A model generated the notes under the pieces. That model worked only from the letters and a program-made list of their open reading frames with translations, searched no databases and was not told the DNA's origin. Of a DNA stretch of 64,000 nt, positions 1 through 64,000 are shown piece after piece (the stretch's first letter is position 1; the number at the start of each line of letters is the position of its first letter). Source of the stretch: Bacteroidota bacterium (GTDB taxonomy: Bacteria; Bacteroidota; Ignavibacteria; Ignavibacteriales; Ignavibacteriaceae); assembly GCA_021777835.1 (NCBI GenBank), contig JAJYDC010000002.1, positions 132,088-196,087 on the forward strand. The letters run 5' to 3'. Position numbers and translations under genes: made by a program.

Positions 1-920
1 GACAGGACTGGAACACAGGATTAGGAGTCCCGACAGGGTGGTATTACTGGTTACCGCCAAACGGTGGTAATGATGGACTACTAAATGACGGATTTGAGAA
101 TACAGAAGTTACATCAGAGGCAGCTCACACAGGAATGTATTCTCTGAAATTTGACATGCCTGCAAATCGTGATCCTCATGATGGTTTTGTCGGAACAAAA
201 AGATACTATTTTGATTCAGCTCAAACGAACCTTTATTCATCAAATGTTCCAAATCATGATATATCTCATTTAACCGGAATAGTTCCAGGGGATATTATCA
301 GAATTGCAGTTTGGATAAAGGCAGACAGTTTACAGCCAGATTCAGCTGATGCAAATCCAGTCACATGGGCAGTAGGATTAACACCAGGTTTCTTTAATGG
401 AAATGGGAATAATATTGGTTATAATCCATTAGTTCAAAATGATTATCAATTCCAATTTCCTCATGTTACATCATTTGGTTGGACACAATATTATCTTGAT
501 CTTACGGTTCCAAATGATGCGAATGCATTGGAAGTTAGATTGCATGTCTATGCAAGATTCACGGGTAAAATTTATTTCGATGATTTAACTGTTCAGAAGA
601 TCGGAGTTACATCAGTAAACAATAATCACGAAATGATGCCTGCTAATTTCCAGGTATTCCAGAATTATCCAAATCCGTTTAACCCAACAACTACAATTAA
701 CTTTGCTTTACCGCAATCTTCAAATGTTAGGATTGTCATTTATGACATGCTTGGCAGAGAAGTCAGGACTCTAGTAGATGGAAATGAAGTTGCAGGAATG
801 CATAGTATTGTATGGGACGGACGTAATAATTTCGGATCCCAAGTTGCCAGCGGTACATACATTTATAGAGTTGTTGCCGGCAGCTTTACAGCAGTTAAGA
901 AAATGATCTTACTCAAGTAA
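1..920 (+). CDS. T9SS-exported carbohydrate-binding protein, 5' end outside window
   Basis: The frame is open from base 3 to the stop at 918-920 and has no convincing start, so the gene begins upstream of the window; an internal ATG at 135 is not the start. The visible part starts with a jelly-roll, CBM4/9-like region: the phrases NDGFE, AAHTGMYSLKFD, an RIAVWIKAD strand and a closing KIYFDDLTV strand are typical of carbohydrate-binding modules. The last ~85 residues are a type A T9SS sorting domain (YPNPFNPTT, then IYDMLGREV, and the ending KKMILLK), which directs export across the outer membrane and is then removed. Catalytic domains, if any, lie outside the window. A strong terminator follows, so this gene probably ends a transcript separate from the TonB receptor gene. 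Its position beside the mannoside locus suggests glycan binding or degradation. Confidence 0.85.
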   Translation, partial: QDWNTGLGVPTGWYYWLPPNGGNDGLLNDGFENTEVTSEAAHTGMYSLKFDMPANRDPHDGFVGTKRYYFDSAQTNLYSSNVPNHDISHLTGIVPGDIIRIAVWIKADSLQPDSADANPVTWAVGLTPGFFNGNGNNIGYNPLVQNDYQFQFPHVTSFGWTQYYLDLTVPNDANALEVRLHVYARFTGKIYFDDLTVQKIGVTSVNNNHEMMPANFQVFQNYPNPFNPTTTINFALPQSSNVRIVIYDMLGREVRTLVDGNEVAGMHSIVWDGRNNFGSQVASGTYIYRVVAGSFTAVKKMILLK

Positions 921-930
921 CCAAACAACA

Positions 931-965
931 TAAGGGGAGTGCCGAAAGGCGCTCCCTTTATTATT
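931..965 (+). terminator. Intrinsic terminator after the CBM/T9SS gene
   Basis: A 13-bp inverted repeat (931-943 with 948-960, two G-U pairs) closes on a GAAA tetraloop. The right arm ends in CCCTTTA and runs into TTATT. It starts 11 bases after the stop codon. It separates the left-edge gene from the TonB receptor gene. Confidence 0.85.
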
Positions 966-1009
966 AAATTCTTGCTCAATCATATGTAAAATCAGCGTGT
1001 GTAAATTAT

Positions 1010-3697
1010 ATGAAGAAATTTTACTTTCAAATTTATTATATCCTAATTATTTTCTTGTTAACCTCTTTTATTACACTGACTAATGCAGGTACTACGGGAA
1101 AAATAGCGGGAAAAGTAATAGATGCTAAAACAAAAGAGCCATTGATAGGTGCGAATATTGTCGTTGTCGGAACTTCAATGGGTGCAGCATCAGATATTAA
1201 CGGAGATTATTTTATAATTAATCTTCCTCCCGGCGAATATCAAATTAAAGCAACCGAGATTGGCTATGCGCCAGTAATAATTAATAATGTTAGGGTTTCA
1301 GTCGACCAAACAACAAGGATAAACATTGAACTTGGTGAACAGGCAGTAGAAGTAAAAGGAGTGGAAGTAACTGCTTCCAGACCAATAGTACAAAAAGATT
1401 TAACATCGACTCAATCCAACATAAGCGGTCATGAAATTAATATGCTTCCGGTTGAAGATGTTCAATCAGTTATAAATCTTCAAGCTGGAGTTGTTGACGG
1501 ACATTTTCGAGGTGGTAGAATCGGTGAGGTCAAGTATTTAATAGATGGAGTTTCGGTCAACGATGTTTATTCAGGTCAGTCAACGATGCAGGCTGACGTA
1601 AACAGTGTACAGGAATTACAGGTAATTACAGGAACATTTAATGCAGAATATGGAGAAGCATTATCAGGTGTTGTAAATCAGATAACAAAAATACCCGAAG
1701 ACCATTATTCCGGCAGTCTATCTGCCTATTCGGGTGATTATATAACAAATAGAAAAAGTTTATTCCAGTACATGGGAGGGATTAACCCAGCAAGGACTTA
1801 TAATTTGCAAGGGAGCCTAGGTGGGCCAATTCCGGGGACGAATAAGTTTGCAAAGTTCTTTAGTTCAGCCAGATATTTAAATGATGACGGATATTTATAC
1901 GGAAAACGAGAATTTAATCCGTCAGATTCTTCGAACTTTACATCAAATGATCCAAAGCAATGGTATGTAGGCGCGACAGGTGATAACGCAAATGTTCCGA
2001 TGAATTACAGCAGGCAATTATCTCTGCAAGGTAAACTTCAGTTAAAAGTAGGGCAGGGAAAAGGTATAATACTTGAAGGACTGTATCAAGGGCAGGATTA
2101 TAGGCAATTTGATAATCAATTTTTATTAGATCCAAACGGAGATTACACATATCATCAAAAGTCGATTCTTGGAAGCATAAGCTACACGCATGTATTTAGT
2201 CCCTCAACATTTTTAGACTTACTTGGATCAACATATTATTCACAATATAAACAGTACGTGTACTCAAATCCATTAGACCCAAGATATGTAAACCCAGAGA
2301 GAATGAGAGACGTCAGCGGTAATGCATTCTTAACGGGAGGTACACAGAATTGGCAATTCTCACATAATACAACCACATATACAGCGAAGGCTGATTTGAC
2401 TGATCAAATTAATTTCACCAATGAAATTAAGACCGGATTTGAAGCAGATATGCATACTTTAAATTATCAGGATTTCCAGATTATTGTTGATGCAACAACA
2501 GGATATAAACCAGCTTTACCTTCGCCAGGATCATTTGATTACAATATTTATCAAAGTCATCCTTACCAATTAGCTTATTACATACAGGATAAAATTGAGT
2601 TACCTTATTTGATTGTCAATATAGGTTTGCGATATGATTATTTTCAGCCGGACGGTCAGGTATTAAACGATCCAAACAATATTGCGGAACTTGATACATT
2701 ATCACCACCTTTCCCGAGTACTTATTTCCATAAAGCTACGGAAAAATCACAGCTTAGTCCGCGTATTGGAATCTCTTATCCGATGAGCGATAAGGGAGCT
2801 GTTCATATTTCTTATGGACATTTTTTCGAAGTACCACCTTTCCAATATTTATATAACAACCCGAATTTCAGGATTCCGTTATCAGGTGATTTCCCTGCAC
2901 TTATTGGGAACACAATTGGAAATGCTGATCTTAAGCCTCAAGAAACAACGATGTACGAGATTGGTTTGCAGCAGGAAATTATGCCGAATTTAGGAGTGAA
3001 TGTAACTGCTTATTATAAAGATATACGAAACTTACTCGGGGTAGCATTATACGTTAAGAATAATTTCAAAAAATTTGCGGAATATATAAATACGGACTAT
3101 GGCAATGTTACCGGATTAACCATTTCATTTGATAAGAGATTCAGCGAAGGATTAGGAGCTAGCCTTGATTATACTTATCAAGTAGCAAAAGGAAATGAGT
3201 CAGATCCGAATGATGCGTTTAATAAAGCACAGGCATCTCCACCTATTCAAGCAAACACTCAATTAGTGCCTCTAGCATGGGATAGACGAAACTCATTAAA
3301 TTTTACAGTTACTGCAGGAATACCAAATGATTTAATCGGTAGTATTGTAGGACAGTTAGGAACGGGGCTTCCCTATACCCCATCTTATCAGAATCTGAGA
3401 ACCGGGCTTGAAAACAGTGCAAACATGCCTACCTTTTTTAATGTTGACTTATACGTTACGAAGTATTTGAAATTAGCAGGAGTAAATCTTTCTATATTCC
3501 TGAAGATATATAATCTTTTCGATACTGCAAACGAGCTTAATGTTTATACTGATACAGGCAGGGCAGGTTATACATTAGCTGAAACTCAAGATCAATCTCC
3601 TCCGAGAGGTGTGAACACTATACAGCAATACTTTATAAGACCCGATTTTTATTCAGCGCCACGTCATATTCTTCTAGGTGCGTCATTAGATTTTTAA
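1010..3697 (+). CDS. TonB-dependent outer-membrane receptor with CarboxypepD_reg domain
   Basis: An 895-residue outer-membrane transporter that would import a ligand using TonB energy. A signal peptide covers about residues 1-27. A carboxypeptidase-regulatory-like beta-sandwich follows (about 30-115: GKIAGKVIDAKT, DINGDYFI, LPPGEY). The plug domain is at about 120-225 (VKGVEVTASRP, YLIDGVSVND, AEYGEALSGVVN), and the rest is a beta barrel ending in Phe, as expected for BAM-assembled proteins. The architecture resembles SusC-like receptors, but no SusD gene follows. The next genes (1082-residue secreted protein, PorV-like, PPIase, sugar ABC importer) make a glycan or glycan-derived ligand plausible; the substrate itself is inference. 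Confidence 0.92.
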   Translation: MKKFYFQIYYILIIFLLTSFITLTNAGTTGKIAGKVIDAKTKEPLIGANIVVVGTSMGAASDINGDYFIINLPPGEYQIKATEIGYAPVIINNVRVSVDQTTRINIELGEQAVEVKGVEVTASRPIVQKDLTSTQSNISGHEINMLPVEDVQSVINLQAGVVDGHFRGGRIGEVKYLIDGVSVNDVYSGQSTMQADVNSVQELQVITGTFNAEYGEALSGVVNQITKIPEDHYSGSLSAYSGDYITNRKSLFQYMGGINPARTYNLQGSLGGPIPGTNKFAKFFSSARYLNDDGYLYGKREFNPSDSSNFTSNDPKQWYVGATGDNANVPMNYSRQLSLQGKLQLKVGQGKGIILEGLYQGQDYRQFDNQFLLDPNGDYTYHQKSILGSISYTHVFSPSTFLDLLGSTYYSQYKQYVYSNPLDPRYVNPERMRDVSGNAFLTGGTQNWQFSHNTTTYTAKADLTDQINFTNEIKTGFEADMHTLNYQDFQIIVDATTGYKPALPSPGSFDYNIYQSHPYQLAYYIQDKIELPYLIVNIGLRYDYFQPDGQVLNDPNNIAELDTLSPPFPSTYFHKATEKSQLSPRIGISYPMSDKGAVHISYGHFFEVPPFQYLYNNPNFRIPLSGDFPALIGNTIGNADLKPQETTMYEIGLQQEIMPNLGVNVTAYYKDIRNLLGVALYVKNNFKKFAEYINTDYGNVTGLTISFDKRFSEGLGASLDYTYQVAKGNESDPNDAFNKAQASPPIQANTQLVPLAWDRRNSLNFTVTAGIPNDLIGSIVGQLGTGLPYTPSYQNLRTGLENSANMPTFFNVDLYVTKYLKLAGVNLSIFLKIYNLFDTANELNVYTDTGRAGYTLAETQDQSPPRGVNTIQQYFIRPDFYSAPRHILLGASLDF

Positions 3698-3721
3698 TCT
3701 GAAATTTGAAGGTGAACAAAC

Positions 3722-6700
3722 GTGAAAAAATTCTCAAATAAAATATTACTACTTTCAATCTTGGCAATAACTATTTCTTCATTGAAAATTTACGGACAAG
3801 AAATAGTGGACAAGAATAAAGGCAATCATCAATTTACCAAAATGGGTCTAATGGACGGTAATCTAGTTCAGACAGTATTTTACAATTTTGGTGAGATTGG
3901 AGACTGGCAAAACCAGCCCTCACTTAGCGGAGTCTGGCCGAAAGGTACAAACCATACTTATGTAGATGGTGTGGCGATCATTGTATCAGCCGAGGCAAAG
4001 GATAAGCAGGGTAACGTTTTCCATCCACTAGAAACAAATTACTATGAATATACAAGATACAATCCTCAAACATTTGTGACATATGGGTGGTGGCCCTTGC
4101 CAGGATATGCTAATCCATATCAATCAAGTGTAGCTCGCAGTGATGATCCAAATACCTGGCCAAGTACATGGCCAGACAGACCAGCTGATTGGGCAGGTTA
4201 CTGGGATGGATTTTTCGGTAAAGGAGTACAGAATGCCGATTTGGAAACATATTTTGTTTTTGATGACAATGAAGACAGATACTATATAAATACGCATCAT
4301 TTTTATCCTGATGCTGATGATACTACAAGAGGCGGTTTAGGAATGCAAGTGAAGGGGCGCGGGTTTCAATGGTCTCAAGTGCTAGCAGAGGATGTAATAT
4401 TCTGGTATTATGAAATAACTAATATGGGAACAACCGATTACCCAAAAACTTTATTTGCTCAATACGTTGACTGGGGAATAGGTGGGCATGATAATTCATC
4501 AAATAATGCAGGCGATTATAATCAGTTATTAAATATTTCTTACGCATGGTCAACAGTTCCGTTTGGAAGTCCCGGGCATTGGAGTCCGGTAGGATACGCA
4601 GGTTACGCATTTCTTGAAAGCCCGGGAATAGATTATGATAATATTGATAATGACCATGATGGATTGACGGACGAACGAAGAGACAATAATGCAAAGGTAT
4701 TTATTAATGATCCGAATCAAGATCCATATTTAAGAGATGTAGCTCAAGATACAGCCAGATTTAAACAATTCTACGGTTATTCATGGCAGCCTCATTGGGA
4801 TGCAGATGAAAATGCTAATTGGAAGACATACACTGATTTGAATCATAACGGTAAATGGGATCCGGGAGAACCGTTAAACGATGATGTAGGTACAGATGGT
4901 ATTGGACCTCTTGATCCCGGCTATACGGGCCCGGATGCAGATGGTTCGCAGGGTGATGGTAAGCCTGAGCAAGGTGAACCGGATTTCGGAAACCTTGATA
5001 AAGACGAGTCTGATCAGTTAGGATTAACAGGATTTTCAATTTTTGCAGTACATACTTATGATTTAAATAATGATGAAAGAAATTGGAACGCTTTGTCTTC
5101 ACTTCCTACACCTCATGGGCAATCACTAGTCGGTGTAAACCTTGCGAACTTTTTTTCAAGTTATTTATTCCATATGGATGGAAGGAATACATATTCAGCG
5201 TCCACAGGCATTCAGCAAGAAACCGGGACGACCGAAAGATTTTCTATGGCGCTTATTTTCGGAATAAACGCGGATGATTTATTTAGAAGAAAGAATACAG
5301 TACAGGCTATTTATAATGCAAGTTATCAATTTGCCAAACCGCCTGCGAAGCCGTTAGTTAAAGCTATAGCAGGTGACCACAAAGTAACGCTGTATTGGGA
5401 TGACGGTGCTGAAAAATCATTTGATAGATTCTATCAGCGTGTCAATTTTGAAGGATACAGAATATACCGCGCAACTGACCCGAATTTTCTTGAAGATCAG
5501 ATAATTACCGATGCTTATGGAAAGGCTACGTTTAGACAGCCGATTGCACAATATGATTTAATTGACGGTATTACAGGGCTATTCCCGATTTCTGTTAACG
5601 GAGCAATGTTCTATTTAGGTGATGATTCCGGGTTAAAGCATTCATTTATAGATACTACAGTAACAAACGGTCAGACATATTATTATGCTGTAGTCTCTTA
5701 TGATCAAGGATTCATAACGACAAATATAAACGGAGTTCAGCAGGGAATTCCTCCGGCAGAATGTACAAGCATTATAAAGACAGACGTCAACGGTAACGTT
5801 AAGACCGATGTCAACACTGCTGTTGTCACTCCGAGAGCTCCAAGCGCAGGTTACGTAGGTCCTCAACTTCAAGATATCGTTGACAGCGGTCCGGGCACGG
5901 GCACTATAGTGCCAAACGTACTTGTTCCGGATTCAATAAAGAATTACAACACATACAGGCTTGAATTTATTGACCATTCGGAGTTTCACACTGATCCATC
6001 GCCATATTATAGGTTAATTAATTATTCAACGAAGGATACTTTGATTCCTCCGACTGTTTTTGACGGAAATGAAGCTCAACTTCCAGTAACAGATGGATTT
6101 AGTCTTGATGTTACAAACGATACGTCAGTAAGCATTGATCAATCAAAAACAAAATGGGTCGTAGGAAACAGTAATTATTTTGTACAGACAGGATTTGATT
6201 CGAGATACGCCGGAGCAAATCAGAGTGTCAGAGTGAACATGCCGGCTGACTTTGAGGTAATATTTAAGGCTCCCGGACAGGGAGATACTTCATATCCGAC
6301 CTCAAGTTTCAATGCGCCGATAGTTTCGAATATTCAAGTAAAGGATCTAACGGACGGAATTGATCATTATCAATTTAAATTTTATGATAACAATAACAAC
6401 GGGTTGTTTGATTTAGGAGACGCAATCTTTTTAGTTTGCGGAGATTCTATGGATACAAGGGCAACCGGTTTTCAGAATTTGCATGTCGGCTGGTCATTCT
6501 CTTTAGTAAAGGATACAACTATTCCTGATAATTTACAAAGGGCACCTCAAGTTGGGGATATTTACAAACTATCGACTACTAAACCGTTTAGGACAGGAGA
6601 ATATTATCAATTCAGTACAAGGTCATCGTATTTTGATAAGTCAAAATTCTTAACTGACCTAAATGATATTGCAGTGGTTCCGAACCCGTATCCAGGTGCA

Positions 6701-6970
6701 GCTTCATGGGAACCGCTAACAAATACTGTCGGTAGAGGTGAAAGGCTAATATATTTTACGCACCTGCCGGCGGTATGTACAATAAGAATATATACTTTAA
6801 GCGGTAACCTAGTGCAAACTTTACATCATAGCGGTTCATTAACAGATGGGCAGGAGCCATGGAATTTAATATCGAAAGATGGGATGTCGATTGCATTCGG
6901 TGTTTATATCTTCCAGGTTGATGCGCCGGGATTAGGAACAAAAATAGGACGCTTCGCAATAATTAAATAG
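3722..6970 (+). CDS. Large secreted protein with Asp-rich segments, FN3 and C-terminal sorting-like domain
   Basis: Starts at GTG 3722, preceded by AAGGTG. A signal peptide covers about residues 1-25. The N-terminal ~300 residues match no family I know. Two acidic stretches resemble calcium-binding EF-hand/TSP3 loops: around 305-322 (DNIDNDHDGLTDERRD) and 371-430 (DLNHNGKWDPGE, then DPDADG-like Asp/Gly-rich text); a third lies near 888-903 (DNNNNGLFDLGD). A fibronectin-III-like domain sits around 538-675. The last ~95 residues form a FlgD/T9SS-like sorting domain (VVPNPYPGA, IRIYTLSGNLVQTL, IGRFAIIK). It lies 24 bases after the TonB receptor and just before a PorV-like gene, so I infer a surface partner of the receptor or a T9SS cargo. 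The function is unknown. Confidence 0.85.
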   Translation: MKKFSNKILLLSILAITISSLKIYGQEIVDKNKGNHQFTKMGLMDGNLVQTVFYNFGEIGDWQNQPSLSGVWPKGTNHTYVDGVAIIVSAEAKDKQGNVFHPLETNYYEYTRYNPQTFVTYGWWPLPGYANPYQSSVARSDDPNTWPSTWPDRPADWAGYWDGFFGKGVQNADLETYFVFDDNEDRYYINTHHFYPDADDTTRGGLGMQVKGRGFQWSQVLAEDVIFWYYEITNMGTTDYPKTLFAQYVDWGIGGHDNSSNNAGDYNQLLNISYAWSTVPFGSPGHWSPVGYAGYAFLESPGIDYDNIDNDHDGLTDERRDNNAKVFINDPNQDPYLRDVAQDTARFKQFYGYSWQPHWDADENANWKTYTDLNHNGKWDPGEPLNDDVGTDGIGPLDPGYTGPDADGSQGDGKPEQGEPDFGNLDKDESDQLGLTGFSIFAVHTYDLNNDERNWNALSSLPTPHGQSLVGVNLANFFSSYLFHMDGRNTYSASTGIQQETGTTERFSMALIFGINADDLFRRKNTVQAIYNASYQFAKPPAKPLVKAIAGDHKVTLYWDDGAEKSFDRFYQRVNFEGYRIYRATDPNFLEDQIITDAYGKATFRQPIAQYDLIDGITGLFPISVNGAMFYLGDDSGLKHSFIDTTVTNGQTYYYAVVSYDQGFITTNINGVQQGIPPAECTSIIKTDVNGNVKTDVNTAVVTPRAPSAGYVGPQLQDIVDSGPGTGTIVPNVLVPDSIKNYNTYRLEFIDHSEFHTDPSPYYRLINYSTKDTLIPPTVFDGNEAQLPVTDGFSLDVTNDTSVSIDQSKTKWVVGNSNYFVQTGFDSRYAGANQSVRVNMPADFEVIFKAPGQGDTSYPTSSFNAPIVSNIQVKDLTDGIDHYQFKFYDNNNNGLFDLGDAIFLVCGDSMDTRATGFQNLHVGWSFSLVKDTTIPDNLQRAPQVGDIYKLSTTKPFRTGEYYQFSTRSSYFDKSKFLTDLNDIAVVPNPYPGAASWEPLTNTVGRGERLIYFTHLPAVCTIRIYTLSGNLVQTLHHSGSLTDGQEPWNLISKDGMSIAFGVYIFQVDAPGLGTKIGRFAIIK

Positions 6971-7002
6971 GATTGCGAGCAAATAGAGATTACGAGGCAA
7001 AT

Positions 7003-8034
7003 ATGAAAATGAAATTTTTACTTATTACAATTTTATCATTATTAGTAAGTACTTACCTCTTCCCACAGAGTAAGAATGTTTCGAAAGTTGGAACAACAGC
7101 TGCGACATTTTTAGAAATAGGAGTCGGAGCTACAGCAAGCGGAATGGGAGGTGCTTACGTAAGTATGGCGAATGATGCGTCAGCATTATATTGGAATCCA
7201 GCCGGTATAGCACGGTTAGAACAGAATCAAGTTGTATTTACACATACGAACTGGATTGCATCAACTAATTTAGATTATGCGGCTTTAGTACTTCCTCTAG
7301 GCGAGCTTGGGAATATAGGATTAAGCTACACGTCACTTTCAATGCCAGATATGGCTGTAACTACAGTAGCAATGCCTCAGGGGACAGGAGAATATTTTAG
7401 CGCAGGCGATCTTGCATTAGGGCTTTCTTATGCTAGGACCATAACAGATAGGTTTGCGATAGGTTTTACAGCGAAATATATTCAAGAAAATATTTGGCAT
7501 GAAACGGGTACAGCATTTGCGATTGATGCAGGAACTTCGTTTAGAACAGACCTACTAGGAGGCATGGTTATTGGCGCTTCGATATCGAATTTTGGTTCTT
7601 CCATGCAGTTAAGCGGAATTGACACAAGAACCTTTGCCAGAATTGATCCAACGTTACTTGGAACTAATGACCAAGTTCCATATAATATTGATCTGGGGAC
7701 ATGGAATCTTCCATTATTGTTCAGGATTGGTGTATCAGCCAGCCCTATCAATACGGAGAATTATAAATGGACAGTTGCGATCGACGCTCTTCACCCCAAC
7801 GATAATTACGAAAGTATGAATGTAGGAACAGAATTGTCGTACCAGGGCTTTTTATTTATAAGAGGCGGATACCAGTCATTATTTTTACCAGACGGTGAAG
7901 GAGGATTATCATTTGGTATAGGAGTTAATACAAAGGAACTATTCAGCAACAATATAGTCCGGTTCGATTACGCTTATAGAGATTTCGGAAGATTAAATGG
8001 AGTCCATTATTTTTCGGTCGGTATTAGCTTTTAA
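7003..8034 (+). CDS. PorV/UPF0164-family outer-membrane protein
   Basis: The start is set at ATG 7003 rather than an upstream in-frame TTG at 6973: it has a good ribosome site (ACGAGG at 6992-6997) and begins a clear signal peptide (MKMKFLLITILSLLVS). The mature protein opens with the family hallmark: KVGTTAATFLEIGVGATASGMGGAYVS, then NDASALYWNPAGIA. It continues as a 14-strand-type barrel ending in aromatic Phe. PorV proteins shuttle T9SS cargo to the attachment complex in Bacteroidota; in Ignavibacteria the family is expanded and individual roles are unproven. It follows the 1082-residue protein by 32 bases and may serve it specifically. Confidence 0.85.
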   Translation: MKMKFLLITILSLLVSTYLFPQSKNVSKVGTTAATFLEIGVGATASGMGGAYVSMANDASALYWNPAGIARLEQNQVVFTHTNWIASTNLDYAALVLPLGELGNIGLSYTSLSMPDMAVTTVAMPQGTGEYFSAGDLALGLSYARTITDRFAIGFTAKYIQENIWHETGTAFAIDAGTSFRTDLLGGMVIGASISNFGSSMQLSGIDTRTFARIDPTLLGTNDQVPYNIDLGTWNLPLLFRIGVSASPINTENYKWTVAIDALHPNDNYESMNVGTELSYQGFLFIRGGYQSLFLPDGEGGLSFGIGVNTKELFSNNIVRFDYAYRDFGRLNGVHYFSVGISF

Positions 8035-8058
8035 TATTTCTAATTGTAAAAACAATGG

Positions 8059-9603
8059 ATGAGAAAATTGCACAAAAATATTTTAATAGGTTTGCTTATT
8101 ATTTTAAGCACTGCAAGTGTCACTGCGAAAGACTTTCCGCCTGCCAAAGATTCAGCAAGGGTTATTGATTATGATACAGCATTTAAATCGAAAATCGGCG
8201 ATGAAGTTATAGCAAAGGTTGGAAACAAAAAGATTACTGTCAAAGAATTTGTAAGCGGATATGAGTTCGGGCCTGCATTTTATAAAAAAGAAAAGAATTC
8301 AAAGGATATTTATTTAAAATATTTGCTGGATGAAAAACTTCTCGCGCTTGACGGATATTCCAAGGGATATAATGATTCTACAAGAGTAAAAGATCTTTAT
8401 AATGCTATTAAGAGTGATCTTACAACTGAACAGTTATTTAAGCAGGATATTCAAAAAGGAGTAAAAATACCTAAGAGCAGGATTAAAGAGGCGGTGAAAG
8501 ACAAACAGTTTACTTATAATATTAAATGGTTATATGCTCCCAACGATGATTCGCTTTCATTTTTTGAATCCGGATTAAGTAATAAAATAAGTTTCGATTC
8601 GCTATACGACATGCAGTTAAATGATTCAGTTTTCTATGATCAGAGGTCAATGAAAATTGATAAATTTAAACTGTCAATCAGGAATCCGCAATTAGCCGGA
8701 GTTGTTGACACGCTTAAAGTAGATGAGATTTCGCGGCCAATTAAGGCACCTGATGGCTGGTACATTGTAATGGTTACGGATATTTGGAAAAACGATATAG
8801 TTACTGAAACAATGTATCAGAAAGATGAATATGATGCTAATACAGCTTTGGAAATGCAGCAAATGGACAGCTTATCAGACGTGTATGTTCATACTATGAT
8901 GTTGAATCATAACCCTGTAATACAGGCGCGAGCATTTGATTTAATGCGCTCTTATATGGGAAACTACGAATTGCCTCCAAGCCTCTATAAAAAATGGAGA
9001 CTCGAGAAACGGATGGAAAGTGAAGTTCAAAATTATGATTCTCTTGACGAAAAGAACCTTGGGAAAGTAGCACTTGTAGTTCTAAATGATACAACATTTA
9101 CAATGGCAGATTTTATAAAATGGTTCAGACTAAGGGAGGAATACCTCAAATTTAATCAAGCAAATTTTAATTCATTTTCAGCATCGCTGGAGTCATTAAT
9201 ATGGCAAATGGTCAGAGATAATTTATTAACAAGGAGAGCGTATTCAAGAGGGTATCAGAATTTAGGAATTGTTAAAGAACAGTCTTCCTGGTGGAAAGAT
9301 AAAATTGTATACTCAATAATGAGGGATAAGATAGCCAATTCAGTGGGATTAAACATAGAGTCTCCCGCACAGAGAATGAAAATCTATGATAAGAAACAAG
9401 AAATTATAGACAGAACAAATAAGATATTAGCCAAGTTAAAAGAGAAATATAAAATATCAATAAATAAGAAATTACTAGATAAAATTACTGTTCAAGATGA
9501 TGACAATCCTCATGCAATTGATGCATATGTAGTGAAAAAGGGAGGGATATTTCCTCACCCAGCTTATCCGTCAATTGATTTTAATTGGCGAGAATGGCAC
9601 TAA
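8059..9603 (+). CDS. SurA/PpiD-like periplasmic peptidyl-prolyl isomerase-type chaperone
   Basis: 514 residues with a signal peptide (about 1-23). Residues ~45-140 resemble a SurA_N-type helical chaperone domain (DEVIAKVGNKKITVKEFVSGYE, YLKYLLDEKLLALDGYSKGY). Residues ~150-235 look like a divergent parvulin domain (VDTLKVDEISRPIKAPDGWYIVMV matches the end of a rotamase fold). A long helical C-terminal half with a second KWFRLREEYL-like segment follows. Whether isomerase activity survives is unclear, since the core residues are not obvious. It lies 24 bases after the PorV-like gene, fitting a role in folding the outer-membrane and secreted proteins encoded upstream. Confidence 0.7.
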   Translation: MRKLHKNILIGLLIILSTASVTAKDFPPAKDSARVIDYDTAFKSKIGDEVIAKVGNKKITVKEFVSGYEFGPAFYKKEKNSKDIYLKYLLDEKLLALDGYSKGYNDSTRVKDLYNAIKSDLTTEQLFKQDIQKGVKIPKSRIKEAVKDKQFTYNIKWLYAPNDDSLSFFESGLSNKISFDSLYDMQLNDSVFYDQRSMKIDKFKLSIRNPQLAGVVDTLKVDEISRPIKAPDGWYIVMVTDIWKNDIVTETMYQKDEYDANTALEMQQMDSLSDVYVHTMMLNHNPVIQARAFDLMRSYMGNYELPPSLYKKWRLEKRMESEVQNYDSLDEKNLGKVALVVLNDTTFTMADFIKWFRLREEYLKFNQANFNSFSASLESLIWQMVRDNLLTRRAYSRGYQNLGIVKEQSSWWKDKIVYSIMRDKIANSVGLNIESPAQRMKIYDKKQEIIDRTNKILAKLKEKYKISINKKLLDKITVQDDDNPHAIDAYVVKKGGIFPHPAYPSIDFNWREWH

Positions 9604-9625
9604 AACTTGAACGGATAGAATATTA

Positions 9626-10927
9626 ATGACAAAAAGAAATATTGTACACATATTGTTAGTTGTCCTTACTTTATTTTCCGGAATTTCATGCAGTAGAAGA
9701 AATGACAGAAATCCTAACAATTTAATCTATTGGTCAAGCAACAACACGCAGGAAATTCAATTTGCAAAGTATGTAGTTGATCAATGGAACGAAAAAAATC
9801 CAAATGAGAGAATATCATTTCAGCCAGTACCTGAGGGTCAATCAAGCGAAGAAATAATTTTAGCTGCAGTTGTAGGAAAAACCACTCCTGATATATATTC
9901 AAATATGTGGGAAGGAAACGTAGAGGATTATGCTCGTGCCGGAGTATTGGTAGCGTTAGATACGCTTAAAGGGTTTAAGGATTACATATCTCAGAGATGT
10001 GATAGTGCAGTAATTAAAGAAGTGACAAGTTCGGACGGGCACATCTACCAAATACCCTGGAAGATCAATCCAATAATGATGATTTATAATAAGAAGATAA
10101 TGGAGGGTTTAGGTTTATCAGATGCGCCAAAGGACTATAGCGATTACTTTAGTGCTGCAAAGAAATTTAGAGACGAGAATATAGACAAGAATGGGTATGT
10201 AAAAAAATGGTTCGGCTATTGTGAAGTACAAGTTACCTGGTGGCAACGTTTTTTTGATTTTTATCCATTATACCTAGCAGCTTCGGGAGGAGCACCTTTA
10301 ATTAAAGATGACACTGCTGCATTTAATAACAAATATGCAATAGAAGTTTTTACTTTTTTGCACAAGCTATATAAGGATAATTATTTTACAAAAGAACAAC
10401 TTTCAGTTCAGCAGGATGTTTTTTTAGCAAGCATTATTGCTTCAAGATTTACCGGGCCCTGGGAAATAGCTCATTCTGAAAAATTCAAACCTAAGGGCTT
10501 TACCTATGGTTTTTCTGCCATGCCTGTTCCGGATAATCATACCGGACCGGTATACACCTATTGCGATCCTAAGAATATTGTGATATTCAAAACTTGTCCT
10601 AACCCAGAACTTGCCTGGCGGTTTATAAAATATATGACAGACAAAGAAAATGATTTGAAATTGTTAGAGTATACCAACCAGCTCCCAAGAAGAAAAATGC
10701 TTGACGAGGATACTTTCTTTACAAATTATTTTAAAGATAATCCTAAGATGCTGAAGTTTGCAAAACAGTCTAGATATGTTCGAGGAACTGACCCGTATCC
10801 CCATCTAACGGAAGTGTTTGATATAATATCGCAAGAATATGAAGAGAGTGTTGTATACGGAAGAAAAACACCGGCTGAAGCTATAAGAGATGCTGCTAAA
10901 GCTGTGAATCTTCTTTATCTGAAATAG
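9626..10927 (+). CDS. Sugar ABC transporter substrate-binding lipoprotein (SBP family 1)
   Basis: 433 residues. The signal peptide ends in a lipobox (SGISC, Cys22), so it is a lipoprotein facing the periplasm. The mature part starts with the family-1 solute-binding pattern (NLIYWSSNNTQEIQFAKYVVDQWNEKNP) and contains TTPDIYSNMWEGNVEDYARAGVLVALD, typical of oligosaccharide binders of the MalE/UgpB class. Two permeases follow immediately (8 and 7 bases apart), and a matching ATPase lies at the end of the run (24704-25810). Ligand inferred from the neighbours: mannose-containing oligosaccharides. Confidence 0.93.
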   Translation: MTKRNIVHILLVVLTLFSGISCSRRNDRNPNNLIYWSSNNTQEIQFAKYVVDQWNEKNPNERISFQPVPEGQSSEEIILAAVVGKTTPDIYSNMWEGNVEDYARAGVLVALDTLKGFKDYISQRCDSAVIKEVTSSDGHIYQIPWKINPIMMIYNKKIMEGLGLSDAPKDYSDYFSAAKKFRDENIDKNGYVKKWFGYCEVQVTWWQRFFDFYPLYLAASGGAPLIKDDTAAFNNKYAIEVFTFLHKLYKDNYFTKEQLSVQQDVFLASIIASRFTGPWEIAHSEKFKPKGFTYGFSAMPVPDNHTGPVYTYCDPKNIVIFKTCPNPELAWRFIKYMTDKENDLKLLEYTNQLPRRKMLDEDTFFTNYFKDNPKMLKFAKQSRYVRGTDPYPHLTEVFDIISQEYEESVVYGRKTPAEAIRDAAKAVNLLYLK

Positions 10928-10935
10928 AGATAATT

Positions 10936-11790
10936 ATGACAAAGAAAAAATTAGTTCCATATTTATTAGTGTCACCCTATTTGATATATTTTTTGGTATT
11001 TATTGCCTTTCCTGTAATCTTTTCAATTGTTCTTACTTTTAATTCTTGGAATATAATTTCGCCTATGAAGTATAATGGGCTAAATAATTATATAAGGTTA
11101 TTCCACGATCAATTTTTTCTACAATCATTAGTCAACACATTAATATTTTTAGTAATTCACATACCGCTTCAGATTATAGTAGCAATGCTTCTGGCTCTTG
11201 CCTTAAATCAGAAGGTTAAGTTTTTAGGTTTTTTCAGGGCAGCATTTTTTCTCCCGGTAATTGTATCAGGCGTAGTAGTTACAATTATTTGGCAGCAGCT
11301 TTATGGATTTGATACAGGGCTATTCAATAGAATACTTACAACAATAGGGCTTGGAAGAGTTGGCTGGTTAATAGATCCGGCTTGGGCGATGCCTTCGATA
11401 GCAATAATGGCGACATGGAAAAATGTAGGTTTATATGTTATATTATTTCTAGTAGGGCTTCAAACAGTTCCAAATCATTATTACGAAGCTGCAGATCTTG
11501 AAGGAGCTAATAAATTCCAGAAATTCTTCAAAATAACGCTACCGATGATCAACCCAACTATTTTCATGGTAGTAATTCTATCAACCATAGGCGGTTTTTC
11601 ATTATTTATTGAGCCTTATATAATGACCGGCGGTGGACCTTTAAATAGTACTCTATCTGCAGTCCTTTATATATATAAGCAAGGTTTTTTCTTTTATAAC
11701 ATGGGTTATTCAGCAACTCTCGGATTGTTTTTTGCATTGTTGATATTATCTGTTATCATGATTCAGAAGAAGTTTATAGAAAAGGAATGA
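10936..11790 (+). CDS. ABC sugar permease, MalF/UgpA type
   Basis: 284 residues with six predicted membrane helices, starting right after a short cytosolic MTKKKL leader. The cytoplasmic EAA loop that docks on the ATPase is visible (YYEAADLEGANKFQKFFKITLP, about 176-197). Length and helix layout match short MalF-like carbohydrate permeases (CUT1 family). It would form a heterodimer with the next permease. It is translated 8 bases after the binding-protein stop. Confidence 0.94.
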   Translation: MTKKKLVPYLLVSPYLIYFLVFIAFPVIFSIVLTFNSWNIISPMKYNGLNNYIRLFHDQFFLQSLVNTLIFLVIHIPLQIIVAMLLALALNQKVKFLGFFRAAFFLPVIVSGVVVTIIWQQLYGFDTGLFNRILTTIGLGRVGWLIDPAWAMPSIAIMATWKNVGLYVILFLVGLQTVPNHYYEAADLEGANKFQKFFKITLPMINPTIFMVVILSTIGGFSLFIEPYIMTGGGPLNSTLSAVLYIYKQGFFFYNMGYSATLGLFFALLILSVIMIQKKFIEKE

Positions 11791-11797
11791 ATATATT

Positions 11798-12607
11798 ATG
11801 AAGAAAGTACTTTTTTATATATTCCTATCCTTAGCAGCTGTTGCATTCCTCTATCCATTTCTTTGGATGATTATAGCTTCGTTATCTCCTGAAAATCAAA
11901 TTGGAAATTTAACATTTATCCCAACTTCGCTTTCGTTTGAGAGTTATACGGAAATGCTCAGTAAGATTCCGATTGCCAGAGCATTATTCAACAGTACATT
12001 TGTAGCATTATGTATAACCTTTGGAGTCCTTGTATTCGGGTCTATGGTAGGATATGCTTTAGCAAGATTAGAATTTAAGGGACGGAATCTTATATTCTTC
12101 ATTATAATATTTACAATGACACTTCCGTTTCAGATCACATTAATACCTCAATATATTCTAATGGTTAAGTTCCAGTGGGTTGATACGTATTGGGCTTTAA
12201 TCGTACCGTATTTGATGAATTCACTGGCAATTATAATGTTCCGCCAATATTTTAAAACATTACCTCAAGATATAATTGATGCTGCACGTATTGATGGATG
12301 CGGAGATTTTGAAATAATATTCAGAATACTTTGGCCCAATTCGATACCCGCATTAGTAACTATAGGTATAATCACATTTATGGCTTCATGGAATGAGGTA
12401 CTTTGGCCATTAATAGTGATTCGTAATGAACATTTAATGACTTTGCCGCAACTTGTCACATTATTTGCCGTCGGCGGTGCAGCGGAAACTCAGCTTGGAG
12501 TAAAACTGGCGGCTGCAACATTGCTTGCACTACCGATTGTATTGGCATATTTATTCTTCCAGAAATATTTTATTCAGAGTATGGCTTCAACAGGTATAAA
12601 AGAATAA
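11798..12607 (+). CDS. ABC sugar permease, MalG/UgpE type
   Basis: 269 residues, six membrane helices, with the EAA loop DAARIDGCGDFEIIFRILWP (about 161-180). It ends in a FFQKYFIQSMASTGIKE tail characteristic of MalG-type partners (the family usually ends with GLTAGAVKG or similar). It starts 7 bases after the first permease, with an AAGGAATG ribosome site inside that gene's end. Together with the lipoprotein and the distant MalK-type ATPase it completes a CUT1 oligosaccharide importer. Confidence 0.94.
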   Translation: MKKVLFYIFLSLAAVAFLYPFLWMIIASLSPENQIGNLTFIPTSLSFESYTEMLSKIPIARALFNSTFVALCITFGVLVFGSMVGYALARLEFKGRNLIFFIIIFTMTLPFQITLIPQYILMVKFQWVDTYWALIVPYLMNSLAIIMFRQYFKTLPQDIIDAARIDGCGDFEIIFRILWPNSIPALVTIGIITFMASWNEVLWPLIVIRNEHLMTLPQLVTLFAVGGAAETQLGVKLAAATLLALPIVLAYLFFQKYFIQSMASTGIKE

Positions 12608-12617
12608 GGAAAATCGC

Positions 12618-14045
12618 ATGTACGTTCAAAGAATGAAAAAGATATTTAAAGCTAATCCTAATAAAGTTGTCCTTCAATATTTAGATGTAGGCAGACCCGA
12701 TCGAATTAAGAACATTGTTGATAGGATAAATTTATTAACAAAGGGCGAAATAAGAGAAAAACTTGCCGAATATAAAAAAGATTTCGGTCCAAGACATCAA
12801 TTTTTTAATGATATCCTTTTAGAAAATTATTCAAATATTAAAAACTTCATAACAGCACCAGAAAAGTTAAGCGATGAAAAAAAGTTATTATTAGGAGCTT
12901 ATTTTTCCAAAGAATATTCAATTGAAGCAGCATCGTTATTTAACCCATCCATTGTCCAGCACCCTGATCAAAGCTTATTGAAAACCGGATTACTTCGATT
13001 CATATTAAGCCTGCGTGCAACGGGGGAAGGGCACATATCCTCTATTGAATTTAGGTCAGGAGTTATAGACGAAAATAACGAAGTGCATTTTGATTCTGAG
13101 TCAAGGTTCTCAACATTACCGAAAAAGGATACAAACAGGAAATTTAGCAAGAAGTTTCTAATTGATAATATGCAAAGTGTTAAAGAAGATTTTATTAGCA
13201 AATTCCCTGAATCTTTTACCATTTCCGAAGCAGAAAATGTATGTGAAAGTTTAAACGGAAATGAAGCTTCAAAGTATTCCTTAGAAGTTCAAGAAGTTCG
13301 TGACCTATTAGATTCGAATTATCAGATAGAATTCCCAGAGACAACGCAAATATCAGAGCGGGTAATTTTCCCCAGTTCAAAAAGTGAATCACATGGAATG
13401 GAAGATGTCCGGTTTGTAAGATTTACGGAAGATGATAATAGCATAAAGTACTTTGGCACTTACACAGCATATAATGGAAACTCTTTTCGTACACAATTAA
13501 TAGAGACACTAGATTTCAAGGAATTCAAAATTCATACACTTAAAGGTAAAGGAATTCAGGATAAAGGAATGGCGATATTCCCACGAAAAGTCAAAGGGAA
13601 ATACGTAATTACCTCGCGTCAGGGCGGAGAGAATTTATATATAATGTATTCGGATGACCTTTATAACTGGGAAAAATTTGAACTGCTTAAAACACCTGAA
13701 GAACCCTGGCAGTATATTCAAATAGGCAACTGCGGTTCTCCTATTGAAACAGAAAAGGGTTGGCTATTAATAACTCATGCAGTAGGTGCCTTTAGGCGAT
13801 ATACTATGGGGGCAATTCTGTTGGATTTGGATAATCCATCTAAAATATTAGGCAGTCTTAAAAAGCCGCTTTTAGAGCCGAATGAAGAAGAAAGAGAAGG
13901 TTACGTACCAAACGTTCTATATTCCTGCGGATCTCTAGTCCATAACGGAGATTTGATTATTCCTTATGCGATGTCTGATTCAGCAACCGGATTTGCAAGA
14001 GTAGATTTAACTAAATTATTGAATGAAATAACAAATGAGAATTAA
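12618..14045 (+). CDS. GH130-family mannoside phosphorylase/hydrolase, long form with N-terminal helical domain
   Basis: 475 residues, no signal peptide, so cytosolic. The C-terminal ~240 residues form a GH130 five-bladed propeller: GMEDVRF (260-266) holds the catalytic-Asp region, GNCGSPIETEKGWLLITHAV (370-389) matches the GxPPxxTxxGWLxxYHGV phosphate/substrate loop with His387, and AMSDSATGFARVDL replaces the usual AADT-type motif. Residues 1-240 are a mostly helical extension with a GEGHISSIEFRSG segment (137-148) that may cap the active site. The usual EDPR is EDVR here. GH130 enzymes phosphorolyse or hydrolyse beta-mannosides; Thermoanaerobacter X-514 also has two neighbouring GH130 genes acting on beta-1,2-mannooligosaccharides, which makes that linkage one option. 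Confidence 0.85.
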   Translation: MYVQRMKKIFKANPNKVVLQYLDVGRPDRIKNIVDRINLLTKGEIREKLAEYKKDFGPRHQFFNDILLENYSNIKNFITAPEKLSDEKKLLLGAYFSKEYSIEAASLFNPSIVQHPDQSLLKTGLLRFILSLRATGEGHISSIEFRSGVIDENNEVHFDSESRFSTLPKKDTNRKFSKKFLIDNMQSVKEDFISKFPESFTISEAENVCESLNGNEASKYSLEVQEVRDLLDSNYQIEFPETTQISERVIFPSSKSESHGMEDVRFVRFTEDDNSIKYFGTYTAYNGNSFRTQLIETLDFKEFKIHTLKGKGIQDKGMAIFPRKVKGKYVITSRQGGENLYIMYSDDLYNWEKFELLKTPEEPWQYIQIGNCGSPIETEKGWLLITHAVGAFRRYTMGAILLDLDNPSKILGSLKKPLLEPNEEEREGYVPNVLYSCGSLVHNGDLIIPYAMSDSATGFARVDLTKLLNEITNEN

Positions 14046-14083
14046 AATGTTTAATTGTATAAACCAAAAATGGCGGGTAAAAT

Positions 14084-14986
14084 ATGAAAATTATTAGGTA
14101 CAAAGAAAATCCAATATTGACTGTGAAAGATGTTCCATTTAGAGTTAATAGCATATTTAATCCAGGCGCAATAAAGTATAAGGATGAGTATTTGCTCCTG
14201 TGCAGAGTTGAAATGCCTAATGGGCGGTCTTCTTTTGTAGTAGCGAAGAGCAAGAACGGTTTTCAGTTTATCGTTGAAAATCAACCGAGTCTCACTCCGG
14301 AAGATCATGGTGATTCATATAAATATGTTGAGTGGGGAATAGAAGATCCAAGAATTTCACAAATTGAAGGGGACTATTATTTAACATACACCGGATATTC
14401 AAAGTATATGCCGGTTGTTATTATGTCGAAGACAAAGGATTTCAAGACATTTGAAACTTTCGGTCCAATAAGTGTTCCTTCAAACAAGGATTGTGTTTTA
14501 TTACCTGAAAAAATTAACGGGTTCTATTGGAAGATTGATAGGCCATCAGCTGAAAACCGTAGAGATATTTGGATAAGCAAAAGTCCCGATTTGATTCATT
14601 GGGGGAACAATCAAGTCTTAATAGAGCCTCAGCAAGGGACCTGGGAATCAGATAAAATTGGAATTTCAACTCCGTTTGTAAAAACTAAAGAAGGCTGGCT
14701 TGCGCTATACCACGGCGTTAGAGGTTTTGGAATTTCTTCAATGTACAAGCTAGGAGCTATTCTACTAGATCTTGAAAAACCATGGCTTGTAAAAGGGAAA
14801 ACTTCTGAGCCAATTTTAGCGCCCGAATTTGATTATGAAAGAGTCGGTGATGTAAATAATGTAGTATTCTCAAACGGGTGGGTAGTTGAGAAAGACGGCT
14901 CAGTAAAGATCTATTATTCCGGAGCGGATACAAATGTTTGTATTGCTGAGACTTCAGTTAACCATTTACTATCTGTTTGTAAGTAA
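14084..14986 (+). CDS. GH130-family beta-mannoside phosphorylase/hydrolase, short form
   Basis: 300 residues, no signal peptide. Canonical GH130 motifs are all visible: N-terminal ENPIL, CRVE (40-43), WGIEDPR (84-90, with the catalytic Asp88), TYTGY, the loop DKIGISTPFVKTKEGWLALYHGV (190-212) with Lys191 and His210 at the positions that bind phosphate in phosphorylases, and the closing ADTNVCIAE motif (281-289). The retained Lys/His favour phosphorolysis to alpha-mannose 1-phosphate over hydrolysis. It lies 38 bases after the long GH130 gene; the two probably act in sequence on imported mannooligosaccharides. Linkage (beta-1,2 or beta-1,4) cannot be read from sequence alone. Confidence 0.92.
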   Translation: MKIIRYKENPILTVKDVPFRVNSIFNPGAIKYKDEYLLLCRVEMPNGRSSFVVAKSKNGFQFIVENQPSLTPEDHGDSYKYVEWGIEDPRISQIEGDYYLTYTGYSKYMPVVIMSKTKDFKTFETFGPISVPSNKDCVLLPEKINGFYWKIDRPSAENRRDIWISKSPDLIHWGNNQVLIEPQQGTWESDKIGISTPFVKTKEGWLALYHGVRGFGISSMYKLGAILLDLEKPWLVKGKTSEPILAPEFDYERVGDVNNVVFSNGWVVEKDGSVKIYYSGADTNVCIAETSVNHLLSVCK

Positions 14987-15008
14987 TCAAAATATTAATA
15001 GGCATTAT

Positions 15009-16331
15009 ATGAGAAATAAATTATTGAAAATCTCCGGGTTAAAATTTGCAACTTTATTCCTATTCCTAGCAACATCAATTATATATGCACAAAGAGATGA
15101 AACGAGATCGCTTGTTAATATTTCCCACCTTGACCATCTTTATCAGCAAATAAATGTGAATGGCAAAGAGATGGGGATAATTCATATTTATGCTAATTAT
15201 CCGGATTATAAATATACTGATGCTCCGGGTGAGGGTATTGCCTGTGTTGATGATATTGCACGTGCTGCAATTTTTTATATGAAATATTATAACACAACGC
15301 ATGACTCAGCAGTATGTAATAAAATAAAAATGCTTACTAATTTTTTGCTTTATATGCAGGCGGATAACGGGTTCTTTAATAATTTTATTTTCAGCGATTA
15401 TTCTAAAAACACAACTTATAAGACCAGTGTTGCGGAGCCAAATTGGTGGAGCTGGAGAGCTATCTGGGCACTTGCAAAGGCAGATAATTTTTTCATGAAG
15501 TACGACAAATCTTTTGTCCCTGTTATTTCGCCACAACTAGAAAGAGCTGTCAAAGTAACAAAGAAATGGCTTATTAAAAATGAATCCGATTCAACTCAGA
15601 ACTTTAGTGGCTTTAGATTGCCAACATGGCTGCCTTTTGGGACTGCAGCAGATCAAGCTGCCGTAATTGTTAAAGGATTTCTATCATACTACAAAGCGAC
15701 AGATGATACCTTAGTCAGGAATGAAGCGATCCGGTTATGCAGCGGAATAGAAGGGATGCAGGCAGGAGATGCTTCTTATTTACCTTACTATGCGTTCTTA
15801 AGCTGGCAGAATACGTGGCATATGTGGGGGAATAGTCAGGCTGAGGCTTTAATGGACGCGGGGATAATGTTGAATAATCATGAATATATAAAAAAGGCGC
15901 AAAAAGAAATTTGGGATTTTTATCCTTATTTGATCAAGGCTAATTATATGAGCAGTTTTACTATTGAGCATGTAAAAGATACCGTTGTATACAAGGACAG
16001 CGCAAAGTTTGGTCAGATTGCTTATGGTATTAGCCCGATGGTATTGGCTAGCTGCAAGTCATACGATGCTACAAAGGATGTCGCATCAGCCACAGTAGCG
16101 GGTCTTTTAGGCTGTTGGTTTTTTGGAAAAAATCCTGCCGGCAAACCAATGTATAACATCAACACAGGTGTTTGCTTTGACGGTATAAATAATGAAAACG
16201 AAATAAATAATAATAGCGGTGCTGAGTCAACAATTGAAGCGCTCTTTACAATGCTTGCGATTGATAAAAATCCGATTGCAAGAAAAATAGTCTGGAATTA
16301 TTACAATGAGCATGTAAATAGCAAAAAATAA
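15009..16331 (+). CDS. Exported alpha/alpha-toroid protein, candidate glycosidase or lyase
   Basis: The start is placed at ATG 15009, which begins a good signal peptide (about residues 1-27, ending SIIYAQ); an in-frame TTG at 14934 would overlap the GH130 gene and is unlikely. The 440-residue product is rich in regularly spaced helices with aromatic corners: GIACVDDIARAAIFYMKYY, EPNWWSWRAIWALAKA, LSWQNTWHMWGNSQAEALMDAG, AYGISPMVLASCKS, GLLGCWFFGKNPAGKPMYN. This is the pattern of six-hairpin ((alpha/alpha)6) glycosidases and polysaccharide lyases; the last phrase resembles GH9-like 'GxNP' endings. I cannot assign a CAZy family. It sits between GH130 and a large T9SS enzyme candidate, so a periplasmic or surface role on the same glycan is inferred. 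Confidence 0.8.
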   Translation: MRNKLLKISGLKFATLFLFLATSIIYAQRDETRSLVNISHLDHLYQQINVNGKEMGIIHIYANYPDYKYTDAPGEGIACVDDIARAAIFYMKYYNTTHDSAVCNKIKMLTNFLLYMQADNGFFNNFIFSDYSKNTTYKTSVAEPNWWSWRAIWALAKADNFFMKYDKSFVPVISPQLERAVKVTKKWLIKNESDSTQNFSGFRLPTWLPFGTAADQAAVIVKGFLSYYKATDDTLVRNEAIRLCSGIEGMQAGDASYLPYYAFLSWQNTWHMWGNSQAEALMDAGIMLNNHEYIKKAQKEIWDFYPYLIKANYMSSFTIEHVKDTVVYKDSAKFGQIAYGISPMVLASCKSYDATKDVASATVAGLLGCWFFGKNPAGKPMYNINTGVCFDGINNENEINNNSGAESTIEALFTMLAIDKNPIARKIVWNYYNEHVNSKK

Positions 16332-16370
16332 GTAAACTTTTTAATTGGGGGAAAAATTTATTAGATCTTT

Positions 16371-19300
16371 ATGAAAAACCAATTAAAATATCGTCTAGTT
16401 AGAATCATCTTTTTAAGCATAATAATTTTTTTAATTATGAATAGAAATGAATTTCCCCAACAAATAAACATCACGCAGATTGATAGTATGCCCAATTTGC
16501 CCACTCCATATTTAATGCGCGATTGGAAAAAAGTAGCGCAAGGTTATGATTCTTTAGTTTTTAATTTGAATACCAGTGGACAATATCTACCGTTAGTTTG
16601 GACAGATAATAATGCCACAAATTATACAGGCCCAAGATTCGGACTTCATACAGTAGTAGGAACTACAGCGCCAACATCTGCTGAAGCAATAAATTGTATT
16701 CCTGCATTAGTCGGAGCATCTCTAGTTGGAATTGACAAATCAAATCAAAATGGCTATAACTGGGTTGAAATGGCTCAGGAATGGTTTAATAAAACCAATG
16801 GGCAAAATGTTTATAAAAATCAGCCTAACGATTTGACTAATGATGACTGGTGGTACGAAACAATGCCCAATGTCTTTTTCTACCAGCTTTATTCTTTGTA
16901 CCCAAATGTTGGAGACTTTCATAATCAGTTTATAAGTGTAGCCGACCAATGGTTAAAAGCTGTTTATGCAATGGGCGGCAGTACAACGCCCTGGCAAATT
17001 CCCAATATGGACCATCGAGGCTGGGATTTTCCGACTATGACACCTACAGATGCAACTCCCCATGAACCTGAGGCAGCAGGAGCAATAGCGTGGCTGCTTT
17101 ATAATGCATACGTGAAAACCGGCAATGAAAAATACCGTGCTGGTGCTGAGCTTTCAATGGAATTTCTGAATAATTGGAACAGTAATCCTGCTTATGAAAT
17201 TCAATTACCTTACGGTGTATACACAGCAGCAAGAATGAATGCAGAATTAGGAACTAACTATGATATTGTTAAACTGGTTAATTGGTGTTTCAATATAACG
17301 CAACTAAGAGACTGGGGAGTAATGTCAAATGCCAGCTACGCAAATTATGCTAATTGGGGCGGCTTGGATTGTGATGGGTTAGTTGGCGAAATAAATTATA
17401 GTAATAATTATGCATTTGTAATGAATGGATTTGAACAAGTTGGTGCTTTAGTTCCGATGGTTAGATATGACCCAAGATTTGCAATAGCCATTGGCAAATG
17501 GGTATTGAATGTTGCAAATGCTTCGCGCCTTTTTTATCCCAAATATTTACCTGCAGCCAATCAGGATGCAGCAAGCAAAAGTTGGGCTGATCAATATGAT
17601 CCTAATTCTTATATCGCTCATGAAGCAATGCATCAGTATTCACCCAATTCAAATTCTATATCGCCTTTTGCTACAGGCGATGCTGAAAGCGGCGGGTGGG
17701 GATTGACGAATCTTTCTCTTTATAGTTCATCACATGTTGGGATTTTAGGAGGTATAATAGACACTACAAATGTAGAAGGTATTTTACAGCTTAATCTTTT
17801 GAAAACGGATTATTTCCATGATACTGCTTATCCAACTTATCTTTATTATAACCCTTATCCTATTAATAAGCCGGTTACAATAAATGTCGGGAGTAGTTCA
17901 GTTGACATATATGACCTAGTATCGAAGACTTTTATAGTAAAGGGAGTGACAGGTTCGACAAATATTACAATACCGGCAAATTCTGCAGTGATTGCTGTTC
18001 TTGCACCTGCCGGGGGAGCACAAACTTATAATCTTAAGAAATTTTTAATAAACGGAGTTGTTGTTGACTACCAGTCAAACAATTCAGTTGCTAATTATCC
18101 TCCGCGAATAAAATCATTAGCGCCATTACCGGCAACAATATTAATTTCAGATACTGTTAAAATGTATTGCACTGCAGTGGACCCTGATAACGATTCTATG
18201 TTGTATACATGGAAAACATCATTAGGCTCAATAATAGGAACAGGGAATCAGGTAAGCTGGGTTGCACCAGATTCTGCAGGAAATTATGTAGTATCATGTA
18301 AAGTATCAGATAGTTATGGTTTGATAGATTCAGCCAGCGATACTTTAAGTGTTGTAAAGTCAATATACCATCTGCCTGTCATTAACAGTATTACTGCTTC
18401 TCCACGTAAAATAAATATTGATTCAACATCGGTATTCAAATGCTTTGCAAGCGACAGCAGTAATTATAACTTAACTTATTCATGGTATTCTCCTAACGGA
18501 AATATTTCAGGCAGCGGTTCGTCGGTAGTGTGGACTGCGCCGCATGCAGCTGGAAATTATTATGTATACTGTACAGTAAACGATGGTCATGGGGGAATTG
18601 TTGCTGATAGTCTGGATGTTGAAGTAAGAGATTTGTCTGTTATCCAGTCGGGCAATTTAATGGCATATTATCCTCTTGACGGGAATGCCAATGATGAAAG
18701 CGGCAATAATAATAACGGAACAATTCAAGGTGCAGTATCAACAAGTGATCGATTCGGAAATCTAAATAGGGCATACTATTTTGACGGGAAAACAGAATAT
18801 ATCCTCGTGCCATCTTCTCCAAGTCTGAATTTTCAAAATGCGATTACAATAAATTTCTGGATGAAAGTTGCTACTTTTAACGGGAACGAACAATACGTTA
18901 TTTCTCAAGGAAGTTATGACAACAGATTAAAAATATCGATAATACCGGGAAACTATCTGAGATGGACTATAAAGACTAATTATACAAAAAATAATGGAAT
19001 CATTGACCTTGATTCGGAAACTAAATTAGCAGCCGGAAAGTGGTATAATGTTAATGTTATTTACAGTGGATCTGATTATGAAATTTATCTTAACGGAAAT
19101 CTTGATTCGTTCTCATCATGGTCGGGATCAATACTTCAGACAAATATCGGTATGACTTTTGGGCAAATGACTCCTACCGACAATACATATAATTTTAACG
19201 GTACTTTAGACGACATCAGAATATTTGATTATGCTCTTTCGCTACAACAGATTTCTAATTTGTATAATCTGAATACTACAGGGATTGGAACTAACTCAGA

Positions 19301-19574
19301 TTTAATTCCCACTGAAACAAAGCTTATGCAGAATTATCCTAATCCATTCAATCCAAGTACTGTAATTACATTTCAGCTTAACAAAAGCTCAAATATTAGC
19401 CTAAGCATATATAATATGCTTGGTCAAAAGATCGCTAATTTAGCTAAAGGCTATTTCACTTCGGGAAGTCATTCACTTAATTGGAATGCAATCAATTTTG
19501 CCAGCGGGATTTATTATTATGAACTAAGAACAGACTCACAAAGATTTATAAAGAAAATGATACTAATAAAATAG
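16371..19574 (+). CDS. Large T9SS-exported multidomain protein: toroid domain, two Ig/PKD-like domains, LamG, sorting domain
   Basis: 1067 residues with an N-terminal signal segment (helix at about 10-23). Residues ~30-540 are a tryptophan-rich helical region (DDWWYETMPNVFFYQLYSLYP, PHEPEAAGAIAWLLYNAY, FATGDAESGGWGLTNLSLYSSSHVG) that looks like an (alpha/alpha) barrel catalytic domain of unknown family. Two tandem Ig/PKD-like domains follow (about 575-665 and 665-755), then a LamG/concanavalin-type domain (about 760-965: YYPLDGNANDESGNNNNG, YYFDGKTEYI, NFNGTLDDIRIFDYALS). The last ~85 residues are a T9SS sorting domain (QNYPNPFNPST, YNMLGQKIA, KKMILIK). It is probably the secreted glycan-attacking enzyme of the locus; activity is inferred from context. 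Confidence 0.83.
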   Translation: MKNQLKYRLVRIIFLSIIIFLIMNRNEFPQQINITQIDSMPNLPTPYLMRDWKKVAQGYDSLVFNLNTSGQYLPLVWTDNNATNYTGPRFGLHTVVGTTAPTSAEAINCIPALVGASLVGIDKSNQNGYNWVEMAQEWFNKTNGQNVYKNQPNDLTNDDWWYETMPNVFFYQLYSLYPNVGDFHNQFISVADQWLKAVYAMGGSTTPWQIPNMDHRGWDFPTMTPTDATPHEPEAAGAIAWLLYNAYVKTGNEKYRAGAELSMEFLNNWNSNPAYEIQLPYGVYTAARMNAELGTNYDIVKLVNWCFNITQLRDWGVMSNASYANYANWGGLDCDGLVGEINYSNNYAFVMNGFEQVGALVPMVRYDPRFAIAIGKWVLNVANASRLFYPKYLPAANQDAASKSWADQYDPNSYIAHEAMHQYSPNSNSISPFATGDAESGGWGLTNLSLYSSSHVGILGGIIDTTNVEGILQLNLLKTDYFHDTAYPTYLYYNPYPINKPVTINVGSSSVDIYDLVSKTFIVKGVTGSTNITIPANSAVIAVLAPAGGAQTYNLKKFLINGVVVDYQSNNSVANYPPRIKSLAPLPATILISDTVKMYCTAVDPDNDSMLYTWKTSLGSIIGTGNQVSWVAPDSAGNYVVSCKVSDSYGLIDSASDTLSVVKSIYHLPVINSITASPRKINIDSTSVFKCFASDSSNYNLTYSWYSPNGNISGSGSSVVWTAPHAAGNYYVYCTVNDGHGGIVADSLDVEVRDLSVIQSGNLMAYYPLDGNANDESGNNNNGTIQGAVSTSDRFGNLNRAYYFDGKTEYILVPSSPSLNFQNAITINFWMKVATFNGNEQYVISQGSYDNRLKISIIPGNYLRWTIKTNYTKNNGIIDLDSETKLAAGKWYNVNVIYSGSDYEIYLNGNLDSFSSWSGSILQTNIGMTFGQMTPTDNTYNFNGTLDDIRIFDYALSLQQISNLYNLNTTGIGTNSDLIPTETKLMQNYPNPFNPSTVITFQLNKSSNISLSIYNMLGQKIANLAKGYFTSGSHSLNWNAINFASGIYYYELRTDSQRFIKKMILIK

Positions 19575-19582
19575 GAGACAAT

Positions 19583-22045
19583 TTGAAGAAAAAATATTTA
19601 TTGCATGATAATTGGAAATTTTCGTTAAAGAAAACACAAGAGAAGGTTCCCTCTGAACTAAAAAGTAAAATAAAAGAAGGCAAATGGTTTAATGCAACCG
19701 TACCCGGTACTGTGCAAACTGATTTGCTTAATAATAAATTAATCCCTGAGCCATTTTACTCTGATAATGAAACAAAGCTTCAATGGATAGGTAAACAAAA
19801 TTGGACTTATAAGACTTCATTTGATCTTCCGGCCGATTATGATTTATCAAAAAAGCTATTTATAGTAATGGAAGGAATAGATACATCAGCAATAGTAATA
19901 TTAAACGGTACCATGCTGGGTCCTACGGAAAATATGTTTCTCACATATAAGTTTGAAATATCAAAACTCATAATACAAAAGAATAATGAACTTGAAATTA
20001 TTTTTATATCGCCGGAAATTTATGCAAAACAGCTTGAATCTAAATACGGCCAACTCCCGGTAGCATTGAGATCGGAAAGAGTCTATTTACGCAAAGCACA
20101 ATATTCATTCGGGTGGGACTGGGGACCGACATTCTTAACTCAAGGCATCTGGAGACCAATTTATTTACTACAAGCAGAGGAATATTGTTTCGAAAACTTT
20201 TCATTTAGTACTATCTCTATCAATGAACAAAATTTAAAAGCTAAAGTAAGTATTAAAGCTAAAATTAATAAGACGATAACTTCAAGCTTGAAACTGGGCA
20301 TTAAAATATGGGACGGAAATTCAGTCTATGAATATACTGAAGCTATTTCGGAGACAGGCGTTTTCAGTAAGGAATATGAGCTTGACGATGTGAAATTATG
20401 GTGGCCTAACGGATCAGGAGATTCTCATCTTTATAATATACAAATTAAGCTTACAGATGATGGCGTCATTTATGATGAAATAAACAAAAGAGTTGGAATA
20501 AGAACAGTAGAGCTAATCTTGAAAGAAAAAGAAGCAAATACTTTCCGGTTTCAAGTAAATGGGCATCCGGTTTTTGCAAAAGGGGCTAATTGGATTCCCG
20601 GAGATTCATTCCTACCGCGCGTAACTTCAGAAAAATATGAAAAATTACTAAGTCTTGCTAAAGACGGGAACATGAATATTATACGTGTTTGGGGAGGTGG
20701 AATTTATGAAAACGATATGTTTTATGACATATGCGATGAACTTGGTTTAATGGTATGGCAGGATTTTATGTTTGCATGTGCGGCTTATCCTGAGTACAAA
20801 GAATTCTTAGAAAACGTTTCAGAAGAAATAAAGCAAAATGTTTACCGCCTTAAGAATCATTCGAGTATAATTATCTGGTGCGGTAATAATGAGAATGAAT
20901 GGATATGGCAAAGAGCATTTAACAAATCATATAAAGAGATGCCGGGCTATAAAATTTATAATGAAGTTATTCCTAATATTTTAAAGGAAGCTGATCCGGG
21001 ACGGCCTTATTGGGAATCAACTCCATTCGGATATGATGAAGACCCAAATTCTGAAAACAGCGGGAATAGACATCAATGGGATTTGTGGAGTAACTGGATT
21101 GATTACAATGAAGTCGAAAAAGACAAAAGTTTATTTGTAACAGAATTTGGATTTCAAGCGCCGGCAAACGCTGAAACTATTGTAAATGTCCTGCCAAAGG
21201 ATGAAAGATATCCTCAAAGTAAAATATTTGATTTTCATAACAAGCAGGTAGAGGGACCTCAAAGATTAATTAAATTCCTTTCATCGCACCTACCTTTAAC
21301 AAACAGGCTAGTTGATTTTATTTATTTAACTCAGTTAAATCAGGGTTTTGCACTTAAGAAATGCGTAGAACATTGGCAGTCAAGATTTCCAGAAACAAAC
21401 GGTTCAATTATATGGCAAATAAATGATGTGTGGCCTGTGTCGAGCTGGTCATTGATTGATTCAAACTTAATTCCAAAATTGGCATATTATTTTGTTAAAC
21501 AAGCTTTTAGTCCTCAAATAATCCAATTTGAGAGAAAAGAGAAAAATGTTTATGTGAGTATCCAAAATAATTCAAATGAAAAATACTCGGGGAAGGCAAG
21601 AATTCAAATCATTAGTCTTCCTAAAGGTAAAGTTAATAACGCAGTATCAAAAAAAGTAATAATTGAGCCGCTGGAGAAGCGCGCAATTATTTCAGTCCAA
21701 GTGCCAAACAGTAGTAATAGTGAAAAGCATGTAGTAATTGTGTCGCTCTTAAACTCTGATGGGACAATAGCTCAACAGAATTATTTTGTAGAAGATGAAT
21801 GGAAGCATCTTCGACTTCCGAAAGCAAAAGTTAAATACAAATTCGCCGGAAAGGATTCTATAGTGATAAAAACAGATAAACCTGCATTTTTCGTTTCACT
21901 TGAAAGTCCGGGAATTATTTTTAGTCACAACGGTTTTATCCTCCTTCCCGGGGAAGAAATCAAGGTAAATATAGTTAAGAATTCTATACATATTAAGAAT
22001 CCGAAGTCAATCAAAGTATCTTGTTTAAATGAACATTTATTATAA
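19583..22045 (+). CDS. GH2 beta-mannosidase
   Basis: 820 residues, no signal peptide, so cytosolic. It removes terminal non-reducing beta-D-mannose. Domains in order: GH2 sugar-binding jelly roll (about 1-200; TVPGTVQTDLL, GWDWGPTFLTQGIWRPI is a beta-mannosidase hallmark), Ig-like domain (200-310), TIM barrel (315-660) and C-terminal beta domains. The acid/base is Glu437 in WCGNNENEW and the likely nucleophile is Glu521 in FVTEFGFQ. The start is TTG at 19583 with AGGAGA overlapping the previous stop codon, 5 bases away; MKKKYLLHDNWKFSL is the usual family beginning. It firmly ties the locus to mannosides. Confidence 0.95.
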   Translation: MKKKYLLHDNWKFSLKKTQEKVPSELKSKIKEGKWFNATVPGTVQTDLLNNKLIPEPFYSDNETKLQWIGKQNWTYKTSFDLPADYDLSKKLFIVMEGIDTSAIVILNGTMLGPTENMFLTYKFEISKLIIQKNNELEIIFISPEIYAKQLESKYGQLPVALRSERVYLRKAQYSFGWDWGPTFLTQGIWRPIYLLQAEEYCFENFSFSTISINEQNLKAKVSIKAKINKTITSSLKLGIKIWDGNSVYEYTEAISETGVFSKEYELDDVKLWWPNGSGDSHLYNIQIKLTDDGVIYDEINKRVGIRTVELILKEKEANTFRFQVNGHPVFAKGANWIPGDSFLPRVTSEKYEKLLSLAKDGNMNIIRVWGGGIYENDMFYDICDELGLMVWQDFMFACAAYPEYKEFLENVSEEIKQNVYRLKNHSSIIIWCGNNENEWIWQRAFNKSYKEMPGYKIYNEVIPNILKEADPGRPYWESTPFGYDEDPNSENSGNRHQWDLWSNWIDYNEVEKDKSLFVTEFGFQAPANAETIVNVLPKDERYPQSKIFDFHNKQVEGPQRLIKFLSSHLPLTNRLVDFIYLTQLNQGFALKKCVEHWQSRFPETNGSIIWQINDVWPVSSWSLIDSNLIPKLAYYFVKQAFSPQIIQFERKEKNVYVSIQNNSNEKYSGKARIQIISLPKGKVNNAVSKKVIIEPLEKRAIISVQVPNSSNSEKHVVIVSLLNSDGTIAQQNYFVEDEWKHLRLPKAKVKYKFAGKDSIVIKTDKPAFFVSLESPGIIFSHNGFILLPGEEIKVNIVKNSIHIKNPKSIKVSCLNEHLL

Positions 22046-22100
22046 GCTAAAAATGGACTTACGGCTATAATTATTAATGAAAATATATATCGGAGAGTTT

Positions 22101-24668
22101 ATGAGATCTAGAATTATAATTATTGGGCTTTTAATTTTCCAAGTATCTGTTTTAAATGTTTTAGCTCAAAGCAAAACACAGGAATTAGAGAAAAGAATGG
22201 ATGTGCATTTTAAAGGCAATTCTCAAATCGAAGTAGGGAACCCCTATGTTGGAGTAGAGATGCATCATAGCATGTATCTCCCTGAAAGAATTAGCTTTTA
22301 TTATCCAGTTGCCAACAGCATTGATATGAGCACAGATTATTTCAAACGCGATACAACTTTTATCATGGCACTTGGGCTAAAAATTGGTAAAGAAGGTAAA
22401 GAATGGCTTGGATTAAAACCAACTCCTTATATTCTAAATCCCTATTCGGTTAAGTTTAATGATGACAATAAGGAAAGGAATATTTCCGTCACGTATGAGT
22501 TTTGCAAATCAAAACCGGCAATGGTTATTAAATATGAAATTACGAATAAGGGTAAGTCCGCCGAGCCTTTTGAATTTTATACTCATCTCGAAACTTCATT
22601 AAAAACCAGTCATACTTATGCATTAATAAATAAAGCAAGTACTGAATATGATAAATCCACAGGGACTATTTATGCGAACTTTAATGATGAAGGTACACAA
22701 TATGCCCAAGTGTTCGTTTCAAATGCAGGATTATTGCCAGAAAGCTTTTCCTCAGAAGGGAGCATGGACTATTCTTGTCATCCTATAAACGATTATTGGT
22801 ATAATCATAGCGGCAGTCTTGACAATAAATTATTTTCACCGGATCATCCCGGAGTTCCCGCAGCAGTATTTCTTTATAAGAAATATCTTAATCCAGGGGA
22901 GTCAATGACGATAGTTCAAATCGTGGGATCTTCAAAGCAAAGTGAAGGGAAAGAGATTGTAAATTATTTACATAAAAATTATCAAACTGAAATAAATGAT
23001 TATGAATCATATGTCCTTTCAAGAGTGGAAAATGGGAAATTTATAACTAATGATAAAGACCTTGACCATTCTTATCTCTGGGCAAAAGCAATATTAGCTG
23101 TTGATAAGCATTATATAGACGGTCAAATTAGACCAATGCCCTGTCCAGCAGAATATAATTTTTATTTTACTCATGATGTAATGCTAACGGATTTAGCTGC
23201 GGTTAATTTTGACCTTCCCAGAGTAAAAGAAGATTTGTTGTACACAATTGAACATGCTAATTCGGATTATGTTATTCCTCATGCTTACTATTGGAAAGAT
23301 ACCTCTTTTACAACTGAATATGCAGAATCCGACAATTGGAACCATTTTTGGTTTATAATAAACGCAGCAAGTTATTTACGCCATTCAGGAGATGTGGCTA
23401 CTCTTGAAAAATTATATCCATATTTAACTAAGAGTCTAAACCTATCACTACAAAATAGGAAAGAAGGATTGATGTGGGAAATTAGACCAGACTGGTGGGA
23501 TATAGGTCATAATTATGGTCCAAGAGCTTACACTACAATTTTGGAAATTAAGACATTGCGCGATTATATATATATATCGTCAGTACTTAATAAAAATATT
23601 TCCAAACTTGAAGGTTATGAAAATATAACAACTTCTTTAAACAAAAACCTAGTTGATAAGTTATGGGATAATAAATTGAATTATCTGATGAATTATTATA
23701 ACCGAGGAGGAGAGGACACTCATTACTATATAGGGTCACTTCTAGCAGCCCATTTCAATTTACTTGACAAAAGTCATCTTAGCAAATTAGTCAATTCAGC
23801 CAAAGAAAAGTTGCTAGATCCTAAAGTCGGCGTGTATGATGTCTTTCCGATGGATTTTGAAAAATTAAACTTAATATGGAAATTTCTTGATAACGAAGAG
23901 GGAGCGCCTTACTATTATATCAACGGAGGAATATGGCCTCACGGAAATTCATGGTATTCTTTAGCACTTATAGCTGATAATAAAAAAGCGGAAGCATATA
24001 ACTTTATAAAAAATGTTATGACAATACATGGAATAATGAATAGTCCAAACGGTCAGCCTGCGATGTACGAAGTAAGAATCGGAGATCCTCACAATCCAAA
24101 AATATACGGCACAATTGATAAACCGGAATTTATGTGGGCAGGAGCATGGTATATTTATTCTTTATATCATTTATTCGGAATCAAGGAAAATGATTGGAAT
24201 ATCCAATTGAACCCATATTTGAATGCACAAAATAAGTCAGCTGATTTTACATTAACAGCAAACGGTCAAGAATTTAATGTTAATATTACAGGAAAGGGAA
24301 GTAATGTTAAATCGATAAAATATGACGGAGCTGAGCTTCCTTCACTTGTTATTCCATCAGAAGTAAAGAATATTAAAGATATTAATATTGTATTGGGCGA
24401 GGTTTCATTACCTTACATTGAATCGACAGATGCAATGTTGACTGATTGCTCTTATAATCAATCATCAAATAAAATTTCTTTTACATTAAAAGCCTTCCAA
24501 AATTATATTAGTAAAACTGAAATAATTTCTCGAAAAAAGCCCTTAAATATATTTTCTGACGGGGCAGTATTCAAAAATTGGAATGTTGAGAAAAAAGGTG
24601 ATACGTATTATGTTACAATAAATGCAAAATTGGGAGACAAAGGTAATAGCTTCCAGGTAGAATTTTGA
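22101..24668 (+). CDS. Exported six-hairpin glycosidase-like protein (GH63/GH94-like fold), substrate unknown
   Basis: The start is moved to ATG 22101: CGGAGAG lies 3-4 bases upstream and a signal peptide begins there (MRSRIIIIGLLIFQVSVLNVLAQ). The 855-residue product has an N-terminal beta-supersandwich (about 30-300) and an (alpha/alpha)6 toroid (about 310-700). Visible candidate active-site stretches are CPAEYNFYFTHDVMLTDLAA, DNWNHFWFIINAASYLRHSG, IRPDWWDIGHNYGPRAY, GAPYYYINGGIWPHGNSWY and EFMWAGAWYIYSLYHLFGI. The order of sandwich, toroid and C-terminal beta tail matches GH94/GH63/GH15-type enzymes, but I cannot choose a family. It sits between beta-mannosidase and the importer ATPase, so it most likely acts in the periplasm on the same oligosaccharide. 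Confidence 0.82.
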   Translation: MRSRIIIIGLLIFQVSVLNVLAQSKTQELEKRMDVHFKGNSQIEVGNPYVGVEMHHSMYLPERISFYYPVANSIDMSTDYFKRDTTFIMALGLKIGKEGKEWLGLKPTPYILNPYSVKFNDDNKERNISVTYEFCKSKPAMVIKYEITNKGKSAEPFEFYTHLETSLKTSHTYALINKASTEYDKSTGTIYANFNDEGTQYAQVFVSNAGLLPESFSSEGSMDYSCHPINDYWYNHSGSLDNKLFSPDHPGVPAAVFLYKKYLNPGESMTIVQIVGSSKQSEGKEIVNYLHKNYQTEINDYESYVLSRVENGKFITNDKDLDHSYLWAKAILAVDKHYIDGQIRPMPCPAEYNFYFTHDVMLTDLAAVNFDLPRVKEDLLYTIEHANSDYVIPHAYYWKDTSFTTEYAESDNWNHFWFIINAASYLRHSGDVATLEKLYPYLTKSLNLSLQNRKEGLMWEIRPDWWDIGHNYGPRAYTTILEIKTLRDYIYISSVLNKNISKLEGYENITTSLNKNLVDKLWDNKLNYLMNYYNRGGEDTHYYIGSLLAAHFNLLDKSHLSKLVNSAKEKLLDPKVGVYDVFPMDFEKLNLIWKFLDNEEGAPYYYINGGIWPHGNSWYSLALIADNKKAEAYNFIKNVMTIHGIMNSPNGQPAMYEVRIGDPHNPKIYGTIDKPEFMWAGAWYIYSLYHLFGIKENDWNIQLNPYLNAQNKSADFTLTANGQEFNVNITGKGSNVKSIKYDGAELPSLVIPSEVKNIKDINIVLGEVSLPYIESTDAMLTDCSYNQSSNKISFTLKAFQNYISKTEIISRKKPLNIFSDGAVFKNWNVEKKGDTYYVTINAKLGDKGNSFQVEF

Positions 24669-24703
24669 TATCTAAAATGTGATTTTATTTAATTAGGAAT
24701 AAT

Positions 24704-25810
24704 ATGGCAAGAGTACAATTAAAAGATATTTCGAAGTCTTATGAAAACGGCAGTTATGCAGTAAAGGATATAAACTTTGAAGTAGAAGACAAGGAATTTG
24801 TAGTTCTTGTAGGTCCCTCGGGTTGCGGGAAATCTACAATTCTGAGAATGATAGCAGGATTAGAAGAAATAAGTTCGGGAGAATTATTTATTGAAGATAA
24901 AAAAGTAAATGAAATATCACCGAAGGACAGAAACATAGCAATGGTCTTTCAGAACTATGCACTTTATCCTCACATGACGGTTTATGAGAATATGGCTTTT
25001 GGTCTTAAGTTAAGGAAATTCAGCAAAGAAGAGACAAAGAAGCGAGTTACGGAAGCGGCAAAAATACTAGAACTTGAGCCATATTTACAAAGAAAGCCGA
25101 AGGCACTGTCAGGAGGGCAAAGACAGCGAGTAGCTGTCGGCAGAGCAATAGTAAGAAAGCCTAAGGTGTTCTTATTTGATGAGCCGTTGAGTAACCTGGA
25201 CGCAAAAATGAGGGTGCAAATGCGTACGGAGATATCCAGACTTCATAAGCAGCTTGAAGCGACTATGATATATGTAACTCATGATCAAACTGAAGCAATG
25301 ACAATGGGTAACAAAATAGTTGTTCTCAAGGATGGTATAATAAACCAAATATCAACGCCGCTTGACTTATATAATTTCCCAGCGAATAAATTTGTAGCAG
25401 GATTTATCGGAAGTCCTGCAATGAATTTTCTAAGAGGCAAAATTGTTGAAGATAATGGTCTGAAATTTAGGAGTGAGAAAAGTACATTAAGTATAGGCAT
25501 ACCAGCAAATCAAATTAAAAAGTTAAATACTTATTTGAACAAGGACGTTTATCTTGGGATACGTCCTGAAGATATATATGATGAAACAAATTACCAGCAA
25601 ATTTCAGCATATGAAGAACTGAAAGTAGAACTTGATTTGGTAGAGCCAATGGGAAATGAAATTTATTTATACTTCCTGATAGAAGGTGTGCAGTTTATAG
25701 GCAGAATTCCGGCGCGAGTAATACCAAAGCAGGGAAGTACAAAAAATCTTTTCTTCGACGTGTCAAAAGTTCATTTCTTTGACGATAAAACCGAAGCAGC
25801 TATAAGATAA
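24704..25810 (+). CDS. MalK/UgpC-type sugar ABC transporter ATPase
   Basis: 368 residues. Walker [10 protein letters not shown] (about 38-46), Q-loop [12 protein letters not shown], signature [15 protein letters not shown], Walker [13 protein letters not shown] and H-loop [11 protein letters not shown] are intact. The C-terminal ~130 residues are the TOBE/regulatory domain ([23 protein letters not shown]), typical of CUT1 sugar importers. It is the missing ATPase of the importer encoded at 9626-12607, separated from it by the enzyme genes but on the same strand with gaps of at most about 60 bases throughout. A ribosome site TAGGAA precedes the ATG. Such ATPases can serve several CUT1 systems. 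Confidence 0.96.
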
Positions 25811-25869
25811 AATTATAATATTGTTCTAAATCTAAGAGCTAATGAATCGGGAAATTGAATTATTAGAGC

Positions 25870-26769
25870 TTAGAATTTAAAGCTAAGCGATACTGTATTG
25901 CCTGTACCTAAGCCATATTGAAATGGTGTAAAGGCATAATCAAAGTCTAGATTTCCCCACATTATACCTAATCCAGCCGTAAAACTTTTCGATATGTAAT
26001 TAGATTGATAGCCTCCCCGAAGAGCAATCATATTATCATAAGTTATTTCTGCGCCAAGATTGAAATGAGAATCATTAGTCGGAGTATATTTTAGGAATTC
26101 GGCTGCGATATCAACTGCAATTTTGTTTCCAGGAAGCTGAAACTGATAATTTGGACCAATTCTTATTTCAGTTGGTAATTTCGTATCTTGATTTCTTAGT
26201 TGATTCATTGAACCAAGATTTCTGACAACCGCAACAGCTCTTAGACCATCTATAGGGGTTTTATAATTTAATCCGAAGTCAAATCCCCATCCTGTAGCCT
26301 CATCAACGTATAAACCTTCATACAGATATTTTATAGTAGCTCCGAATGAAATATTATCAACGACATGAAACCCAGTACTAATACTGCCGAAGAAATATTC
26401 AGCATTAAATGAAGCAATTGGTTCGGTAGTAGGCTGAGTTCTTATAGGGATATCATTTATTGAGGTTACGTTTATTCCAAGGGCAAAAGGTACACCATAA
26501 ATATCTGTTTTAGCTCCTAGAACTTCACTTCGGACGCCCTGAATCCACTCATTGTGCATTAGCATAATCTGATTACCGGAAGATTCACTTAAATTAGCGG
26601 GGTTATAGAAAAGAGAAGTTACGTCTTTAGACGCGGCAGCTCCTGCGTCACCCATAGCCATATTTCTTGCACCAAAGCCAAGCTTAAGAAATGAAAGTCC
26701 GCTGTTACCTGCCGACTGTGCTAATAATGAAGTTGAAGCAATAATTATAATTAAAAGTATCTTTCGCAT
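25870..26769 (-). CDS. PorV/UPF0164-family outer-membrane protein
   Basis: 299 residues with a signal peptide (about 1-18). The mature protein opens with the PorV hallmark: GNSGLSFLKLGFGARNMAMGDAGAAASKDVTSLFYNPANL, followed by MLMHNEWIQGVRSE and a barrel ending in FKF. It is the last gene of a four-gene minus-strand unit (lipoprotein, T9SS cargo, PorV-like, PorV-like) and lies 35 bases from the next PorV-like gene. Family members carry or anchor T9SS cargo; this one probably serves the Asp-box cargo encoded in the same unit. Confidence 0.85.
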   Translation of the reverse strand: MRKILLIIIIASTSLLAQSAGNSGLSFLKLGFGARNMAMGDAGAAASKDVTSLFYNPANLSESSGNQIMLMHNEWIQGVRSEVLGAKTDIYGVPFALGINVTSINDIPIRTQPTTEPIASFNAEYFFGSISTGFHVVDNISFGATIKYLYEGLYVDEATGWGFDFGLNYKTPIDGLRAVAVVRNLGSMNQLRNQDTKLPTEIRIGPNYQFQLPGNKIAVDIAAEFLKYTPTNDSHFNLGAEITYDNMIALRGGYQSNYISKSFTAGLGIMWGNLDFDYAFTPFQYGLGTGNTVSLSFKF

Positions 26770-26804
26770 AGAGTGTCCTAATAAATCCTTATATAATTTC
26801 TAAA

Positions 26805-27800
26805 CTAAAAATTGATATTTAATCCGATTACATTTTCGTTAGACGGAGAATATTGTTCGATCACAAACGCATAATCGACTCCTACAGTAATATTCCCGAA
26901 ATTCTTAAAGTATGAAAATCCAAGCGAAGGCTTAGCCGGGAAATCAGAATTACTTAAGTTAAATTGATCTAATCCGCCGCGCAAATATAATCCTTTGTAA
27001 ATATTGTACTCAATTCCTCCTCTTAGAATATTTGTGCCGGCGTTGCTGCTCTCAAATTCTAACGCAGCAATAATCCCATAATCTTTATTTGAATAACTAA
27101 CACCGACTTTTTTTAGTAGAGGGAATTTATCAACTGAATTAGTTCCGTTTTGCTGATAAATAGGAGTGCTGTCCCAGGTATATTTGCTGTTTAAGTCTGT
27201 AAGCATAAAAGAGATATTCCATTGGTCGTTAACTCTGTAAAGAGCTCCTATGTCAAGTCCAAAGCCTGTAGATGAAATTTGCTGATAAAGTTTGTAATAG
27301 TAGAATTTGAAGGACATGCCTAATGAAAATTTCTTAGAGAACCTATTAGCGAGAGCGATGAAAAATTGATTTTCACTTGTTGACAAATTGCCGGTTTGGA
27401 TTCCTTGAGCATCTCTGCCATCAATTTGGCTAACTCCTGAGTTTATAACCCCAAGACTTATTCCTGCGCTTGATCTAACGATTTTATTTCCCAACGAATC
27501 CGTTGAATAGAAATCAAATTTTCTTGTAAAGTTCAAGAAGTTTAGTGACCTATTAAGTGAAAGAAAAGAGTATGAAGTTTGGAAAGAATTATTTTCCTGA
27601 AATACCGTTAAAGCCGGGTTATAATATGAAACTATATTTCCTTCAGTTACTGCCGACATTGCATTACCCATACCAATGCCACGTGCTCCAAAGCCCATCC
27701 TGCTAAATGCTCCGGGCATTGTGCTTATGGGGCTAACCTTGGCTTGAGCAATTATAACGCCTACAGAAAAAAGTAAAATAAGTGAAAGTATTTTTTTCAA
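26805..27800 (-). CDS. PorV/UPF0164-family outer-membrane protein, divergent paralogue
   Basis: 331 residues; signal peptide about 1-20 (ending AQAKV). Its N-terminal motif MPGAFSRMGFGARGIGMGNAMSAVTEGNIVSYYNPAL is a recognisable PorV/UPF0164 signature, but the SRMGFGARGIGMG variant and the absence of the WNPAG form set it apart from its neighbour. The remaining sequence is amphipathic barrel text ending in NINF. It starts 8 bases after the T9SS cargo gene, with which it is surely co-transcribed. Confidence 0.8.
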   Translation of the reverse strand: MKKILSLILLFSVGVIIAQAKVSPISTMPGAFSRMGFGARGIGMGNAMSAVTEGNIVSYYNPALTVFQENNSFQTSYSFLSLNRSLNFLNFTRKFDFYSTDSLGNKIVRSSAGISLGVINSGVSQIDGRDAQGIQTGNLSTSENQFFIALANRFSKKFSLGMSFKFYYYKLYQQISSTGFGLDIGALYRVNDQWNISFMLTDLNSKYTWDSTPIYQQNGTNSVDKFPLLKKVGVSYSNKDYGIIAALEFESSNAGTNILRGGIEYNIYKGLYLRGGLDQFNLSNSDFPAKPSLGFSYFKNFGNITVGVDYAFVIEQYSPSNENVIGLNINF

Positions 27801-27808
27801 TGGGTCCT

Positions 27809-29395
27809 CTATTGAACGACTAAAATTTTTCCATAAACAGGGGCATTAGACCCTGCGTCAACGCGGTAAAAATAAACTCCATTAGGGACTATATTACCGT
27901 TAGCGTCTTTGCCATCCCAGTAGTCTATTACACCGTTTGTATTATCAACCAGGTGGGTTGGATTTCCCCGCTGTGCATTTTCAATAACTGTCCTAACCAA
28001 ATTCATGCTGAAGTTAAAAATTCGTATAGTCACCGGAACGCTCTGACCTCCTGTACTGTATTTAATCTTCAATACATCAGTTCTTGGGTCAAACGGGTTT
28101 GGGAAAGCGTATGATTGTGATACTGAAGCAACCGGTTGAGATGCATAAAAAACTTTCCATGTACCAGACCACATATTAGTGCTCGAATTTTCGTCAATTC
28201 TTGCTAAGCCATCAGATGTTCCCACCCAAACACTGTTGCCCTGGAAAGCAGCAGAATAGACCGCAGGACTCGTCAATGATATATTTGTCGATGCATCTAT
28301 TATAGAATTGGGTAATACCCAATTTATGCCATTATCTTTTGTTCTGAATGCTCCGTCATCAGTGCACGAAATAACCTGTCCGCCATCACCAAAAGCAAAG
28401 TTATGAGCTTTTTCTCCGCTTAATGATGTCTTCCAATTTAGTCCGCCGTCGGAAGAATAACTGACGCCATAAAATTCTGTAGAACCGTCAGCTTGCCAAG
28501 TAGCGCCCCATAATGTGCTGTCAATTTGATTATATCCCAATGCAGTAACAAAATTTCCGCTGATAGGATTATTTTCATTTGTGTGAGTAAACTTTACCCA
28601 GCTTATACCTCCGTCTGTTGATTTATTTATCCCATCTGCTGTTCCAACATAAAGGGTAGAATCATTTACCGAAATGACAGAGAATACTCTATAGTTCAAA
28701 TTATCGCCAGAGCAAAAATTCCCTGAGACAGGCTGTAAGCAGAAATTTAGGGTATCTGTAGGTTTAATTGAATCGAGGTTATCAGGTGGCAACACTACTC
28801 TTTGCCAGGTTTTACCCATATCTGTGCTTTTTCTTAAACCTCCAGCAAAAGTTGCAATCCAAATTGTGCCTGGAGTAAACGCAATATCATAAACTATATT
28901 TTGGACATCAACTGTTACCGGAAGAGCACGCAAATTATTTATACCGTATGTTACGACCGAGTCACTCTCTTTATCAACTGGCTGTGGTATTGAGTTCCAT
29001 GTCTTACCTTCATCGGTAGTGTACTTTAATCCACTGCCGGTAGGAAGTTCTTGACCATTATCAGTTGTAGTGTGTGCGGTAGCTGCCCAAAATATTCCGT
29101 TGTTGTATCCAATAGCAGAAATACTTTCTGATCCGAAAGCGGGTGTTCCTCCAAAGTTAGTCCAATTAGTTCCTCCATCAGTTGATACACTAACTCCGTT
29201 GTCAGTACCAAGCCAAACGGTATCGCCTCTAATAATCATATCGCTGATGCTATTATTTGACGGAGTTCCGTTCGCTTCAGTTTTCCCCATTTTTCTATCT
29301 TGAGTCATAATAAATGAATGAGGAGCGAATTGAGAAAAAGACTCTTTTATAAATAATAATGAAAGAAGAATCGCTATTAGAATTTTTAATTTCAT
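27809..29395 (-). CDS. T9SS-exported Asp-box (sialidase/YCF48-like) beta-propeller protein
   Basis: 528 residues, signal peptide about 1-21 (ESFSQ). Six Asp-box motifs (S/T-x-D-x-G-x-x-W) are visible at about 71-78 (STDGGTNW), 126-133, 190-197, 259-266 (STDGGISW), 314-321 and 352-359, indicating a six- or seven-bladed propeller over residues ~45-400. Catalytic residues of sialidases are not recognised, so it is probably a structural or binding propeller. The last ~95 residues form a FlgD/T9SS-like sorting domain (AFPNPFDPRTD, IRIFNFSMNLVRTV, GVYFYRVDAG). It overlaps the upstream lipoprotein gene by 4 bases (ATGA), so the two are translationally coupled. Confidence 0.88.
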   Translation of the reverse strand: MKLKILIAILLSLLFIKESFSQFAPHSFIMTQDRKMGKTEANGTPSNNSISDMIIRGDTVWLGTDNGVSVSTDGGTNWTNFGGTPAFGSESISAIGYNNGIFWAATAHTTTDNGQELPTGSGLKYTTDEGKTWNSIPQPVDKESDSVVTYGINNLRALPVTVDVQNIVYDIAFTPGTIWIATFAGGLRKSTDMGKTWQRVVLPPDNLDSIKPTDTLNFCLQPVSGNFCSGDNLNYRVFSVISVNDSTLYVGTADGINKSTDGGISWVKFTHTNENNPISGNFVTALGYNQIDSTLWGATWQADGSTEFYGVSYSSDGGLNWKTSLSGEKAHNFAFGDGGQVISCTDDGAFRTKDNGINWVLPNSIIDASTNISLTSPAVYSAAFQGNSVWVGTSDGLARIDENSSTNMWSGTWKVFYASQPVASVSQSYAFPNPFDPRTDVLKIKYSTGGQSVPVTIRIFNFSMNLVRTVIENAQRGNPTHLVDNTNGVIDYWDGKDANGNIVPNGVYFYRVDAGSNAPVYGKILVVQ

Positions 29396-30174
29396 TGTAT
29401 AACAACGTTATGAATAATTTTATTGCTCAACTTACCGCCAAAGTTTTTTGCTTGAAATTCAAACCGATAAGTTCCCTTAGTAACTCCTTGAGGAGGAAGA
29501 ATTATATACGAAGAATATATTCCGTCCCCGGCTAATTTATCACCATATGTCCCATCATCATGCAAAGGAATAGGGTTTTGCGAAGATGCATGTCCGTCAG
29601 GAGGAATAAATGAATTAAAGAATACAGATGCTACATCCCATAATCCAACGCTATCTTGCACTTGAACCGAGACAAAAAGCGTATCGCTTTGAGTTCCTAT
29701 TTTTGCTGAGTCGGGGCAAATTAAATTAGATATTACCGGAGCAGGATTATTTTGTCCGTTACTGTATTGTAATGAATGCATCGAAACAGTTTCAGTATTA
29801 CCATTTATATCGGTTACATAAAATTTAATTTGATACGTGCCGGATGGATAGTACTTGCTCATTGGGAAGGATACACTATAAGTATTGAATCCGGAATCGG
29901 TAAGTACCTTAACTTCATTCAAAACAATTGGAGATCCATTTATTGTTGAATTATCAGGCCCGATTATATCACAGGAAACTGAATTAATATCAGAAGCTTT
30001 CTTTAACGTTATCCCTATATTTATAAGAGAGTCCGAAGGTGAATATGAAAAAGTTTCTCCGGTACTTATACTAATAACTTGATAAGCAACTGGTTCGGGG
30101 TCTATTATAGTATTGTAATCTTTTTGGCATCCCCAAAAGATCAAAGGTAAAAAAAACAAAATATATTTTTTCAT
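29392..30174 (-). CDS. Lipoprotein with Ig-like and DDG-type domains
   Basis: The start is taken at ATG 30174, since it gives a clean lipoprotein signal (MKKYILFFLPLIFWGC, Cys16); an in-frame TTG at 30210 would push the lipobox inside. The 260-residue product has two beta-sandwich-like halves. The second contains the acidic motif DDGTYGDKLAGDGIYSS, as in choice-of-anchor-X-like/bacterial Ig domains, and PQGVTKGTYRFEFQAKN. It is the first gene of the four-gene PorV/T9SS unit and shares ATGA with the Asp-box cargo gene. I infer a surface lipoprotein working with that cargo; the role is unknown. Confidence 0.8.
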   Translation of the reverse strand: MKKYILFFLPLIFWGCQKDYNTIIDPEPVAYQVISISTGETFSYSPSDSLINIGITLKKASDINSVSCDIIGPDNSTINGSPIVLNEVKVLTDSGFNTYSVSFPMSKYYPSGTYQIKFYVTDINGNTETVSMHSLQYSNGQNNPAPVISNLICPDSAKIGTQSDTLFVSVQVQDSVGLWDVASVFFNSFIPPDGHASSQNPIPLHDDGTYGDKLAGDGIYSSYIILPPQGVTKGTYRFEFQAKNFGGKLSNKIIHNVVIQ

Positions 30175-30255
30175 TAATTGAAATATTGTTGTATAAAAGT
30201 ACTTGCTCAAGGTAAAAAAAATTATACTTTCAAATCTTCATTACTTTGATATAAA

Positions 30256-31269
30256 TCATTTAGGTATCACAATCGCAAATGGTGTTGCTGAAAACGAAAT
30301 AATCAATATAAAAAAGCTTAGATATCCAAGGAATTTTCTTTTTGTATCAAGTTCTTCATCGTCCTGAATAGGCGGATGTTTAAGCTTTATAACTAATAAT
30401 AGAACGAGAGCCCATAAAAGCCAGCCAACCCATCCAGTGGAATAGTTTAAATCAAACAATCCTTCTAATAAGCCCATCAATCCTAGCGCAGCTAATATTA
30501 CAAATGATATTAATGCAATATTAAAATGTTTTTTCTCTCCAAACATTGTATACGCTATATGTCCGCCGTCAAGCTGTCCTACAGGAATCATGTTCATAGA
30601 AGTTATGAACAAGCCAAACCATCCTACGCATAAATAAGGGTAGTGATAAATTTCAGACATAGGTGGGAAGAATTTACTGCCGTGTATGAAAATTAATTTG
30701 AACAATGAAAATAGAATTGTGTTGCCGAAAATTAAATCTAATCCGTTCTTGCTGTAATTAGGAGAAAAATAATCGGGATGTATTGCTAGTAAATAGTCTA
30801 TTCCCGGTACGTGTGTAAAACCGTAAACAAGCACAATTAAGCAGGCTACAAAACCTGCTAATGGTCCAGCAATTCCTATATCAAACATTGCCTTTTTTGA
30901 AGGTACAACTGATTTGGTTTTTATAACTGCACCCATAGTCCCGAAATTTAGGAAAATAGGGACTGGAGGGAATGGAATATAATATGGAAGCGTTGCCTTC
31001 ACTTTGTGAAATACTGAAGCAAAATAATGTCCGAATTCATGGCAGGAAATAATAAACATAATTGAAAATGAGTAGGGGAGTCCTTTTAGTATAAAAGATA
31101 TTTGGTATGGACCGGGCTGCCCGCTTATCCATTGCGCGCCTGCAAACGTAGTAGTAATAAAGGTAATTATAAATAATCCTATGTGCAGGCTATAATTTTC
31201 CTTATTATCACGGTGTTTCTTAAAAACATCATCTCCATCCTCGATTATATTCTGGTAGTTGTCTGGCAT
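30256..31269 (-). CDS. Site-2-protease family (M50) membrane metalloprotease
   Basis: 337 residues with about six to eight membrane segments. The zinc site HEFGH (77-81) lies in a membrane helix, and the third ligand region GQLDGGH (231-237) matches the family's NxxPxxxLDGGH motif (here NMIPVGQLDGGHIAY). IAGPLAGF (133-140) is the usual GPLA turn. No PDZ domain is seen, so it belongs to the short, PDZ-less S2P group like plant EGY/cyanobacterial homologues. It would cleave a membrane-protein substrate inside the bilayer. It is the last gene of a six-gene run, 2 bases after the DUF1207-like gene; the link to polysaccharide genes is unexplained. Confidence 0.9.
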   Translation of the reverse strand: MPDNYQNIIEDGDDVFKKHRDNKENYSLHIGLFIITFITTTFAGAQWISGQPGPYQISFILKGLPYSFSIMFIISCHEFGHYFASVFHKVKATLPYYIPFPPVPIFLNFGTMGAVIKTKSVVPSKKAMFDIGIAGPLAGFVACLIVLVYGFTHVPGIDYLLAIHPDYFSPNYSKNGLDLIFGNTILFSLFKLIFIHGSKFFPPMSEIYHYPYLCVGWFGLFITSMNMIPVGQLDGGHIAYTMFGEKKHFNIALISFVILAALGLMGLLEGLFDLNYSTGWVGWLLWALVLLLVIKLKHPPIQDDEELDTKRKFLGYLSFFILIISFSATPFAIVIPK

Positions 31270-31271
31270 GA

Positions 31272-32102
31272 TTATAAGTCGAAACTAAATCCAAATGATG
31301 CATAGTTTTCATTCAAATCGTAATAAAGTCCGTGGATGCTTTTCCCGGAAGTATACGAGACTAGAATTCGAAAACCTTTACCGTTGTATTTTCCAAATTT
31401 AATTCCCGCTTCAATTATATTATTACCCGTATAATTCCCAATTTGACTTAGCTTAAAGTCATCTGCAAGAAAGGGAGTTACGTTCTTTCCGGCTAGGTTA
31501 ACAAGATAATAATCGAATCCTGCTTGATAGATACCTCTTCCGATCGTAGTAGGGATCCGATGGAATAAATATGTAAAGCCTCCGTAAATACGAAATTCAT
31601 TTATTTTATAATAAGGCAGGACCTCAATAAATTCTCTGCTATATACAAATGGTACCCTGCCGTTGCGCCAGACAGAGTTTTGTTCGTCATAGCTTCCGTC
31701 TACCAAGTGTGCACTGATATGGCTTAAGCGAATACGGAACCCGTATTCATAATTTCCCTCAATAACCTTATACCCAGAATTGATGCCAAAGAAATAATCA
31801 ATTGTTTCTACTGGGAAGCGAAAATTATTTTCATTTCTTAACCTGGTAAATGTAAATAAATCAGCTCCGAATGAAAGAGTTGAATTCCCATTATGTACTT
31901 GATATACATCTGAAGAAATACCTGCATCAAGTTTTAATCTTCTCTCCCCAAATAGATAGGAAGAGCCGTCTCTTGCTTCAAGTATATTCGCAGTGAAGGG
32001 CTGTATATTTAATTTATTTGGGAACCATGATTCTGTTGACTGTGAATAAGATAATTTAGGTATTATCGCTAGTAGTATTAAAATAATTGAGCATTTCCGC
32101 AT
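31272..32102 (-). CDS. DUF1207-like outer-membrane beta-barrel protein
   Basis: 276 residues, signal peptide about 1-20. The text is barrel-like throughout and contains ESWFPNKLNIQPFTANILEAR near the start and RIRLSHISAHLVDGSYD in the middle, matching the DUF1207 pattern as I recall it (family members carry an RLxHxSxHLGD motif); it ends in Phe-Asp-Leu. No function is known for the family. The start codon directly abuts the stop of the radical-SAM gene with no spacer, so expression is coupled. An exporter or surface barrel for the product of the preceding biosynthetic genes is possible but unproven. Confidence 0.65.
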   Translation of the reverse strand: MRKCSIILILLAIIPKLSYSQSTESWFPNKLNIQPFTANILEARDGSSYLFGERRLKLDAGISSDVYQVHNGNSTLSFGADLFTFTRLRNENNFRFPVETIDYFFGINSGYKVIEGNYEYGFRIRLSHISAHLVDGSYDEQNSVWRNGRVPFVYSREFIEVLPYYKINEFRIYGGFTYLFHRIPTTIGRGIYQAGFDYYLVNLAGKNVTPFLADDFKLSQIGNYTGNNIIEAGIKFGKYNGKGFRILVSYTSGKSIHGLYYDLNENYASFGFSFDL

Positions 32103-33098
32103 TTAGATATTTTCCGCTTTTTTGGATATTCTTTTATTTATTTTTTGTTTGATAAGCTTATTGTAGCCATACTTAAATTTAGATGTAAGGCTAATGAATG
32201 AGTAATAATTAGTAGGGAAAGCAAATGAAGGCTCAAAGTAACAATTTACTGTGCAGCCCTGACAAAACTCAAATCTGCCTTCCATTTTTTTATAGTGTTT
32301 TAGCTTTTCGGTTTCCCTAATCTCTTTTATAGGTCTATCAATCAAGACTCTTTCATTTTCAAAATGATAGCAGGGGAGTATAATTTCATTATTTGGAGAA
32401 ATTACTACTACACGGGATACTGCCTTACATCTTGGATCGTTAATGTTATTCCCACCGTCCCGTCTTAGCTTTATGAATCCTTTATTCATATAGACATCGA
32501 TCTTACCGTTAATATAATTCTCAACGTAATCCATAGCTTCATTTGATAGCCCGGGGTTCCCGAAATAAGAGAATACTGGATTGACAATTAAGAGCAGTCC
32601 GTATTTTGATGCAATCTCATGCATACGCGGAAGTTTTTTGTAAGTGTCGTTAGTTACTGTAAATAAAATATCGGGATATTCACCTAATGATTTAGCAATC
32701 TCAATACTCTTCAATACGCTCCCGTAGCAATTCACTTTCCTTATTTTGTTATGCTCTTCTTCGTCAGGCGAGTCTAAAGAAAAATGAAGCAGATTGATTT
32801 TACCGGCTAATTTGTCTGCGAATTTAGGATATAACAAACCGTTTGTAGTTATGCTAGTCTGCATCTTTAATCCTTTTGCAAACTCAGCCATTAGATGAAT
32901 CTCCTTATGCAGAAGAGGCTCTCCTCCGGTTAAATCAATAAACTTTACTCCAAGGTCAGCAAGCTGCTGAACATTGGATTTGAAATCCTCAAGCTTTGCG
33001 AACGGTGTATCTTTGAAATTCTCATGAACACCAAAATGACAGAATTCGCAAAAGGCATTACATCGATATGTTAAATAATAATTGCACAGTAATATCAT
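32103..33098 (-). CDS. Radical SAM protein with C-terminal Cys-rich (SPASM-like) region
   Basis: 331 residues. The [4Fe-4S]-binding CxxxCxxC motif is C13-C17-C20 (YRCNAFCEFCHF), followed by the SAM-binding LTGGEPLLH (57-64). Additional cysteines in the last third (DPRC, ILPCYHF, FCQGCTVNCYFEP) would hold an auxiliary cluster, as in SPASM/twitch proteins. It ends in a basic tail (KLIKQKINKRISKKAEN). The substrate is not evident. Its stop abuts the DUF1207-like gene and its start overlaps the GT2 gene by 4 bases, so it is part of the polysaccharide-type unit; modification of a lipid, sugar or peptide of that pathway is inferred. Confidence 0.88.
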   Translation of the reverse strand: MILLCNYYLTYRCNAFCEFCHFGVHENFKDTPFAKLEDFKSNVQQLADLGVKFIDLTGGEPLLHKEIHLMAEFAKGLKMQTSITTNGLLYPKFADKLAGKINLLHFSLDSPDEEEHNKIRKVNCYGSVLKSIEIAKSLGEYPDILFTVTNDTYKKLPRMHEIASKYGLLLIVNPVFSYFGNPGLSNEAMDYVENYINGKIDVYMNKGFIKLRRDGGNNINDPRCKAVSRVVVISPNNEIILPCYHFENERVLIDRPIKEIRETEKLKHYKKMEGRFEFCQGCTVNCYFEPSFAFPTNYYSFISLTSKFKYGYNKLIKQKINKRISKKAENI

Positions 33099-34189
33099 GA
33101 ATATTCTCTTTCCTTCCAGACAACTTTTCGGCTAATTGCAATAACAAATGGGATTAGAACAACGTAAATAATATAATATAATTGAAAGTTGAAAAAATAT
33201 TTTAGGTTCCTTTGAATACCTAAGGCTTTATGGACCGGATACAATAGCAAATAGTCAACGGTTATTTTGAAGACTGCCAAATATAGCCATACGGGAGAGA
33301 AAAATAAAGGAGTAAGCAATAAACCTAAGTTTGCTAAAAATCCCAATGCCATTATTGGGTATCCTCTGAGAGGTACAGCAAGTCCTCCGACAGACCACCG
33401 TTTTTTCTGTTTATACAATTCTTTCAAATTTCTGCACGGCTGAGATATTATTAAAGCATTCTTATCAAGGGGAAAAATTAATTTGTACTTATTCAATTTA
33501 TAGATTGCCTGAAGTAAATTGAAATCCTCAGTAACGCTGAAAGGAAGGCTTTCGTATCCGCCTGCCTCAAGATAGGCACTTTTCCTGTATGACATATTAT
33601 TGCCAATACAGCTTATAGGTTTGTTAATATTGATTGTACCTGAAGCCGCAATTAAAAGATAAACGAAGTCTATTGCCTGCATTCCGCTAAAGCCGCCAAA
33701 TGCTGATTGAGTAGTAAATCCATTTACAATAGCCACATCATTTTGATAATAGGAAGCAATTGTTGTCGCCCATTGCGGGCTTACTTCGCAATCTGCATCC
33801 GTAGTTAAAATTATTTCTCCTTTAGCAATATCTATTCCGTTTGCTAAGGCGTTGGTTTTACCTTTTAATCTTCCTATCTCTTTTTTTGCTTCTATTTTCT
33901 TAAACTTAGGCTTTCCTGATATGTATGTCTCGATCAATTCTCCGGTTGAATCGATTGATTTATCATCGACAATAATGATCTCCAATTTATCTTCTGGGTA
34001 TTTAAGATTATCTAACGACTTCAAGCAACGTAATATGTTTGCTTCCTCATTTCGGGCTGCTACTATTATAGTTGCCGAGGGGAGTTGGTTCGCATTTAGT
34101 TGAGGAAATCTTTTCTTTATGCCTATAACAAAGAGAATAGACTGAATGAAATATCCGCATAGGGCTATTAGAAAAATTACCTCAGGCAT
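33095..34189 (-). CDS. Membrane glycosyltransferase family 2, processive type
   Basis: 364 residues. One N-terminal membrane helix (about 4-24), a GT-A domain (about 38-270) and two to four C-terminal helices. Motifs: ATIIVAARNEEANI (nucleotide binding), VDD (74-76), DAD (131-133, metal binding), TED (220-222, catalytic base) and QKKRW (261-265), the QxxRW signature of processive enzymes such as PNAG, cellulose and hyaluronan synthases. It overlaps the CE4 deacetylase gene by 13 bases, an arrangement reminiscent of IcaA/IcaB or PgaC/PgaB pairs, so a deacetylated amino-sugar polymer or glycolipid is a reasonable inference. Confidence 0.9.
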   Translation of the reverse strand: MPEVIFLIALCGYFIQSILFVIGIKKRFPQLNANQLPSATIIVAARNEEANILRCLKSLDNLKYPEDKLEIIIVDDKSIDSTGELIETYISGKPKFKKIEAKKEIGRLKGKTNALANGIDIAKGEIILTTDADCEVSPQWATTIASYYQNDVAIVNGFTTQSAFGGFSGMQAIDFVYLLIAASGTININKPISCIGNNMSYRKSAYLEAGGYESLPFSVTEDFNLLQAIYKLNKYKLIFPLDKNALIISQPCRNLKELYKQKKRWSVGGLAVPLRGYPIMALGFLANLGLLLTPLFFSPVWLYLAVFKITVDYLLLYPVHKALGIQRNLKYFFNFQLYYIIYVVLIPFVIAISRKVVWKEREYS

Positions 34190-34827
34190 TCGGCTGGTTT
34201 CCCTATCTCAAATCCTTTTTTGTTTACTTCTTCCATTATCAAGTTTATTGAATCTACAATAATGTTTTTAGATTTTCTGCTATCGTGAAGGACAATAATT
34301 GAATTACTATTTAAGTATTTTCTAATGGCAAAATTAACAATATTTAAGTCATTAGTGTAATCATAAGAAAGTAATGACCACATTACATTTATTATTTTCT
34401 TTTCTGCTAGAATTTTTTGTGTATGGAAATTAAATCTTCCGTGAGGTGGTCTAAAATATTTTACTGTGTAGTTATGATTATCCTCAAGCAAGCGGTTGAA
34501 TAGATCAATCTGATTATTGAACTCAGTATTGTCTAAGCGGGTAATAACTTCGTGATTATAGGTATGATTGCCTATCTCATGCCCTTCGCTAAGAATTTCT
34601 TTAATTAGACCAGGATTGTGTTTCGCATTTTCGCCTACGCAGAAGAATACAGATTTAACATTTAAGTCATTTAACCTCTTTAAGATCATTTGTGTGGTCT
34701 CAGATGTTGGTCCATCATCAAATGTGAGTAGAATCTTAGACTGACTGCTTTCCCAGATAAAATCTTTGAAAAGAAGCTTAATTAAAAGCGGAGGATTATA
34801 TAAATATTTTAATTGTAAAGACTTCAC
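34177..34827 (-). CDS. Polysaccharide deacetylase (CE4, NodB homology)
   Basis: 216 residues, almost only the NodB domain. The catalytic motifs are complete: TFDDGP (35-40, base and metal Asp), HTYNH (88-92, two metal His), RPPHGR (126-131) and the closing IVLHDS (178-183, catalytic His). It removes N- or O-acetyl groups from sugar polymers or lipid-linked sugars. Unlike most CE4 enzymes it has no signal peptide, only a hydrophobic NPPLLIKLLFKDFIW stretch, so it may act at the inner face on a lipid-linked precursor. The start overlaps the TPR gene's stop by 4 bases; the end overlaps the GT2 gene. Confidence 0.92.
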   Translation of the reverse strand: MKSLQLKYLYNPPLLIKLLFKDFIWESSQSKILLTFDDGPTSETTQMILKRLNDLNVKSVFFCVGENAKHNPGLIKEILSEGHEIGNHTYNHEVITRLDNTEFNNQIDLFNRLLEDNHNYTVKYFRPPHGRFNFHTQKILAEKKIINVMWSLLSYDYTNDLNIVNFAIRKYLNSNSIIVLHDSRKSKNIIVDSINLIMEEVNKKGFEIGKPAECLR

Positions 34828-35831
34828 TTTTTAATCTTCCCCATATTAGTCGTCGGCTTTGCCTGCGACTTAATATGCTTTTTACCCAAAGGTTTATGAA
34901 GTTTTGACTTAGCTGTTTCCTTGCAGTATTTCTCAATTGCAGCATAGGCATCGAAGTATCCCATATTACCAGCTTGCTTAAAGTCGGGGCATGCTTCTTG
35001 CTTCTTACCTATTTCAATATTAGTAATACCGCGTTTAAAGTAAGCTTTTGCTTCATCAGGGTACAATGAGATTATCTTTGAGAAATCATCTATAGCTTTG
35101 TTGGGTTTATTTATAACTCTATAAGCGTCACCTCTAAAATAATATGCATCTTTATTAGCCGGATCAATTTGCAACACCTTTGTAAAGTCCTCAATTGCAT
35201 AATCAAAGTTCCCTAAGACAGCTAAATCGAATCCACGAATTAAATATGCGCTCTTATCATTAGGATTAAGTTCTATTGCCTGACTATAATCGTCAATAGC
35301 GCCGGGATAGTCTTGAAGCTCGCCCTTCACGTTGCCGCGATTTACATATGCTTCCTCATTATCCGGTTTTAGATTAATAGATTTGTTATAATCATTTAGT
35401 GCAGATTTATAATCTTGGTTTTTAGACTCGATATAAGCCCGGCTGAAATATGAGAGGTAGTTGCTCGAGTCTAATTCTATTGCTTTATTAAAATCAGATC
35501 CTGCTTTTATATACTCGTCAAGGTTGATATATTCAATTCCGCGATTTAGATACGATAATGCATTACTATCATTAAGCGATATGGCTTTTGAATATGCTTC
35601 GATTGCTTGTTTGTGTTTTGCTAATGAACCATAAGCTTTGCCTAGAATAAAATATAACTTAAAGTCATTTGGGCTCTTGTTTATTGCAAGCCGAAACTTA
35701 TCAATCGCAGTATTGAAATTCCCTGATTGGTAATCTTTCTCACCGAGAATATAGTATTCATTCGCCGGCGAACAGCCTTCAATTATAGAAATCAATGCGA
35801 TAATTGAAAGAATATAAAATATCTTTTTCAT
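34824..35831 (-). CDS. TPR-repeat lipoprotein
   Basis: 335 residues; lipoprotein signal with lipobox IEGC (Cys20). Eight tetratricopeptide repeats of 34 residues run from about 25 to 297, with very regular AYxxRGxxx...A(I/L)xDYxxAIxLxPxN text, followed by a basic Lys-rich tail. TPR lipoproteins are scaffolds for envelope complexes; PgaA and AlgK-like proteins use TPRs in exopolysaccharide export, which would fit the CE4/GT2 genes immediately downstream. It is the first gene of the six-gene unit and overlaps the deacetylase gene by 4 bases (ATGA). Confidence 0.9.
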   Translation of the reverse strand: MKKIFYILSIIALISIIEGCSPANEYYILGEKDYQSGNFNTAIDKFRLAINKSPNDFKLYFILGKAYGSLAKHKQAIEAYSKAISLNDSNALSYLNRGIEYINLDEYIKAGSDFNKAIELDSSNYLSYFSRAYIESKNQDYKSALNDYNKSINLKPDNEEAYVNRGNVKGELQDYPGAIDDYSQAIELNPNDKSAYLIRGFDLAVLGNFDYAIEDFTKVLQIDPANKDAYYFRGDAYRVINKPNKAIDDFSKIISLYPDEAKAYFKRGITNIEIGKKQEACPDFKQAGNMGYFDAYAAIEKYCKETAKSKLHKPLGKKHIKSQAKPTTNMGKIKK

Positions 35832-35986
35832 TCCAAAGTGATTTTATTTATATATGTGAATTTACAGAATGATGGACTAAAATTCTTGGTGATTTAAGGT
35901 AATCTATAGCAATTATATTTAGTTTTATAATTCCAGCATGATTTTGATTGAGACTTGTTTTAACGTTTGATGGATAGTTGGTTAAT

Positions 35987-37255
35987 TTAGGCAGAGATAA
36001 CTTTTCCCTTCGTTTCGGGGAATACCCAAATCCATGCGCCTGTTAATAGTGCGAATAAAGCTGCAAGTGAGATGCCTCCGCTTAGTCCATATTGTAAAGC
36101 TATTGTAGCAATTATTACCGGAGTAAAAAATTGAATACCTCGTGCGAGATTAAAAGCCGAACCCATTGCTGTGTTTCTAATATCGGTTGGAAATAACTCG
36201 GCGAATAGTGGTCCATATCCGCTAAACATTCCCGTACCTAGACCTACGAGAAACATGAAGCTTAATATCAGTGGTGGGAAATTGGCTACATAATTCCACA
36301 TCAGTGTTATCATGATTAATCCTAGAGCCATAATAACTGAATAAACTGAATAGGCCGGTCTTCTCCCAAAGTGATCAGCAAAGAAGCCGAAAGTAAAATA
36401 TCCTAGTAAACCTCCGGCTTGTGTTATTAACATCCATACTGCAGATTTGGAAAGTGTATATTGCCTTTCGTGATGCAGGTATGCTGGCAACCATGTGTAG
36501 GTAAACCAATATGCAGACATATCAAATATTGCTAGAATAAGACACTTTATGAAGAGGTTTCTGTATTTATTTGTGAAGAGTATAAAAAAGCTATTTTTTT
36601 CTTTCTTAAATATTATGTTAGAAGATGGGGAGTAATCTAAGCTTGAATTCTTGCGGGCAAGCCAAACATCAGATTCGGGTAATTCCTTTCGGATGTATGT
36701 GACAAATAGTGCAGGTAAAATGGATATAAAGAAGCATCCTCTCCATCCGATTATATTTTCAAGGAAGCCTCCTACAATAGAAGCAAGAACGATTCCGAAA
36801 GGTGCACCGGTTTGCATAAAGGCACCATAGCGTCCGCGTTGTTTAGCAGGGAAAGTTTCGCTGATATATGTTTGTCCAGTTGCCCATTCACCGCCGACAC
36901 CGAGTCCCGTTATAATTCTGAATAACAATAGAATTGCAATTGAAGATGAGATGCCGCATAGAAAAGTGCCGATACTATATGTTAGGATTGTCCACTGAAG
37001 TACGCTTTTCCTGCCGAAGCGGTCCGAAAGGATACCAAATAGTACGCCACCTAATGCAGTAGCGGCTAATGATGAGCCTAAAACATAAGAAAGTTGAATG
37101 TCTGAAAGATGAAGTTCTTTGCCGATGGGCATTAGGAGAAATGAGAAGAGGATAAGGTCGTAGAAGTCAAATACCCATCCGGCCCAGCTCATATATAATA
37201 TCTTGAAGTGAAGCTTGGTAGGCTTCTCATACTCATTAAGTAACTTATTATCCAT
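35987..37255 (-). CDS. MFS transporter, metabolite:proton symporter type
   Basis: The start is taken at ATG 37255 (MDNKLLNEYEKP), not at an in-frame TTG at 37285. The 422-residue protein has 12 predicted membrane helices, with MFS motif A GILSDRFGRKSV between helices 2 and 3 and its repeat FADHFGRRPAY in the second half. GLGVGGEWATGQTYISETFP is the helix 4-5 signature of the sialate/aromatic-acid/dicarboxylate symporter group (NanT, ShiA-like), and WAGWVFDFYDLILFSFL is the conserved Asp-rich first helix. Probable role: proton-driven uptake of an organic acid or sugar acid. It is a single gene with flanking spaces of about 155 and 390 bases. Confidence 0.9.
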   Translation of the reverse strand: MDNKLLNEYEKPTKLHFKILYMSWAGWVFDFYDLILFSFLLMPIGKELHLSDIQLSYVLGSSLAATALGGVLFGILSDRFGRKSVLQWTILTYSIGTFLCGISSSIAILLLFRIITGLGVGGEWATGQTYISETFPAKQRGRYGAFMQTGAPFGIVLASIVGGFLENIIGWRGCFFISILPALFVTYIRKELPESDVWLARKNSSLDYSPSSNIIFKKEKNSFFILFTNKYRNLFIKCLILAIFDMSAYWFTYTWLPAYLHHERQYTLSKSAVWMLITQAGGLLGYFTFGFFADHFGRRPAYSVYSVIMALGLIMITLMWNYVANFPPLILSFMFLVGLGTGMFSGYGPLFAELFPTDIRNTAMGSAFNLARGIQFFTPVIIATIALQYGLSGGISLAALFALLTGAWIWVFPETKGKVISA

Positions 37256-37648
37256 ACAATATTGTGTAAAAGTATTGTCCAACAATTTGTTAATTACTTA
37301 TTGTAGAAATAAACTTTTATTTGAGGTTACTTCTGATCAACCCTATTCCATTTAATCCATATCCCAACATTTGATTTTAGTGGCGCGTTTAATTTAATAT
37401 ATTTTTTGGAAATAAAAAGCTTTTGATGATTGATTTAGGAGAAACCCTTAAAAACTCTTCACGGATGATTTGACAGACGAAAAGGATATTGCATAATAGA
37501 GAAAATGAATTTCATAATTATCTAATTTGTTTATTCCATGCACTAAGAGTAATAAAAAACTCCGTGCAACCGACACGGAGTTCCTCTTTCCCTTCAACAT
37601 ATGACCTTGGTCGTACGTTTTTGGAATATTTATTATAATAGCAAGAAT
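37256..37648. other. Intergenic stretch with one terminator
   Basis: 393 bases between two minus-strand genes. It holds the terminator of the TonB receptor gene near its right end and, by position, the promoter of the MFS gene. No RNA gene or credible short ORF was seen in the rest. Confidence 0.6.
37549..37585 (-). terminator. Intrinsic terminator of the second TonB receptor gene
   Basis: Perfect 9-bp arms AACTCCGTG (37558-37566) and CACGGAGTT (37574-37582) with a 7-base loop. Read on the minus strand the hairpin is followed by TTTTTATT. It lies about 65 bases past the stop of the 37649-40105 gene. Confidence 0.88.
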
Positions 37649-40105
37649 TTAATCAGAATTCATTTCATCATCGCTAGGCATGTCTTTTACTTTATCTTTA
37701 TTTTTAAAGTTATTTAAATTATACGATATTCCGAGGTAATAAATCCTTGAGTCTCTTTGACCTTCACTAAATAACGAGAAGCCTGTCCCATAAGTTGTGC
37801 CGCTATATTTTCTTGTATTAAAAATATCAGTGGCTCTTAAAGTTACCGAAAGATTTCCATCCATAAAGTCTTTCTTAAGAGCGAGATCTGTAAAGTATAA
37901 TGCATCAGAACGTCCTTGAGGAGTTACAGTAGGGGAATTGTAGGTATAAGAAACCTGGAATGATAATGTCTTATCAAGTTTAAGTGTAGTATTTGCTCTG
38001 CCTGTCCAGCTATAGCTATAACCGTTTACTCCGGTTACATAAACCGGATCGCTGATATCGGTTCTGAAATATGATACGTTAGCATTGTAGTTCCACCACG
38101 ATGTAATTCTTCCGTTACCTACTAATTCAGAGCCGTAATTTTTTTGACTAGCAATATTCTGAAATGAAGTCATTGTTATACCATTATTCTGCAAAGTACT
38201 AATCCTTGTTATCAATCCTGTCGTTTGTTTAAGGAACAATGCAGCATATACATTTATATTAAATATAAAAGAACTATAGCCCATTTCATAAGAATCAGTA
38301 TATTGAGGCATTAGGTTAGGATTACCTTTTGAAAGATTAAGAGAGTCAGAATAATTTATAAACGGATTTAGATTCCATGGTTTAGGTCTGTCGACTCTTC
38401 TGGTGTAACTAACTCTAAATTCATCGACAGGAGAAAAATCATAAGCGAAATAAATTGAAGGATATAGGCTATAATAATGACTATTATAGGTAGTCCCTTC
38501 ATTTAATAGAGTTGATTTAGTAATAGCATCTTCGCCTCGCAATCCACCCTGGAATTTGAAGCCTCCTATAGATCCGGTATAAATTGCATATATAGCGTGT
38601 ATCTGTTCCTGATAGCTAAAATTATTGCTTCTGCCCAGATTATTTATCCAGTCATTTCCGCTTGGGTCATAATTAAAATAGTTATAGTCCATTCCCAAAT
38701 TTCTGATTGAACTCTTAAAACCTGCTTCAAGTCTGCTAGTCTTACTAAAAGGCTGTACATAATTAGACTGGATGATTAATAATTTATTTGAATTAGCATA
38801 AGTATTATTTATTGAGGAAGACGGCAGGGAAGAAGTGCTTCCGCCCGTTAACAAGTAATTCATATCAGTTATAGAAGCACTGTTCATTGAAAAATCCAGA
38901 TACATAATATCAGCGGTTAACTGTCTTCCTTTTTGTTCGAAATCTTTTGTATAATCAAGCGAGTAGTTAATTCCCTGCAGACTTCTATTGCCGCTGGTAT
39001 TAGTTAAGAAATAGTCCTCTAAAGTAGAAGCGCTGTCTAGCTGATAATTGCTAATTCCTCCGCTATTAGTAGAATAGAATCTTCTGTATTGAACTGAACC
39101 TGATATTGTATTAAAATCATTCAGCATATATTCCGTACCAAAATGGAAATTACCCATGTTAAAATTATTCTTAGAGGAATTTGTCTGATCCAAATAATTT
39201 AAATTGGAACCGTATGTATTTGTCCTATCTGAAAGTCCTGTCCTATTGAATTGATTAAACCTTCCGCCTATATCGCCGAAGAAATTAAGATCGCCGGTTC
39301 TATAATTGAAATTTGCAGTACCATTATACTTATTTCCCGTTCCTGCGTTTAAGTTGAATACACCATTAAAGCCGGGATTACTTTTTTTCTTAAGTACAAT
39401 ATTGATTATGCCGGCGGTGCCGTCCGGATCATATTTAGATGATGGGTTAGTGACAACTTCGACAGACTGAATTGAATTAGCCGGGATTTGTGTAAGAACA
39501 TCATTACTGCTTAATCCTGAAAAGCCTGAAGGTTTTCCGTCAACCAAGATCGTAACATTGCTATTTCCTCTCAGACTTATATTACCGTCAATATCCACTT
39601 GTATTGCCGGAATATTCTGCATTACGTCTAATGCTGATCCGCTAGAACTTACTAAATCTTTATCGACGTTTATTACTTGTTTATCCAGGTTAGTAACAAT
39701 CATTTCTTTATCGGCTCTTACTACTACACCGCTCATTTGAATTGAAGATGGTACAATGCTTACCAATCCTAATTCAGCAGCTTGGCTTTTAGAAGTAATA
39801 TTAATATTGGTTATGACTGTTGATTTATAACCTACAAAAGAAATTTTTGCATAGTATTTCCCGGGTCTAACATTGGTAATTATGAATTCGCCCTTGCTAT
39901 TAGAAACCGTACCATTAATTACAGATGAATCTTTTGCAGAAAATAGACTTACATTAGCATAATCAATTACTTTTTTAGTGCTTGAATCAATTACCTTACC
40001 TTTTATAAACCCCGAAATGAGGTTTGCATTTTCATTATTTTTATTCTGAGCAGAAACTATAATATTTGCCAGAAATATCACAAGAACAACAAAATAAATC
40101 TTCAC
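37649..40105 (-). CDS. TonB-dependent receptor-like protein, OMP_b-brl_3 type
   Basis: 818 residues with signal peptide (about 1-19, VSAQN). CarboxypepD_reg-like domain at about 32-112 (GFIKGKVIDSSTKKVIDYANVSLF, GEFIITNVRPGKYYAKISFVGY). Plug at about 125-235 (GVVVRADKEMIVTNLDKQVINVDKDL, DVMQNIPAIQVDIDGNISLRGNSNVTILVDGKPS, PSSKYDPDGTAGIINIVLKKK). The barrel from about 240 on matches the outer-membrane beta-barrel family 3 found in Bacteroidota. Ligand unknown; members are often linked to peptide, metal or stress-related uptake. A GGAGA ribosome site lies about 10 bases before ATG. It has its own terminator and a long upstream region, so it is monocistronic. Confidence 0.92.
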   Translation of the reverse strand: MKIYFVVLVIFLANIIVSAQNKNNENANLISGFIKGKVIDSSTKKVIDYANVSLFSAKDSSVINGTVSNSKGEFIITNVRPGKYYAKISFVGYKSTVITNINITSKSQAAELGLVSIVPSSIQMSGVVVRADKEMIVTNLDKQVINVDKDLVSSSGSALDVMQNIPAIQVDIDGNISLRGNSNVTILVDGKPSGFSGLSSNDVLTQIPANSIQSVEVVTNPSSKYDPDGTAGIINIVLKKKSNPGFNGVFNLNAGTGNKYNGTANFNYRTGDLNFFGDIGGRFNQFNRTGLSDRTNTYGSNLNYLDQTNSSKNNFNMGNFHFGTEYMLNDFNTISGSVQYRRFYSTNSGGISNYQLDSASTLEDYFLTNTSGNRSLQGINYSLDYTKDFEQKGRQLTADIMYLDFSMNSASITDMNYLLTGGSTSSLPSSSINNTYANSNKLLIIQSNYVQPFSKTSRLEAGFKSSIRNLGMDYNYFNYDPSGNDWINNLGRSNNFSYQEQIHAIYAIYTGSIGGFKFQGGLRGEDAITKSTLLNEGTTYNSHYYSLYPSIYFAYDFSPVDEFRVSYTRRVDRPKPWNLNPFINYSDSLNLSKGNPNLMPQYTDSYEMGYSSFIFNINVYAALFLKQTTGLITRISTLQNNGITMTSFQNIASQKNYGSELVGNGRITSWWNYNANVSYFRTDISDPVYVTGVNGYSYSWTGRANTTLKLDKTLSFQVSYTYNSPTVTPQGRSDALYFTDLALKKDFMDGNLSVTLRATDIFNTRKYSGTTYGTGFSLFSEGQRDSRIYYLGISYNLNNFKNKDKVKDMPSDDEMNSD

Positions 40106-40518
40106 TTTATCTCCAAAACTAGATTAATTAAACAAACTTTTAACTTTTTATTTTGTGATTTGACAAAATGGTTAATGTTAAAGTTTAAATGAATATAATA
40201 CTTCCTTACCGGGTTTCATGTTTAATAACCGTTCATAGAAATCAGTATAAATATTTCATGTTTGTAATAAAAGGAGATAGGAGATTGCATCTTTGCTACT
40301 AATTTCAATATGATTCAGTTCATAAGGCTACATGCCAGTAGGTATGATTGATATTAATCGGTTATTAGTAAGCAATCAATTAGCAACCATCTCGAATCTT
40401 CAATATTCATTATTCAAAAAAATGCAATGTTATAAACAGAGGTTTAAGTACTAGAATAAAAAAAGGCTGCCCAGTCAGATGACCAGACAGCCTTTCTTAA
40501 CATTATGGAGATAGGACT
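40106..40518. other. Intergenic stretch upstream of the second TonB receptor gene
   Basis: 413 bases, AT-rich. It contains the promoter side of the TonB receptor gene and, at its far end, the terminator of the next minus-strand gene. I see no RNA gene, mobile element or credible small ORF in the remaining sequence. Confidence 0.55.
40454..40496 (-). terminator. Intrinsic terminator of the carboxypeptidase-repeat T9SS gene
   Basis: Arms AAAGGCTG (40462-40469) and CAGCCTTT (40488-40495) enclose an 18-base loop that can itself pair partly. On the minus strand the hairpin is followed by a run of T. It lies 23 bases beyond the stop of the 40519-42402 gene. Confidence 0.85.
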
Positions 40519-42402
40519 TTACTTTAAGAGGACTAACTTCTTGGTAGCATAAAAGTTTCCAGCTCTAATCTGATAGAAATAAACACCGCTTGCTAAATTA
40601 GCTGCATTAAACTGAATATTATAGGAACCTGCAGGTTTAATTCCATCGACTAAAGTGGCTACTTCCTTACCAAGGACGTTGAACACTTTCAAAACGACTC
40701 TTGACTGCGTCGGAATTTGATAACTTATAATCGTAGTCGGGTTAAATGGATTTGGATAATTCTGATTTAATTTGAAATCAGATACTACATTCGGTTGACT
40801 TTGGACTACAGTTACTAATTCCGGAGTTAAACTGAAAGAAGCAGAGGTAGTATAACTTGAATTATAATCAACAGAAGAAGTGGTGGTTTGTGTAGAAGTA
40901 TAGCCATAAGCATCGGAGCTAACTGAATACTGACCCGGGATTAATCCGGAAATCGTGTAATTTCCGTTAGCGTCTGTAATTCCATAGCTATAGGTTTCTT
41001 GATTAGCGTCTGTAGCAAATACAATTACACCGGCTAATGGATTATTTGAATTATCCGCAACATGTCCATTAATCGATGCATTACCTGAGTCTGCGGGATC
41101 AGTAACAATGAAGTTAATTCCAGTAATCATGCTAGTTGAATCAACTATAACTGAGTCAGCATCTTTCCAATGTAAATTCTGCGAACCGTCAGCCATGTAG
41201 AATGTAGGGTTATAATCGCCTTCAGGTATAGCTAGGAAAATATAGGTACCCGGAATCATGTGGTCGAATGAATAATTTCCTAATGAATCTGATTCTGTAG
41301 TATATCTGTGTCTCCAGTGCATATCAGTGCCGAGCCTAATCGCCATTACAATAGATTCCACACCAACGCTATCCTTTGATTGAACAGTACCGCTAACGCC
41401 ATTATTGTAGACAGGTTTATGCACAAGCATAAAATTTATATTTGAAGTATCGCCTGAAATACCTATCCTATCGGCGTCAAGGAAACTTGATTTGTCATTA
41501 TAGAATTGCGGGAAATATTGATGATCCAGTGCTCTTGCAAAAACAATGACAGTATCCCCCTGTAAAACAGGAACTGAATATTTACCGGAGTCATTAGTAA
41601 TAGCGTATGAATATCTATGATGAAAAGTGTTAAAGTATACATCATGAATTCTAATTATTGCTTTAATTGGATTTCCAAGACTATCGGTAACTGTACCACT
41701 CAGCATAAAATGCTGTTGTACAGGTTTAGGTTGAAGAGAAAAGTCAAGGTTAGAAATTCCGCTGGCAGTTACTGTTATTTTTGTAGCATTAAAAATAAAG
41801 CGAACATCATTATAATATTGTGGGACATACCCGGGCGCAACGCAGTAAGCTATGTAAGTGCCGGGGAATAGCTTAGTGCTATAATTTCCAGATGAATCAA
41901 TAACTGCATGATCCCCGAACCACCCAAACGCCGGGAGAAAGATTACGTTACCATGCTTTATTGGGTCTCCAGTAACTTTATCTTTAATTGTACCGGAAAC
42001 TACAACTTTAGCAGTAACTGAATCGATAGTGATTTGGACAGTATCGGAGGGAGAGCTTTCTCCTAAACTATTTTGAGCAGTAACGTAGTACGAATAAGTT
42101 TCACCTCGATGAATGTAAATGTCGCGCCATTGATTGTTATAAATATGGGTATACTTTTTAATGAAAGCACCTGTGTCGCTAATAGCGCCAAATTTTCTAT
42201 AGACATTAAACGTAAGACCGGACTTAGGACTGTTTGTAGTGAACTGCCAACTAAGGTTTACAAATTCAAATTCACTTGACATCATGCCCCAGTGACCAAC
42301 GGTAGCAGTTAAATTAAAAGGAGGTAAGGGCTGTGCATTTACTTTTAATGCAAATGTCGACAGGAACATTGATACAATAAGGAATTGAAAGAGTTTTTTC
42401 AT
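40519..42402 (-). CDS. T9SS-exported protein with FN3 and carboxypeptidase-regulatory-like repeats
   Basis: The start is placed at ATG 42402 (MKKLFQFLIVSMFL), because the in-frame ATG at 42414 lies within the ribosome site GAGGTG that serves 42402. After a signal peptide (ending VNAQ) comes a fibronectin-III-like domain (about 25-120). Four CarboxypepD_reg-like beta-sandwich repeats of ~75-100 residues follow (VSGTIKDKVTGDPIKHGNVIF; LSGTVTDSLGNPIKAII; VSGTVQSKDSVGVESIV; INGHVADNSNNPLAGVIVF), each with a GNY(S/T) and PG(T/Q)Y turn. The last ~85 residues are a T9SS sorting domain (NYPNPFNPTT, VFNVLGKEVATLV, KKLVLLK). No catalytic motif is seen; an adhesive or stalk-like surface protein is likely. 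Confidence 0.88.
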   Translation of the reverse strand: MKKLFQFLIVSMFLSTFALKVNAQPLPPFNLTATVGHWGMMSSEFEFVNLSWQFTTNSPKSGLTFNVYRKFGAISDTGAFIKKYTHIYNNQWRDIYIHRGETYSYYVTAQNSLGESSPSDTVQITIDSVTAKVVVSGTIKDKVTGDPIKHGNVIFLPAFGWFGDHAVIDSSGNYSTKLFPGTYIAYCVAPGYVPQYYNDVRFIFNATKITVTASGISNLDFSLQPKPVQQHFMLSGTVTDSLGNPIKAIIRIHDVYFNTFHHRYSYAITNDSGKYSVPVLQGDTVIVFARALDHQYFPQFYNDKSSFLDADRIGISGDTSNINFMLVHKPVYNNGVSGTVQSKDSVGVESIVMAIRLGTDMHWRHRYTTESDSLGNYSFDHMIPGTYIFLAIPEGDYNPTFYMADGSQNLHWKDADSVIVDSTSMITGINFIVTDPADSGNASINGHVADNSNNPLAGVIVFATDANQETYSYGITDANGNYTISGLIPGQYSVSSDAYGYTSTQTTTSSVDYNSSYTTSASFSLTPELVTVVQSQPNVVSDFKLNQNYPNPFNPTTIISYQIPTQSRVVLKVFNVLGKEVATLVDGIKPAGSYNIQFNAANLASGVYFYQIRAGNFYATKKLVLLK

Positions 42403-42722
42403 TTTACACCTCATAATTTAGTTAAATGTTAGTTTCAATCTTTAGGATTTAATTATGAAATATCATGCCAGGGTCTAAGTTAAAATAGGGGTCAATTTAG
42501 GTGGGATTTTGGCATGGATTTGCATGTAATTATTGGGCAAATGCCTGGAATTATATTAACCATGCTGTTATGAAGATGAATGCTTATTGTAAAAAAAAAC
42601 TTATTAGGAAAAATTTGCATGCAGATATTTACCGGGGTTATTTCTTTTTGCACAAAGATCCAAGCCACAGATTGGTAAAAATTTAGTAAAAGACTACCTG
42701 ACTGTGGATGGACAAACACAAA
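42403..42722. other. Intergenic stretch without a recognised gene
   Basis: 320 bases between two minus-strand genes. Small opposing ORFs (42501-42686 + and 42492-42719 -) look like random reading frames with unusual composition and no family resemblance. No terminator or RNA gene was recognised. Confidence 0.5.
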
Positions 42723-43223
42723 TTATGTGTTGTATTTTATTAGTAACTCCGCAACTTCTCGAAATGCTCCATTGCCCCCTTTATTCTTACAGACATAATC
42801 TACAATATTGCGAATATCTTCAAGGGCATCAGAGGGGGAAGCGGATAGTCCTACCAGTTTAATTAGTTCGTAATCGTTCATATCATCACCAATAAATGCA
42901 ACATTTTCCGGCTTTAGTTTGTTTTTCTTAAGTATTTTATTGAAAAGTACGTGTTTCTCCTTAACTCCTACATATAATTCGGTAATTTGAAGTTTTTCGG
43001 CTCGTTTTTTTACTGTACCAGATACTTCTCCGGTTACAATACCAGTGGGGATTTTGGCTAAGTCTCGTAAACGTTCAACGCCCATTCCGTCACGAATTGA
43101 GTATCTCTTTAGTTCTTCTCCTCTAATTGAATAATAGACTCCGGTATCTGTCAAAACACCGTCATTATCTGTTAAAAGAAGCTTTATTTTGGATGCTTTC
43201 TTGGCAAGGTCACTTTTATTCAT
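42723..43223 (-). CDS. kdsC: KdsC/YrbI-type HAD phosphatase (3-deoxy-D-manno-octulosonate 8-phosphate phosphatase-like)
   Basis: 166 residues, the usual length of this tetramer-forming class C0 HAD family. It hydrolyses KDO 8-phosphate to KDO for lipopolysaccharide, or possibly the 9-phosphate of a nonulosonic acid. Motif I is LLTDNDGVLTD (16-26, nucleophile Asp19 and acid/base Asp21), motif II ITG-like IVTGE (62-66), a GVKEK lysine segment (86-90) and motif III GDDMNDYE (112-119). The usual text is DVDGVLTDG, so Asn20 is a mild variation. It is divergent from the LD-carboxypeptidase gene across a 98-base promoter region. No other KDO gene is in the window, so the exact substrate is family inference. 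Confidence 0.85.
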   Translation of the reverse strand: MNKSDLAKKASKIKLLLTDNDGVLTDTGVYYSIRGEELKRYSIRDGMGVERLRDLAKIPTGIVTGEVSGTVKKRAEKLQITELYVGVKEKHVLFNKILKKNKLKPENVAFIGDDMNDYELIKLVGLSASPSDALEDIRNIVDYVCKNKGGNGAFREVAELLIKYNT

Positions 43224-43321
43224 AGCTAAACCGTTAAATTTTATAATTTTATAGATAAAATTGTTGTTTACTAATATAGCATTTCTTAAATTAAATTAAT
43301 TAACTATAAAAGGTAATTTTA

Positions 43322-44263
43322 ATGAAGATAATTCGACCAAAAAAATTGAATAAAGGTGATTTAATCGGGATTATTTCACCGGCGTCTTCAGCAGACGATC
43401 TAAGTAAGGTTGAAACCGGAGTAAATTATTTTGAAAAGTTGGGATATAAGATTGAAGTCGGAAAGAATGTTGGGAAATCACAGGGTTATTTAGCTGGCAG
43501 TAATGAAGAAAGAATTAACGATCTTCATTATATGTTTAAGAAAAAGGAAGTAAAAGCAATAATTAGTATTCGCGGGGGATATGGATCTACACGATTGCTA
43601 GATAAAATAGATTATAATATTATAAGGAAGAATCCGAAGATATTTGTAGGATATAGTGATATAACAGCACTTCAGATGGCTTTTTTTACAAAAGCGGGAC
43701 TTGTAACATTTGCGGGACCAATGGTTGCTGTAGATTTTCATAATGAAATTGATCCGTCGGCAGAGGAGAATTTTTGGAAGATGATTACCTCTAATAAGAA
43801 AGTTGGGAAAGTATCTTGTCCAAATGATGAAAGAATTTTTCAATTAACCAAAGGTGATAGATCAGGCAGGGTAATAGGGGGCAATTTATCATTGATTACC
43901 TCTCTTGTCGGGACAAAGTTTCTGCCTCAAATGAAAGATAAAATTTTGTTGTTGGAAGAAATAGGTGAAGCACCGTATCGAATAGACAGGATGCTGAATC
44001 AACTTCGTCTTAATAAGGTCTTTAATCAGGTGAGTGGAATAATATTGGGAACATTTGTTGATTGTAATGAGAAAGATCCGACTAAGAAAACCTTAACCCT
44101 TAGTGAAGTTATTGAGGAGTACTTTGCACATCTGAAAATACCTATAGTATATAATTTTAGGCATGGACATATTAAAGATAATATAACAGTCCCGCTTGGT
44201 ATAAATTTAAGGGTAAATGCAAATAAAAGCTGCGTTGAATATTTAGAGTCAGCGGTAGATTAG
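43322..44263 (+). CDS. ldcA: LD-carboxypeptidase (peptidase S66, LdcA/MccF family)
   Basis: 313 residues. It cleaves the bond between meso-diaminopimelate and terminal D-Ala in murein tetrapeptides during cell-wall recycling. Family landmarks are GDLIGIISPASS (12-23), IRGGYGSTRLLD (83-94), GYSDIT (110-115) with nucleophile Ser112, LLLEEIGE (209-216) with the catalytic Glu, and GHIKDN (282-287) with the catalytic His283. No signal peptide, so cytosolic. Ribosome site AAAAGGT precedes the ATG. MccF-type immunity proteins share the fold, but nothing nearby suggests a microcin. It is the only plus-strand gene in this stretch. Confidence 0.93.
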   Translation: MKIIRPKKLNKGDLIGIISPASSADDLSKVETGVNYFEKLGYKIEVGKNVGKSQGYLAGSNEERINDLHYMFKKKEVKAIISIRGGYGSTRLLDKIDYNIIRKNPKIFVGYSDITALQMAFFTKAGLVTFAGPMVAVDFHNEIDPSAEENFWKMITSNKKVGKVSCPNDERIFQLTKGDRSGRVIGGNLSLITSLVGTKFLPQMKDKILLLEEIGEAPYRIDRMLNQLRLNKVFNQVSGIILGTFVDCNEKDPTKKTLTLSEVIEEYFAHLKIPIVYNFRHGHIKDNITVPLGINLRVNANKSCVEYLESAVD

Positions 44264-44477
44264 TTTAGTGAATTAATGCCTTGAGAGAAGTCTGTAAACC
44301 AATTATTATCTTCTAAGAATTTATTTCTTAATTACTGGCTTAAAGTATACGAGCTTAATAAATCTACTTTATTAGAGCCCTTCTCTTGTTTTTAAATGTG
44401 GCAAAATGAAATACCTCGAATCATATAACACAGATTAAATCAAGCACTGATCCTTTTACATAAATTAGTGTCTTATT

Positions 44478-45311
44478 CTATTTGTTCGTTTGCAGGTAGG
44501 TGAAATATTTTTGACGGAAATGTGATTCTGCTTCTAATGCTTTAGTTTCATTATCAAAAATACCGAATACTGTAGAACCGCTTCCTGTAAGCAGTGAAAA
44601 TAATGCTCCTCGACTCAGCATATCTGTTTTGATCTGTGCTATTTGAGGATACTTATTGAATACTACTTCTTCAAAATCATTCGTGATAAAACCTTGCAAT
44701 TTTGCAAAGTCAATTTCTTGTTGGAAAATATGATTAAGATGTCGGTCGGGGATTTTTGGTTTTATATTATCAAAAGCCCACTTTGTTGATATATGTATCC
44801 TCGGATTTACAATTAAAATAGGGACGTCTATTGTAAAGCCCAAAACACTTAGTATCTCTCCGCGACCTGATGCAAAACTAGGTCTTGGGTCAAGGAAGAA
44901 AGGTACGTCGGATCCCAATCTTAACGCAAAATGGTTCAATTGATCCTTAGACAAATTCAAATTGTAAAGGACATTAATCGAATGCAGAGCAGATGCTGCA
45001 TCTGAACTACCACCGCCCATTCCTGCTCCAATGGGAATGTTTTTTTCTAAGACAATTTTCAATGGGAATTTTGTTTTGAACTCTTCTTCCAATATTACCT
45101 TGGCTTTGATAATTAAATTGTTTCCGTGATGCACAAGGGCGGGGTGAGAGCATGAGAATGAATCAGATTCAGACTTCTCGAATAATATATTATCAAATAT
45201 GCTAATAGGATAAAATATCGTCTCAATATTATGGTAACCATCAGCTCTTTTGCTAATAATATTTAATCCGATATTTAATTTAGCCGGGGCTTTAATTTCT
45301 ATTTTTGCCAT
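44478..45311 (-). CDS. ispE: 4-diphosphocytidyl-2-C-methyl-D-erythritol kinase
   Basis: 277 residues, full length for the family. It phosphorylates CDP-methylerythritol in the MEP isoprenoid pathway using ATP. Motifs: KAPAKLNIGLNI (8-19, Lys11), the GHMP phosphate loop PIGAGMGGGSSDAA (93-106), GSDVPFFL (the catalytic Asp) and a C-terminal LTGSGSTVFGIF. The start overlaps the homocysteine methyltransferase gene by 20 bases, so the two are co-expressed although the pathways are unrelated. Confidence 0.96.
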   Translation of the reverse strand: MAKIEIKAPAKLNIGLNIISKRADGYHNIETIFYPISIFDNILFEKSESDSFSCSHPALVHHGNNLIIKAKVILEEEFKTKFPLKIVLEKNIPIGAGMGGGSSDAASALHSINVLYNLNLSKDQLNHFALRLGSDVPFFLDPRPSFASGRGEILSVLGFTIDVPILIVNPRIHISTKWAFDNIKPKIPDRHLNHIFQQEIDFAKLQGFITNDFEEVVFNKYPQIAQIKTDMLSRGALFSLLTGSGSTVFGIFDNETKALEAESHFRQKYFTYLQTNK

Positions 45312-46191
45312 CTAAAAGTCTCTTGATTGATTTTATATGTTCAGGGGTAGTGCCGCAGCATCCGCCGACAAATGAAGGTGATTTGGATAGAAGTTTTTTC
45401 ACCAAGATAGAATAGGCGAGAGGTGAAGTGCCGGTTTTAATTAATTCATCATTAAAAGAACCTTTACCGGCATTTAGATAAACTCCCCAATTGAAATCAA
45501 AATTAGATCTTGAATAAATTGGCATAAACGTCTCAGGCTTAATGCAATTAATTCCGATAGCTAATGGATAATAATCCCGGATAAATTCAATTGCGGCATT
45601 TAGCGATTCTCCTGATAGCAGATTTAAGCTTTCGTTTACGAACAGACTTATAACATATGGGATGGAATTTTTGTGACAATACTGGCAGATTATCTTGATT
45701 TCGTCGAAATGACTTTGTGTTTCATTAAGGATAAAATGACAACCGCTATCTATAAGCAAATCAATATGCTTATAGTGATTAGCTTTTAGTTTGTTTAACG
45801 TCAAATTCCTTTTGCTTTGATAACAATCTTCGGCAGGGGCGTTAGAACCGGCAATGTAAACTGGAAGTCCGGATGCTGCTTGTACAGCTAACTCTACCGC
45901 AATTTTTACAAGTTTATTATTATCTATTCTTTTACCGGAGTTTATGACTGCTTCGGGATTTGTGCGAAATGTGTTTGTAGTAATGATATCTGAGCCGGCG
46001 GAAATATATGCTTTATGAATATTTAGTACTTTTTCAGGTTCTTCTAAATTGGCAAGAGACATCCACATTGAACCGCGGCTTTTCAATCCTTTATTTTGAA
46101 GCATACTTCCCATCGCGCCGTCCAAGAGTAAAGGTCTTTTTATTCTTCTTGCAAAAGAAAAGGGGTTAATATCTGTTTTATAGTTTATCAT
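45292..46191 (-). CDS. Homocysteine S-methyltransferase family protein (MmuM/BHMT-like)
   Basis: 299 residues; a single (beta/alpha)8 domain. It begins with the family text RPLLLDGAMGSMLQ (19-32) and TTNTFRTNPE. The three zinc-binding cysteines are present: Cys216 in INCIKPE, and Cys278-Cys279 in GGCCGTTPEH. It would methylate homocysteine to methionine using a donor such as S-methylmethionine or betaine, or be a stand-alone MetH N-terminal-like module. It has no cobalamin or folate domain. It overlaps the GT9 gene upstream by 14 bases and ispE downstream by 20 bases. Confidence 0.9.
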   Translation of the reverse strand: MINYKTDINPFSFARRIKRPLLLDGAMGSMLQNKGLKSRGSMWMSLANLEEPEKVLNIHKAYISAGSDIITTNTFRTNPEAVINSGKRIDNNKLVKIAVELAVQAASGLPVYIAGSNAPAEDCYQSKRNLTLNKLKANHYKHIDLLIDSGCHFILNETQSHFDEIKIICQYCHKNSIPYVISLFVNESLNLLSGESLNAAIEFIRDYYPLAIGINCIKPETFMPIYSRSNFDFNWGVYLNAGKGSFNDELIKTGTSPLAYSILVKKLLSKSPSFVGGCCGTTPEHIKSIKRLLDGKNRN

Positions 46192-47251
46192 TTTCTAATA
46201 GAATGGTTCTTAAAAAAGGTTCAAATCTTTCTATTACTCTCGCAAATGAGACATTATCCAAATTAGGTTCTTCAGTAACTACATAATCAAACTTGGAACA
46301 ATACGGCGTCCATAGCATATCTTTAGTATTATATTTTACATAAATACCAAAGACCGGAATTCTAAAGGCTGAAGCTAAATGAACCGCAGCAGTGTCAGGA
46401 GTGAATAGGAGATTCAATTTTGATATCATTGCAGCGTATTCATTATAGTCATTAGATGAATAAATATGTGTGCTATTTTCTGAAATTTCATTTGCCAAAT
46501 CCAAATCATCAGGTGCAGCTAATATCAAGTAATTCACATTAAATAAGGAGAGAAAAGTAAGTAATCTTTTATAATTACTCACACCCCAGAACCTAGCTTT
46601 GCTTCCCGCTGAGATGTTAATTCCTAATAAGAAGGAACTAGCTATCTTGTTGCCTTGTAAAAATTTAGCTACATATCGTTCTGAATCTTGTTGAATTGAA
46701 TATTTGACATTCACCGAGTCTTTATTGTACCGGATATTAAACAATCGGCATATTTCAAGTAATCTAACTATTATATGATTATTCTCCGAATTTAGCCTTG
46801 GGACAGTCTCGGTGTAAATTCTTTCATTCGCCTTTTCTAATCCGAATTTATTGGGAGCATTTGAAAAAGCAATTAGGAAAGTAACAGTTGTAGAAACATC
46901 GTCATGCAGATCGACGACAGTATTTATATTATTGTCCTTAATGAACCTTAGAACCTTGAATATTCCTTTAAGCCCCTTTTCAAATACAACAACCTTATCA
47001 ATATCATTATTATACTCAAACACGAAATGGTTTTTCTTGTCAGCAAGCAGAAATAATTTACTCTTCACGGCTTTTCTAATTTCATGAATAAGAGGAGTTG
47101 CGACGAGGGCATCACCAATTCTATTAAGTCTTATGAAAAGAATTTTGGTGTTTGGACTTTGGTAATCAACCGGCCCAGATTTAGATGGACGTCTAAAGAG
47201 TAGTAAAACGTTAAGAAGAAACTTCCTTAAATAAATTTCTATCTTTTTCAT
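46178..47251 (-). CDS. Glycosyltransferase family 9 (ADP-heptose:LPS heptosyltransferase-like)
   Basis: 357 residues, GT-B fold. N-terminal KILFIRLNRIGDALVATPLIHEIRKA is the classic GT9 opening. The C-terminal LFTPDTAAVHLASAFRIPVFGIY is the donor-binding and catalytic neighbourhood. Likely transfers heptose or a related sugar to the lipopolysaccharide core on the cytosolic face. Its first bases overlap the other GT9 gene by 4 bases (ATGA), and it overlaps the methyltransferase by 14. The exact sugar and acceptor cannot be told from sequence. Confidence 0.9.
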   Translation of the reverse strand: MKKIEIYLRKFLLNVLLLFRRPSKSGPVDYQSPNTKILFIRLNRIGDALVATPLIHEIRKAVKSKLFLLADKKNHFVFEYNNDIDKVVVFEKGLKGIFKVLRFIKDNNINTVVDLHDDVSTTVTFLIAFSNAPNKFGLEKANERIYTETVPRLNSENNHIIVRLLEICRLFNIRYNKDSVNVKYSIQQDSERYVAKFLQGNKIASSFLLGINISAGSKARFWGVSNYKRLLTFLSLFNVNYLILAAPDDLDLANEISENSTHIYSSNDYNEYAAMISKLNLLFTPDTAAVHLASAFRIPVFGIYVKYNTKDMLWTPYCSKFDYVVTEEPNLDNVSFARVIERFEPFLRTILLENDKL

Positions 47252-48282
47252 TTCTTAAAAAGCCGGATATTATTTTTTAAGATTAAGGATTCAACCTTCT
47301 GCATTATTGTATCTACAGACAAATCAATAAAACATTCATGTTTATATCGGCATTTCTGCAAGTTGCAGATTATGCAGAATAATTCTTCCTTAATTACATA
47401 ATCTGAATTATCAGAATATGGTCCATGCATTTTAGGGTTAGTAGGACCGAATAAGCCAAGAGTAGGGATTCCCAAAGCCGCAGAAATATGCATAGGGCCG
47501 CTATCATTTGCTAAAACGATAGAACAATTATTAATTAAACCTGACATAGATGAAAGACTGGTTGCAGGAGCAAGAATTGCATCTCCGGGAAGATGATTTA
47601 TTATATAATTCGAGTCCTCCTCATCGCCAGGTCCCCAGAGAATTAGGAATTTTGTTTTATAAATTGAAGAAATAGCCGAGCAAATATCCACCAATTTAGA
47701 AGCATCACATCTTTTTGACGACCAGCCTCCGGAAGGAATTATTCCTACGATAGAGTCGGTAGAGCCTAAGTTATTTAGAATAAATTCTTTTCCTTTAGAA
47801 TTATCATTGTCAGAAACATAATAGTGAATTTTCTTAGAAATAACCGGGACATCAAGGGGAATCAGCAATTCAAGATTATGCTCTGCGGAATGATGGTTGC
47901 CGCGAGTTGAGGAAGCTAACATATTGTACGCATATTTTCTTCCTCGATAAGCATAGCCCACGCGATATTTTACACCGGATAAAAATGTTATTTGTGCGCT
48001 TCTAGGATTAGACCAAAGGTCCAAAATAAGATTGTATTTTTCTTTTCTAACACGCAAAGCTACCTTAAGTGGGAATTCCGATTGTCTCATTGTTAAGATT
48101 TTATTTATGTGAGGATTATTGAGTAATGCTTCTTTTGCGAAATTCTCAACTAAATAATCGATCTTAACAGAAGGAAAGTGGGCAATGATATTTTCAAGAA
48201 TAATTGTCGAAAGGACAATATCTCCTATTCCGCGAGGTTTAATGCAGAGTATTTTTTTTATTTCTTCTTTTTTAAGTTTCAA
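47248..48282 (-). CDS. Glycosyltransferase family 9 (heptosyltransferase-like)
   Basis: 344 residues. Begins LCIKPRGIGDIVLSTIILENI and contains GIIPSGGWSSKRCD and VLANDSGPMHISAALGIPTLGLFGPTNPK, all textbook GT9 positions. The start must be TTG at 48282, since no ATG lies before the conserved PRGIGD stretch. Six Cys in the last ~70 residues (ELFCIICNLQKCRYKHECF) form a cluster seen in many GT9 proteins. It is paired with the next GT9 through an ATGA overlap, suggesting sequential steps in LPS core assembly. Confidence 0.9.
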   Translation of the reverse strand: MKLKKEEIKKILCIKPRGIGDIVLSTIILENIIAHFPSVKIDYLVENFAKEALLNNPHINKILTMRQSEFPLKVALRVRKEKYNLILDLWSNPRSAQITFLSGVKYRVGYAYRGRKYAYNMLASSTRGNHHSAEHNLELLIPLDVPVISKKIHYYVSDNDNSKGKEFILNNLGSTDSIVGIIPSGGWSSKRCDASKLVDICSAISSIYKTKFLILWGPGDEEDSNYIINHLPGDAILAPATSLSSMSGLINNCSIVLANDSGPMHISAALGIPTLGLFGPTNPKMHGPYSDNSDYVIKEELFCIICNLQKCRYKHECFIDLSVDTIMQKVESLILKNNIRLFKK

Positions 48283-48713
48283 ATTGCAAATAAGATTTTA
48301 ATTGTGCAGTTATATCCTGCAGGTTTACGATTAAGTTAAAAAATTATACAGGTAAATTACGACAAGATAAATTCAGTGTCATCCCGGGGGAGATATTTTT
48401 TTAAGAGAAATTTAAGTAGCAAAATGTAAGAGCGGGTAATAAGGAGTAAGGAGTAAGGAGTAGGGAGTAAGGAGTAAGGAGTAAGGAGTAAGGAGTAAGG
48501 AGTAAGGAGTAGGGAGACCAAATAATACGGGTAAGGTATTATTTCTTTAAGTCTAAAATTATTCAGCCTCTGCGGGACTTTGGAAAATCTTGATTTTTGA
48601 TATTTCAAGAATATGGAATTCTTCAGGCGATGCATTTTAGAAAATGTTTGATTTATTGAAATATCAATTAACCTATGTGTTTTGAATATTGCTTACGTTT
48701 TTTGTTTAAGATA
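48283..48713. other. Intergenic stretch carrying a heptanucleotide tandem repeat
   Basis: 431 bases between polA and the GT9 gene. Besides the AAGGAGT array described separately I see no RNA gene. A 92-residue reading frame here (48357-48635, minus strand) consists of repeated LLTPYS and is only the translation of the repeat. Confidence 0.6.
48441..48517. repeat. Eleven-copy AAGGAGT tandem repeat
   Basis: Eleven consecutive 7-base units, in phase from 48441: nine are exactly AAGGAGT, one is AGGGAGT (48462-48468) and the last is AGGGAGA (48511-48517). The plus strand reads as repeated Shine-Dalgarno-like GGAG; the minus strand, which is the strand of both flanking genes, reads ACTCCTT, close to the 3' end of 16S rRNA. 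Heptanucleotide arrays of this kind occur in other bacteria and vary in copy number by slippage. No protein is implied. Confidence 0.95.
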
Positions 48714-51479
48714 TTAATGTGCATCCAGCCAGTTTTTACCTATACCTGTTTCTACAAGGATCGGGACGTTCATAGGAATGGCATTTTCCATTAATTCTTT
48801 TATAATGGGTGTTAGGTCTTTGACTTCGTCCTTATGCGCGTCAAATAATAGTTCATCATGTACTTGCAACACCATTTTGGTTTTTGCTTTTCTTTTCTTT
48901 AATTCTTTATAAATATTTATCATTGCAATCTTTATCATGTCTGCGGCTGTTCCTTGAATCGGCATGTTTATCGCCACCCGTTCTTCGAACTGCCGGACTA
49001 TGCGGTTATTACTATTTATATTCCTTAGAAATCTTCTTCTTCCAAGCAGAGTCTCTGCGTATCCTTTTTCACGTGCTTTAATAACAGAATCATCCATAAA
49101 GTTCTTAACGCGCTTAAAAGTGCTAAAATAAGTTTCTATTATTTCTTTGGCATGTGCTTGTGTAACTCCAAGTCTTGTCTTTAGTCCAAACGGACCTATT
49201 CCATATAGAATACCGAAATTAACTTCCTTAGCCTTTCTTCGCATATCGGGTGTTACGTCTTCAGGTTTAACCATAAAAACTAATGCTGCTGTGCTGCGGT
49301 GAATATCTTCTCCATTCTTAAATGCTTTAGTTAATCCCTCATCGCCGCAAATGCTTGCCATAATTCTTAATTCAATTTGACTGTAATCTGCACTAAGTAT
49401 TACATAATCCTTATCTCTTGGTATGAATGCTTTACGGATTTCTTTTCCCATCTCTGATCTAACAGGGATGTTTTGTAGATTTGGTTCATTGCTCGATAAC
49501 CTTCCAGTTGCCGCTACTGTTTGATTAAAGCTCGTATGGATGCGTCCTGTGTGTTTGTTAATTAATCCGGGTAAAGAGTCGGTATAAGTCGACTTTAATT
49601 TAGATACCTGTCGGAAATCAAGAATAATATCAATTATCTCATGCTCGCCCCTTAATGCTTCAAGAGACCGCGCATCGGTTGAAAAGCCAGTCTTGGTCTT
49701 TTTCCCTTTTTGGAGTCCAAGTTTATCAAAAATTATCTTTTGCATTTGAAGCGGAGAGTTTATATTAAAGTCTTCACCTGCCAATTCAAATATCTTTTTT
49801 GTATAATTATCCAGGAGAATCTGCAAATCGCGGCTTAAAATATTCAATACAGATTCATCTACTCTAATTCCTTCACGTTCAACATCTTCAAGAACGGGGG
49901 CAAGAGGAAACTCTACTTCATAGGCAAGCTTTGTAAGATGATTCTTTTCAATTTCATCCTTCAATATATCATAAAGCCGGTAGGTAATATCTGCATCCTC
50001 AGCAGAATAATTTGAAAGCTCATTTGGATCAACGTCGAAAATCTTTGATGGATCTTTTTTAATACCGATAAGATCCGAAAGGGGAATTGGTTTATAGTTA
50101 AGGTACTTATGTGCAAGCTCATCCATGCCATGCTTTTGATCAGGGTCTATAATATAACTTGCAAGCATGGTATCGAAGTAAAAATTATTCACTTCAATTC
50201 CATAACTCCTTAATACACCTATATCATATTTACCATTCTGGCATACTTTCTTGATAGATTTATCTTCGAACAGAGGTTTAAATATTTTAACGAACTCATC
50301 CGAGCCCAATCTATCATTAAGGTCCTTGCTGAAAAAATCCTTTTTAGATACAAAAGGATTTATAGCAATAAAATATCCTTCGCCTTGTTTAGTCGAAAAA
50401 GAAACGCCTGCAAGGTGGATATTCAAAATATCCAATGAATCAGTTTCAGTATCGAAAACAAACAATTCAACCTTCTTCAAAGCTGCGGCAAGCTTTTTAG
50501 CTTCGTCTAAGCCGGTAATTAACTTGTAGTTCGACTTTGACTTATCAAAAGTGGAAGCCTCTGGATTTAAGTCACTAATAGGCTCACTCTTTGTATTATT
50601 TCCGTAAATTGTTAGAAGTCTACTATACAAATTTTTGAATTCAAGATCAATAAATACTTGTCTTAGAGTATCATAATCTGGTGTTTGAAACTTTGCCTCA
50701 TCAAAATTCATATCTAGAGGAACCTCGCAGTGAATAGTAGCAAGGTCTTTAGACATAAATGCGCTTTCTTTTCCCTCAATAAGTTTTGCTTTAATCCCGG
50801 CTTTGTCTATTTCACCTATATGATTATAAATCTCCTCTACAGAGCCATATTTCTGAATAAGAGGAATAGCGCCCTTAGGTCCAATACCTTTTACACCGGG
50901 AATATCGTCCGAAGCATCTCCGATAAGAGCAAGATAATCAATCATTTGTTTAGGTTCGAAGCCAAACTCTTCTTTTACTTTTGCAACGTCATAGACTACA
51001 TTTTCGTCAGTTGTTTTACCCGGCTTAATTACTCTAACCTTATCCGTAACCATTTGATTGAAATCTTTATCGGGCGTAATGACGAACGATTGAAGCCCTA
51101 GGTTCTCTGCCCGCAAGACTGCAGTACCGATAATATCATCAGCTTCATATTTAGGTAATATATAAATAGGAATTTTAAGAGCCTGAATAATCTGCTTAAT
51201 GCGATCGATCTGAGGGATCATATCGTCAGGCATTGCAGAACGGGATGATTTATAATTTTCATATTTATCATGACGGAAAGTTTTTTCTTTAGAATCAAAA
51301 GCTACGGCAATAAAATCAGGTTTAGTATCCTCCAGAATTTTTAGAAGCTGATTAACAAAACCAAACACAGCCGAAGTTGGTTCCCCCTTAGAAGAAATGA
51401 GCGGTCGATTTATAAAAGCAAAGTATGCCTTATAAGTAAGAGCCATTGCATCGATAATAACAAACTTTTTATTCTTCAT
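48714..51479 (-). CDS. polA: DNA polymerase I
   Basis: 921 residues, full length. 5'-3' nuclease domain at about 1-290 (FDSKEKTFRHDKYENYKSSR, YEADDIIG, GDASDDIPGVKGIGPKGA). 3'-5' proofreading domain at about 320-510 with all key residues: DTE (343-345), NGKYD (415-419) and YSAED (491-495), so it should proofread, unlike Taq polymerase. Polymerase domain from ~520: motif A DYSQIELR (698-705), O-helix RRKAKEVNFGILYG (748-760, with Phe755) and motif C VHDELLFD (873-880). It fills gaps and removes RNA primers. It appears to be a single transcription unit with 500 bases of non-coding DNA upstream. Confidence 0.98.
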   Translation of the reverse strand: MKNKKFVIIDAMALTYKAYFAFINRPLISSKGEPTSAVFGFVNQLLKILEDTKPDFIAVAFDSKEKTFRHDKYENYKSSRSAMPDDMIPQIDRIKQIIQALKIPIYILPKYEADDIIGTAVLRAENLGLQSFVITPDKDFNQMVTDKVRVIKPGKTTDENVVYDVAKVKEEFGFEPKQMIDYLALIGDASDDIPGVKGIGPKGAIPLIQKYGSVEEIYNHIGEIDKAGIKAKLIEGKESAFMSKDLATIHCEVPLDMNFDEAKFQTPDYDTLRQVFIDLEFKNLYSRLLTIYGNNTKSEPISDLNPEASTFDKSKSNYKLITGLDEAKKLAAALKKVELFVFDTETDSLDILNIHLAGVSFSTKQGEGYFIAINPFVSKKDFFSKDLNDRLGSDEFVKIFKPLFEDKSIKKVCQNGKYDIGVLRSYGIEVNNFYFDTMLASYIIDPDQKHGMDELAHKYLNYKPIPLSDLIGIKKDPSKIFDVDPNELSNYSAEDADITYRLYDILKDEIEKNHLTKLAYEVEFPLAPVLEDVEREGIRVDESVLNILSRDLQILLDNYTKKIFELAGEDFNINSPLQMQKIIFDKLGLQKGKKTKTGFSTDARSLEALRGEHEIIDIILDFRQVSKLKSTYTDSLPGLINKHTGRIHTSFNQTVAATGRLSSNEPNLQNIPVRSEMGKEIRKAFIPRDKDYVILSADYSQIELRIMASICGDEGLTKAFKNGEDIHRSTAALVFMVKPEDVTPDMRRKAKEVNFGILYGIGPFGLKTRLGVTQAHAKEIIETYFSTFKRVKNFMDDSVIKAREKGYAETLLGRRRFLRNINSNNRIVRQFEERVAINMPIQGTAADMIKIAMINIYKELKKRKAKTKMVLQVHDELLFDAHKDEVKDLTPIIKELMENAIPMNVPILVETGIGKNWLDAH

Positions 51480-51981
51480 AGATTCCTTGAAAAATGAATT
51501 ACTGTCAATTCAAATTAAAGGATTAACTAGTAATTTTCAAAGATTTAAAATAATCTGTGCTAACCTTCTCGCTGACAACATCGTTGGAGAAATGAGAGGT
51601 TTTTAAAAGACAAATTGTCCAAAATGGCAGACATAAAAAATATTGAATTTCCTGATATGGGCATGTAGAAAGACAGAAAACGAATCATAAAACTTCAAAA
51701 TACAAAATAAATAATCTATGATGCAAGATAAAAAATTGTTAGAACAAAGCAAATTAATGTGTAATTCGGGAAATGATTTTTAATTCTTATTAAAAAGCAA
51801 AAGAAATTAATGAATACAGAATGGTGAGCTAAAATATTTAAGAAAAAGCGTTGCTGGGATTTTCTTATATTTATGATATTCGGGCAGATGCTACCAATCT
51901 TTTAAATATAAAAGACAGGCCAATATAAAATATACTTAATTCTGAATATTGCTGTTTTGATAAGTTTTCTTTGATCTAAAA
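51480..51981. other. Intergenic stretch of about 500 bases with no recognised gene
   Basis: AT-rich sequence upstream of polA and downstream of the small minus-strand gene. The only structured motif I noticed is the short palindrome GACAAATTGTC at 51609-51619. No tRNA-like cloverleaf, terminator with a T run, or ORF above about 25 codons with a ribosome site was seen. It must contain the polA promoter, which I cannot place. Confidence 0.5.
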
Positions 51982-52275
51982 TTATTGAGCAAACATTTTG
52001 TACTGTTCGTACATAGCAACCGCGGCGTCAAATTCAAACCTTGTTCTTATCATGTAGGATTGATCTCTTTGTGCTAGGGGTATTTCGTCTTCCCATTCTA
52101 AATTGGAGTTTAGTACTTTTTGGCTGGCTATATCTTCGATTACCCAGGAACCGATTTCATTTTTCCTTGATTTCATCGTTAGGAATATCATGCCGTCTAT
52201 CTGAAATCTGACGGCTAAATCAAACCACTTTATTTTATCTTGATCGTTAAGCATTTTTATTTGTTTTTGTATCAT
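51982..52275 (-). CDS. Small protein of unknown function
   Basis: 97 residues, probably real: balanced composition, no low-complexity text, a plausible alpha/beta pattern (KIKWFDLAVRFQIDGMIFLTMKS, then GSWVIEDIASQ) and a C-terminal helix (RTRFEFDAAVAMYEQYKMFAQ). A second Met at residue 8 (52254) could be the start instead; neither has a clear ribosome site. No signal peptide or membrane helix. I do not recognise a family. It stands alone between two non-coding stretches on the same strand as polA and the efflux operon, so its context gives no hint. Confidence 0.6.
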   Translation of the reverse strand: MIQKQIKMLNDQDKIKWFDLAVRFQIDGMIFLTMKSRKNEIGSWVIEDIASQKVLNSNLEWEDEIPLAQRDQSYMIRTRFEFDAAVAMYEQYKMFAQ

Positions 52276-52499
52276 TATCGGAAAAAATAATTTTTAATTA
52301 AGGGTAAATGATTTTACCTAAATTCAGGAAAGGGGATTTCATTGCATACCTGACAGCTTGAAGGCTCACAAAGTATTGGCAGCGGATTAAAACATATTGA
52401 GGTGATTAAGGTATGCCTAATTGTTTTTGGAATAAATAAAGCCATTTACCTTTTTAGATTTTGGGCTAAAAGAATTTGAGATTGAATGACATCTTAGAT

Positions 52500-52540
52500 G
52501 GGATGCCTGCCTAAATTGTTAGGCAGGCAATTTATTGGAA
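52500..52540 (-). terminator. Perfect inverted repeat after the efflux operon, probable terminator
   Basis: Perfect 11-bp arms TGCCTGCCTAA (52504-52514) and TTAGGCAGGCA (52519-52529) with a 4-base loop, 34 bases past the stop of the TolC-family gene. On the minus strand it is not followed by a strong T run, so it may be a weak or Rho-assisted terminator, or a dispersed hairpin element. Confidence 0.55.
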
Positions 52541-52562
52541 TAAAACTTAATTAAAATTTAAT

Positions 52563-53891
52563 CTACCAGACTTTTTCTCCAATGGCTTGGAGTAGTTCGT
52601 ATCTGCCTATAACATATCTGTAAAGCGCTTCAAGCCTCATTAGTTTTGCCTGTGAAAGCGATGTCTCAGCATCGAGCAAGTCTAGGTTTGTAACAGTTCC
52701 AGCTTCATATCTAATTTTAGCCTGACTTAATGCAGTGTCTGCTTGTTGAACCGCAGCATCAGTTGTATTAAATTTATCCATACTTGAGCGCAGATCAGAG
52801 ATACCTTTTTGTACGTCAGTTTTTACTTTTAGAATGACATCACTCTTATAAGAATCTGCAGCTTGAATATTGGCAGAAGATTCTTGGTGCATTTTTTCTT
52901 CGCGATATCCGCCAAAATAGGGAATAACACCTGAAAGAGGAATATCCACATTTACTGCAGCCATGTAATTTCCTCTCCAAGCGTTCAAATTAGGTATGTA
53001 TCCGTTCTTTAGTCCATAAGTGGCTGCAATATTAATTGTCGGATTATACATTGCTGATACAACATTATCATGAGCCTTTTCAGAAGCAATTTGGTCGTTT
53101 GCGGATTTAATCTCATATCTGTTTTGAATTGCAAGATTTATTAATGAGTCGACATTATATTGAACGGGGGACTCGCTAAATTCACCTACCGGTTCGATAA
53201 TTTCATTAGATGGTATTCCAAGAAGTTGTCTCAAGTTAATTTCAGAATTTGCTAGAGAATTTTCAAGGTTTATTTTCTCTTCTTCAGCGGAGGAAAGATG
53301 TACTTTTGTCGTAAGGACATCAAATGAAGTAGCAGTGCCTGCCTCTACTTTTTTCTTTATTAAAGCTATATGTTCTATCAAAGTATTTATTGCTTCATTT
53401 TGAACTTTAATACTTTGCTTAAGAAAAAGGATTGTATAAAAGGTTTGAGCAGTCCTATAAGCTAAATCTTGTTTGACAAGTTCTAATCTATCCTTATAAC
53501 CAGCCACTTGAGAGTTGGCGAAGTCGATATCTTTCTGCCGTTTGTCAAAATCATAAATAGTTGCGCTAACCCCTACATGCTCATCAAAATTATTGGCTGG
53601 AAACATATCGAAATTTCCTAAACCGGGAAAATTAATAGAGGCCAAAGGTCCAAGCCGGGCATAATTCAAAGAAATTCCAGCATTCGGATAAAGTGAGCTT
53701 TTACTCTCATCTACTTTTGCTTTTGAAGCAGTTATTAAATGTATCTGCTGTTGAATAGCGGGGTTATTTGCAAGAACCATGTGGATAGCTTCTTCAACCG
53801 TAAGTGAATCTGTTGGATGGATTTGTGCAGATGTTAATCCTGATATGAAAATAAATATTAGAGACAATAAAAGATTAAAATAAAATTTCAT
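52563..53891 (-). CDS. TolC-family outer-membrane efflux protein
   Basis: 442 residues; signal peptide about 1-22 (SAQIH). Two similar halves, each with long coiled-coil helices: DSLTVEEAIHMVLANNPAIQQQIHLI near the start, and RYEIKSANDQIASEKAHDNVVSAMYNPTINIAA in the second half. LRQLLGIPSNEI and IRYEAGTVTNLDLLDAETSLSQAKL are typical TolC/OEP text. It forms the outer-membrane channel for the HlyD-like and DHA2 proteins encoded just upstream in the same operon (64-base gap). Confidence 0.94.
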   Translation of the reverse strand: MKFYFNLLLSLIFIFISGLTSAQIHPTDSLTVEEAIHMVLANNPAIQQQIHLITASKAKVDESKSSLYPNAGISLNYARLGPLASINFPGLGNFDMFPANNFDEHVGVSATIYDFDKRQKDIDFANSQVAGYKDRLELVKQDLAYRTAQTFYTILFLKQSIKVQNEAINTLIEHIALIKKKVEAGTATSFDVLTTKVHLSSAEEEKINLENSLANSEINLRQLLGIPSNEIIEPVGEFSESPVQYNVDSLINLAIQNRYEIKSANDQIASEKAHDNVVSAMYNPTINIAATYGLKNGYIPNLNAWRGNYMAAVNVDIPLSGVIPYFGGYREEKMHQESSANIQAADSYKSDVILKVKTDVQKGISDLRSSMDKFNTTDAAVQQADTALSQAKIRYEAGTVTNLDLLDAETSLSQAKLMRLEALYRYVIGRYELLQAIGEKVW

Positions 53892-53955
53892 TTTTACACC
53901 AATAAAATAAGTTATTAACTGAGTCTTAAAAAAATGTCAATAATGCGGAATTATA

Positions 53956-55578
53956 TTATTCCAATGTCACTATCTTTTCGCCCGGGTCTTTTTTCTTTTT
54001 GTAACGCAAGAACAGTATCGGAATAACGCAAATAATAGTTATCATTGAAGCAATGAAAAAGTCATCATCAACAGAAGAAACAAAAGCCTGTTGACTTAAA
54101 TTATAAACGAGAAGAGCATTAGCCCTGGCCGCCGAAATTGCTGCATTACCTCCGACAGTTTGCTGTGAGAACCTTGATAATCCCATAATTATATTTTTAG
54201 TTACGGGAGAATATTTACTAATTGCTTCACCATAAAGTGACGTATGGAATATTGTTCTATCTGTTAATAAAGTGCCCATAATTGCGACACCAAAGCTTCC
54301 GCCGATTTGGCGTAGAACATTAAAAAGTCCAGAGGCTTGTGCCATACGGTCTCTAGGAATGTCAGACAGTGCTATTGTACTTAGAGGAGTAAAAATCATA
54401 CCCATACCAAGTCCGCGCAGATATAAAGATACCATTATTGACGAAGTTTCAGAAAATAATGACAGATAGCGATTGACAAAGAGACTTAACGCCAATAGAG
54501 AAATTCCGATAAGCGCCGGGATTTTGGGATTTATCCTATCAGCAAAATTTCCGGCAATAGGGGAGACCAAACCCTGTATAATTCCAATCGGAAGAAATAA
54601 GGAGCCTGCTTGAAAAGCAGTTCGTCCCAATCCATTTTGTACATACAAAGGTAATATGAATGTGCTGCCGAACATTCCCATTCCGAAGACAAATAATACA
54701 AGATTAGCCATTCCAAAGTTAAAGTTTTTCAACAACCGGAGATCTATTAACGGGTGTTTAATGCTTAAATCGATTATCAGAAAGAATACTAATCCTATGA
54801 AGGATAAAGCAAAACATGATAATATGAACGTAGAAGTCCAACCTCCGGTATTCCATGCAGCATCGCCGTCGGACAGAGCAATTAGAAGGAAAGACAAAAA
54901 TGTTGATACAGCAATAAACCCGGCAACATCAAAGGGTTCTTTCTTCTTCGTTTTATATTCACGCTGAATAATAATAGTTGCTAGAACTCCGATAATTCCA
55001 ATAGGAACGTTAATATCAAAAATCGCATGCCATGCAAAATTATCAATTAGATAACCGCCCAGCATAGGTCCAAGGGATACGGAAGCGGCAGCAGCAATTG
55101 ACCAGAAGCCAAGAGCAACACCTCGCTTTTCCGGAGGGAATTCCCTTGTTACTATAGCCATTCCGACAGGCATCAACAATCCCGCACCTGCGCCTTGAAC
55201 TATTCTGAATAAAATAAGTGCAGTTTCGTTCCAGGAAACTGAGCAAAGCAGGGAACCGAAGGTAAATAGTGAAAGAGCTAAAGTATAAGTACGTTTGTAA
55301 CCCAAATGATCTGCAATCCATCCTGAGGTCGGCAGCATAACTGCGAGCACAAGTAGATAAGCAGTTGCAACCCATTTAACTTGATCAATAGAAATTCCGA
55401 ATGTGGCCATTATTTTTGCCAGAGCAACGTCAACAATTGTCGCATCAAGGACGGCCATAAACGTACCGATCATTACGTTTGCAAGCACCCACCACTTATA
55501 TGACGGATGTTCATGGTGCAGAGAGGAGATACTATTGACTACGCGTCCTCTCATTGATTTATTTCCAAATCCTAACAT
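53956..55578 (-). CDS. DHA2-family (EmrB/QacA-type) drug:proton antiporter
   Basis: 540 residues with 14 predicted membrane helices. Helix 1 carries the DHA2 motif MAVLDATIVDVALAKI; loop 2-3 has ATAYLLVLAVMLPTSGWIADHLGYKRTY; helix 5 has motif C-like GAGAGLLMPVGMAIV and GWRP-type proline/glycine text. It exports hydrophobic toxicants with the periplasmic adaptor and TolC partner of this operon. It starts 3 bases after the adaptor gene's stop. Substrates cannot be predicted from sequence. Confidence 0.94.
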   Translation of the reverse strand: MLGFGNKSMRGRVVNSISSLHHEHPSYKWWVLANVMIGTFMAVLDATIVDVALAKIMATFGISIDQVKWVATAYLLVLAVMLPTSGWIADHLGYKRTYTLALSLFTFGSLLCSVSWNETALILFRIVQGAGAGLLMPVGMAIVTREFPPEKRGVALGFWSIAAAASVSLGPMLGGYLIDNFAWHAIFDINVPIGIIGVLATIIIQREYKTKKKEPFDVAGFIAVSTFLSFLLIALSDGDAAWNTGGWTSTFILSCFALSFIGLVFFLIIDLSIKHPLIDLRLLKNFNFGMANLVLFVFGMGMFGSTFILPLYVQNGLGRTAFQAGSLFLPIGIIQGLVSPIAGNFADRINPKIPALIGISLLALSLFVNRYLSLFSETSSIMVSLYLRGLGMGMIFTPLSTIALSDIPRDRMAQASGLFNVLRQIGGSFGVAIMGTLLTDRTIFHTSLYGEAISKYSPVTKNIIMGLSRFSQQTVGGNAAISAARANALLVYNLSQQAFVSSVDDDFFIASMITIICVIPILFLRYKKKKDPGEKIVTLE

Positions 55579-55581
55579 TTA

Positions 55582-56592
55582 TTATTTCACCTTTACTGAA
55601 ATTTCAACAGACATTCCAGGTCTTAGTATTAACTTATTACCATTTTTCCCTTGGGGGTCGTCTACAGAAATTTTTATTGGTACGCGCTGTGTCACTTTAG
55701 TGAAATTGCCTGAAGCATTGTTAGGCGGAATAAGAGAAAATTCAGAGGCCGTATAATTTCCAATTTCAAAAATCTTTCCATGGAATTTAACATCCGGATA
55801 ACTATCTACTGAAATTTCTACCGGATCGTTTAGATGGATATGTCCAAGTTTTGTTTCTTCAAGGTCAGCTGTAACCCAAATATTCTTTACGTCATAAATA
55901 GTAAATATCGGCTGTCCAGGTTGAACTACATCTCCGGTTAAAACCCATCGTTTTGCAACAACTCCGTTTATCGGAGAAGTAACAGAGGTGTTTTTTAATT
56001 GAGATTCAATTACGCCAATCTGACTCTTTGCAGAGGAGATTTTTGAGACCTCAATATTATATTCTGCTTTTGCTGCATCCAAAGATTTTTGAGAATGATC
56101 AAATTGTTCTTTTGTGATAATACCTCCTTTATATTGGACTAAAGCTCTGTTATAGTCTTCTTCTGCGCGACTAACATTTACTTGAGCAAGAGGGATACTT
56201 TTTTGTGCAAGATCAAGCCCGGCTTTAGCATATGCTTCCTGCGCTTTGAGGTCGCTAGGGTCTAATTTTACTAACAACTGACCGGTTGATACAGTGTCGC
56301 CTTCATCAGTTCCAAGAGTATCAATTCTCCCCAGCATTTTCGTGCTAATAGATACATTGTTAGCATCGATATACGCATCATCAGTTGAAACATAATCCTG
56401 CATATTCATATACCAATAATAGCCTGCAATTACCAGCGCTACAATTATTATGAAAAGAGGTATGATGATTCTCTTTTTCTTAAAAAGCGGTACTTCGTTA
56501 ATATCTTCATCTCCATTTCCGTTTGATTGTGCATTCATGGGCATTTGAGATTCCTTATTTATTTTTTCTTTAACAATGTCTTTGGCTTCCAT
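55582..56592 (-). CDS. HlyD/EmrA-family periplasmic adaptor protein
   Basis: 336 residues. A short cytosolic N-terminus and a single membrane helix (about 38-62, IIIPLFIIIVALVIAGYYWYM) are followed by the lipoyl half-motifs (VSISTKMLGRIDTLGTDEGDTVSTGQLLVKLD and TSPINGVVAKRWVLTGDVVQPGQPI) that frame a coiled-coil hairpin (about 120-200), then a beta-barrel domain. This is the membrane-fusion subunit linking the DHA2 pump to TolC. It lies 13 bases after the TetR gene and 3 bases before the pump gene. Confidence 0.94.
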   Translation of the reverse strand: MEAKDIVKEKINKESQMPMNAQSNGNGDEDINEVPLFKKKRIIIPLFIIIVALVIAGYYWYMNMQDYVSTDDAYIDANNVSISTKMLGRIDTLGTDEGDTVSTGQLLVKLDPSDLKAQEAYAKAGLDLAQKSIPLAQVNVSRAEEDYNRALVQYKGGIITKEQFDHSQKSLDAAKAEYNIEVSKISSAKSQIGVIESQLKNTSVTSPINGVVAKRWVLTGDVVQPGQPIFTIYDVKNIWVTADLEETKLGHIHLNDPVEISVDSYPDVKFHGKIFEIGNYTASEFSLIPPNNASGNFTKVTQRVPIKISVDDPQGKNGNKLILRPGMSVEISVKVK

Positions 56593-56605
56593 TACTTATT
56601 CCTTG

Positions 56606-57217
56606 TTACTTTCTTATTGTAATACCATTTATTATAATTTCTATCATTGATTTCATTGAAGATTCCATTTCAACATATGCTTCTTCGTCAAGGCTGTTTT
56701 CCTTAATCTTAAGGAACCAAGCACGCGATCCGTAGAACATTTGCAGTATTACCTCAGCAGTTTGTTGAGGATTTGAAACTGAAAACTCACCGTTCTTTTT
56801 CCCGATTTGAAGAATATGCTGAAGGATTTCAACTTCATGCTTGTGAAAATCTTTGAAGAGTTCAAGAGATGAAGCTTTAGTCTCTGCGGACTGCTGTAAG
56901 CTAAGTGCGCGTAAATTCACCAGTGTCTTAAAATGCTCTAGCCTTTTGCCTGCATAAGATCTAAACATTTTGCAGGCTGGAATTTTTTCAGTTAACATTG
57001 AATTTATACCGCTGAAGAATTGTTCCGCTTCGTGCTTTATAACTTCATGGTATAGGCTATCCTTTGTAGGGAAATAATAATAGAGTGAAGCTTTACCCAT
57101 GCCGACATCTGCGGCAATTTCGTCCATAGTTACTTTTGAAAAACCATAATATGCAAAACGTTTCCTCGCGGCTCCTAAAATCATATCATGTTTTTCGGTT
57201 GATAATTGCTCTGCCAT
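56606..57217 (-). CDS. TetR/AcrR-family repressor of the efflux operon
   Basis: The start is ATG 57217 (MAEQLSTEKHDMILGAA): AGGAC lies at a suitable distance, and the 62 extra in-frame codons upstream would read through the operator and promoter. The 203-residue protein has the TetR helix-turn-helix at about 10-57 (ILGAARKRFAYYGFSKVTMDEIAADVGMGKASLYYYFPTKDSLYHEV), then a helical ligand domain. First gene of the operon TetR-HlyD-DHA2-TolC, so it is expected to repress its own operon until a pump substrate binds. The perfect operator upstream supports this. Confidence 0.93.
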   Translation of the reverse strand: MAEQLSTEKHDMILGAARKRFAYYGFSKVTMDEIAADVGMGKASLYYYFPTKDSLYHEVIKHEAEQFFSGINSMLTEKIPACKMFRSYAGKRLEHFKTLVNLRALSLQQSAETKASSLELFKDFHKHEVEILQHILQIGKKNGEFSVSNPQQTAEVILQMFYGSRAWFLKIKENSLDEEAYVEMESSMKSMIEIIINGITIRK

Positions 57218-57676
57218 TGTATTTCGTCCTTTATACCATACGACTGTTTCAGTTAAACAGTCGAAAAATAAAATATTCAGATTTAATAAACAAATTATAA
57301 CCGTGATAGAATTCACATGGAGGGGTCGATTGTAGATAGTAAGCATTAAGTAGTTAGTAGCATGTACAAACGAGGTAAAGTGAGTGAATGATCTGGATTT
57401 CAATAGTCAATAAATATTTTGCTTTTGTTTGACAGGTGATTGATATTGTATGAAATATTATTATAAATTATTAGTTTACAAATAATTATATGAAGTGATT
57501 ATGTTATTCCAGTCATTTTCAAAATATGGACTGAATGAAAGAATAATAATTAGGGTTTAATATTTATTGTTAATTGTCAAACAAATAAAAATGAAGATTT
57601 TAAAAATTATTGTAATTATCTTTGCTTTGCATATTAACAGCTTAAAAACATATTTGAACACAAGTTTAGTGAGTTC
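57218..57676. other. Divergent promoter region between the efflux operon and the PP2C/kinase operon
   Basis: 459 bases. The left quarter holds the TetR operator and promoter. The right part, AT-rich, must contain the promoter of the plus-strand phosphatase/kinase unit, which I could not place with confidence. A 29-codon ORF near the right end is listed separately. Confidence 0.6.
57241..57293 (-). promoter_or_regulatory. Sigma70-like promoter with TetR-type operator
   Basis: On the minus strand, -35 TTGTTT (57293-57288) and -10 TATTTT (57270-57265) are 17 bases apart. One base downstream of the -10 lies a perfect inverted repeat CGACTGTTT-AACTG-AAACAGTCG (57263-57241), 23 bases long with 9-base arms, the size and symmetry TetR dimers bind. 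The site covers the expected transcription start, 24 bases before the TetR ATG. Binding would block transcription of the operon, a classic autorepression layout. Confidence 0.8.
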
Positions 57677-57680
57677 ATGA
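57591..57680 (+). CDS. Possible 29-residue leader peptide overlapping the PP2C start
   Basis: ATG at 57591 opens a 29-codon frame whose TGA (57678-57680) overlaps the PP2C ATG (57677-57679) as ATGA, the classic coupling arrangement. The product has a basic, then hydrophobic N-terminus (MKILKIIVIIFALHINS), like a short secreted or membrane peptide. There is no clear ribosome site, so it may be chance. Confidence 0.25.
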   Translation: MKILKIIVIIFALHINSLKTYLNTSLVSS

Positions 57681-58405
57681 AATACATTCATTTGTCTCTC
57701 TCAAAAATAGGTTTAAAAAGATTAGATAATGAAGACGCAGTAGGCGTTTTTGAAATTGACAACGGGATTCTTGCTATTCTGTGTGACGGATTAGGGGGAA
57801 ACAAAGCCGGTGAAGTCGCTTCGCAATTAACTATCGAAACAGTAAGGAATATCTTTTCTGAAGAAGACAACACCGATAGTCTTTCGAAAATTAAACAAGC
57901 AATTATTGAGTCAAATAATGCAATAATTAAGAATGCAAACGCCGACTTTGATTTAAAGGGAATGGCTACAACCGCTGAAGTGCTTTACTTAAAAGACGAT
58001 ACCGCTTTCTGGGGGCATATTGGCGACTCAAGAATCTATCTTCTAAAGAATTCAAAATTAAAACAATTAACAAAAGATCACTCGCTTGTACAGAAACTTG
58101 TTGACGAAGGCTACCTTACAATGAAGGAAGCAGAAAACCATCCAAATAAAAATATTATAATGCGAGCCTTGGGTGATAATGATAATGTTGAAATTGATTT
58201 AAGTAAGCAGAAAATAAATGCAACTGATGACGTGAAATTTTTTCTTTGTTCCGACGGAGTTACTACTGTAATAAAAGATGAAGAACTTCAAAATATATTA
58301 TCAGAAAATGATTTAAAATCTGTATCAAAGACTTTAGCTGACTTAATAGAGGAGCGCGGAGCACCGGATAATTTTTCCTTTATTATTATCTCAAAGGTTT
58401 TATAA
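57677..58405 (+). CDS. PP2C-family serine/threonine protein phosphatase
   Basis: 242 residues, cytosolic, Stp1/PrpC size. The metal-binding and catalytic motifs are complete: RLDNED (15-20), DGLGG (37-41), MATTAEVL (96-103), HIGDSRIYLL (114-123), DHSLV (134-138), CSDGVTTVI (191-199) and DN (231-232). It removes phosphate from Ser/Thr residues and, from its place directly before the kinase gene (stop and ATG adjacent, no spacer), is expected to reverse the action of that kinase. Confidence 0.95.
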   Translation: MKYIHLSLSKIGLKRLDNEDAVGVFEIDNGILAILCDGLGGNKAGEVASQLTIETVRNIFSEEDNTDSLSKIKQAIIESNNAIIKNANADFDLKGMATTAEVLYLKDDTAFWGHIGDSRIYLLKNSKLKQLTKDHSLVQKLVDEGYLTMKEAENHPNKNIIMRALGDNDNVEIDLSKQKINATDDVKFFLCSDGVTTVIKDEELQNILSENDLKSVSKTLADLIEERGAPDNFSFIIISKVL

Positions 58406-60313
58406 ATGATCGGCAGAACGATAGATCATTATAAAATAGATTCAATCCTCGGTGAAGGCGGCATGGGTGTCGTGTACAAAGCTTTTGATATTAAACTTGA
58501 GAGATACGTAGCTTTAAAAATATTAAGCAGGGAAGCGACAAACAATCCGCAATTTATAGCCAGATTTAAGAGAGAAGCAAAGAATCAAGCTAAGCTTACT
58601 CACCCTAACATAGTTCCGGTATATGGTTTTACAGATGAAAACAATATGCTTGGCATTGTGATGGAATTCGTAGATGGCGAAACTTTGGAACATTATATCC
58701 AACGAAAAGGTAAATTGGATATTAAAGATGCTTTGCAGATACTTCAGCAGATATTAACAGGTTCCGGTTATGCGCATTCGAAAGGATTCGTGCACAGAGA
58801 CTTAAAGCCATCCAATATTATACTAAGCAGAGAAGGTATTGTCAAAATAATGGACTTCGGGATTTCAAAGTCTATTAATGAGTCAAAGGGAATTACAAAA
58901 ACCGGGACAAAGATCGGTACAATACTTTATATGAGTCCGGAACAAATTAAAGCGCTTGAGCCTACAAATCAAAGCGATATTTATTCGATTGGTATTACTT
59001 TTTACGAAATGCTGACAGGATCTACGCCGTTTGATTCAGGCACTGAATTTGAAATTATGGAGGCGCATCTTAAAAAGAACCCGCAGAAGCTTTCAGGACA
59101 GATAGCAAACATTCCTTCAGAGGTTGATGTAATAATATCTAAAGCTCTCAATAAGTCAACAGCTAAGCGATATCATACAAGCGAAGAATTTTTGGAGGAT
59201 GTTAATAATTTATTGTTGAAACTTTTCACTACTGAATCAAAAAAGAAAACTGTTGCAGAAAAGAAAGTACAAAAGAAGGAAAGCTCTTTTCTTAAAATTA
59301 AATTTTATGCATATGCATTCTTATTCTTTTGCATACTAGGCGGACTGCTTTACTTTGTCTATATTACAGTTTTTCAGTTCTGGCAAGGTTCGCAGAATAA
59401 GACCTTAAATGCTACAAATCCGACGAGCTATGAAGCAAGCCAGTTATTGAAATCATCATGGAAAGTGCTGCCTTCCAATGTCTCTAATAGCCTTAACTCA
59501 ATTTACTTTTTAAGTGATTCAACCGGTTTTGCGTGCGGTAACAAGGGGGTAGTAATATATACTGAAAATGGAGGCAGGGATTGGAAAACGCTAATCGATT
59601 CATCAGGCATTGACCTATATGATATAGACTTCTTAGGAGCCACACGGGGATTTATTGTTGGCTCTGAAGGAATTCTCCTAAGTTCGGTGGACACCGGGAA
59701 AACTTGGCAAAGGATAAATCTTCCCTCAACTGAATCATTATTTAAAATATATTTTCTTGGGGATATGAAAACCGGATTTATTGTAGGCGCCAAGGGTACT
59801 ATCTTTAAAACAAATGACGGCGGTATTTCATGGTACCAGGTCAATTCGCCTACTCAAGAGCTGTTATATAGCATAAGCTTTGTTGATAATAATACAGGTT
59901 TTATTGTCGGTTGGAACGGAGAGGTGCTTAAAACAACTGACTCAGGAAACGATTGGTCGGAGATTAAAAAATTTTCAGATCAATATCTTAAAGACATAAA
60001 ATTTTTTGATAGCAAATCCGGGGTTATCGTCGGAGGCTCGGGAGTAATTGCAAGAACAAACGATGCAGGAGAAGATTGGAAAATTATTAATTCTGGCACT
60101 TCTTCGGGATTATATGCAGTCAAATTTTTTAATAAAGAAGACGGGATAATATTGGGAGGAAAAGGTGAAGTCTTGACTTCTTTAGACGCGGGAAAAAATT
60201 GGAAAGTAAGTCCCAGTGCTACTTATGCTTCGCTGCTGTCTATTACAGAAACACCATCAAAAAAAGTATATATATCCGGGGAAAACGGGACAATATTAAC
60301 TAATTCAAAATAA
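58406..60313 (+). CDS. Transmembrane Ser/Thr protein kinase with extracytoplasmic Asp-box/YCF48-like propeller
   Basis: 635 residues. Kinase domain about 9-270: LGEGGMGVVYKAFD (15-28), Lys38 in VALKIL, HRDLKPSN (130-137, catalytic Asp132), DFG (150-152) and YMSPEQ (175-180); all required residues are present, so it should be active. A Lys-rich juxtamembrane segment (276-297) precedes one membrane helix (about 299-323). The outside part has six Asp-box-like repeats with a ~41-residue period (ENGGRDW 387-393, DTGKTW ~429-434, NDGGISW 470-476, DSGNDW 512-517, NDAGEDW 552-558, DAGKNW 594-599), each followed by a GFIVG-like strand: a six- or seven-bladed propeller in place of the PASTA repeats of PknB-type kinases. 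It would sense an envelope signal of unknown nature. Confidence 0.93.
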   Translation: MIGRTIDHYKIDSILGEGGMGVVYKAFDIKLERYVALKILSREATNNPQFIARFKREAKNQAKLTHPNIVPVYGFTDENNMLGIVMEFVDGETLEHYIQRKGKLDIKDALQILQQILTGSGYAHSKGFVHRDLKPSNIILSREGIVKIMDFGISKSINESKGITKTGTKIGTILYMSPEQIKALEPTNQSDIYSIGITFYEMLTGSTPFDSGTEFEIMEAHLKKNPQKLSGQIANIPSEVDVIISKALNKSTAKRYHTSEEFLEDVNNLLLKLFTTESKKKTVAEKKVQKKESSFLKIKFYAYAFLFFCILGGLLYFVYITVFQFWQGSQNKTLNATNPTSYEASQLLKSSWKVLPSNVSNSLNSIYFLSDSTGFACGNKGVVIYTENGGRDWKTLIDSSGIDLYDIDFLGATRGFIVGSEGILLSSVDTGKTWQRINLPSTESLFKIYFLGDMKTGFIVGAKGTIFKTNDGGISWYQVNSPTQELLYSISFVDNNTGFIVGWNGEVLKTTDSGNDWSEIKKFSDQYLKDIKFFDSKSGVIVGGSGVIARTNDAGEDWKIINSGTSSGLYAVKFFNKEDGIILGGKGEVLTSLDAGKNWKVSPSATYASLLSITETPSKKVYISGENGTILTNSK

Positions 60314-60364
60314 CCGGTTGAAGAATCTTTCGGTAAAATAATATTAAAATAGCGAGACAAATAA

Positions 60365-61630
60365 TTGGATAAATTTGTAATTGAAGGCGGTAAAAAATTA
60401 TCAGGGAGTATCGAAATAAGCGGCGCAAAGAATGCCTCGCTAGCTTTAATGCCGGCATGTTTGCTAGCATCCGGAAAGTCTACACTATATAATACACCTG
60501 AGTTAAATGATGTGTACACGATGATGAAATTGCTGAATCATCTTGGTGTTGAGAGCTCATTTGAAAATCATTTAATGAAGTTGGACACAAAGAATATTAC
60601 CAGCCAGGATGCACCTTATGAACATGTAAAAAAAATGAGAGCATCTGTTTATGTGCTTGGTCCTTTACTTACTAAATATGGTATGGCAAAAGTATCTTTG
60701 CCCGGAGGATGCGCATGGGGACCTCGTCCTATTAATTTACATTTAGAAGGACTAAAGAAATTAGGGGCTGAGATTGATCTAGTAGAGGGATACATTATTG
60801 CGAAATCAAATAGACTATCCGGTGCAAGAATCAACTTTGATATTTCTTCAGTAGGCGCAACCGGAAATATATTGATGGCTGCTACTTTAGCTAAAGGGAC
60901 TACGGTGTTAAATAACGCTGCGTTGGAACCGGAAATAACAAATCTTGCTGAGTTTCTGCTTAAAATGGGCGCCAAAATAAACGGCATCGGGACTTCAACT
61001 TTAGAAGTAGAAGGTGTTGACGATCTTCATCCTGCTGAAATTGAAACAATTCCGGATAGAATTGAAGCCGGGACAATGCTTATTGCCGGAGCAATTACAA
61101 ACGGATCGGTGACCCTAACTAATTTTCCGTCTAAATTAATTAATTCTGTCCTATCAAAGCTAGAAGACAGCGGGTGCAAGATTAAAATCGAAGGTAATTC
61201 GCTTTCGCTTGATGCAGAATCTAATGAAATTAATTCGGTTGATATTACAACTGCAATATATCCTGGATTTCCGACTGATATGCAAGCACAATGGACTGCA
61301 TATATGGCAATAGCAAGTGGAACTTCTACAGTAACCGACACTATATACCTTGATAGATTTAAACATGTTCCTGAACTATTAAGGCTTGGTGCAAATATTA
61401 ATGTTAATGACAACAGTGCAGTTATTAAGGGCGTAAGCAAATTAAAAGCTGCAAAAGTCATGTCCACTGATCTAAGAGCTAGTGCATGCTTAGTATTAGC
61501 TGGGCTAGCAGCTGAGGGTTCTACAGAAGTATTAAGAGTATATCACCTTGATAGGGGTTATCAAAAAATTGAAGAAAAACTTTGTCTCCTCGGTGCAGAC
61601 ATTCAGCGTGTTAAAGGCAGTGAATATTAA
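60365..61630 (+). CDS. murA: UDP-N-acetylglucosamine 1-carboxyvinyltransferase
   Basis: 421 residues, full length. It transfers enolpyruvate from PEP to UDP-GlcNAc, the first committed step of peptidoglycan synthesis. Visible landmarks: GAKNA (21-25, Lys22 binds PEP), the loop PGGCAWGPRPINLH (113-126) with catalytic Cys116 (the fosfomycin-reactive Cys, so sensitivity would be expected), DYFEAG-like DRIEAGT (the catalytic Asp region) and YPGFPTDMQAQ. The start is TTG at 60365 (MDKFVIEGG), the canonical beginning; no ATG is available nearby. It lies 51 bases after the kinase gene and 2 bases before the peptidase gene. Confidence 0.97.
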   Translation: MDKFVIEGGKKLSGSIEISGAKNASLALMPACLLASGKSTLYNTPELNDVYTMMKLLNHLGVESSFENHLMKLDTKNITSQDAPYEHVKKMRASVYVLGPLLTKYGMAKVSLPGGCAWGPRPINLHLEGLKKLGAEIDLVEGYIIAKSNRLSGARINFDISSVGATGNILMAATLAKGTTVLNNAALEPEITNLAEFLLKMGAKINGIGTSTLEVEGVDDLHPAEIETIPDRIEAGTMLIAGAITNGSVTLTNFPSKLINSVLSKLEDSGCKIKIEGNSLSLDAESNEINSVDITTAIYPGFPTDMQAQWTAYMAIASGTSTVTDTIYLDRFKHVPELLRLGANINVNDNSAVIKGVSKLKAAKVMSTDLRASACLVLAGLAAEGSTEVLRVYHLDRGYQKIEEKLCLLGADIQRVKGSEY

Positions 61631-61632
61631 TT

Positions 61633-63855
61633 GTGGCGTATATTAAAAAAATATTTACCGTATACGATTATCTTTCAATTTATTTACTCTTAATCTTCCT
61701 AATAAATTTATTCCTACAGTTTATCCCCCTGACAAACGTCTTGGGATACGAGTATTCTGCTGCTAATTCTATCTTATTGAGCCTTTTATCGGCACTTTAT
61801 CTTATCCGGGTTTATAAGAGATTTGGAAATAATGGAAATAAAAAAGTCTTGATAAGATATCTTACTGTTGGCTTTTTGTCGTTTATACTATTACCTCTTT
61901 TAATTTCAATTACTCATTCAATCTTTTCAATTAGTTGTTCAATTTGCGATGGTCTTTTATTTTATACTGTGCTTACAATTCCTTCAATAATTGTCGGAGC
62001 TTCGTTGGGTTTAATATCGCTAAATCTAAATAAGAGATTCCCAGTTCCAATCTTCATCTTATTGTACATTGCTATACTGTCCATTCCGTTTTTTGAATTC
62101 TACTTTAATCCCCAAATTTATTTTTATAATGCAATATTCGGTTTTTTCCCGGGCACTATTTACGACGAGGGTTTGGACGTTGGCAGTTCTTTAATTATTT
62201 ACCGTTTATTGAACACAATTTTCTTTGGTACCTTATATATCCTTTTAATTAATAAAGGCATATCCGTTAGTAAATTAAGAAGTTATTTACTTATGGTAAC
62301 TGCTCTAATAATTTCGGTTGTTTTTCTTTTCGTATCTCCGGCATTTAATTTTTCTACTAATTTCGGTAAACTCAATAATGCATTGAAAAACGAAGTAGTG
62401 ACACAACATTTCGTTATTCACTTCTCTGAGCAAATAAATCCTGACCTTCTTAATGCTGTATGTTTAAGCCACGAATATTATTATGCGGAATTATCAAAGT
62501 TCTTTGGCTTTAAGATGACACATAGAATCAATTCATATATTTTTTATGATAACGCACAGAAAAAAGTATTAATTGGCTCAGCCAATGCAGATATTGCAAA
62601 GCCCTGGCTTAGATGTACTTTCACTTCTTTGAGCGATTATGGTGAAACGTTAAGGCATGAAATAGCACATTGTTTTACTTCAAAGTTTGGAAGGGGAATA
62701 TTTAAGATAGCGGGCGGGATGAATCCTGCACTTATAGAAGGAGCAGCAGTCGCCGGAGATCCGTATTATGATGAACATTCAATTGACTATATGGCTGCCT
62801 TAGCATATAGAGAATCCTATAGAATAAATTTACCCGAATTGTACCGTGGATTCAGTTTTTATACTCAAACATCTTCACTATCGTATGTTTATGCCGGCTC
62901 ATTTTCGAAATACTTAATCTCTAATTACGGTATAAAAAAATTTGAAAACTTCTATGCAACTAATAATTTTAAAAAAGTCTATGGAACAGAAATTAAGAAT
63001 ACAGTACATCTATACTATCAATATCTGGACAGTTTGAAATTAAACTTAAATTCAAACAAGGCTAGTTATTATTTTGGATGGAAGTCAATATTTTATAAAG
63101 TTTGTCCAAGATATGTGGCTAACATATTAGCAAAAGCATGGGGATATTATAATAGTCAAGAGTACACAAAAGCAGAAAAACTATTTACTGATGTACAAAA
63201 CTTGACTAATAACTACTCAGGCTTAACCGGGTTAACAGATTGTCTGGTAAAAGAAAATAAATTTCTTCAAGCAGCAGGTCTTTTACGAAAGAAAATTAGC
63301 GAATTTAAGAATACTTCATATTATTATGGTATTGAATTAAAATTAGCAGATGTCGACGTACTTACATCGAACGAATCTGAAGCGGATTCATTATACCAAG
63401 CATTGCTTGAACAAAATCCGAATAGAAGATACGTTAGTCTTTCGAACTTAAGGATCAGCTTGATGAATAGTGACTCATTGTTAAAAACTTATATAGCAGG
63501 AAATAATTATGACCGATTTATTATTTTGAGAGATCTTAATGAAACAAAATACGATTATTCGTCTATACCGCCGTTCATTGATCTTGCAAAATATTTTAAT
63601 ATTAGCTATACAATAATAAAACAAGTATTTTCAAAGCCTTTTTTCGCGAGTAATATTGAAAGCAGTTATGCACTATATAAAATATCAGACTTTATGTTCG
63701 AGCACCTAGATTTTCAAAACGCTCAAAAGACTGCGACTCTTGCGTTGAAATATAATGATGACCCTGACTTCAACATATTTTTAAACGAAAATATAAATAA
63801 AATAAACTGGTGTAATTCACACTCATCTTATATTTTAGCACACACAAAATTTTAA
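61633..63855 (+). CDS. Multipass membrane zinc metallopeptidase-like protein with C-terminal helical repeats
   Basis: 740 residues from GTG 61633, two bases after murA. About six to eight membrane helices fill residues 10-240. A gluzincin-like domain follows (about 255-480): HEIAH (342-346) gives two zinc His plus the catalytic Glu, and Glu369 in ALIEGAAVAGDPYYD fits the third ligand of the Peptidase_MA-like group. FYTQTSSLSYVYAGSFSKYLISNYG is the usual following helix text. The C-terminal ~230 residues are helical and TPR-like (NSQEYTKAEKLFTDVQNLTNNYSGLTGLTDCL). Substrate unknown; the likely outward-facing peptidase and the murA link suggest an envelope role. Confidence 0.8.
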   Translation: MAYIKKIFTVYDYLSIYLLLIFLINLFLQFIPLTNVLGYEYSAANSILLSLLSALYLIRVYKRFGNNGNKKVLIRYLTVGFLSFILLPLLISITHSIFSISCSICDGLLFYTVLTIPSIIVGASLGLISLNLNKRFPVPIFILLYIAILSIPFFEFYFNPQIYFYNAIFGFFPGTIYDEGLDVGSSLIIYRLLNTIFFGTLYILLINKGISVSKLRSYLLMVTALIISVVFLFVSPAFNFSTNFGKLNNALKNEVVTQHFVIHFSEQINPDLLNAVCLSHEYYYAELSKFFGFKMTHRINSYIFYDNAQKKVLIGSANADIAKPWLRCTFTSLSDYGETLRHEIAHCFTSKFGRGIFKIAGGMNPALIEGAAVAGDPYYDEHSIDYMAALAYRESYRINLPELYRGFSFYTQTSSLSYVYAGSFSKYLISNYGIKKFENFYATNNFKKVYGTEIKNTVHLYYQYLDSLKLNLNSNKASYYFGWKSIFYKVCPRYVANILAKAWGYYNSQEYTKAEKLFTDVQNLTNNYSGLTGLTDCLVKENKFLQAAGLLRKKISEFKNTSYYYGIELKLADVDVLTSNESEADSLYQALLEQNPNRRYVSLSNLRISLMNSDSLLKTYIAGNNYDRFIILRDLNETKYDYSSIPPFIDLAKYFNISYTIIKQVFSKPFFASNIESSYALYKISDFMFEHLDFQNAQKTATLALKYNDDPDFNIFLNENINKINWCNSHSSYILAHTKF

Positions 63856-63890
63856 CATTTATACATCGATATATTAAACTATTTATCTAA

Positions 63891-64000
63891 ATGAATTTTA
63901 CTAAAGCCTTATCAAAATATCAATTTATTATCAGCGTTTCCAAATTAGCGGACAAAAGGAAAGTCCAAGTCTTTATTGTAGGAGGTTACGTACGGGATCT
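63891..64000 (+). CDS. CCA tRNA nucleotidyltransferase/poly(A) polymerase family, 3' end outside window
   Basis: ATG at 63891 opens a frame that runs off the window. The 36 visible residues begin MNFTKALSKYQFIISVSKLAD and end VQVFIVGGYVRD, the N-terminal (V/I)VGGxVRD signature of class II nucleotidyltransferases that bind the nucleotide triphosphate. Family members add CCA to tRNA 3' ends or (A) tails to RNA; which one cannot be decided without the rest. Confidence 0.8.
   Translation, partial: MNFTKALSKYQFIISVSKLADKRKVQVFIVGGYVRD

What the first reader, a model, noticed from the sequence alone, without database searches (positions are those of the whole stretch)
30256..35831. Tightly coupled six-gene envelope unit: TPR lipoprotein, CE4, GT2, radical SAM, DUF1207-like, S2P protease
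Genes overlap by 4, 13 and 4 bases, then abut with 0 and 2 bases, so stoichiometric expression seems selected. TPR + deacetylase + processive GT2 resembles PNAG/alginate machines, but a radical SAM enzyme, an uncharacterised barrel and an intramembrane protease are unusual additions. The signal-less deacetylase hints at action on an inner-leaflet precursor. This may be an undescribed polysaccharide or glycolipid pathway with a built-in protease.
Basis: partly seen in the sequence, partly recalled or inferred. Interest (0 to 1): 0.62.

Follow-up and report, generated by a model that had tools for sequence, protein, structure and literature searches.

The report
Conserved envelope-building gene cluster, Ignavibacteria
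The tightly packed genes are real and belong to a larger gene cluster for building the cell surface, kept in the same order across a group of little-studied bacteria; its 'unknown barrel' looks like a lipid-cutting outer-membrane enzyme, but the molecule the cluster makes or remodels is still unknown.

Summary
The six genes and their overlaps (4, 13, 4) and gaps (0, 2) are real. Conservation changes the boundaries. The TPR gene is an add-on found in only 5 of about 50 loci, all close relatives. The other five genes continue without a strand change into four more: a lipoprotein, a beta-propeller with a T9SS-like tail (PorZ-like), and two PorV/PorQ-related barrels. The order CE4-GT2-rSAM-DUF1207-S2P-lipoprotein-propeller-PorV-PorV recurs in dozens of Ignavibacteria. 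Across 149 genomes of the class, GT2 (145) and S2P (143) are nearly universal; the radical SAM (26) is an optional insert. Elsewhere the cluster also carries a flippase-like gene and a second GT2, which this genome keeps on another contig. The DUF1207-like barrel (model pLDDT 95) matches outer-membrane phospholipase A best. It has an invariant His-x-Ser in lipid-facing register and a neighbouring Glu, so it is probably an outer-membrane acyl hydrolase. The best reading is an envelope cluster: GT2 plus cytosolic CE4 make an amino-sugar glycolipid or lipid-linked glycan, DUF1207 trims an outer-membrane lipid, and the PorV-like set handles a surface protein. The substrates of CE4, rSAM and S2P are not shown. 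It is not PNAG/alginate.

The parts
34824..35831 (-). TPR-repeat lipoprotein; lineage-specific add-on, not part of the conserved unit
   Evidence: Pfam TPR; signal with lipobox-like Cys (IEGC); upstream of CE4 in only 5 loci, always with a 4-base overlap
34177..34827 (-). CE4 polysaccharide deacetylase, no signal peptide or TM segment; CE4 motifs present
   Evidence: PF01522 8e-31; D37, D38, H88, H92, R126, H181 conserved in 51 homologues and no TM segment
33095..34189 (-). GT2 membrane glycosyltransferase with DAD, TED and QxxRW motifs, N-terminal and C-terminal TM segments
   Evidence: PF00535 6e-25, PF13506 GT21-like; HpnI and PgaC far below cut-off; motifs invariant; in 145/149 genomes
32103..33098 (-). 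Radical SAM enzyme (CxxxCxxC) with C-terminal SPASM/twitch-like cysteines; optional insert between GT2 and DUF1207
   Evidence: PF04055 1e-22; 26/149 genomes; alignment; best fold matches BlsE Z 21.2 and SuiB Z 20.3
31272..32102 (-). DUF1207-like outer-membrane barrel; probable OMPLA-like acyl hydrolase with H128-x-S130 and E157
   Evidence: PF06727 1e-9; model pLDDT 95; OMPLA best, Z 19.2 against 16.0 for the next family; invariant H128, S130, H132, D135 in 43 sequences
30256..31269 (-). M50 site-2-type intramembrane protease, HExxH and LDG motifs intact
   Evidence: PF02163 7e-16; H77, E78, H81, D234 conserved; 143/149 genomes
29392..30210 (-). Lipoprotein with Ig-like and choice-of-anchor X segments (IgLP); conserved continuation of the unit
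   Evidence: NF041940 over cut-off; lipobox Cys conserved; same place in about 40 loci
27809..29395 (-). BNR beta-propeller protein with a T9SS-like C-terminal domain, PorZ-like
   Evidence: BNR; of 15 members, 14 match the PorU model (C-terminal part in the window's copy), 11 TIGR04183 and 4 the PorZ model at E<=0.1; 107/149 genomes
26805..27800 (-). PorV/PorQ-related outer-membrane barrel (PorV1), below the family cut-off
   Evidence: NF033709 66 bits, cut-off 90; conserved place
25870..26769 (-). PorV/PorQ-family outer-membrane barrel (PorV2)
   Evidence: NF033709 148.6 bits, cut-off 90; conserved place

Best explanation
This is one end of an old envelope-biogenesis cluster of Ignavibacteria. 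Shown: a nine-gene unit (CE4 to PorV2) conserved in order, built on a nearly class-wide set of GT2, S2P and often the DUF1207 barrel and propeller/PorV genes. Inferred mechanism: GT2 adds an N-acetylated sugar to a lipid carrier or lipid at the inner face of the inner membrane. The cytosolic CE4 removes the acetyl group, leaving a free amine, by analogy with other lipid-linked sugar deacetylases. In many lineages a second GT2 and a flippase-like protein (here on contig 95) extend and flip the product. The radical SAM enzyme makes an optional change to the sugar, lipid or a peptide. In the outer membrane the DUF1207 barrel hydrolyses an acyl ester with a lipid-facing Ser-His-(Glu) site. The lipoprotein, the propeller with its T9SS-like tail and two PorV-family barrels form the surface part that displays or anchors a protein on that envelope. 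S2P is probably a general regulatory protease encoded alongside, rather than a pathway enzyme.
For: Order and overlaps conserved in about 50 loci. Class-wide pairing within 6 kb: GT2 with DUF1207 in 61 genomes, GT2 with S2P in 66, S2P with propeller in 76, CE4 with GT2 in all 22 genomes counted as holding both. Flippase-like protein (TIGR00374) and second GT2 directly upstream of CE4-GT2 in 15 loci and in other families; the same pair sits on contig 95 of this genome. Glycan-type neighbours: FemAB-like in 24 loci, GT4, Wzx-like, heptosyltransferase-like, ArnT-like. Barrel: pLDDT 95; OMPLA ranks first, Z 19.2 over 210 residues, next family 16.0. H128/S130 share the register of hydrophobic positions 120-126 on a strand ending in the longest loop; invariant in 43 sequences; E157 93%. 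OMPLA's triad is His142-Ser144-Asn156 on the barrel exterior (PMC5043575). Propeller tail and PorV family.
Against: No sequence homology between the barrel and OMPLA could be detected, and beta-barrels give high fold scores easily; the triad and its orientation rest on a model and a periodicity argument, not on a measured site. The third member is Glu, not OMPLA's Asn. No substrate, product or transcript is known. DUF1207 occurs without GT2 or S2P beside it in green-sulfur-type genomes, so its work does not need this cluster. The genome has its own PorU-PorV pair 90 kb away, so the two PorV-like genes are paralogues whose role is open.
Confidence: 0.5

Rival explanations
1. The genes make an exported polysaccharide: GT2 is processive, CE4 deacetylates the polymer, TPR lipoprotein and barrel export it, as in PNAG or alginate systems.
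For: GT2 has the DAD, TED and QxxRW motifs of processive GT2 enzymes and hits PgaC at 1e-26; EPS-type genes (FemAB-like, Wzx-like, GT4) sit beside the cluster in several lineages.
Against: PgaC score is 94 bits against a cut-off of 422; CE4 has no signal peptide, so it cannot reach an exported polymer; the TPR gene is missing in nearly all relatives; the barrel resembles OMPLA rather than a polysaccharide porin, with a conserved His-Ser in lipid-facing register.
Confidence: 0.2
2. The conserved order reflects frozen ancestral neighbourhood and shared regulation of several unrelated envelope genes, with no common pathway.
For: The set breaks in blocks: family f3 keeps GT2-CE4-DUF1207 about 35 kb from S2P-IgLP-propeller-PorV; no DUF1207-GT2 pair was found in f9 and no propeller pair in f11; the rSAM gene lies elsewhere in f3.
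Against: Overlapping stop-start junctions such as the 13-base CE4/GT2 overlap are kept across dozens of loci; CE4 is beside GT2 wherever both were found.
Confidence: 0.2
3. The radical SAM enzyme and S2P process a peptide or protein substrate, such as the lipoprotein or propeller protein, so the cluster makes a modified surface peptide.
For: rSAM has SPASM/twitch-like cysteines and its fold matches the peptide maturases SuiB and SkfB nearly as well as BlsE; M50 proteases can act on small membrane peptides (own knowledge).
Against: The core genes abut or overlap, leaving no room for a small precursor gene between CE4 and S2P; the cluster runs without rSAM in 13 of 14 f2 genomes; the sugar-acting BlsE is the top match in both sequence and fold.
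Confidence: 0.1

Closest known systems
OMPLA (PldA, outer-membrane phospholipase A)
   Same: Barrel fold is the best structural match; His-x-Ser in lipid-facing register near the end of a strand leading to the longest loop, followed by a polar residue on the next strand
   Different: No detectable sequence similarity; Glu in place of Asn; calcium site and dimerisation untested; PF02253 not found in the 61 genomes searched
PagL/LpxR lipid A deacylases
   Same: Outer-membrane acyl hydrolases; PagL uses His-Ser-Glu (own knowledge)
   Different: LpxR ranks lower (TM 0.39); PagL has fewer strands (own knowledge); no sequence link
ArnC-ArnD-ArnT lipid A aminosugar pathway and HpnI-HpnK hopanoid glucosamine pathway
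   Same: A GT2 followed by a cytosolic deacetylase acting on a lipid-linked sugar (own knowledge); an ArnT-like gene sits beside S2P in family f11
   Different: GT2 is far below the HpnI cut-off; HpnK is not CE4; no ArnT-like gene in the window's cluster
PNAG (PgaABCD) and alginate machines
   Same: TPR, deacetylase and GT2 with related folds
   Different: Deacetylase is cytosolic, TPR not conserved, no PgaA/PgaB-type partner
T9SS attachment complex (PorU, PorV, PorQ, PorZ) of Porphyromonas gingivalis
   Same: Propeller with T9SS-like tail next to two PorV/PorQ-related barrels; PorZ binds A-LPS (PMC8545088)
   Different: Shorter protein with one propeller, against two in PorZ; true PorU-PorV pair lies elsewhere in the genome; PorV1 below family cut-off

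Membership tests
OMPLA / PLA1 family (PF02253) | Sequence match to the family model | tested here: not met
   No PF02253 hit in 61 genomes including this one; hhalign with E. coli PldA aligns only 41 C-terminal columns, probability 0.6%
OMPLA / PLA1 family (PF02253) | Barrel fold of OMPLA type | tested here: met
   OMPLA entries fill ranks 1-6, Z 18-19, about 210 residues, rmsd 3.1-3.4; Foldseek TM about 0.55; predicted model only
OMPLA / PLA1 family (PF02253) | His-x-Ser plus Asn on the barrel exterior | tested here: inconclusive
   H128-x-S130 invariant and in lipid-facing register; next-strand residue is E157, not Asn; no coordinates inspected
OMPLA / PLA1 family (PF02253) | Phospholipase activity, Ca-dependent dimer | not testable with these tools
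   needs a protein assay
PNAG synthase machine (PgaABCD) | GT2 is PgaC equivalog | tested here: not met
   TIGR03937 94 bits, cut-off 422
PNAG synthase machine (PgaABCD) | Exported deacetylase PgaB and TPR porin PgaA | tested here: not met
   CE4 has no hydrophobic N-terminal segment; TPR protein 28 bits against a PgaA cut-off of 367
HpnI/HpnH hopanoid enzymes | GT2 and rSAM reach equivalog cut-offs | tested here: not met
   HpnI 54/310 bits, HpnH 41.6/225 bits
PorV/PorQ family (NF033709) | Score over the curated cut-off | tested here: met
   PorV2 148.6 bits against 90; PorV1 only 66
T9SS cargo (TIGR04183 C-terminal domain) | Score over the cut-off of 23 | tested here: inconclusive
   Window protein 16.1 bits; 11 of 15 family members match at E<=0.1, best 9.7e-6
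M50 site-2 protease | HExxH and LDG motifs in membrane protein | tested here: met
   PF02163 58.6 bits over 27.2; motifs conserved in 47 homologues
CE4 deacetylase | Metal-binding D-H-H and catalytic motifs | tested here: met
   PF01522 107 bits over 23.1; residues conserved in 51 sequences

The most novel reading that the evidence does not exclude
Ignavibacteria use a dedicated cluster to make an amino-sugar glycolipid, trim it in the outer membrane with a new family of OMPLA-like hydrolases without sequence similarity to OMPLA (the DUF1207-like barrels), and use it to hold a T9SS-type propeller protein through two PorV-family barrels: a T9SS anchoring route different from A-LPS in Porphyromonas.
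Probability: 0.12. Interest if true: 0.75.

Novelty: new variant of a known kind. Interest (0 to 1): 0.45.

Why it matters
It gives a barrel family of unknown function, present in about 70% of this class and in green-sulfur-type genomes, a testable enzymatic role with named residues. It also defines an envelope gene set for bacteria known mostly from metagenomes, and puts a glycolipid-type pathway beside T9SS-type surface genes, where the anchoring lipid outside Porphyromonas is an open question.

Tried and rejected
PNAG/alginate machine: rejected (cut-offs, cytosolic CE4, TPR not conserved). Hopanoid glucosamine pathway: considered because GT2 hits HpnI over its full length and squalene/hopanoid-like genes (named by inspection) lie about 15 kb away in one relative (L099), rejected on scores. 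Bacillithiol link: a 541-aa neighbour is BshC, but BshC is nearly universal (140/149), lies on the opposite strand, and is on another contig here; genes of similar length in L147 and L149 turned out to be CehA/McbA-type hydrolases. Bona fide T9SS attachment complex: the true PorU-PorV pair lies 90 kb away. Sequence route from DUF1207 to PDB structures gave only repeat-protein noise. The rSAM fold search did not separate sugar-acting from peptide-acting enzymes. The CE4 count of 23/149 is a lower bound: a profile finds a diverged CE4 beside GT2 in f3. Full-text searches found no paper naming DUF1207 and none on this cluster; the library is open-access only.
Full report
What is there. The window lies in a 3.6-Mb draft genome whose relatives are named Ignavibacteria. 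The six genes, their order and their overlaps are as described, and each family name holds. The catalytic residues of CE4 (TFDDGP, NHTYNH, RPPHG, LHD), GT2 (DAD, TED, QxxRW), radical SAM (CNAFCEFC plus C-terminal cysteines) and S2P (HEFGH, LDGGH) are intact and conserved among homologues. No terminator-like site was found between S2P and the next gene, and four more genes follow on the same strand: a lipoprotein (IgLP), a BNR propeller with a T9SS-like tail, and two PorV/PorQ-related barrels.

Boundaries. I fetched 49 loci by the radical SAM protein and stretches from further genomes. CE4-GT2-rSAM-DUF1207-S2P-IgLP-BNR-PorV1-PorV2 recurs in that order in essentially every Ignavibacteria locus long enough to show it, with an extra ORF in a few. 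The TPR gene appears in only five loci, all close relatives. Elsewhere its place is taken by archease/RtcB-type genes (named by inspection) or others. In 15 loci from the more distant lineages the genes upstream of CE4 are a TIGR00374 flippase-like protein and a second GT2, in five of them with a second radical SAM. Junctions are conserved in detail: the 13-base CE4/GT2 overlap in most of 52 loci, and a 4-base or 1-base IgLP/BNR overlap in nearly all of 43. Core pairs have a gap of 2 or less in 66% of cases against 33% of other same-strand pairs in the same loci, with the same crude gene caller.

Depth. Across 149 genomes sampled from the class, GT2 is found in 145, S2P in 143, BNR in 107, DUF1207 in 104, radical SAM in 26 and CE4 in 23, the last a lower bound because a profile finds a diverged CE4 next to GT2 in family f3. 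Best hits lie within 6 kb of each other in 61 genomes for DUF1207/GT2, 66 for S2P/GT2 and 76 for S2P/BNR; CE4 is beside GT2 in all 22 genomes counted as holding both. So the radical SAM is an optional insert, and S2P is an old, almost universal member rather than an unusual addition. The set breaks in blocks: f3 has GT2-CE4-DUF1207 about 35 kb from S2P-IgLP-BNR-PorV; f9 has GT2-S2P-IgLP-BNR-PorV-PorV; f4 and f18 have flippase-GT2-CE4-GT2 with a CehA-type hydrolase; f11 has GT2 and S2P followed by an ArnT-like gene. In this genome the flippase-GT2 pair sits on contig 95 beside bshC and, on the other strand, genes that look like a DegT-type aminotransferase and heptosyltransferases (the last two names are by inspection).

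The barrel. The DUF1207-like protein has 21 invariant columns among 43 diverse sequences, including R123, R125, H128, S130, H132, D135, G136 and W145. I proposed from the R-x-R-x-S-H-x-S motif that it would resemble outer-membrane lipases before searching (note). The AlphaFold2 model has mean pLDDT 95, and the second-look alignment puts OMPLA entries at ranks 1 to 6 (Z 18.2-19.2), above KdgM (16.0) and autotransporter-type barrels (about 15 and below). Foldseek by E-value ranks many barrels together, OMPLA having the highest TM-scores (0.54-0.56). In strand 118-133 the positions 120, 122, 124 and 126 are hydrophobic and 123, 125 and 127 polar, which puts H128, S130 and H132 in the lipid-facing register, close to the longest (presumably extracellular) loop 134-153. 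E157 (93%) is on the next strand in the register of hydrophobic 159 and 161. OMPLA's His142-Ser144-Asn156 lies on the barrel exterior (PMC5043575). There is no detectable sequence similarity to PldA, and PF02253 was not found in 61 genomes of the class, so I claim 'works like', not membership. The fold match is a model result, and a shared fold does not show function.

Other parts. The radical SAM model (pLDDT 80) matches BlsE, a cytosylglucuronate decarboxylase (Z 21.2), and peptide maturases such as SuiB (20.3) about equally, so its substrate is open. The propeller family matches the PorU model in 14 of 15 members (for the window's copy over its C-terminal part), TIGR04183 in 11 and the PorZ model in 4, all at E up to 0.1. 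PorV2 is over the PorV/PorQ cut-off, PorV1 is not. The genome has a full PorU beside a strong PorV on the same contig, and eight PorV/PorQ-family genes over cut-off, so the two here are paralogues. In P. gingivalis PorZ binds A-LPS and works with PorU, PorV and PorQ (PMC8545088), and loss of PorV/LptO alters lipid A dephosphorylation rather than deacylation in one study (PMC5424252). Coupling of T9SS parts and envelope lipid is therefore known elsewhere.

Mechanism proposed. Shown: gene set, order, conservation, catalytic residues, predicted folds. Inferred: GT2 puts an N-acetylated sugar on a lipid. CE4, being cytosolic, deacetylates it before export, as ArnD does for a formylated lipid-linked sugar (own knowledge). 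The flippase and second GT2 complete it where present. The DUF1207 barrel removes an acyl chain in the outer membrane. The lipoprotein, propeller and PorV-like barrels are the surface component. S2P is most simply a regulatory protease.

Verdict. A real, conserved and, as far as the open-access library shows, undescribed cluster built from known families, with one new functional lead (the DUF1207-like barrel as an outer-membrane hydrolase). No product or phenotype is known, so interest is moderate.

Noticed in passing
L151 8107-12282 (contig 95 of the window's genome): bshC on one strand and flippase-like plus second GT2 on the other. In relatives the same flippase-GT2 pair sits directly upstream of CE4, and bshC lies within 10 kb of GT2 in 21 genomes (read). 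Whether bacillithiol-type chemistry is linked to this cluster is open.
   Followed up: partly
L139 8073-9017, L141 8459-9412: DUF1207-like barrels occur in many genomes of a small-genome family (f30, green-sulfur type judged by size only) without GT2 or S2P beside them, once next to aspartate carbamoyltransferase.
   Followed up: partly
L082 1829-5544, L150 5255-6136: Second, diverged DUF1207-like copy upstream of the flippase-GT2-CE4 genes in several f2 genomes, in L082 followed by a subtilisin-like protein with a T9SS tail.
   Followed up: no
window 37554-37586, minus strand: Strong terminator-like hairpin (14 pairs, T run) between the 818-aa TonB-receptor-like gene and the MFS transporter gene.
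   Followed up: no
window 16371-22045 and 24704-25810, plus strand: Glycoside-hydrolase-like and T9SS-tailed proteins and a MalK/UgpC-type ABC ATPase on the other strand beside PorV2; a similar ABC ATPase gene is also found near the cluster in L064.
   Followed up: no
L146 5405-7015: ArnT-like lipid A aminosugar transferase directly after S2P in family f11, a hint that the GT2 product may be transferred to lipid A.
   Followed up: partly
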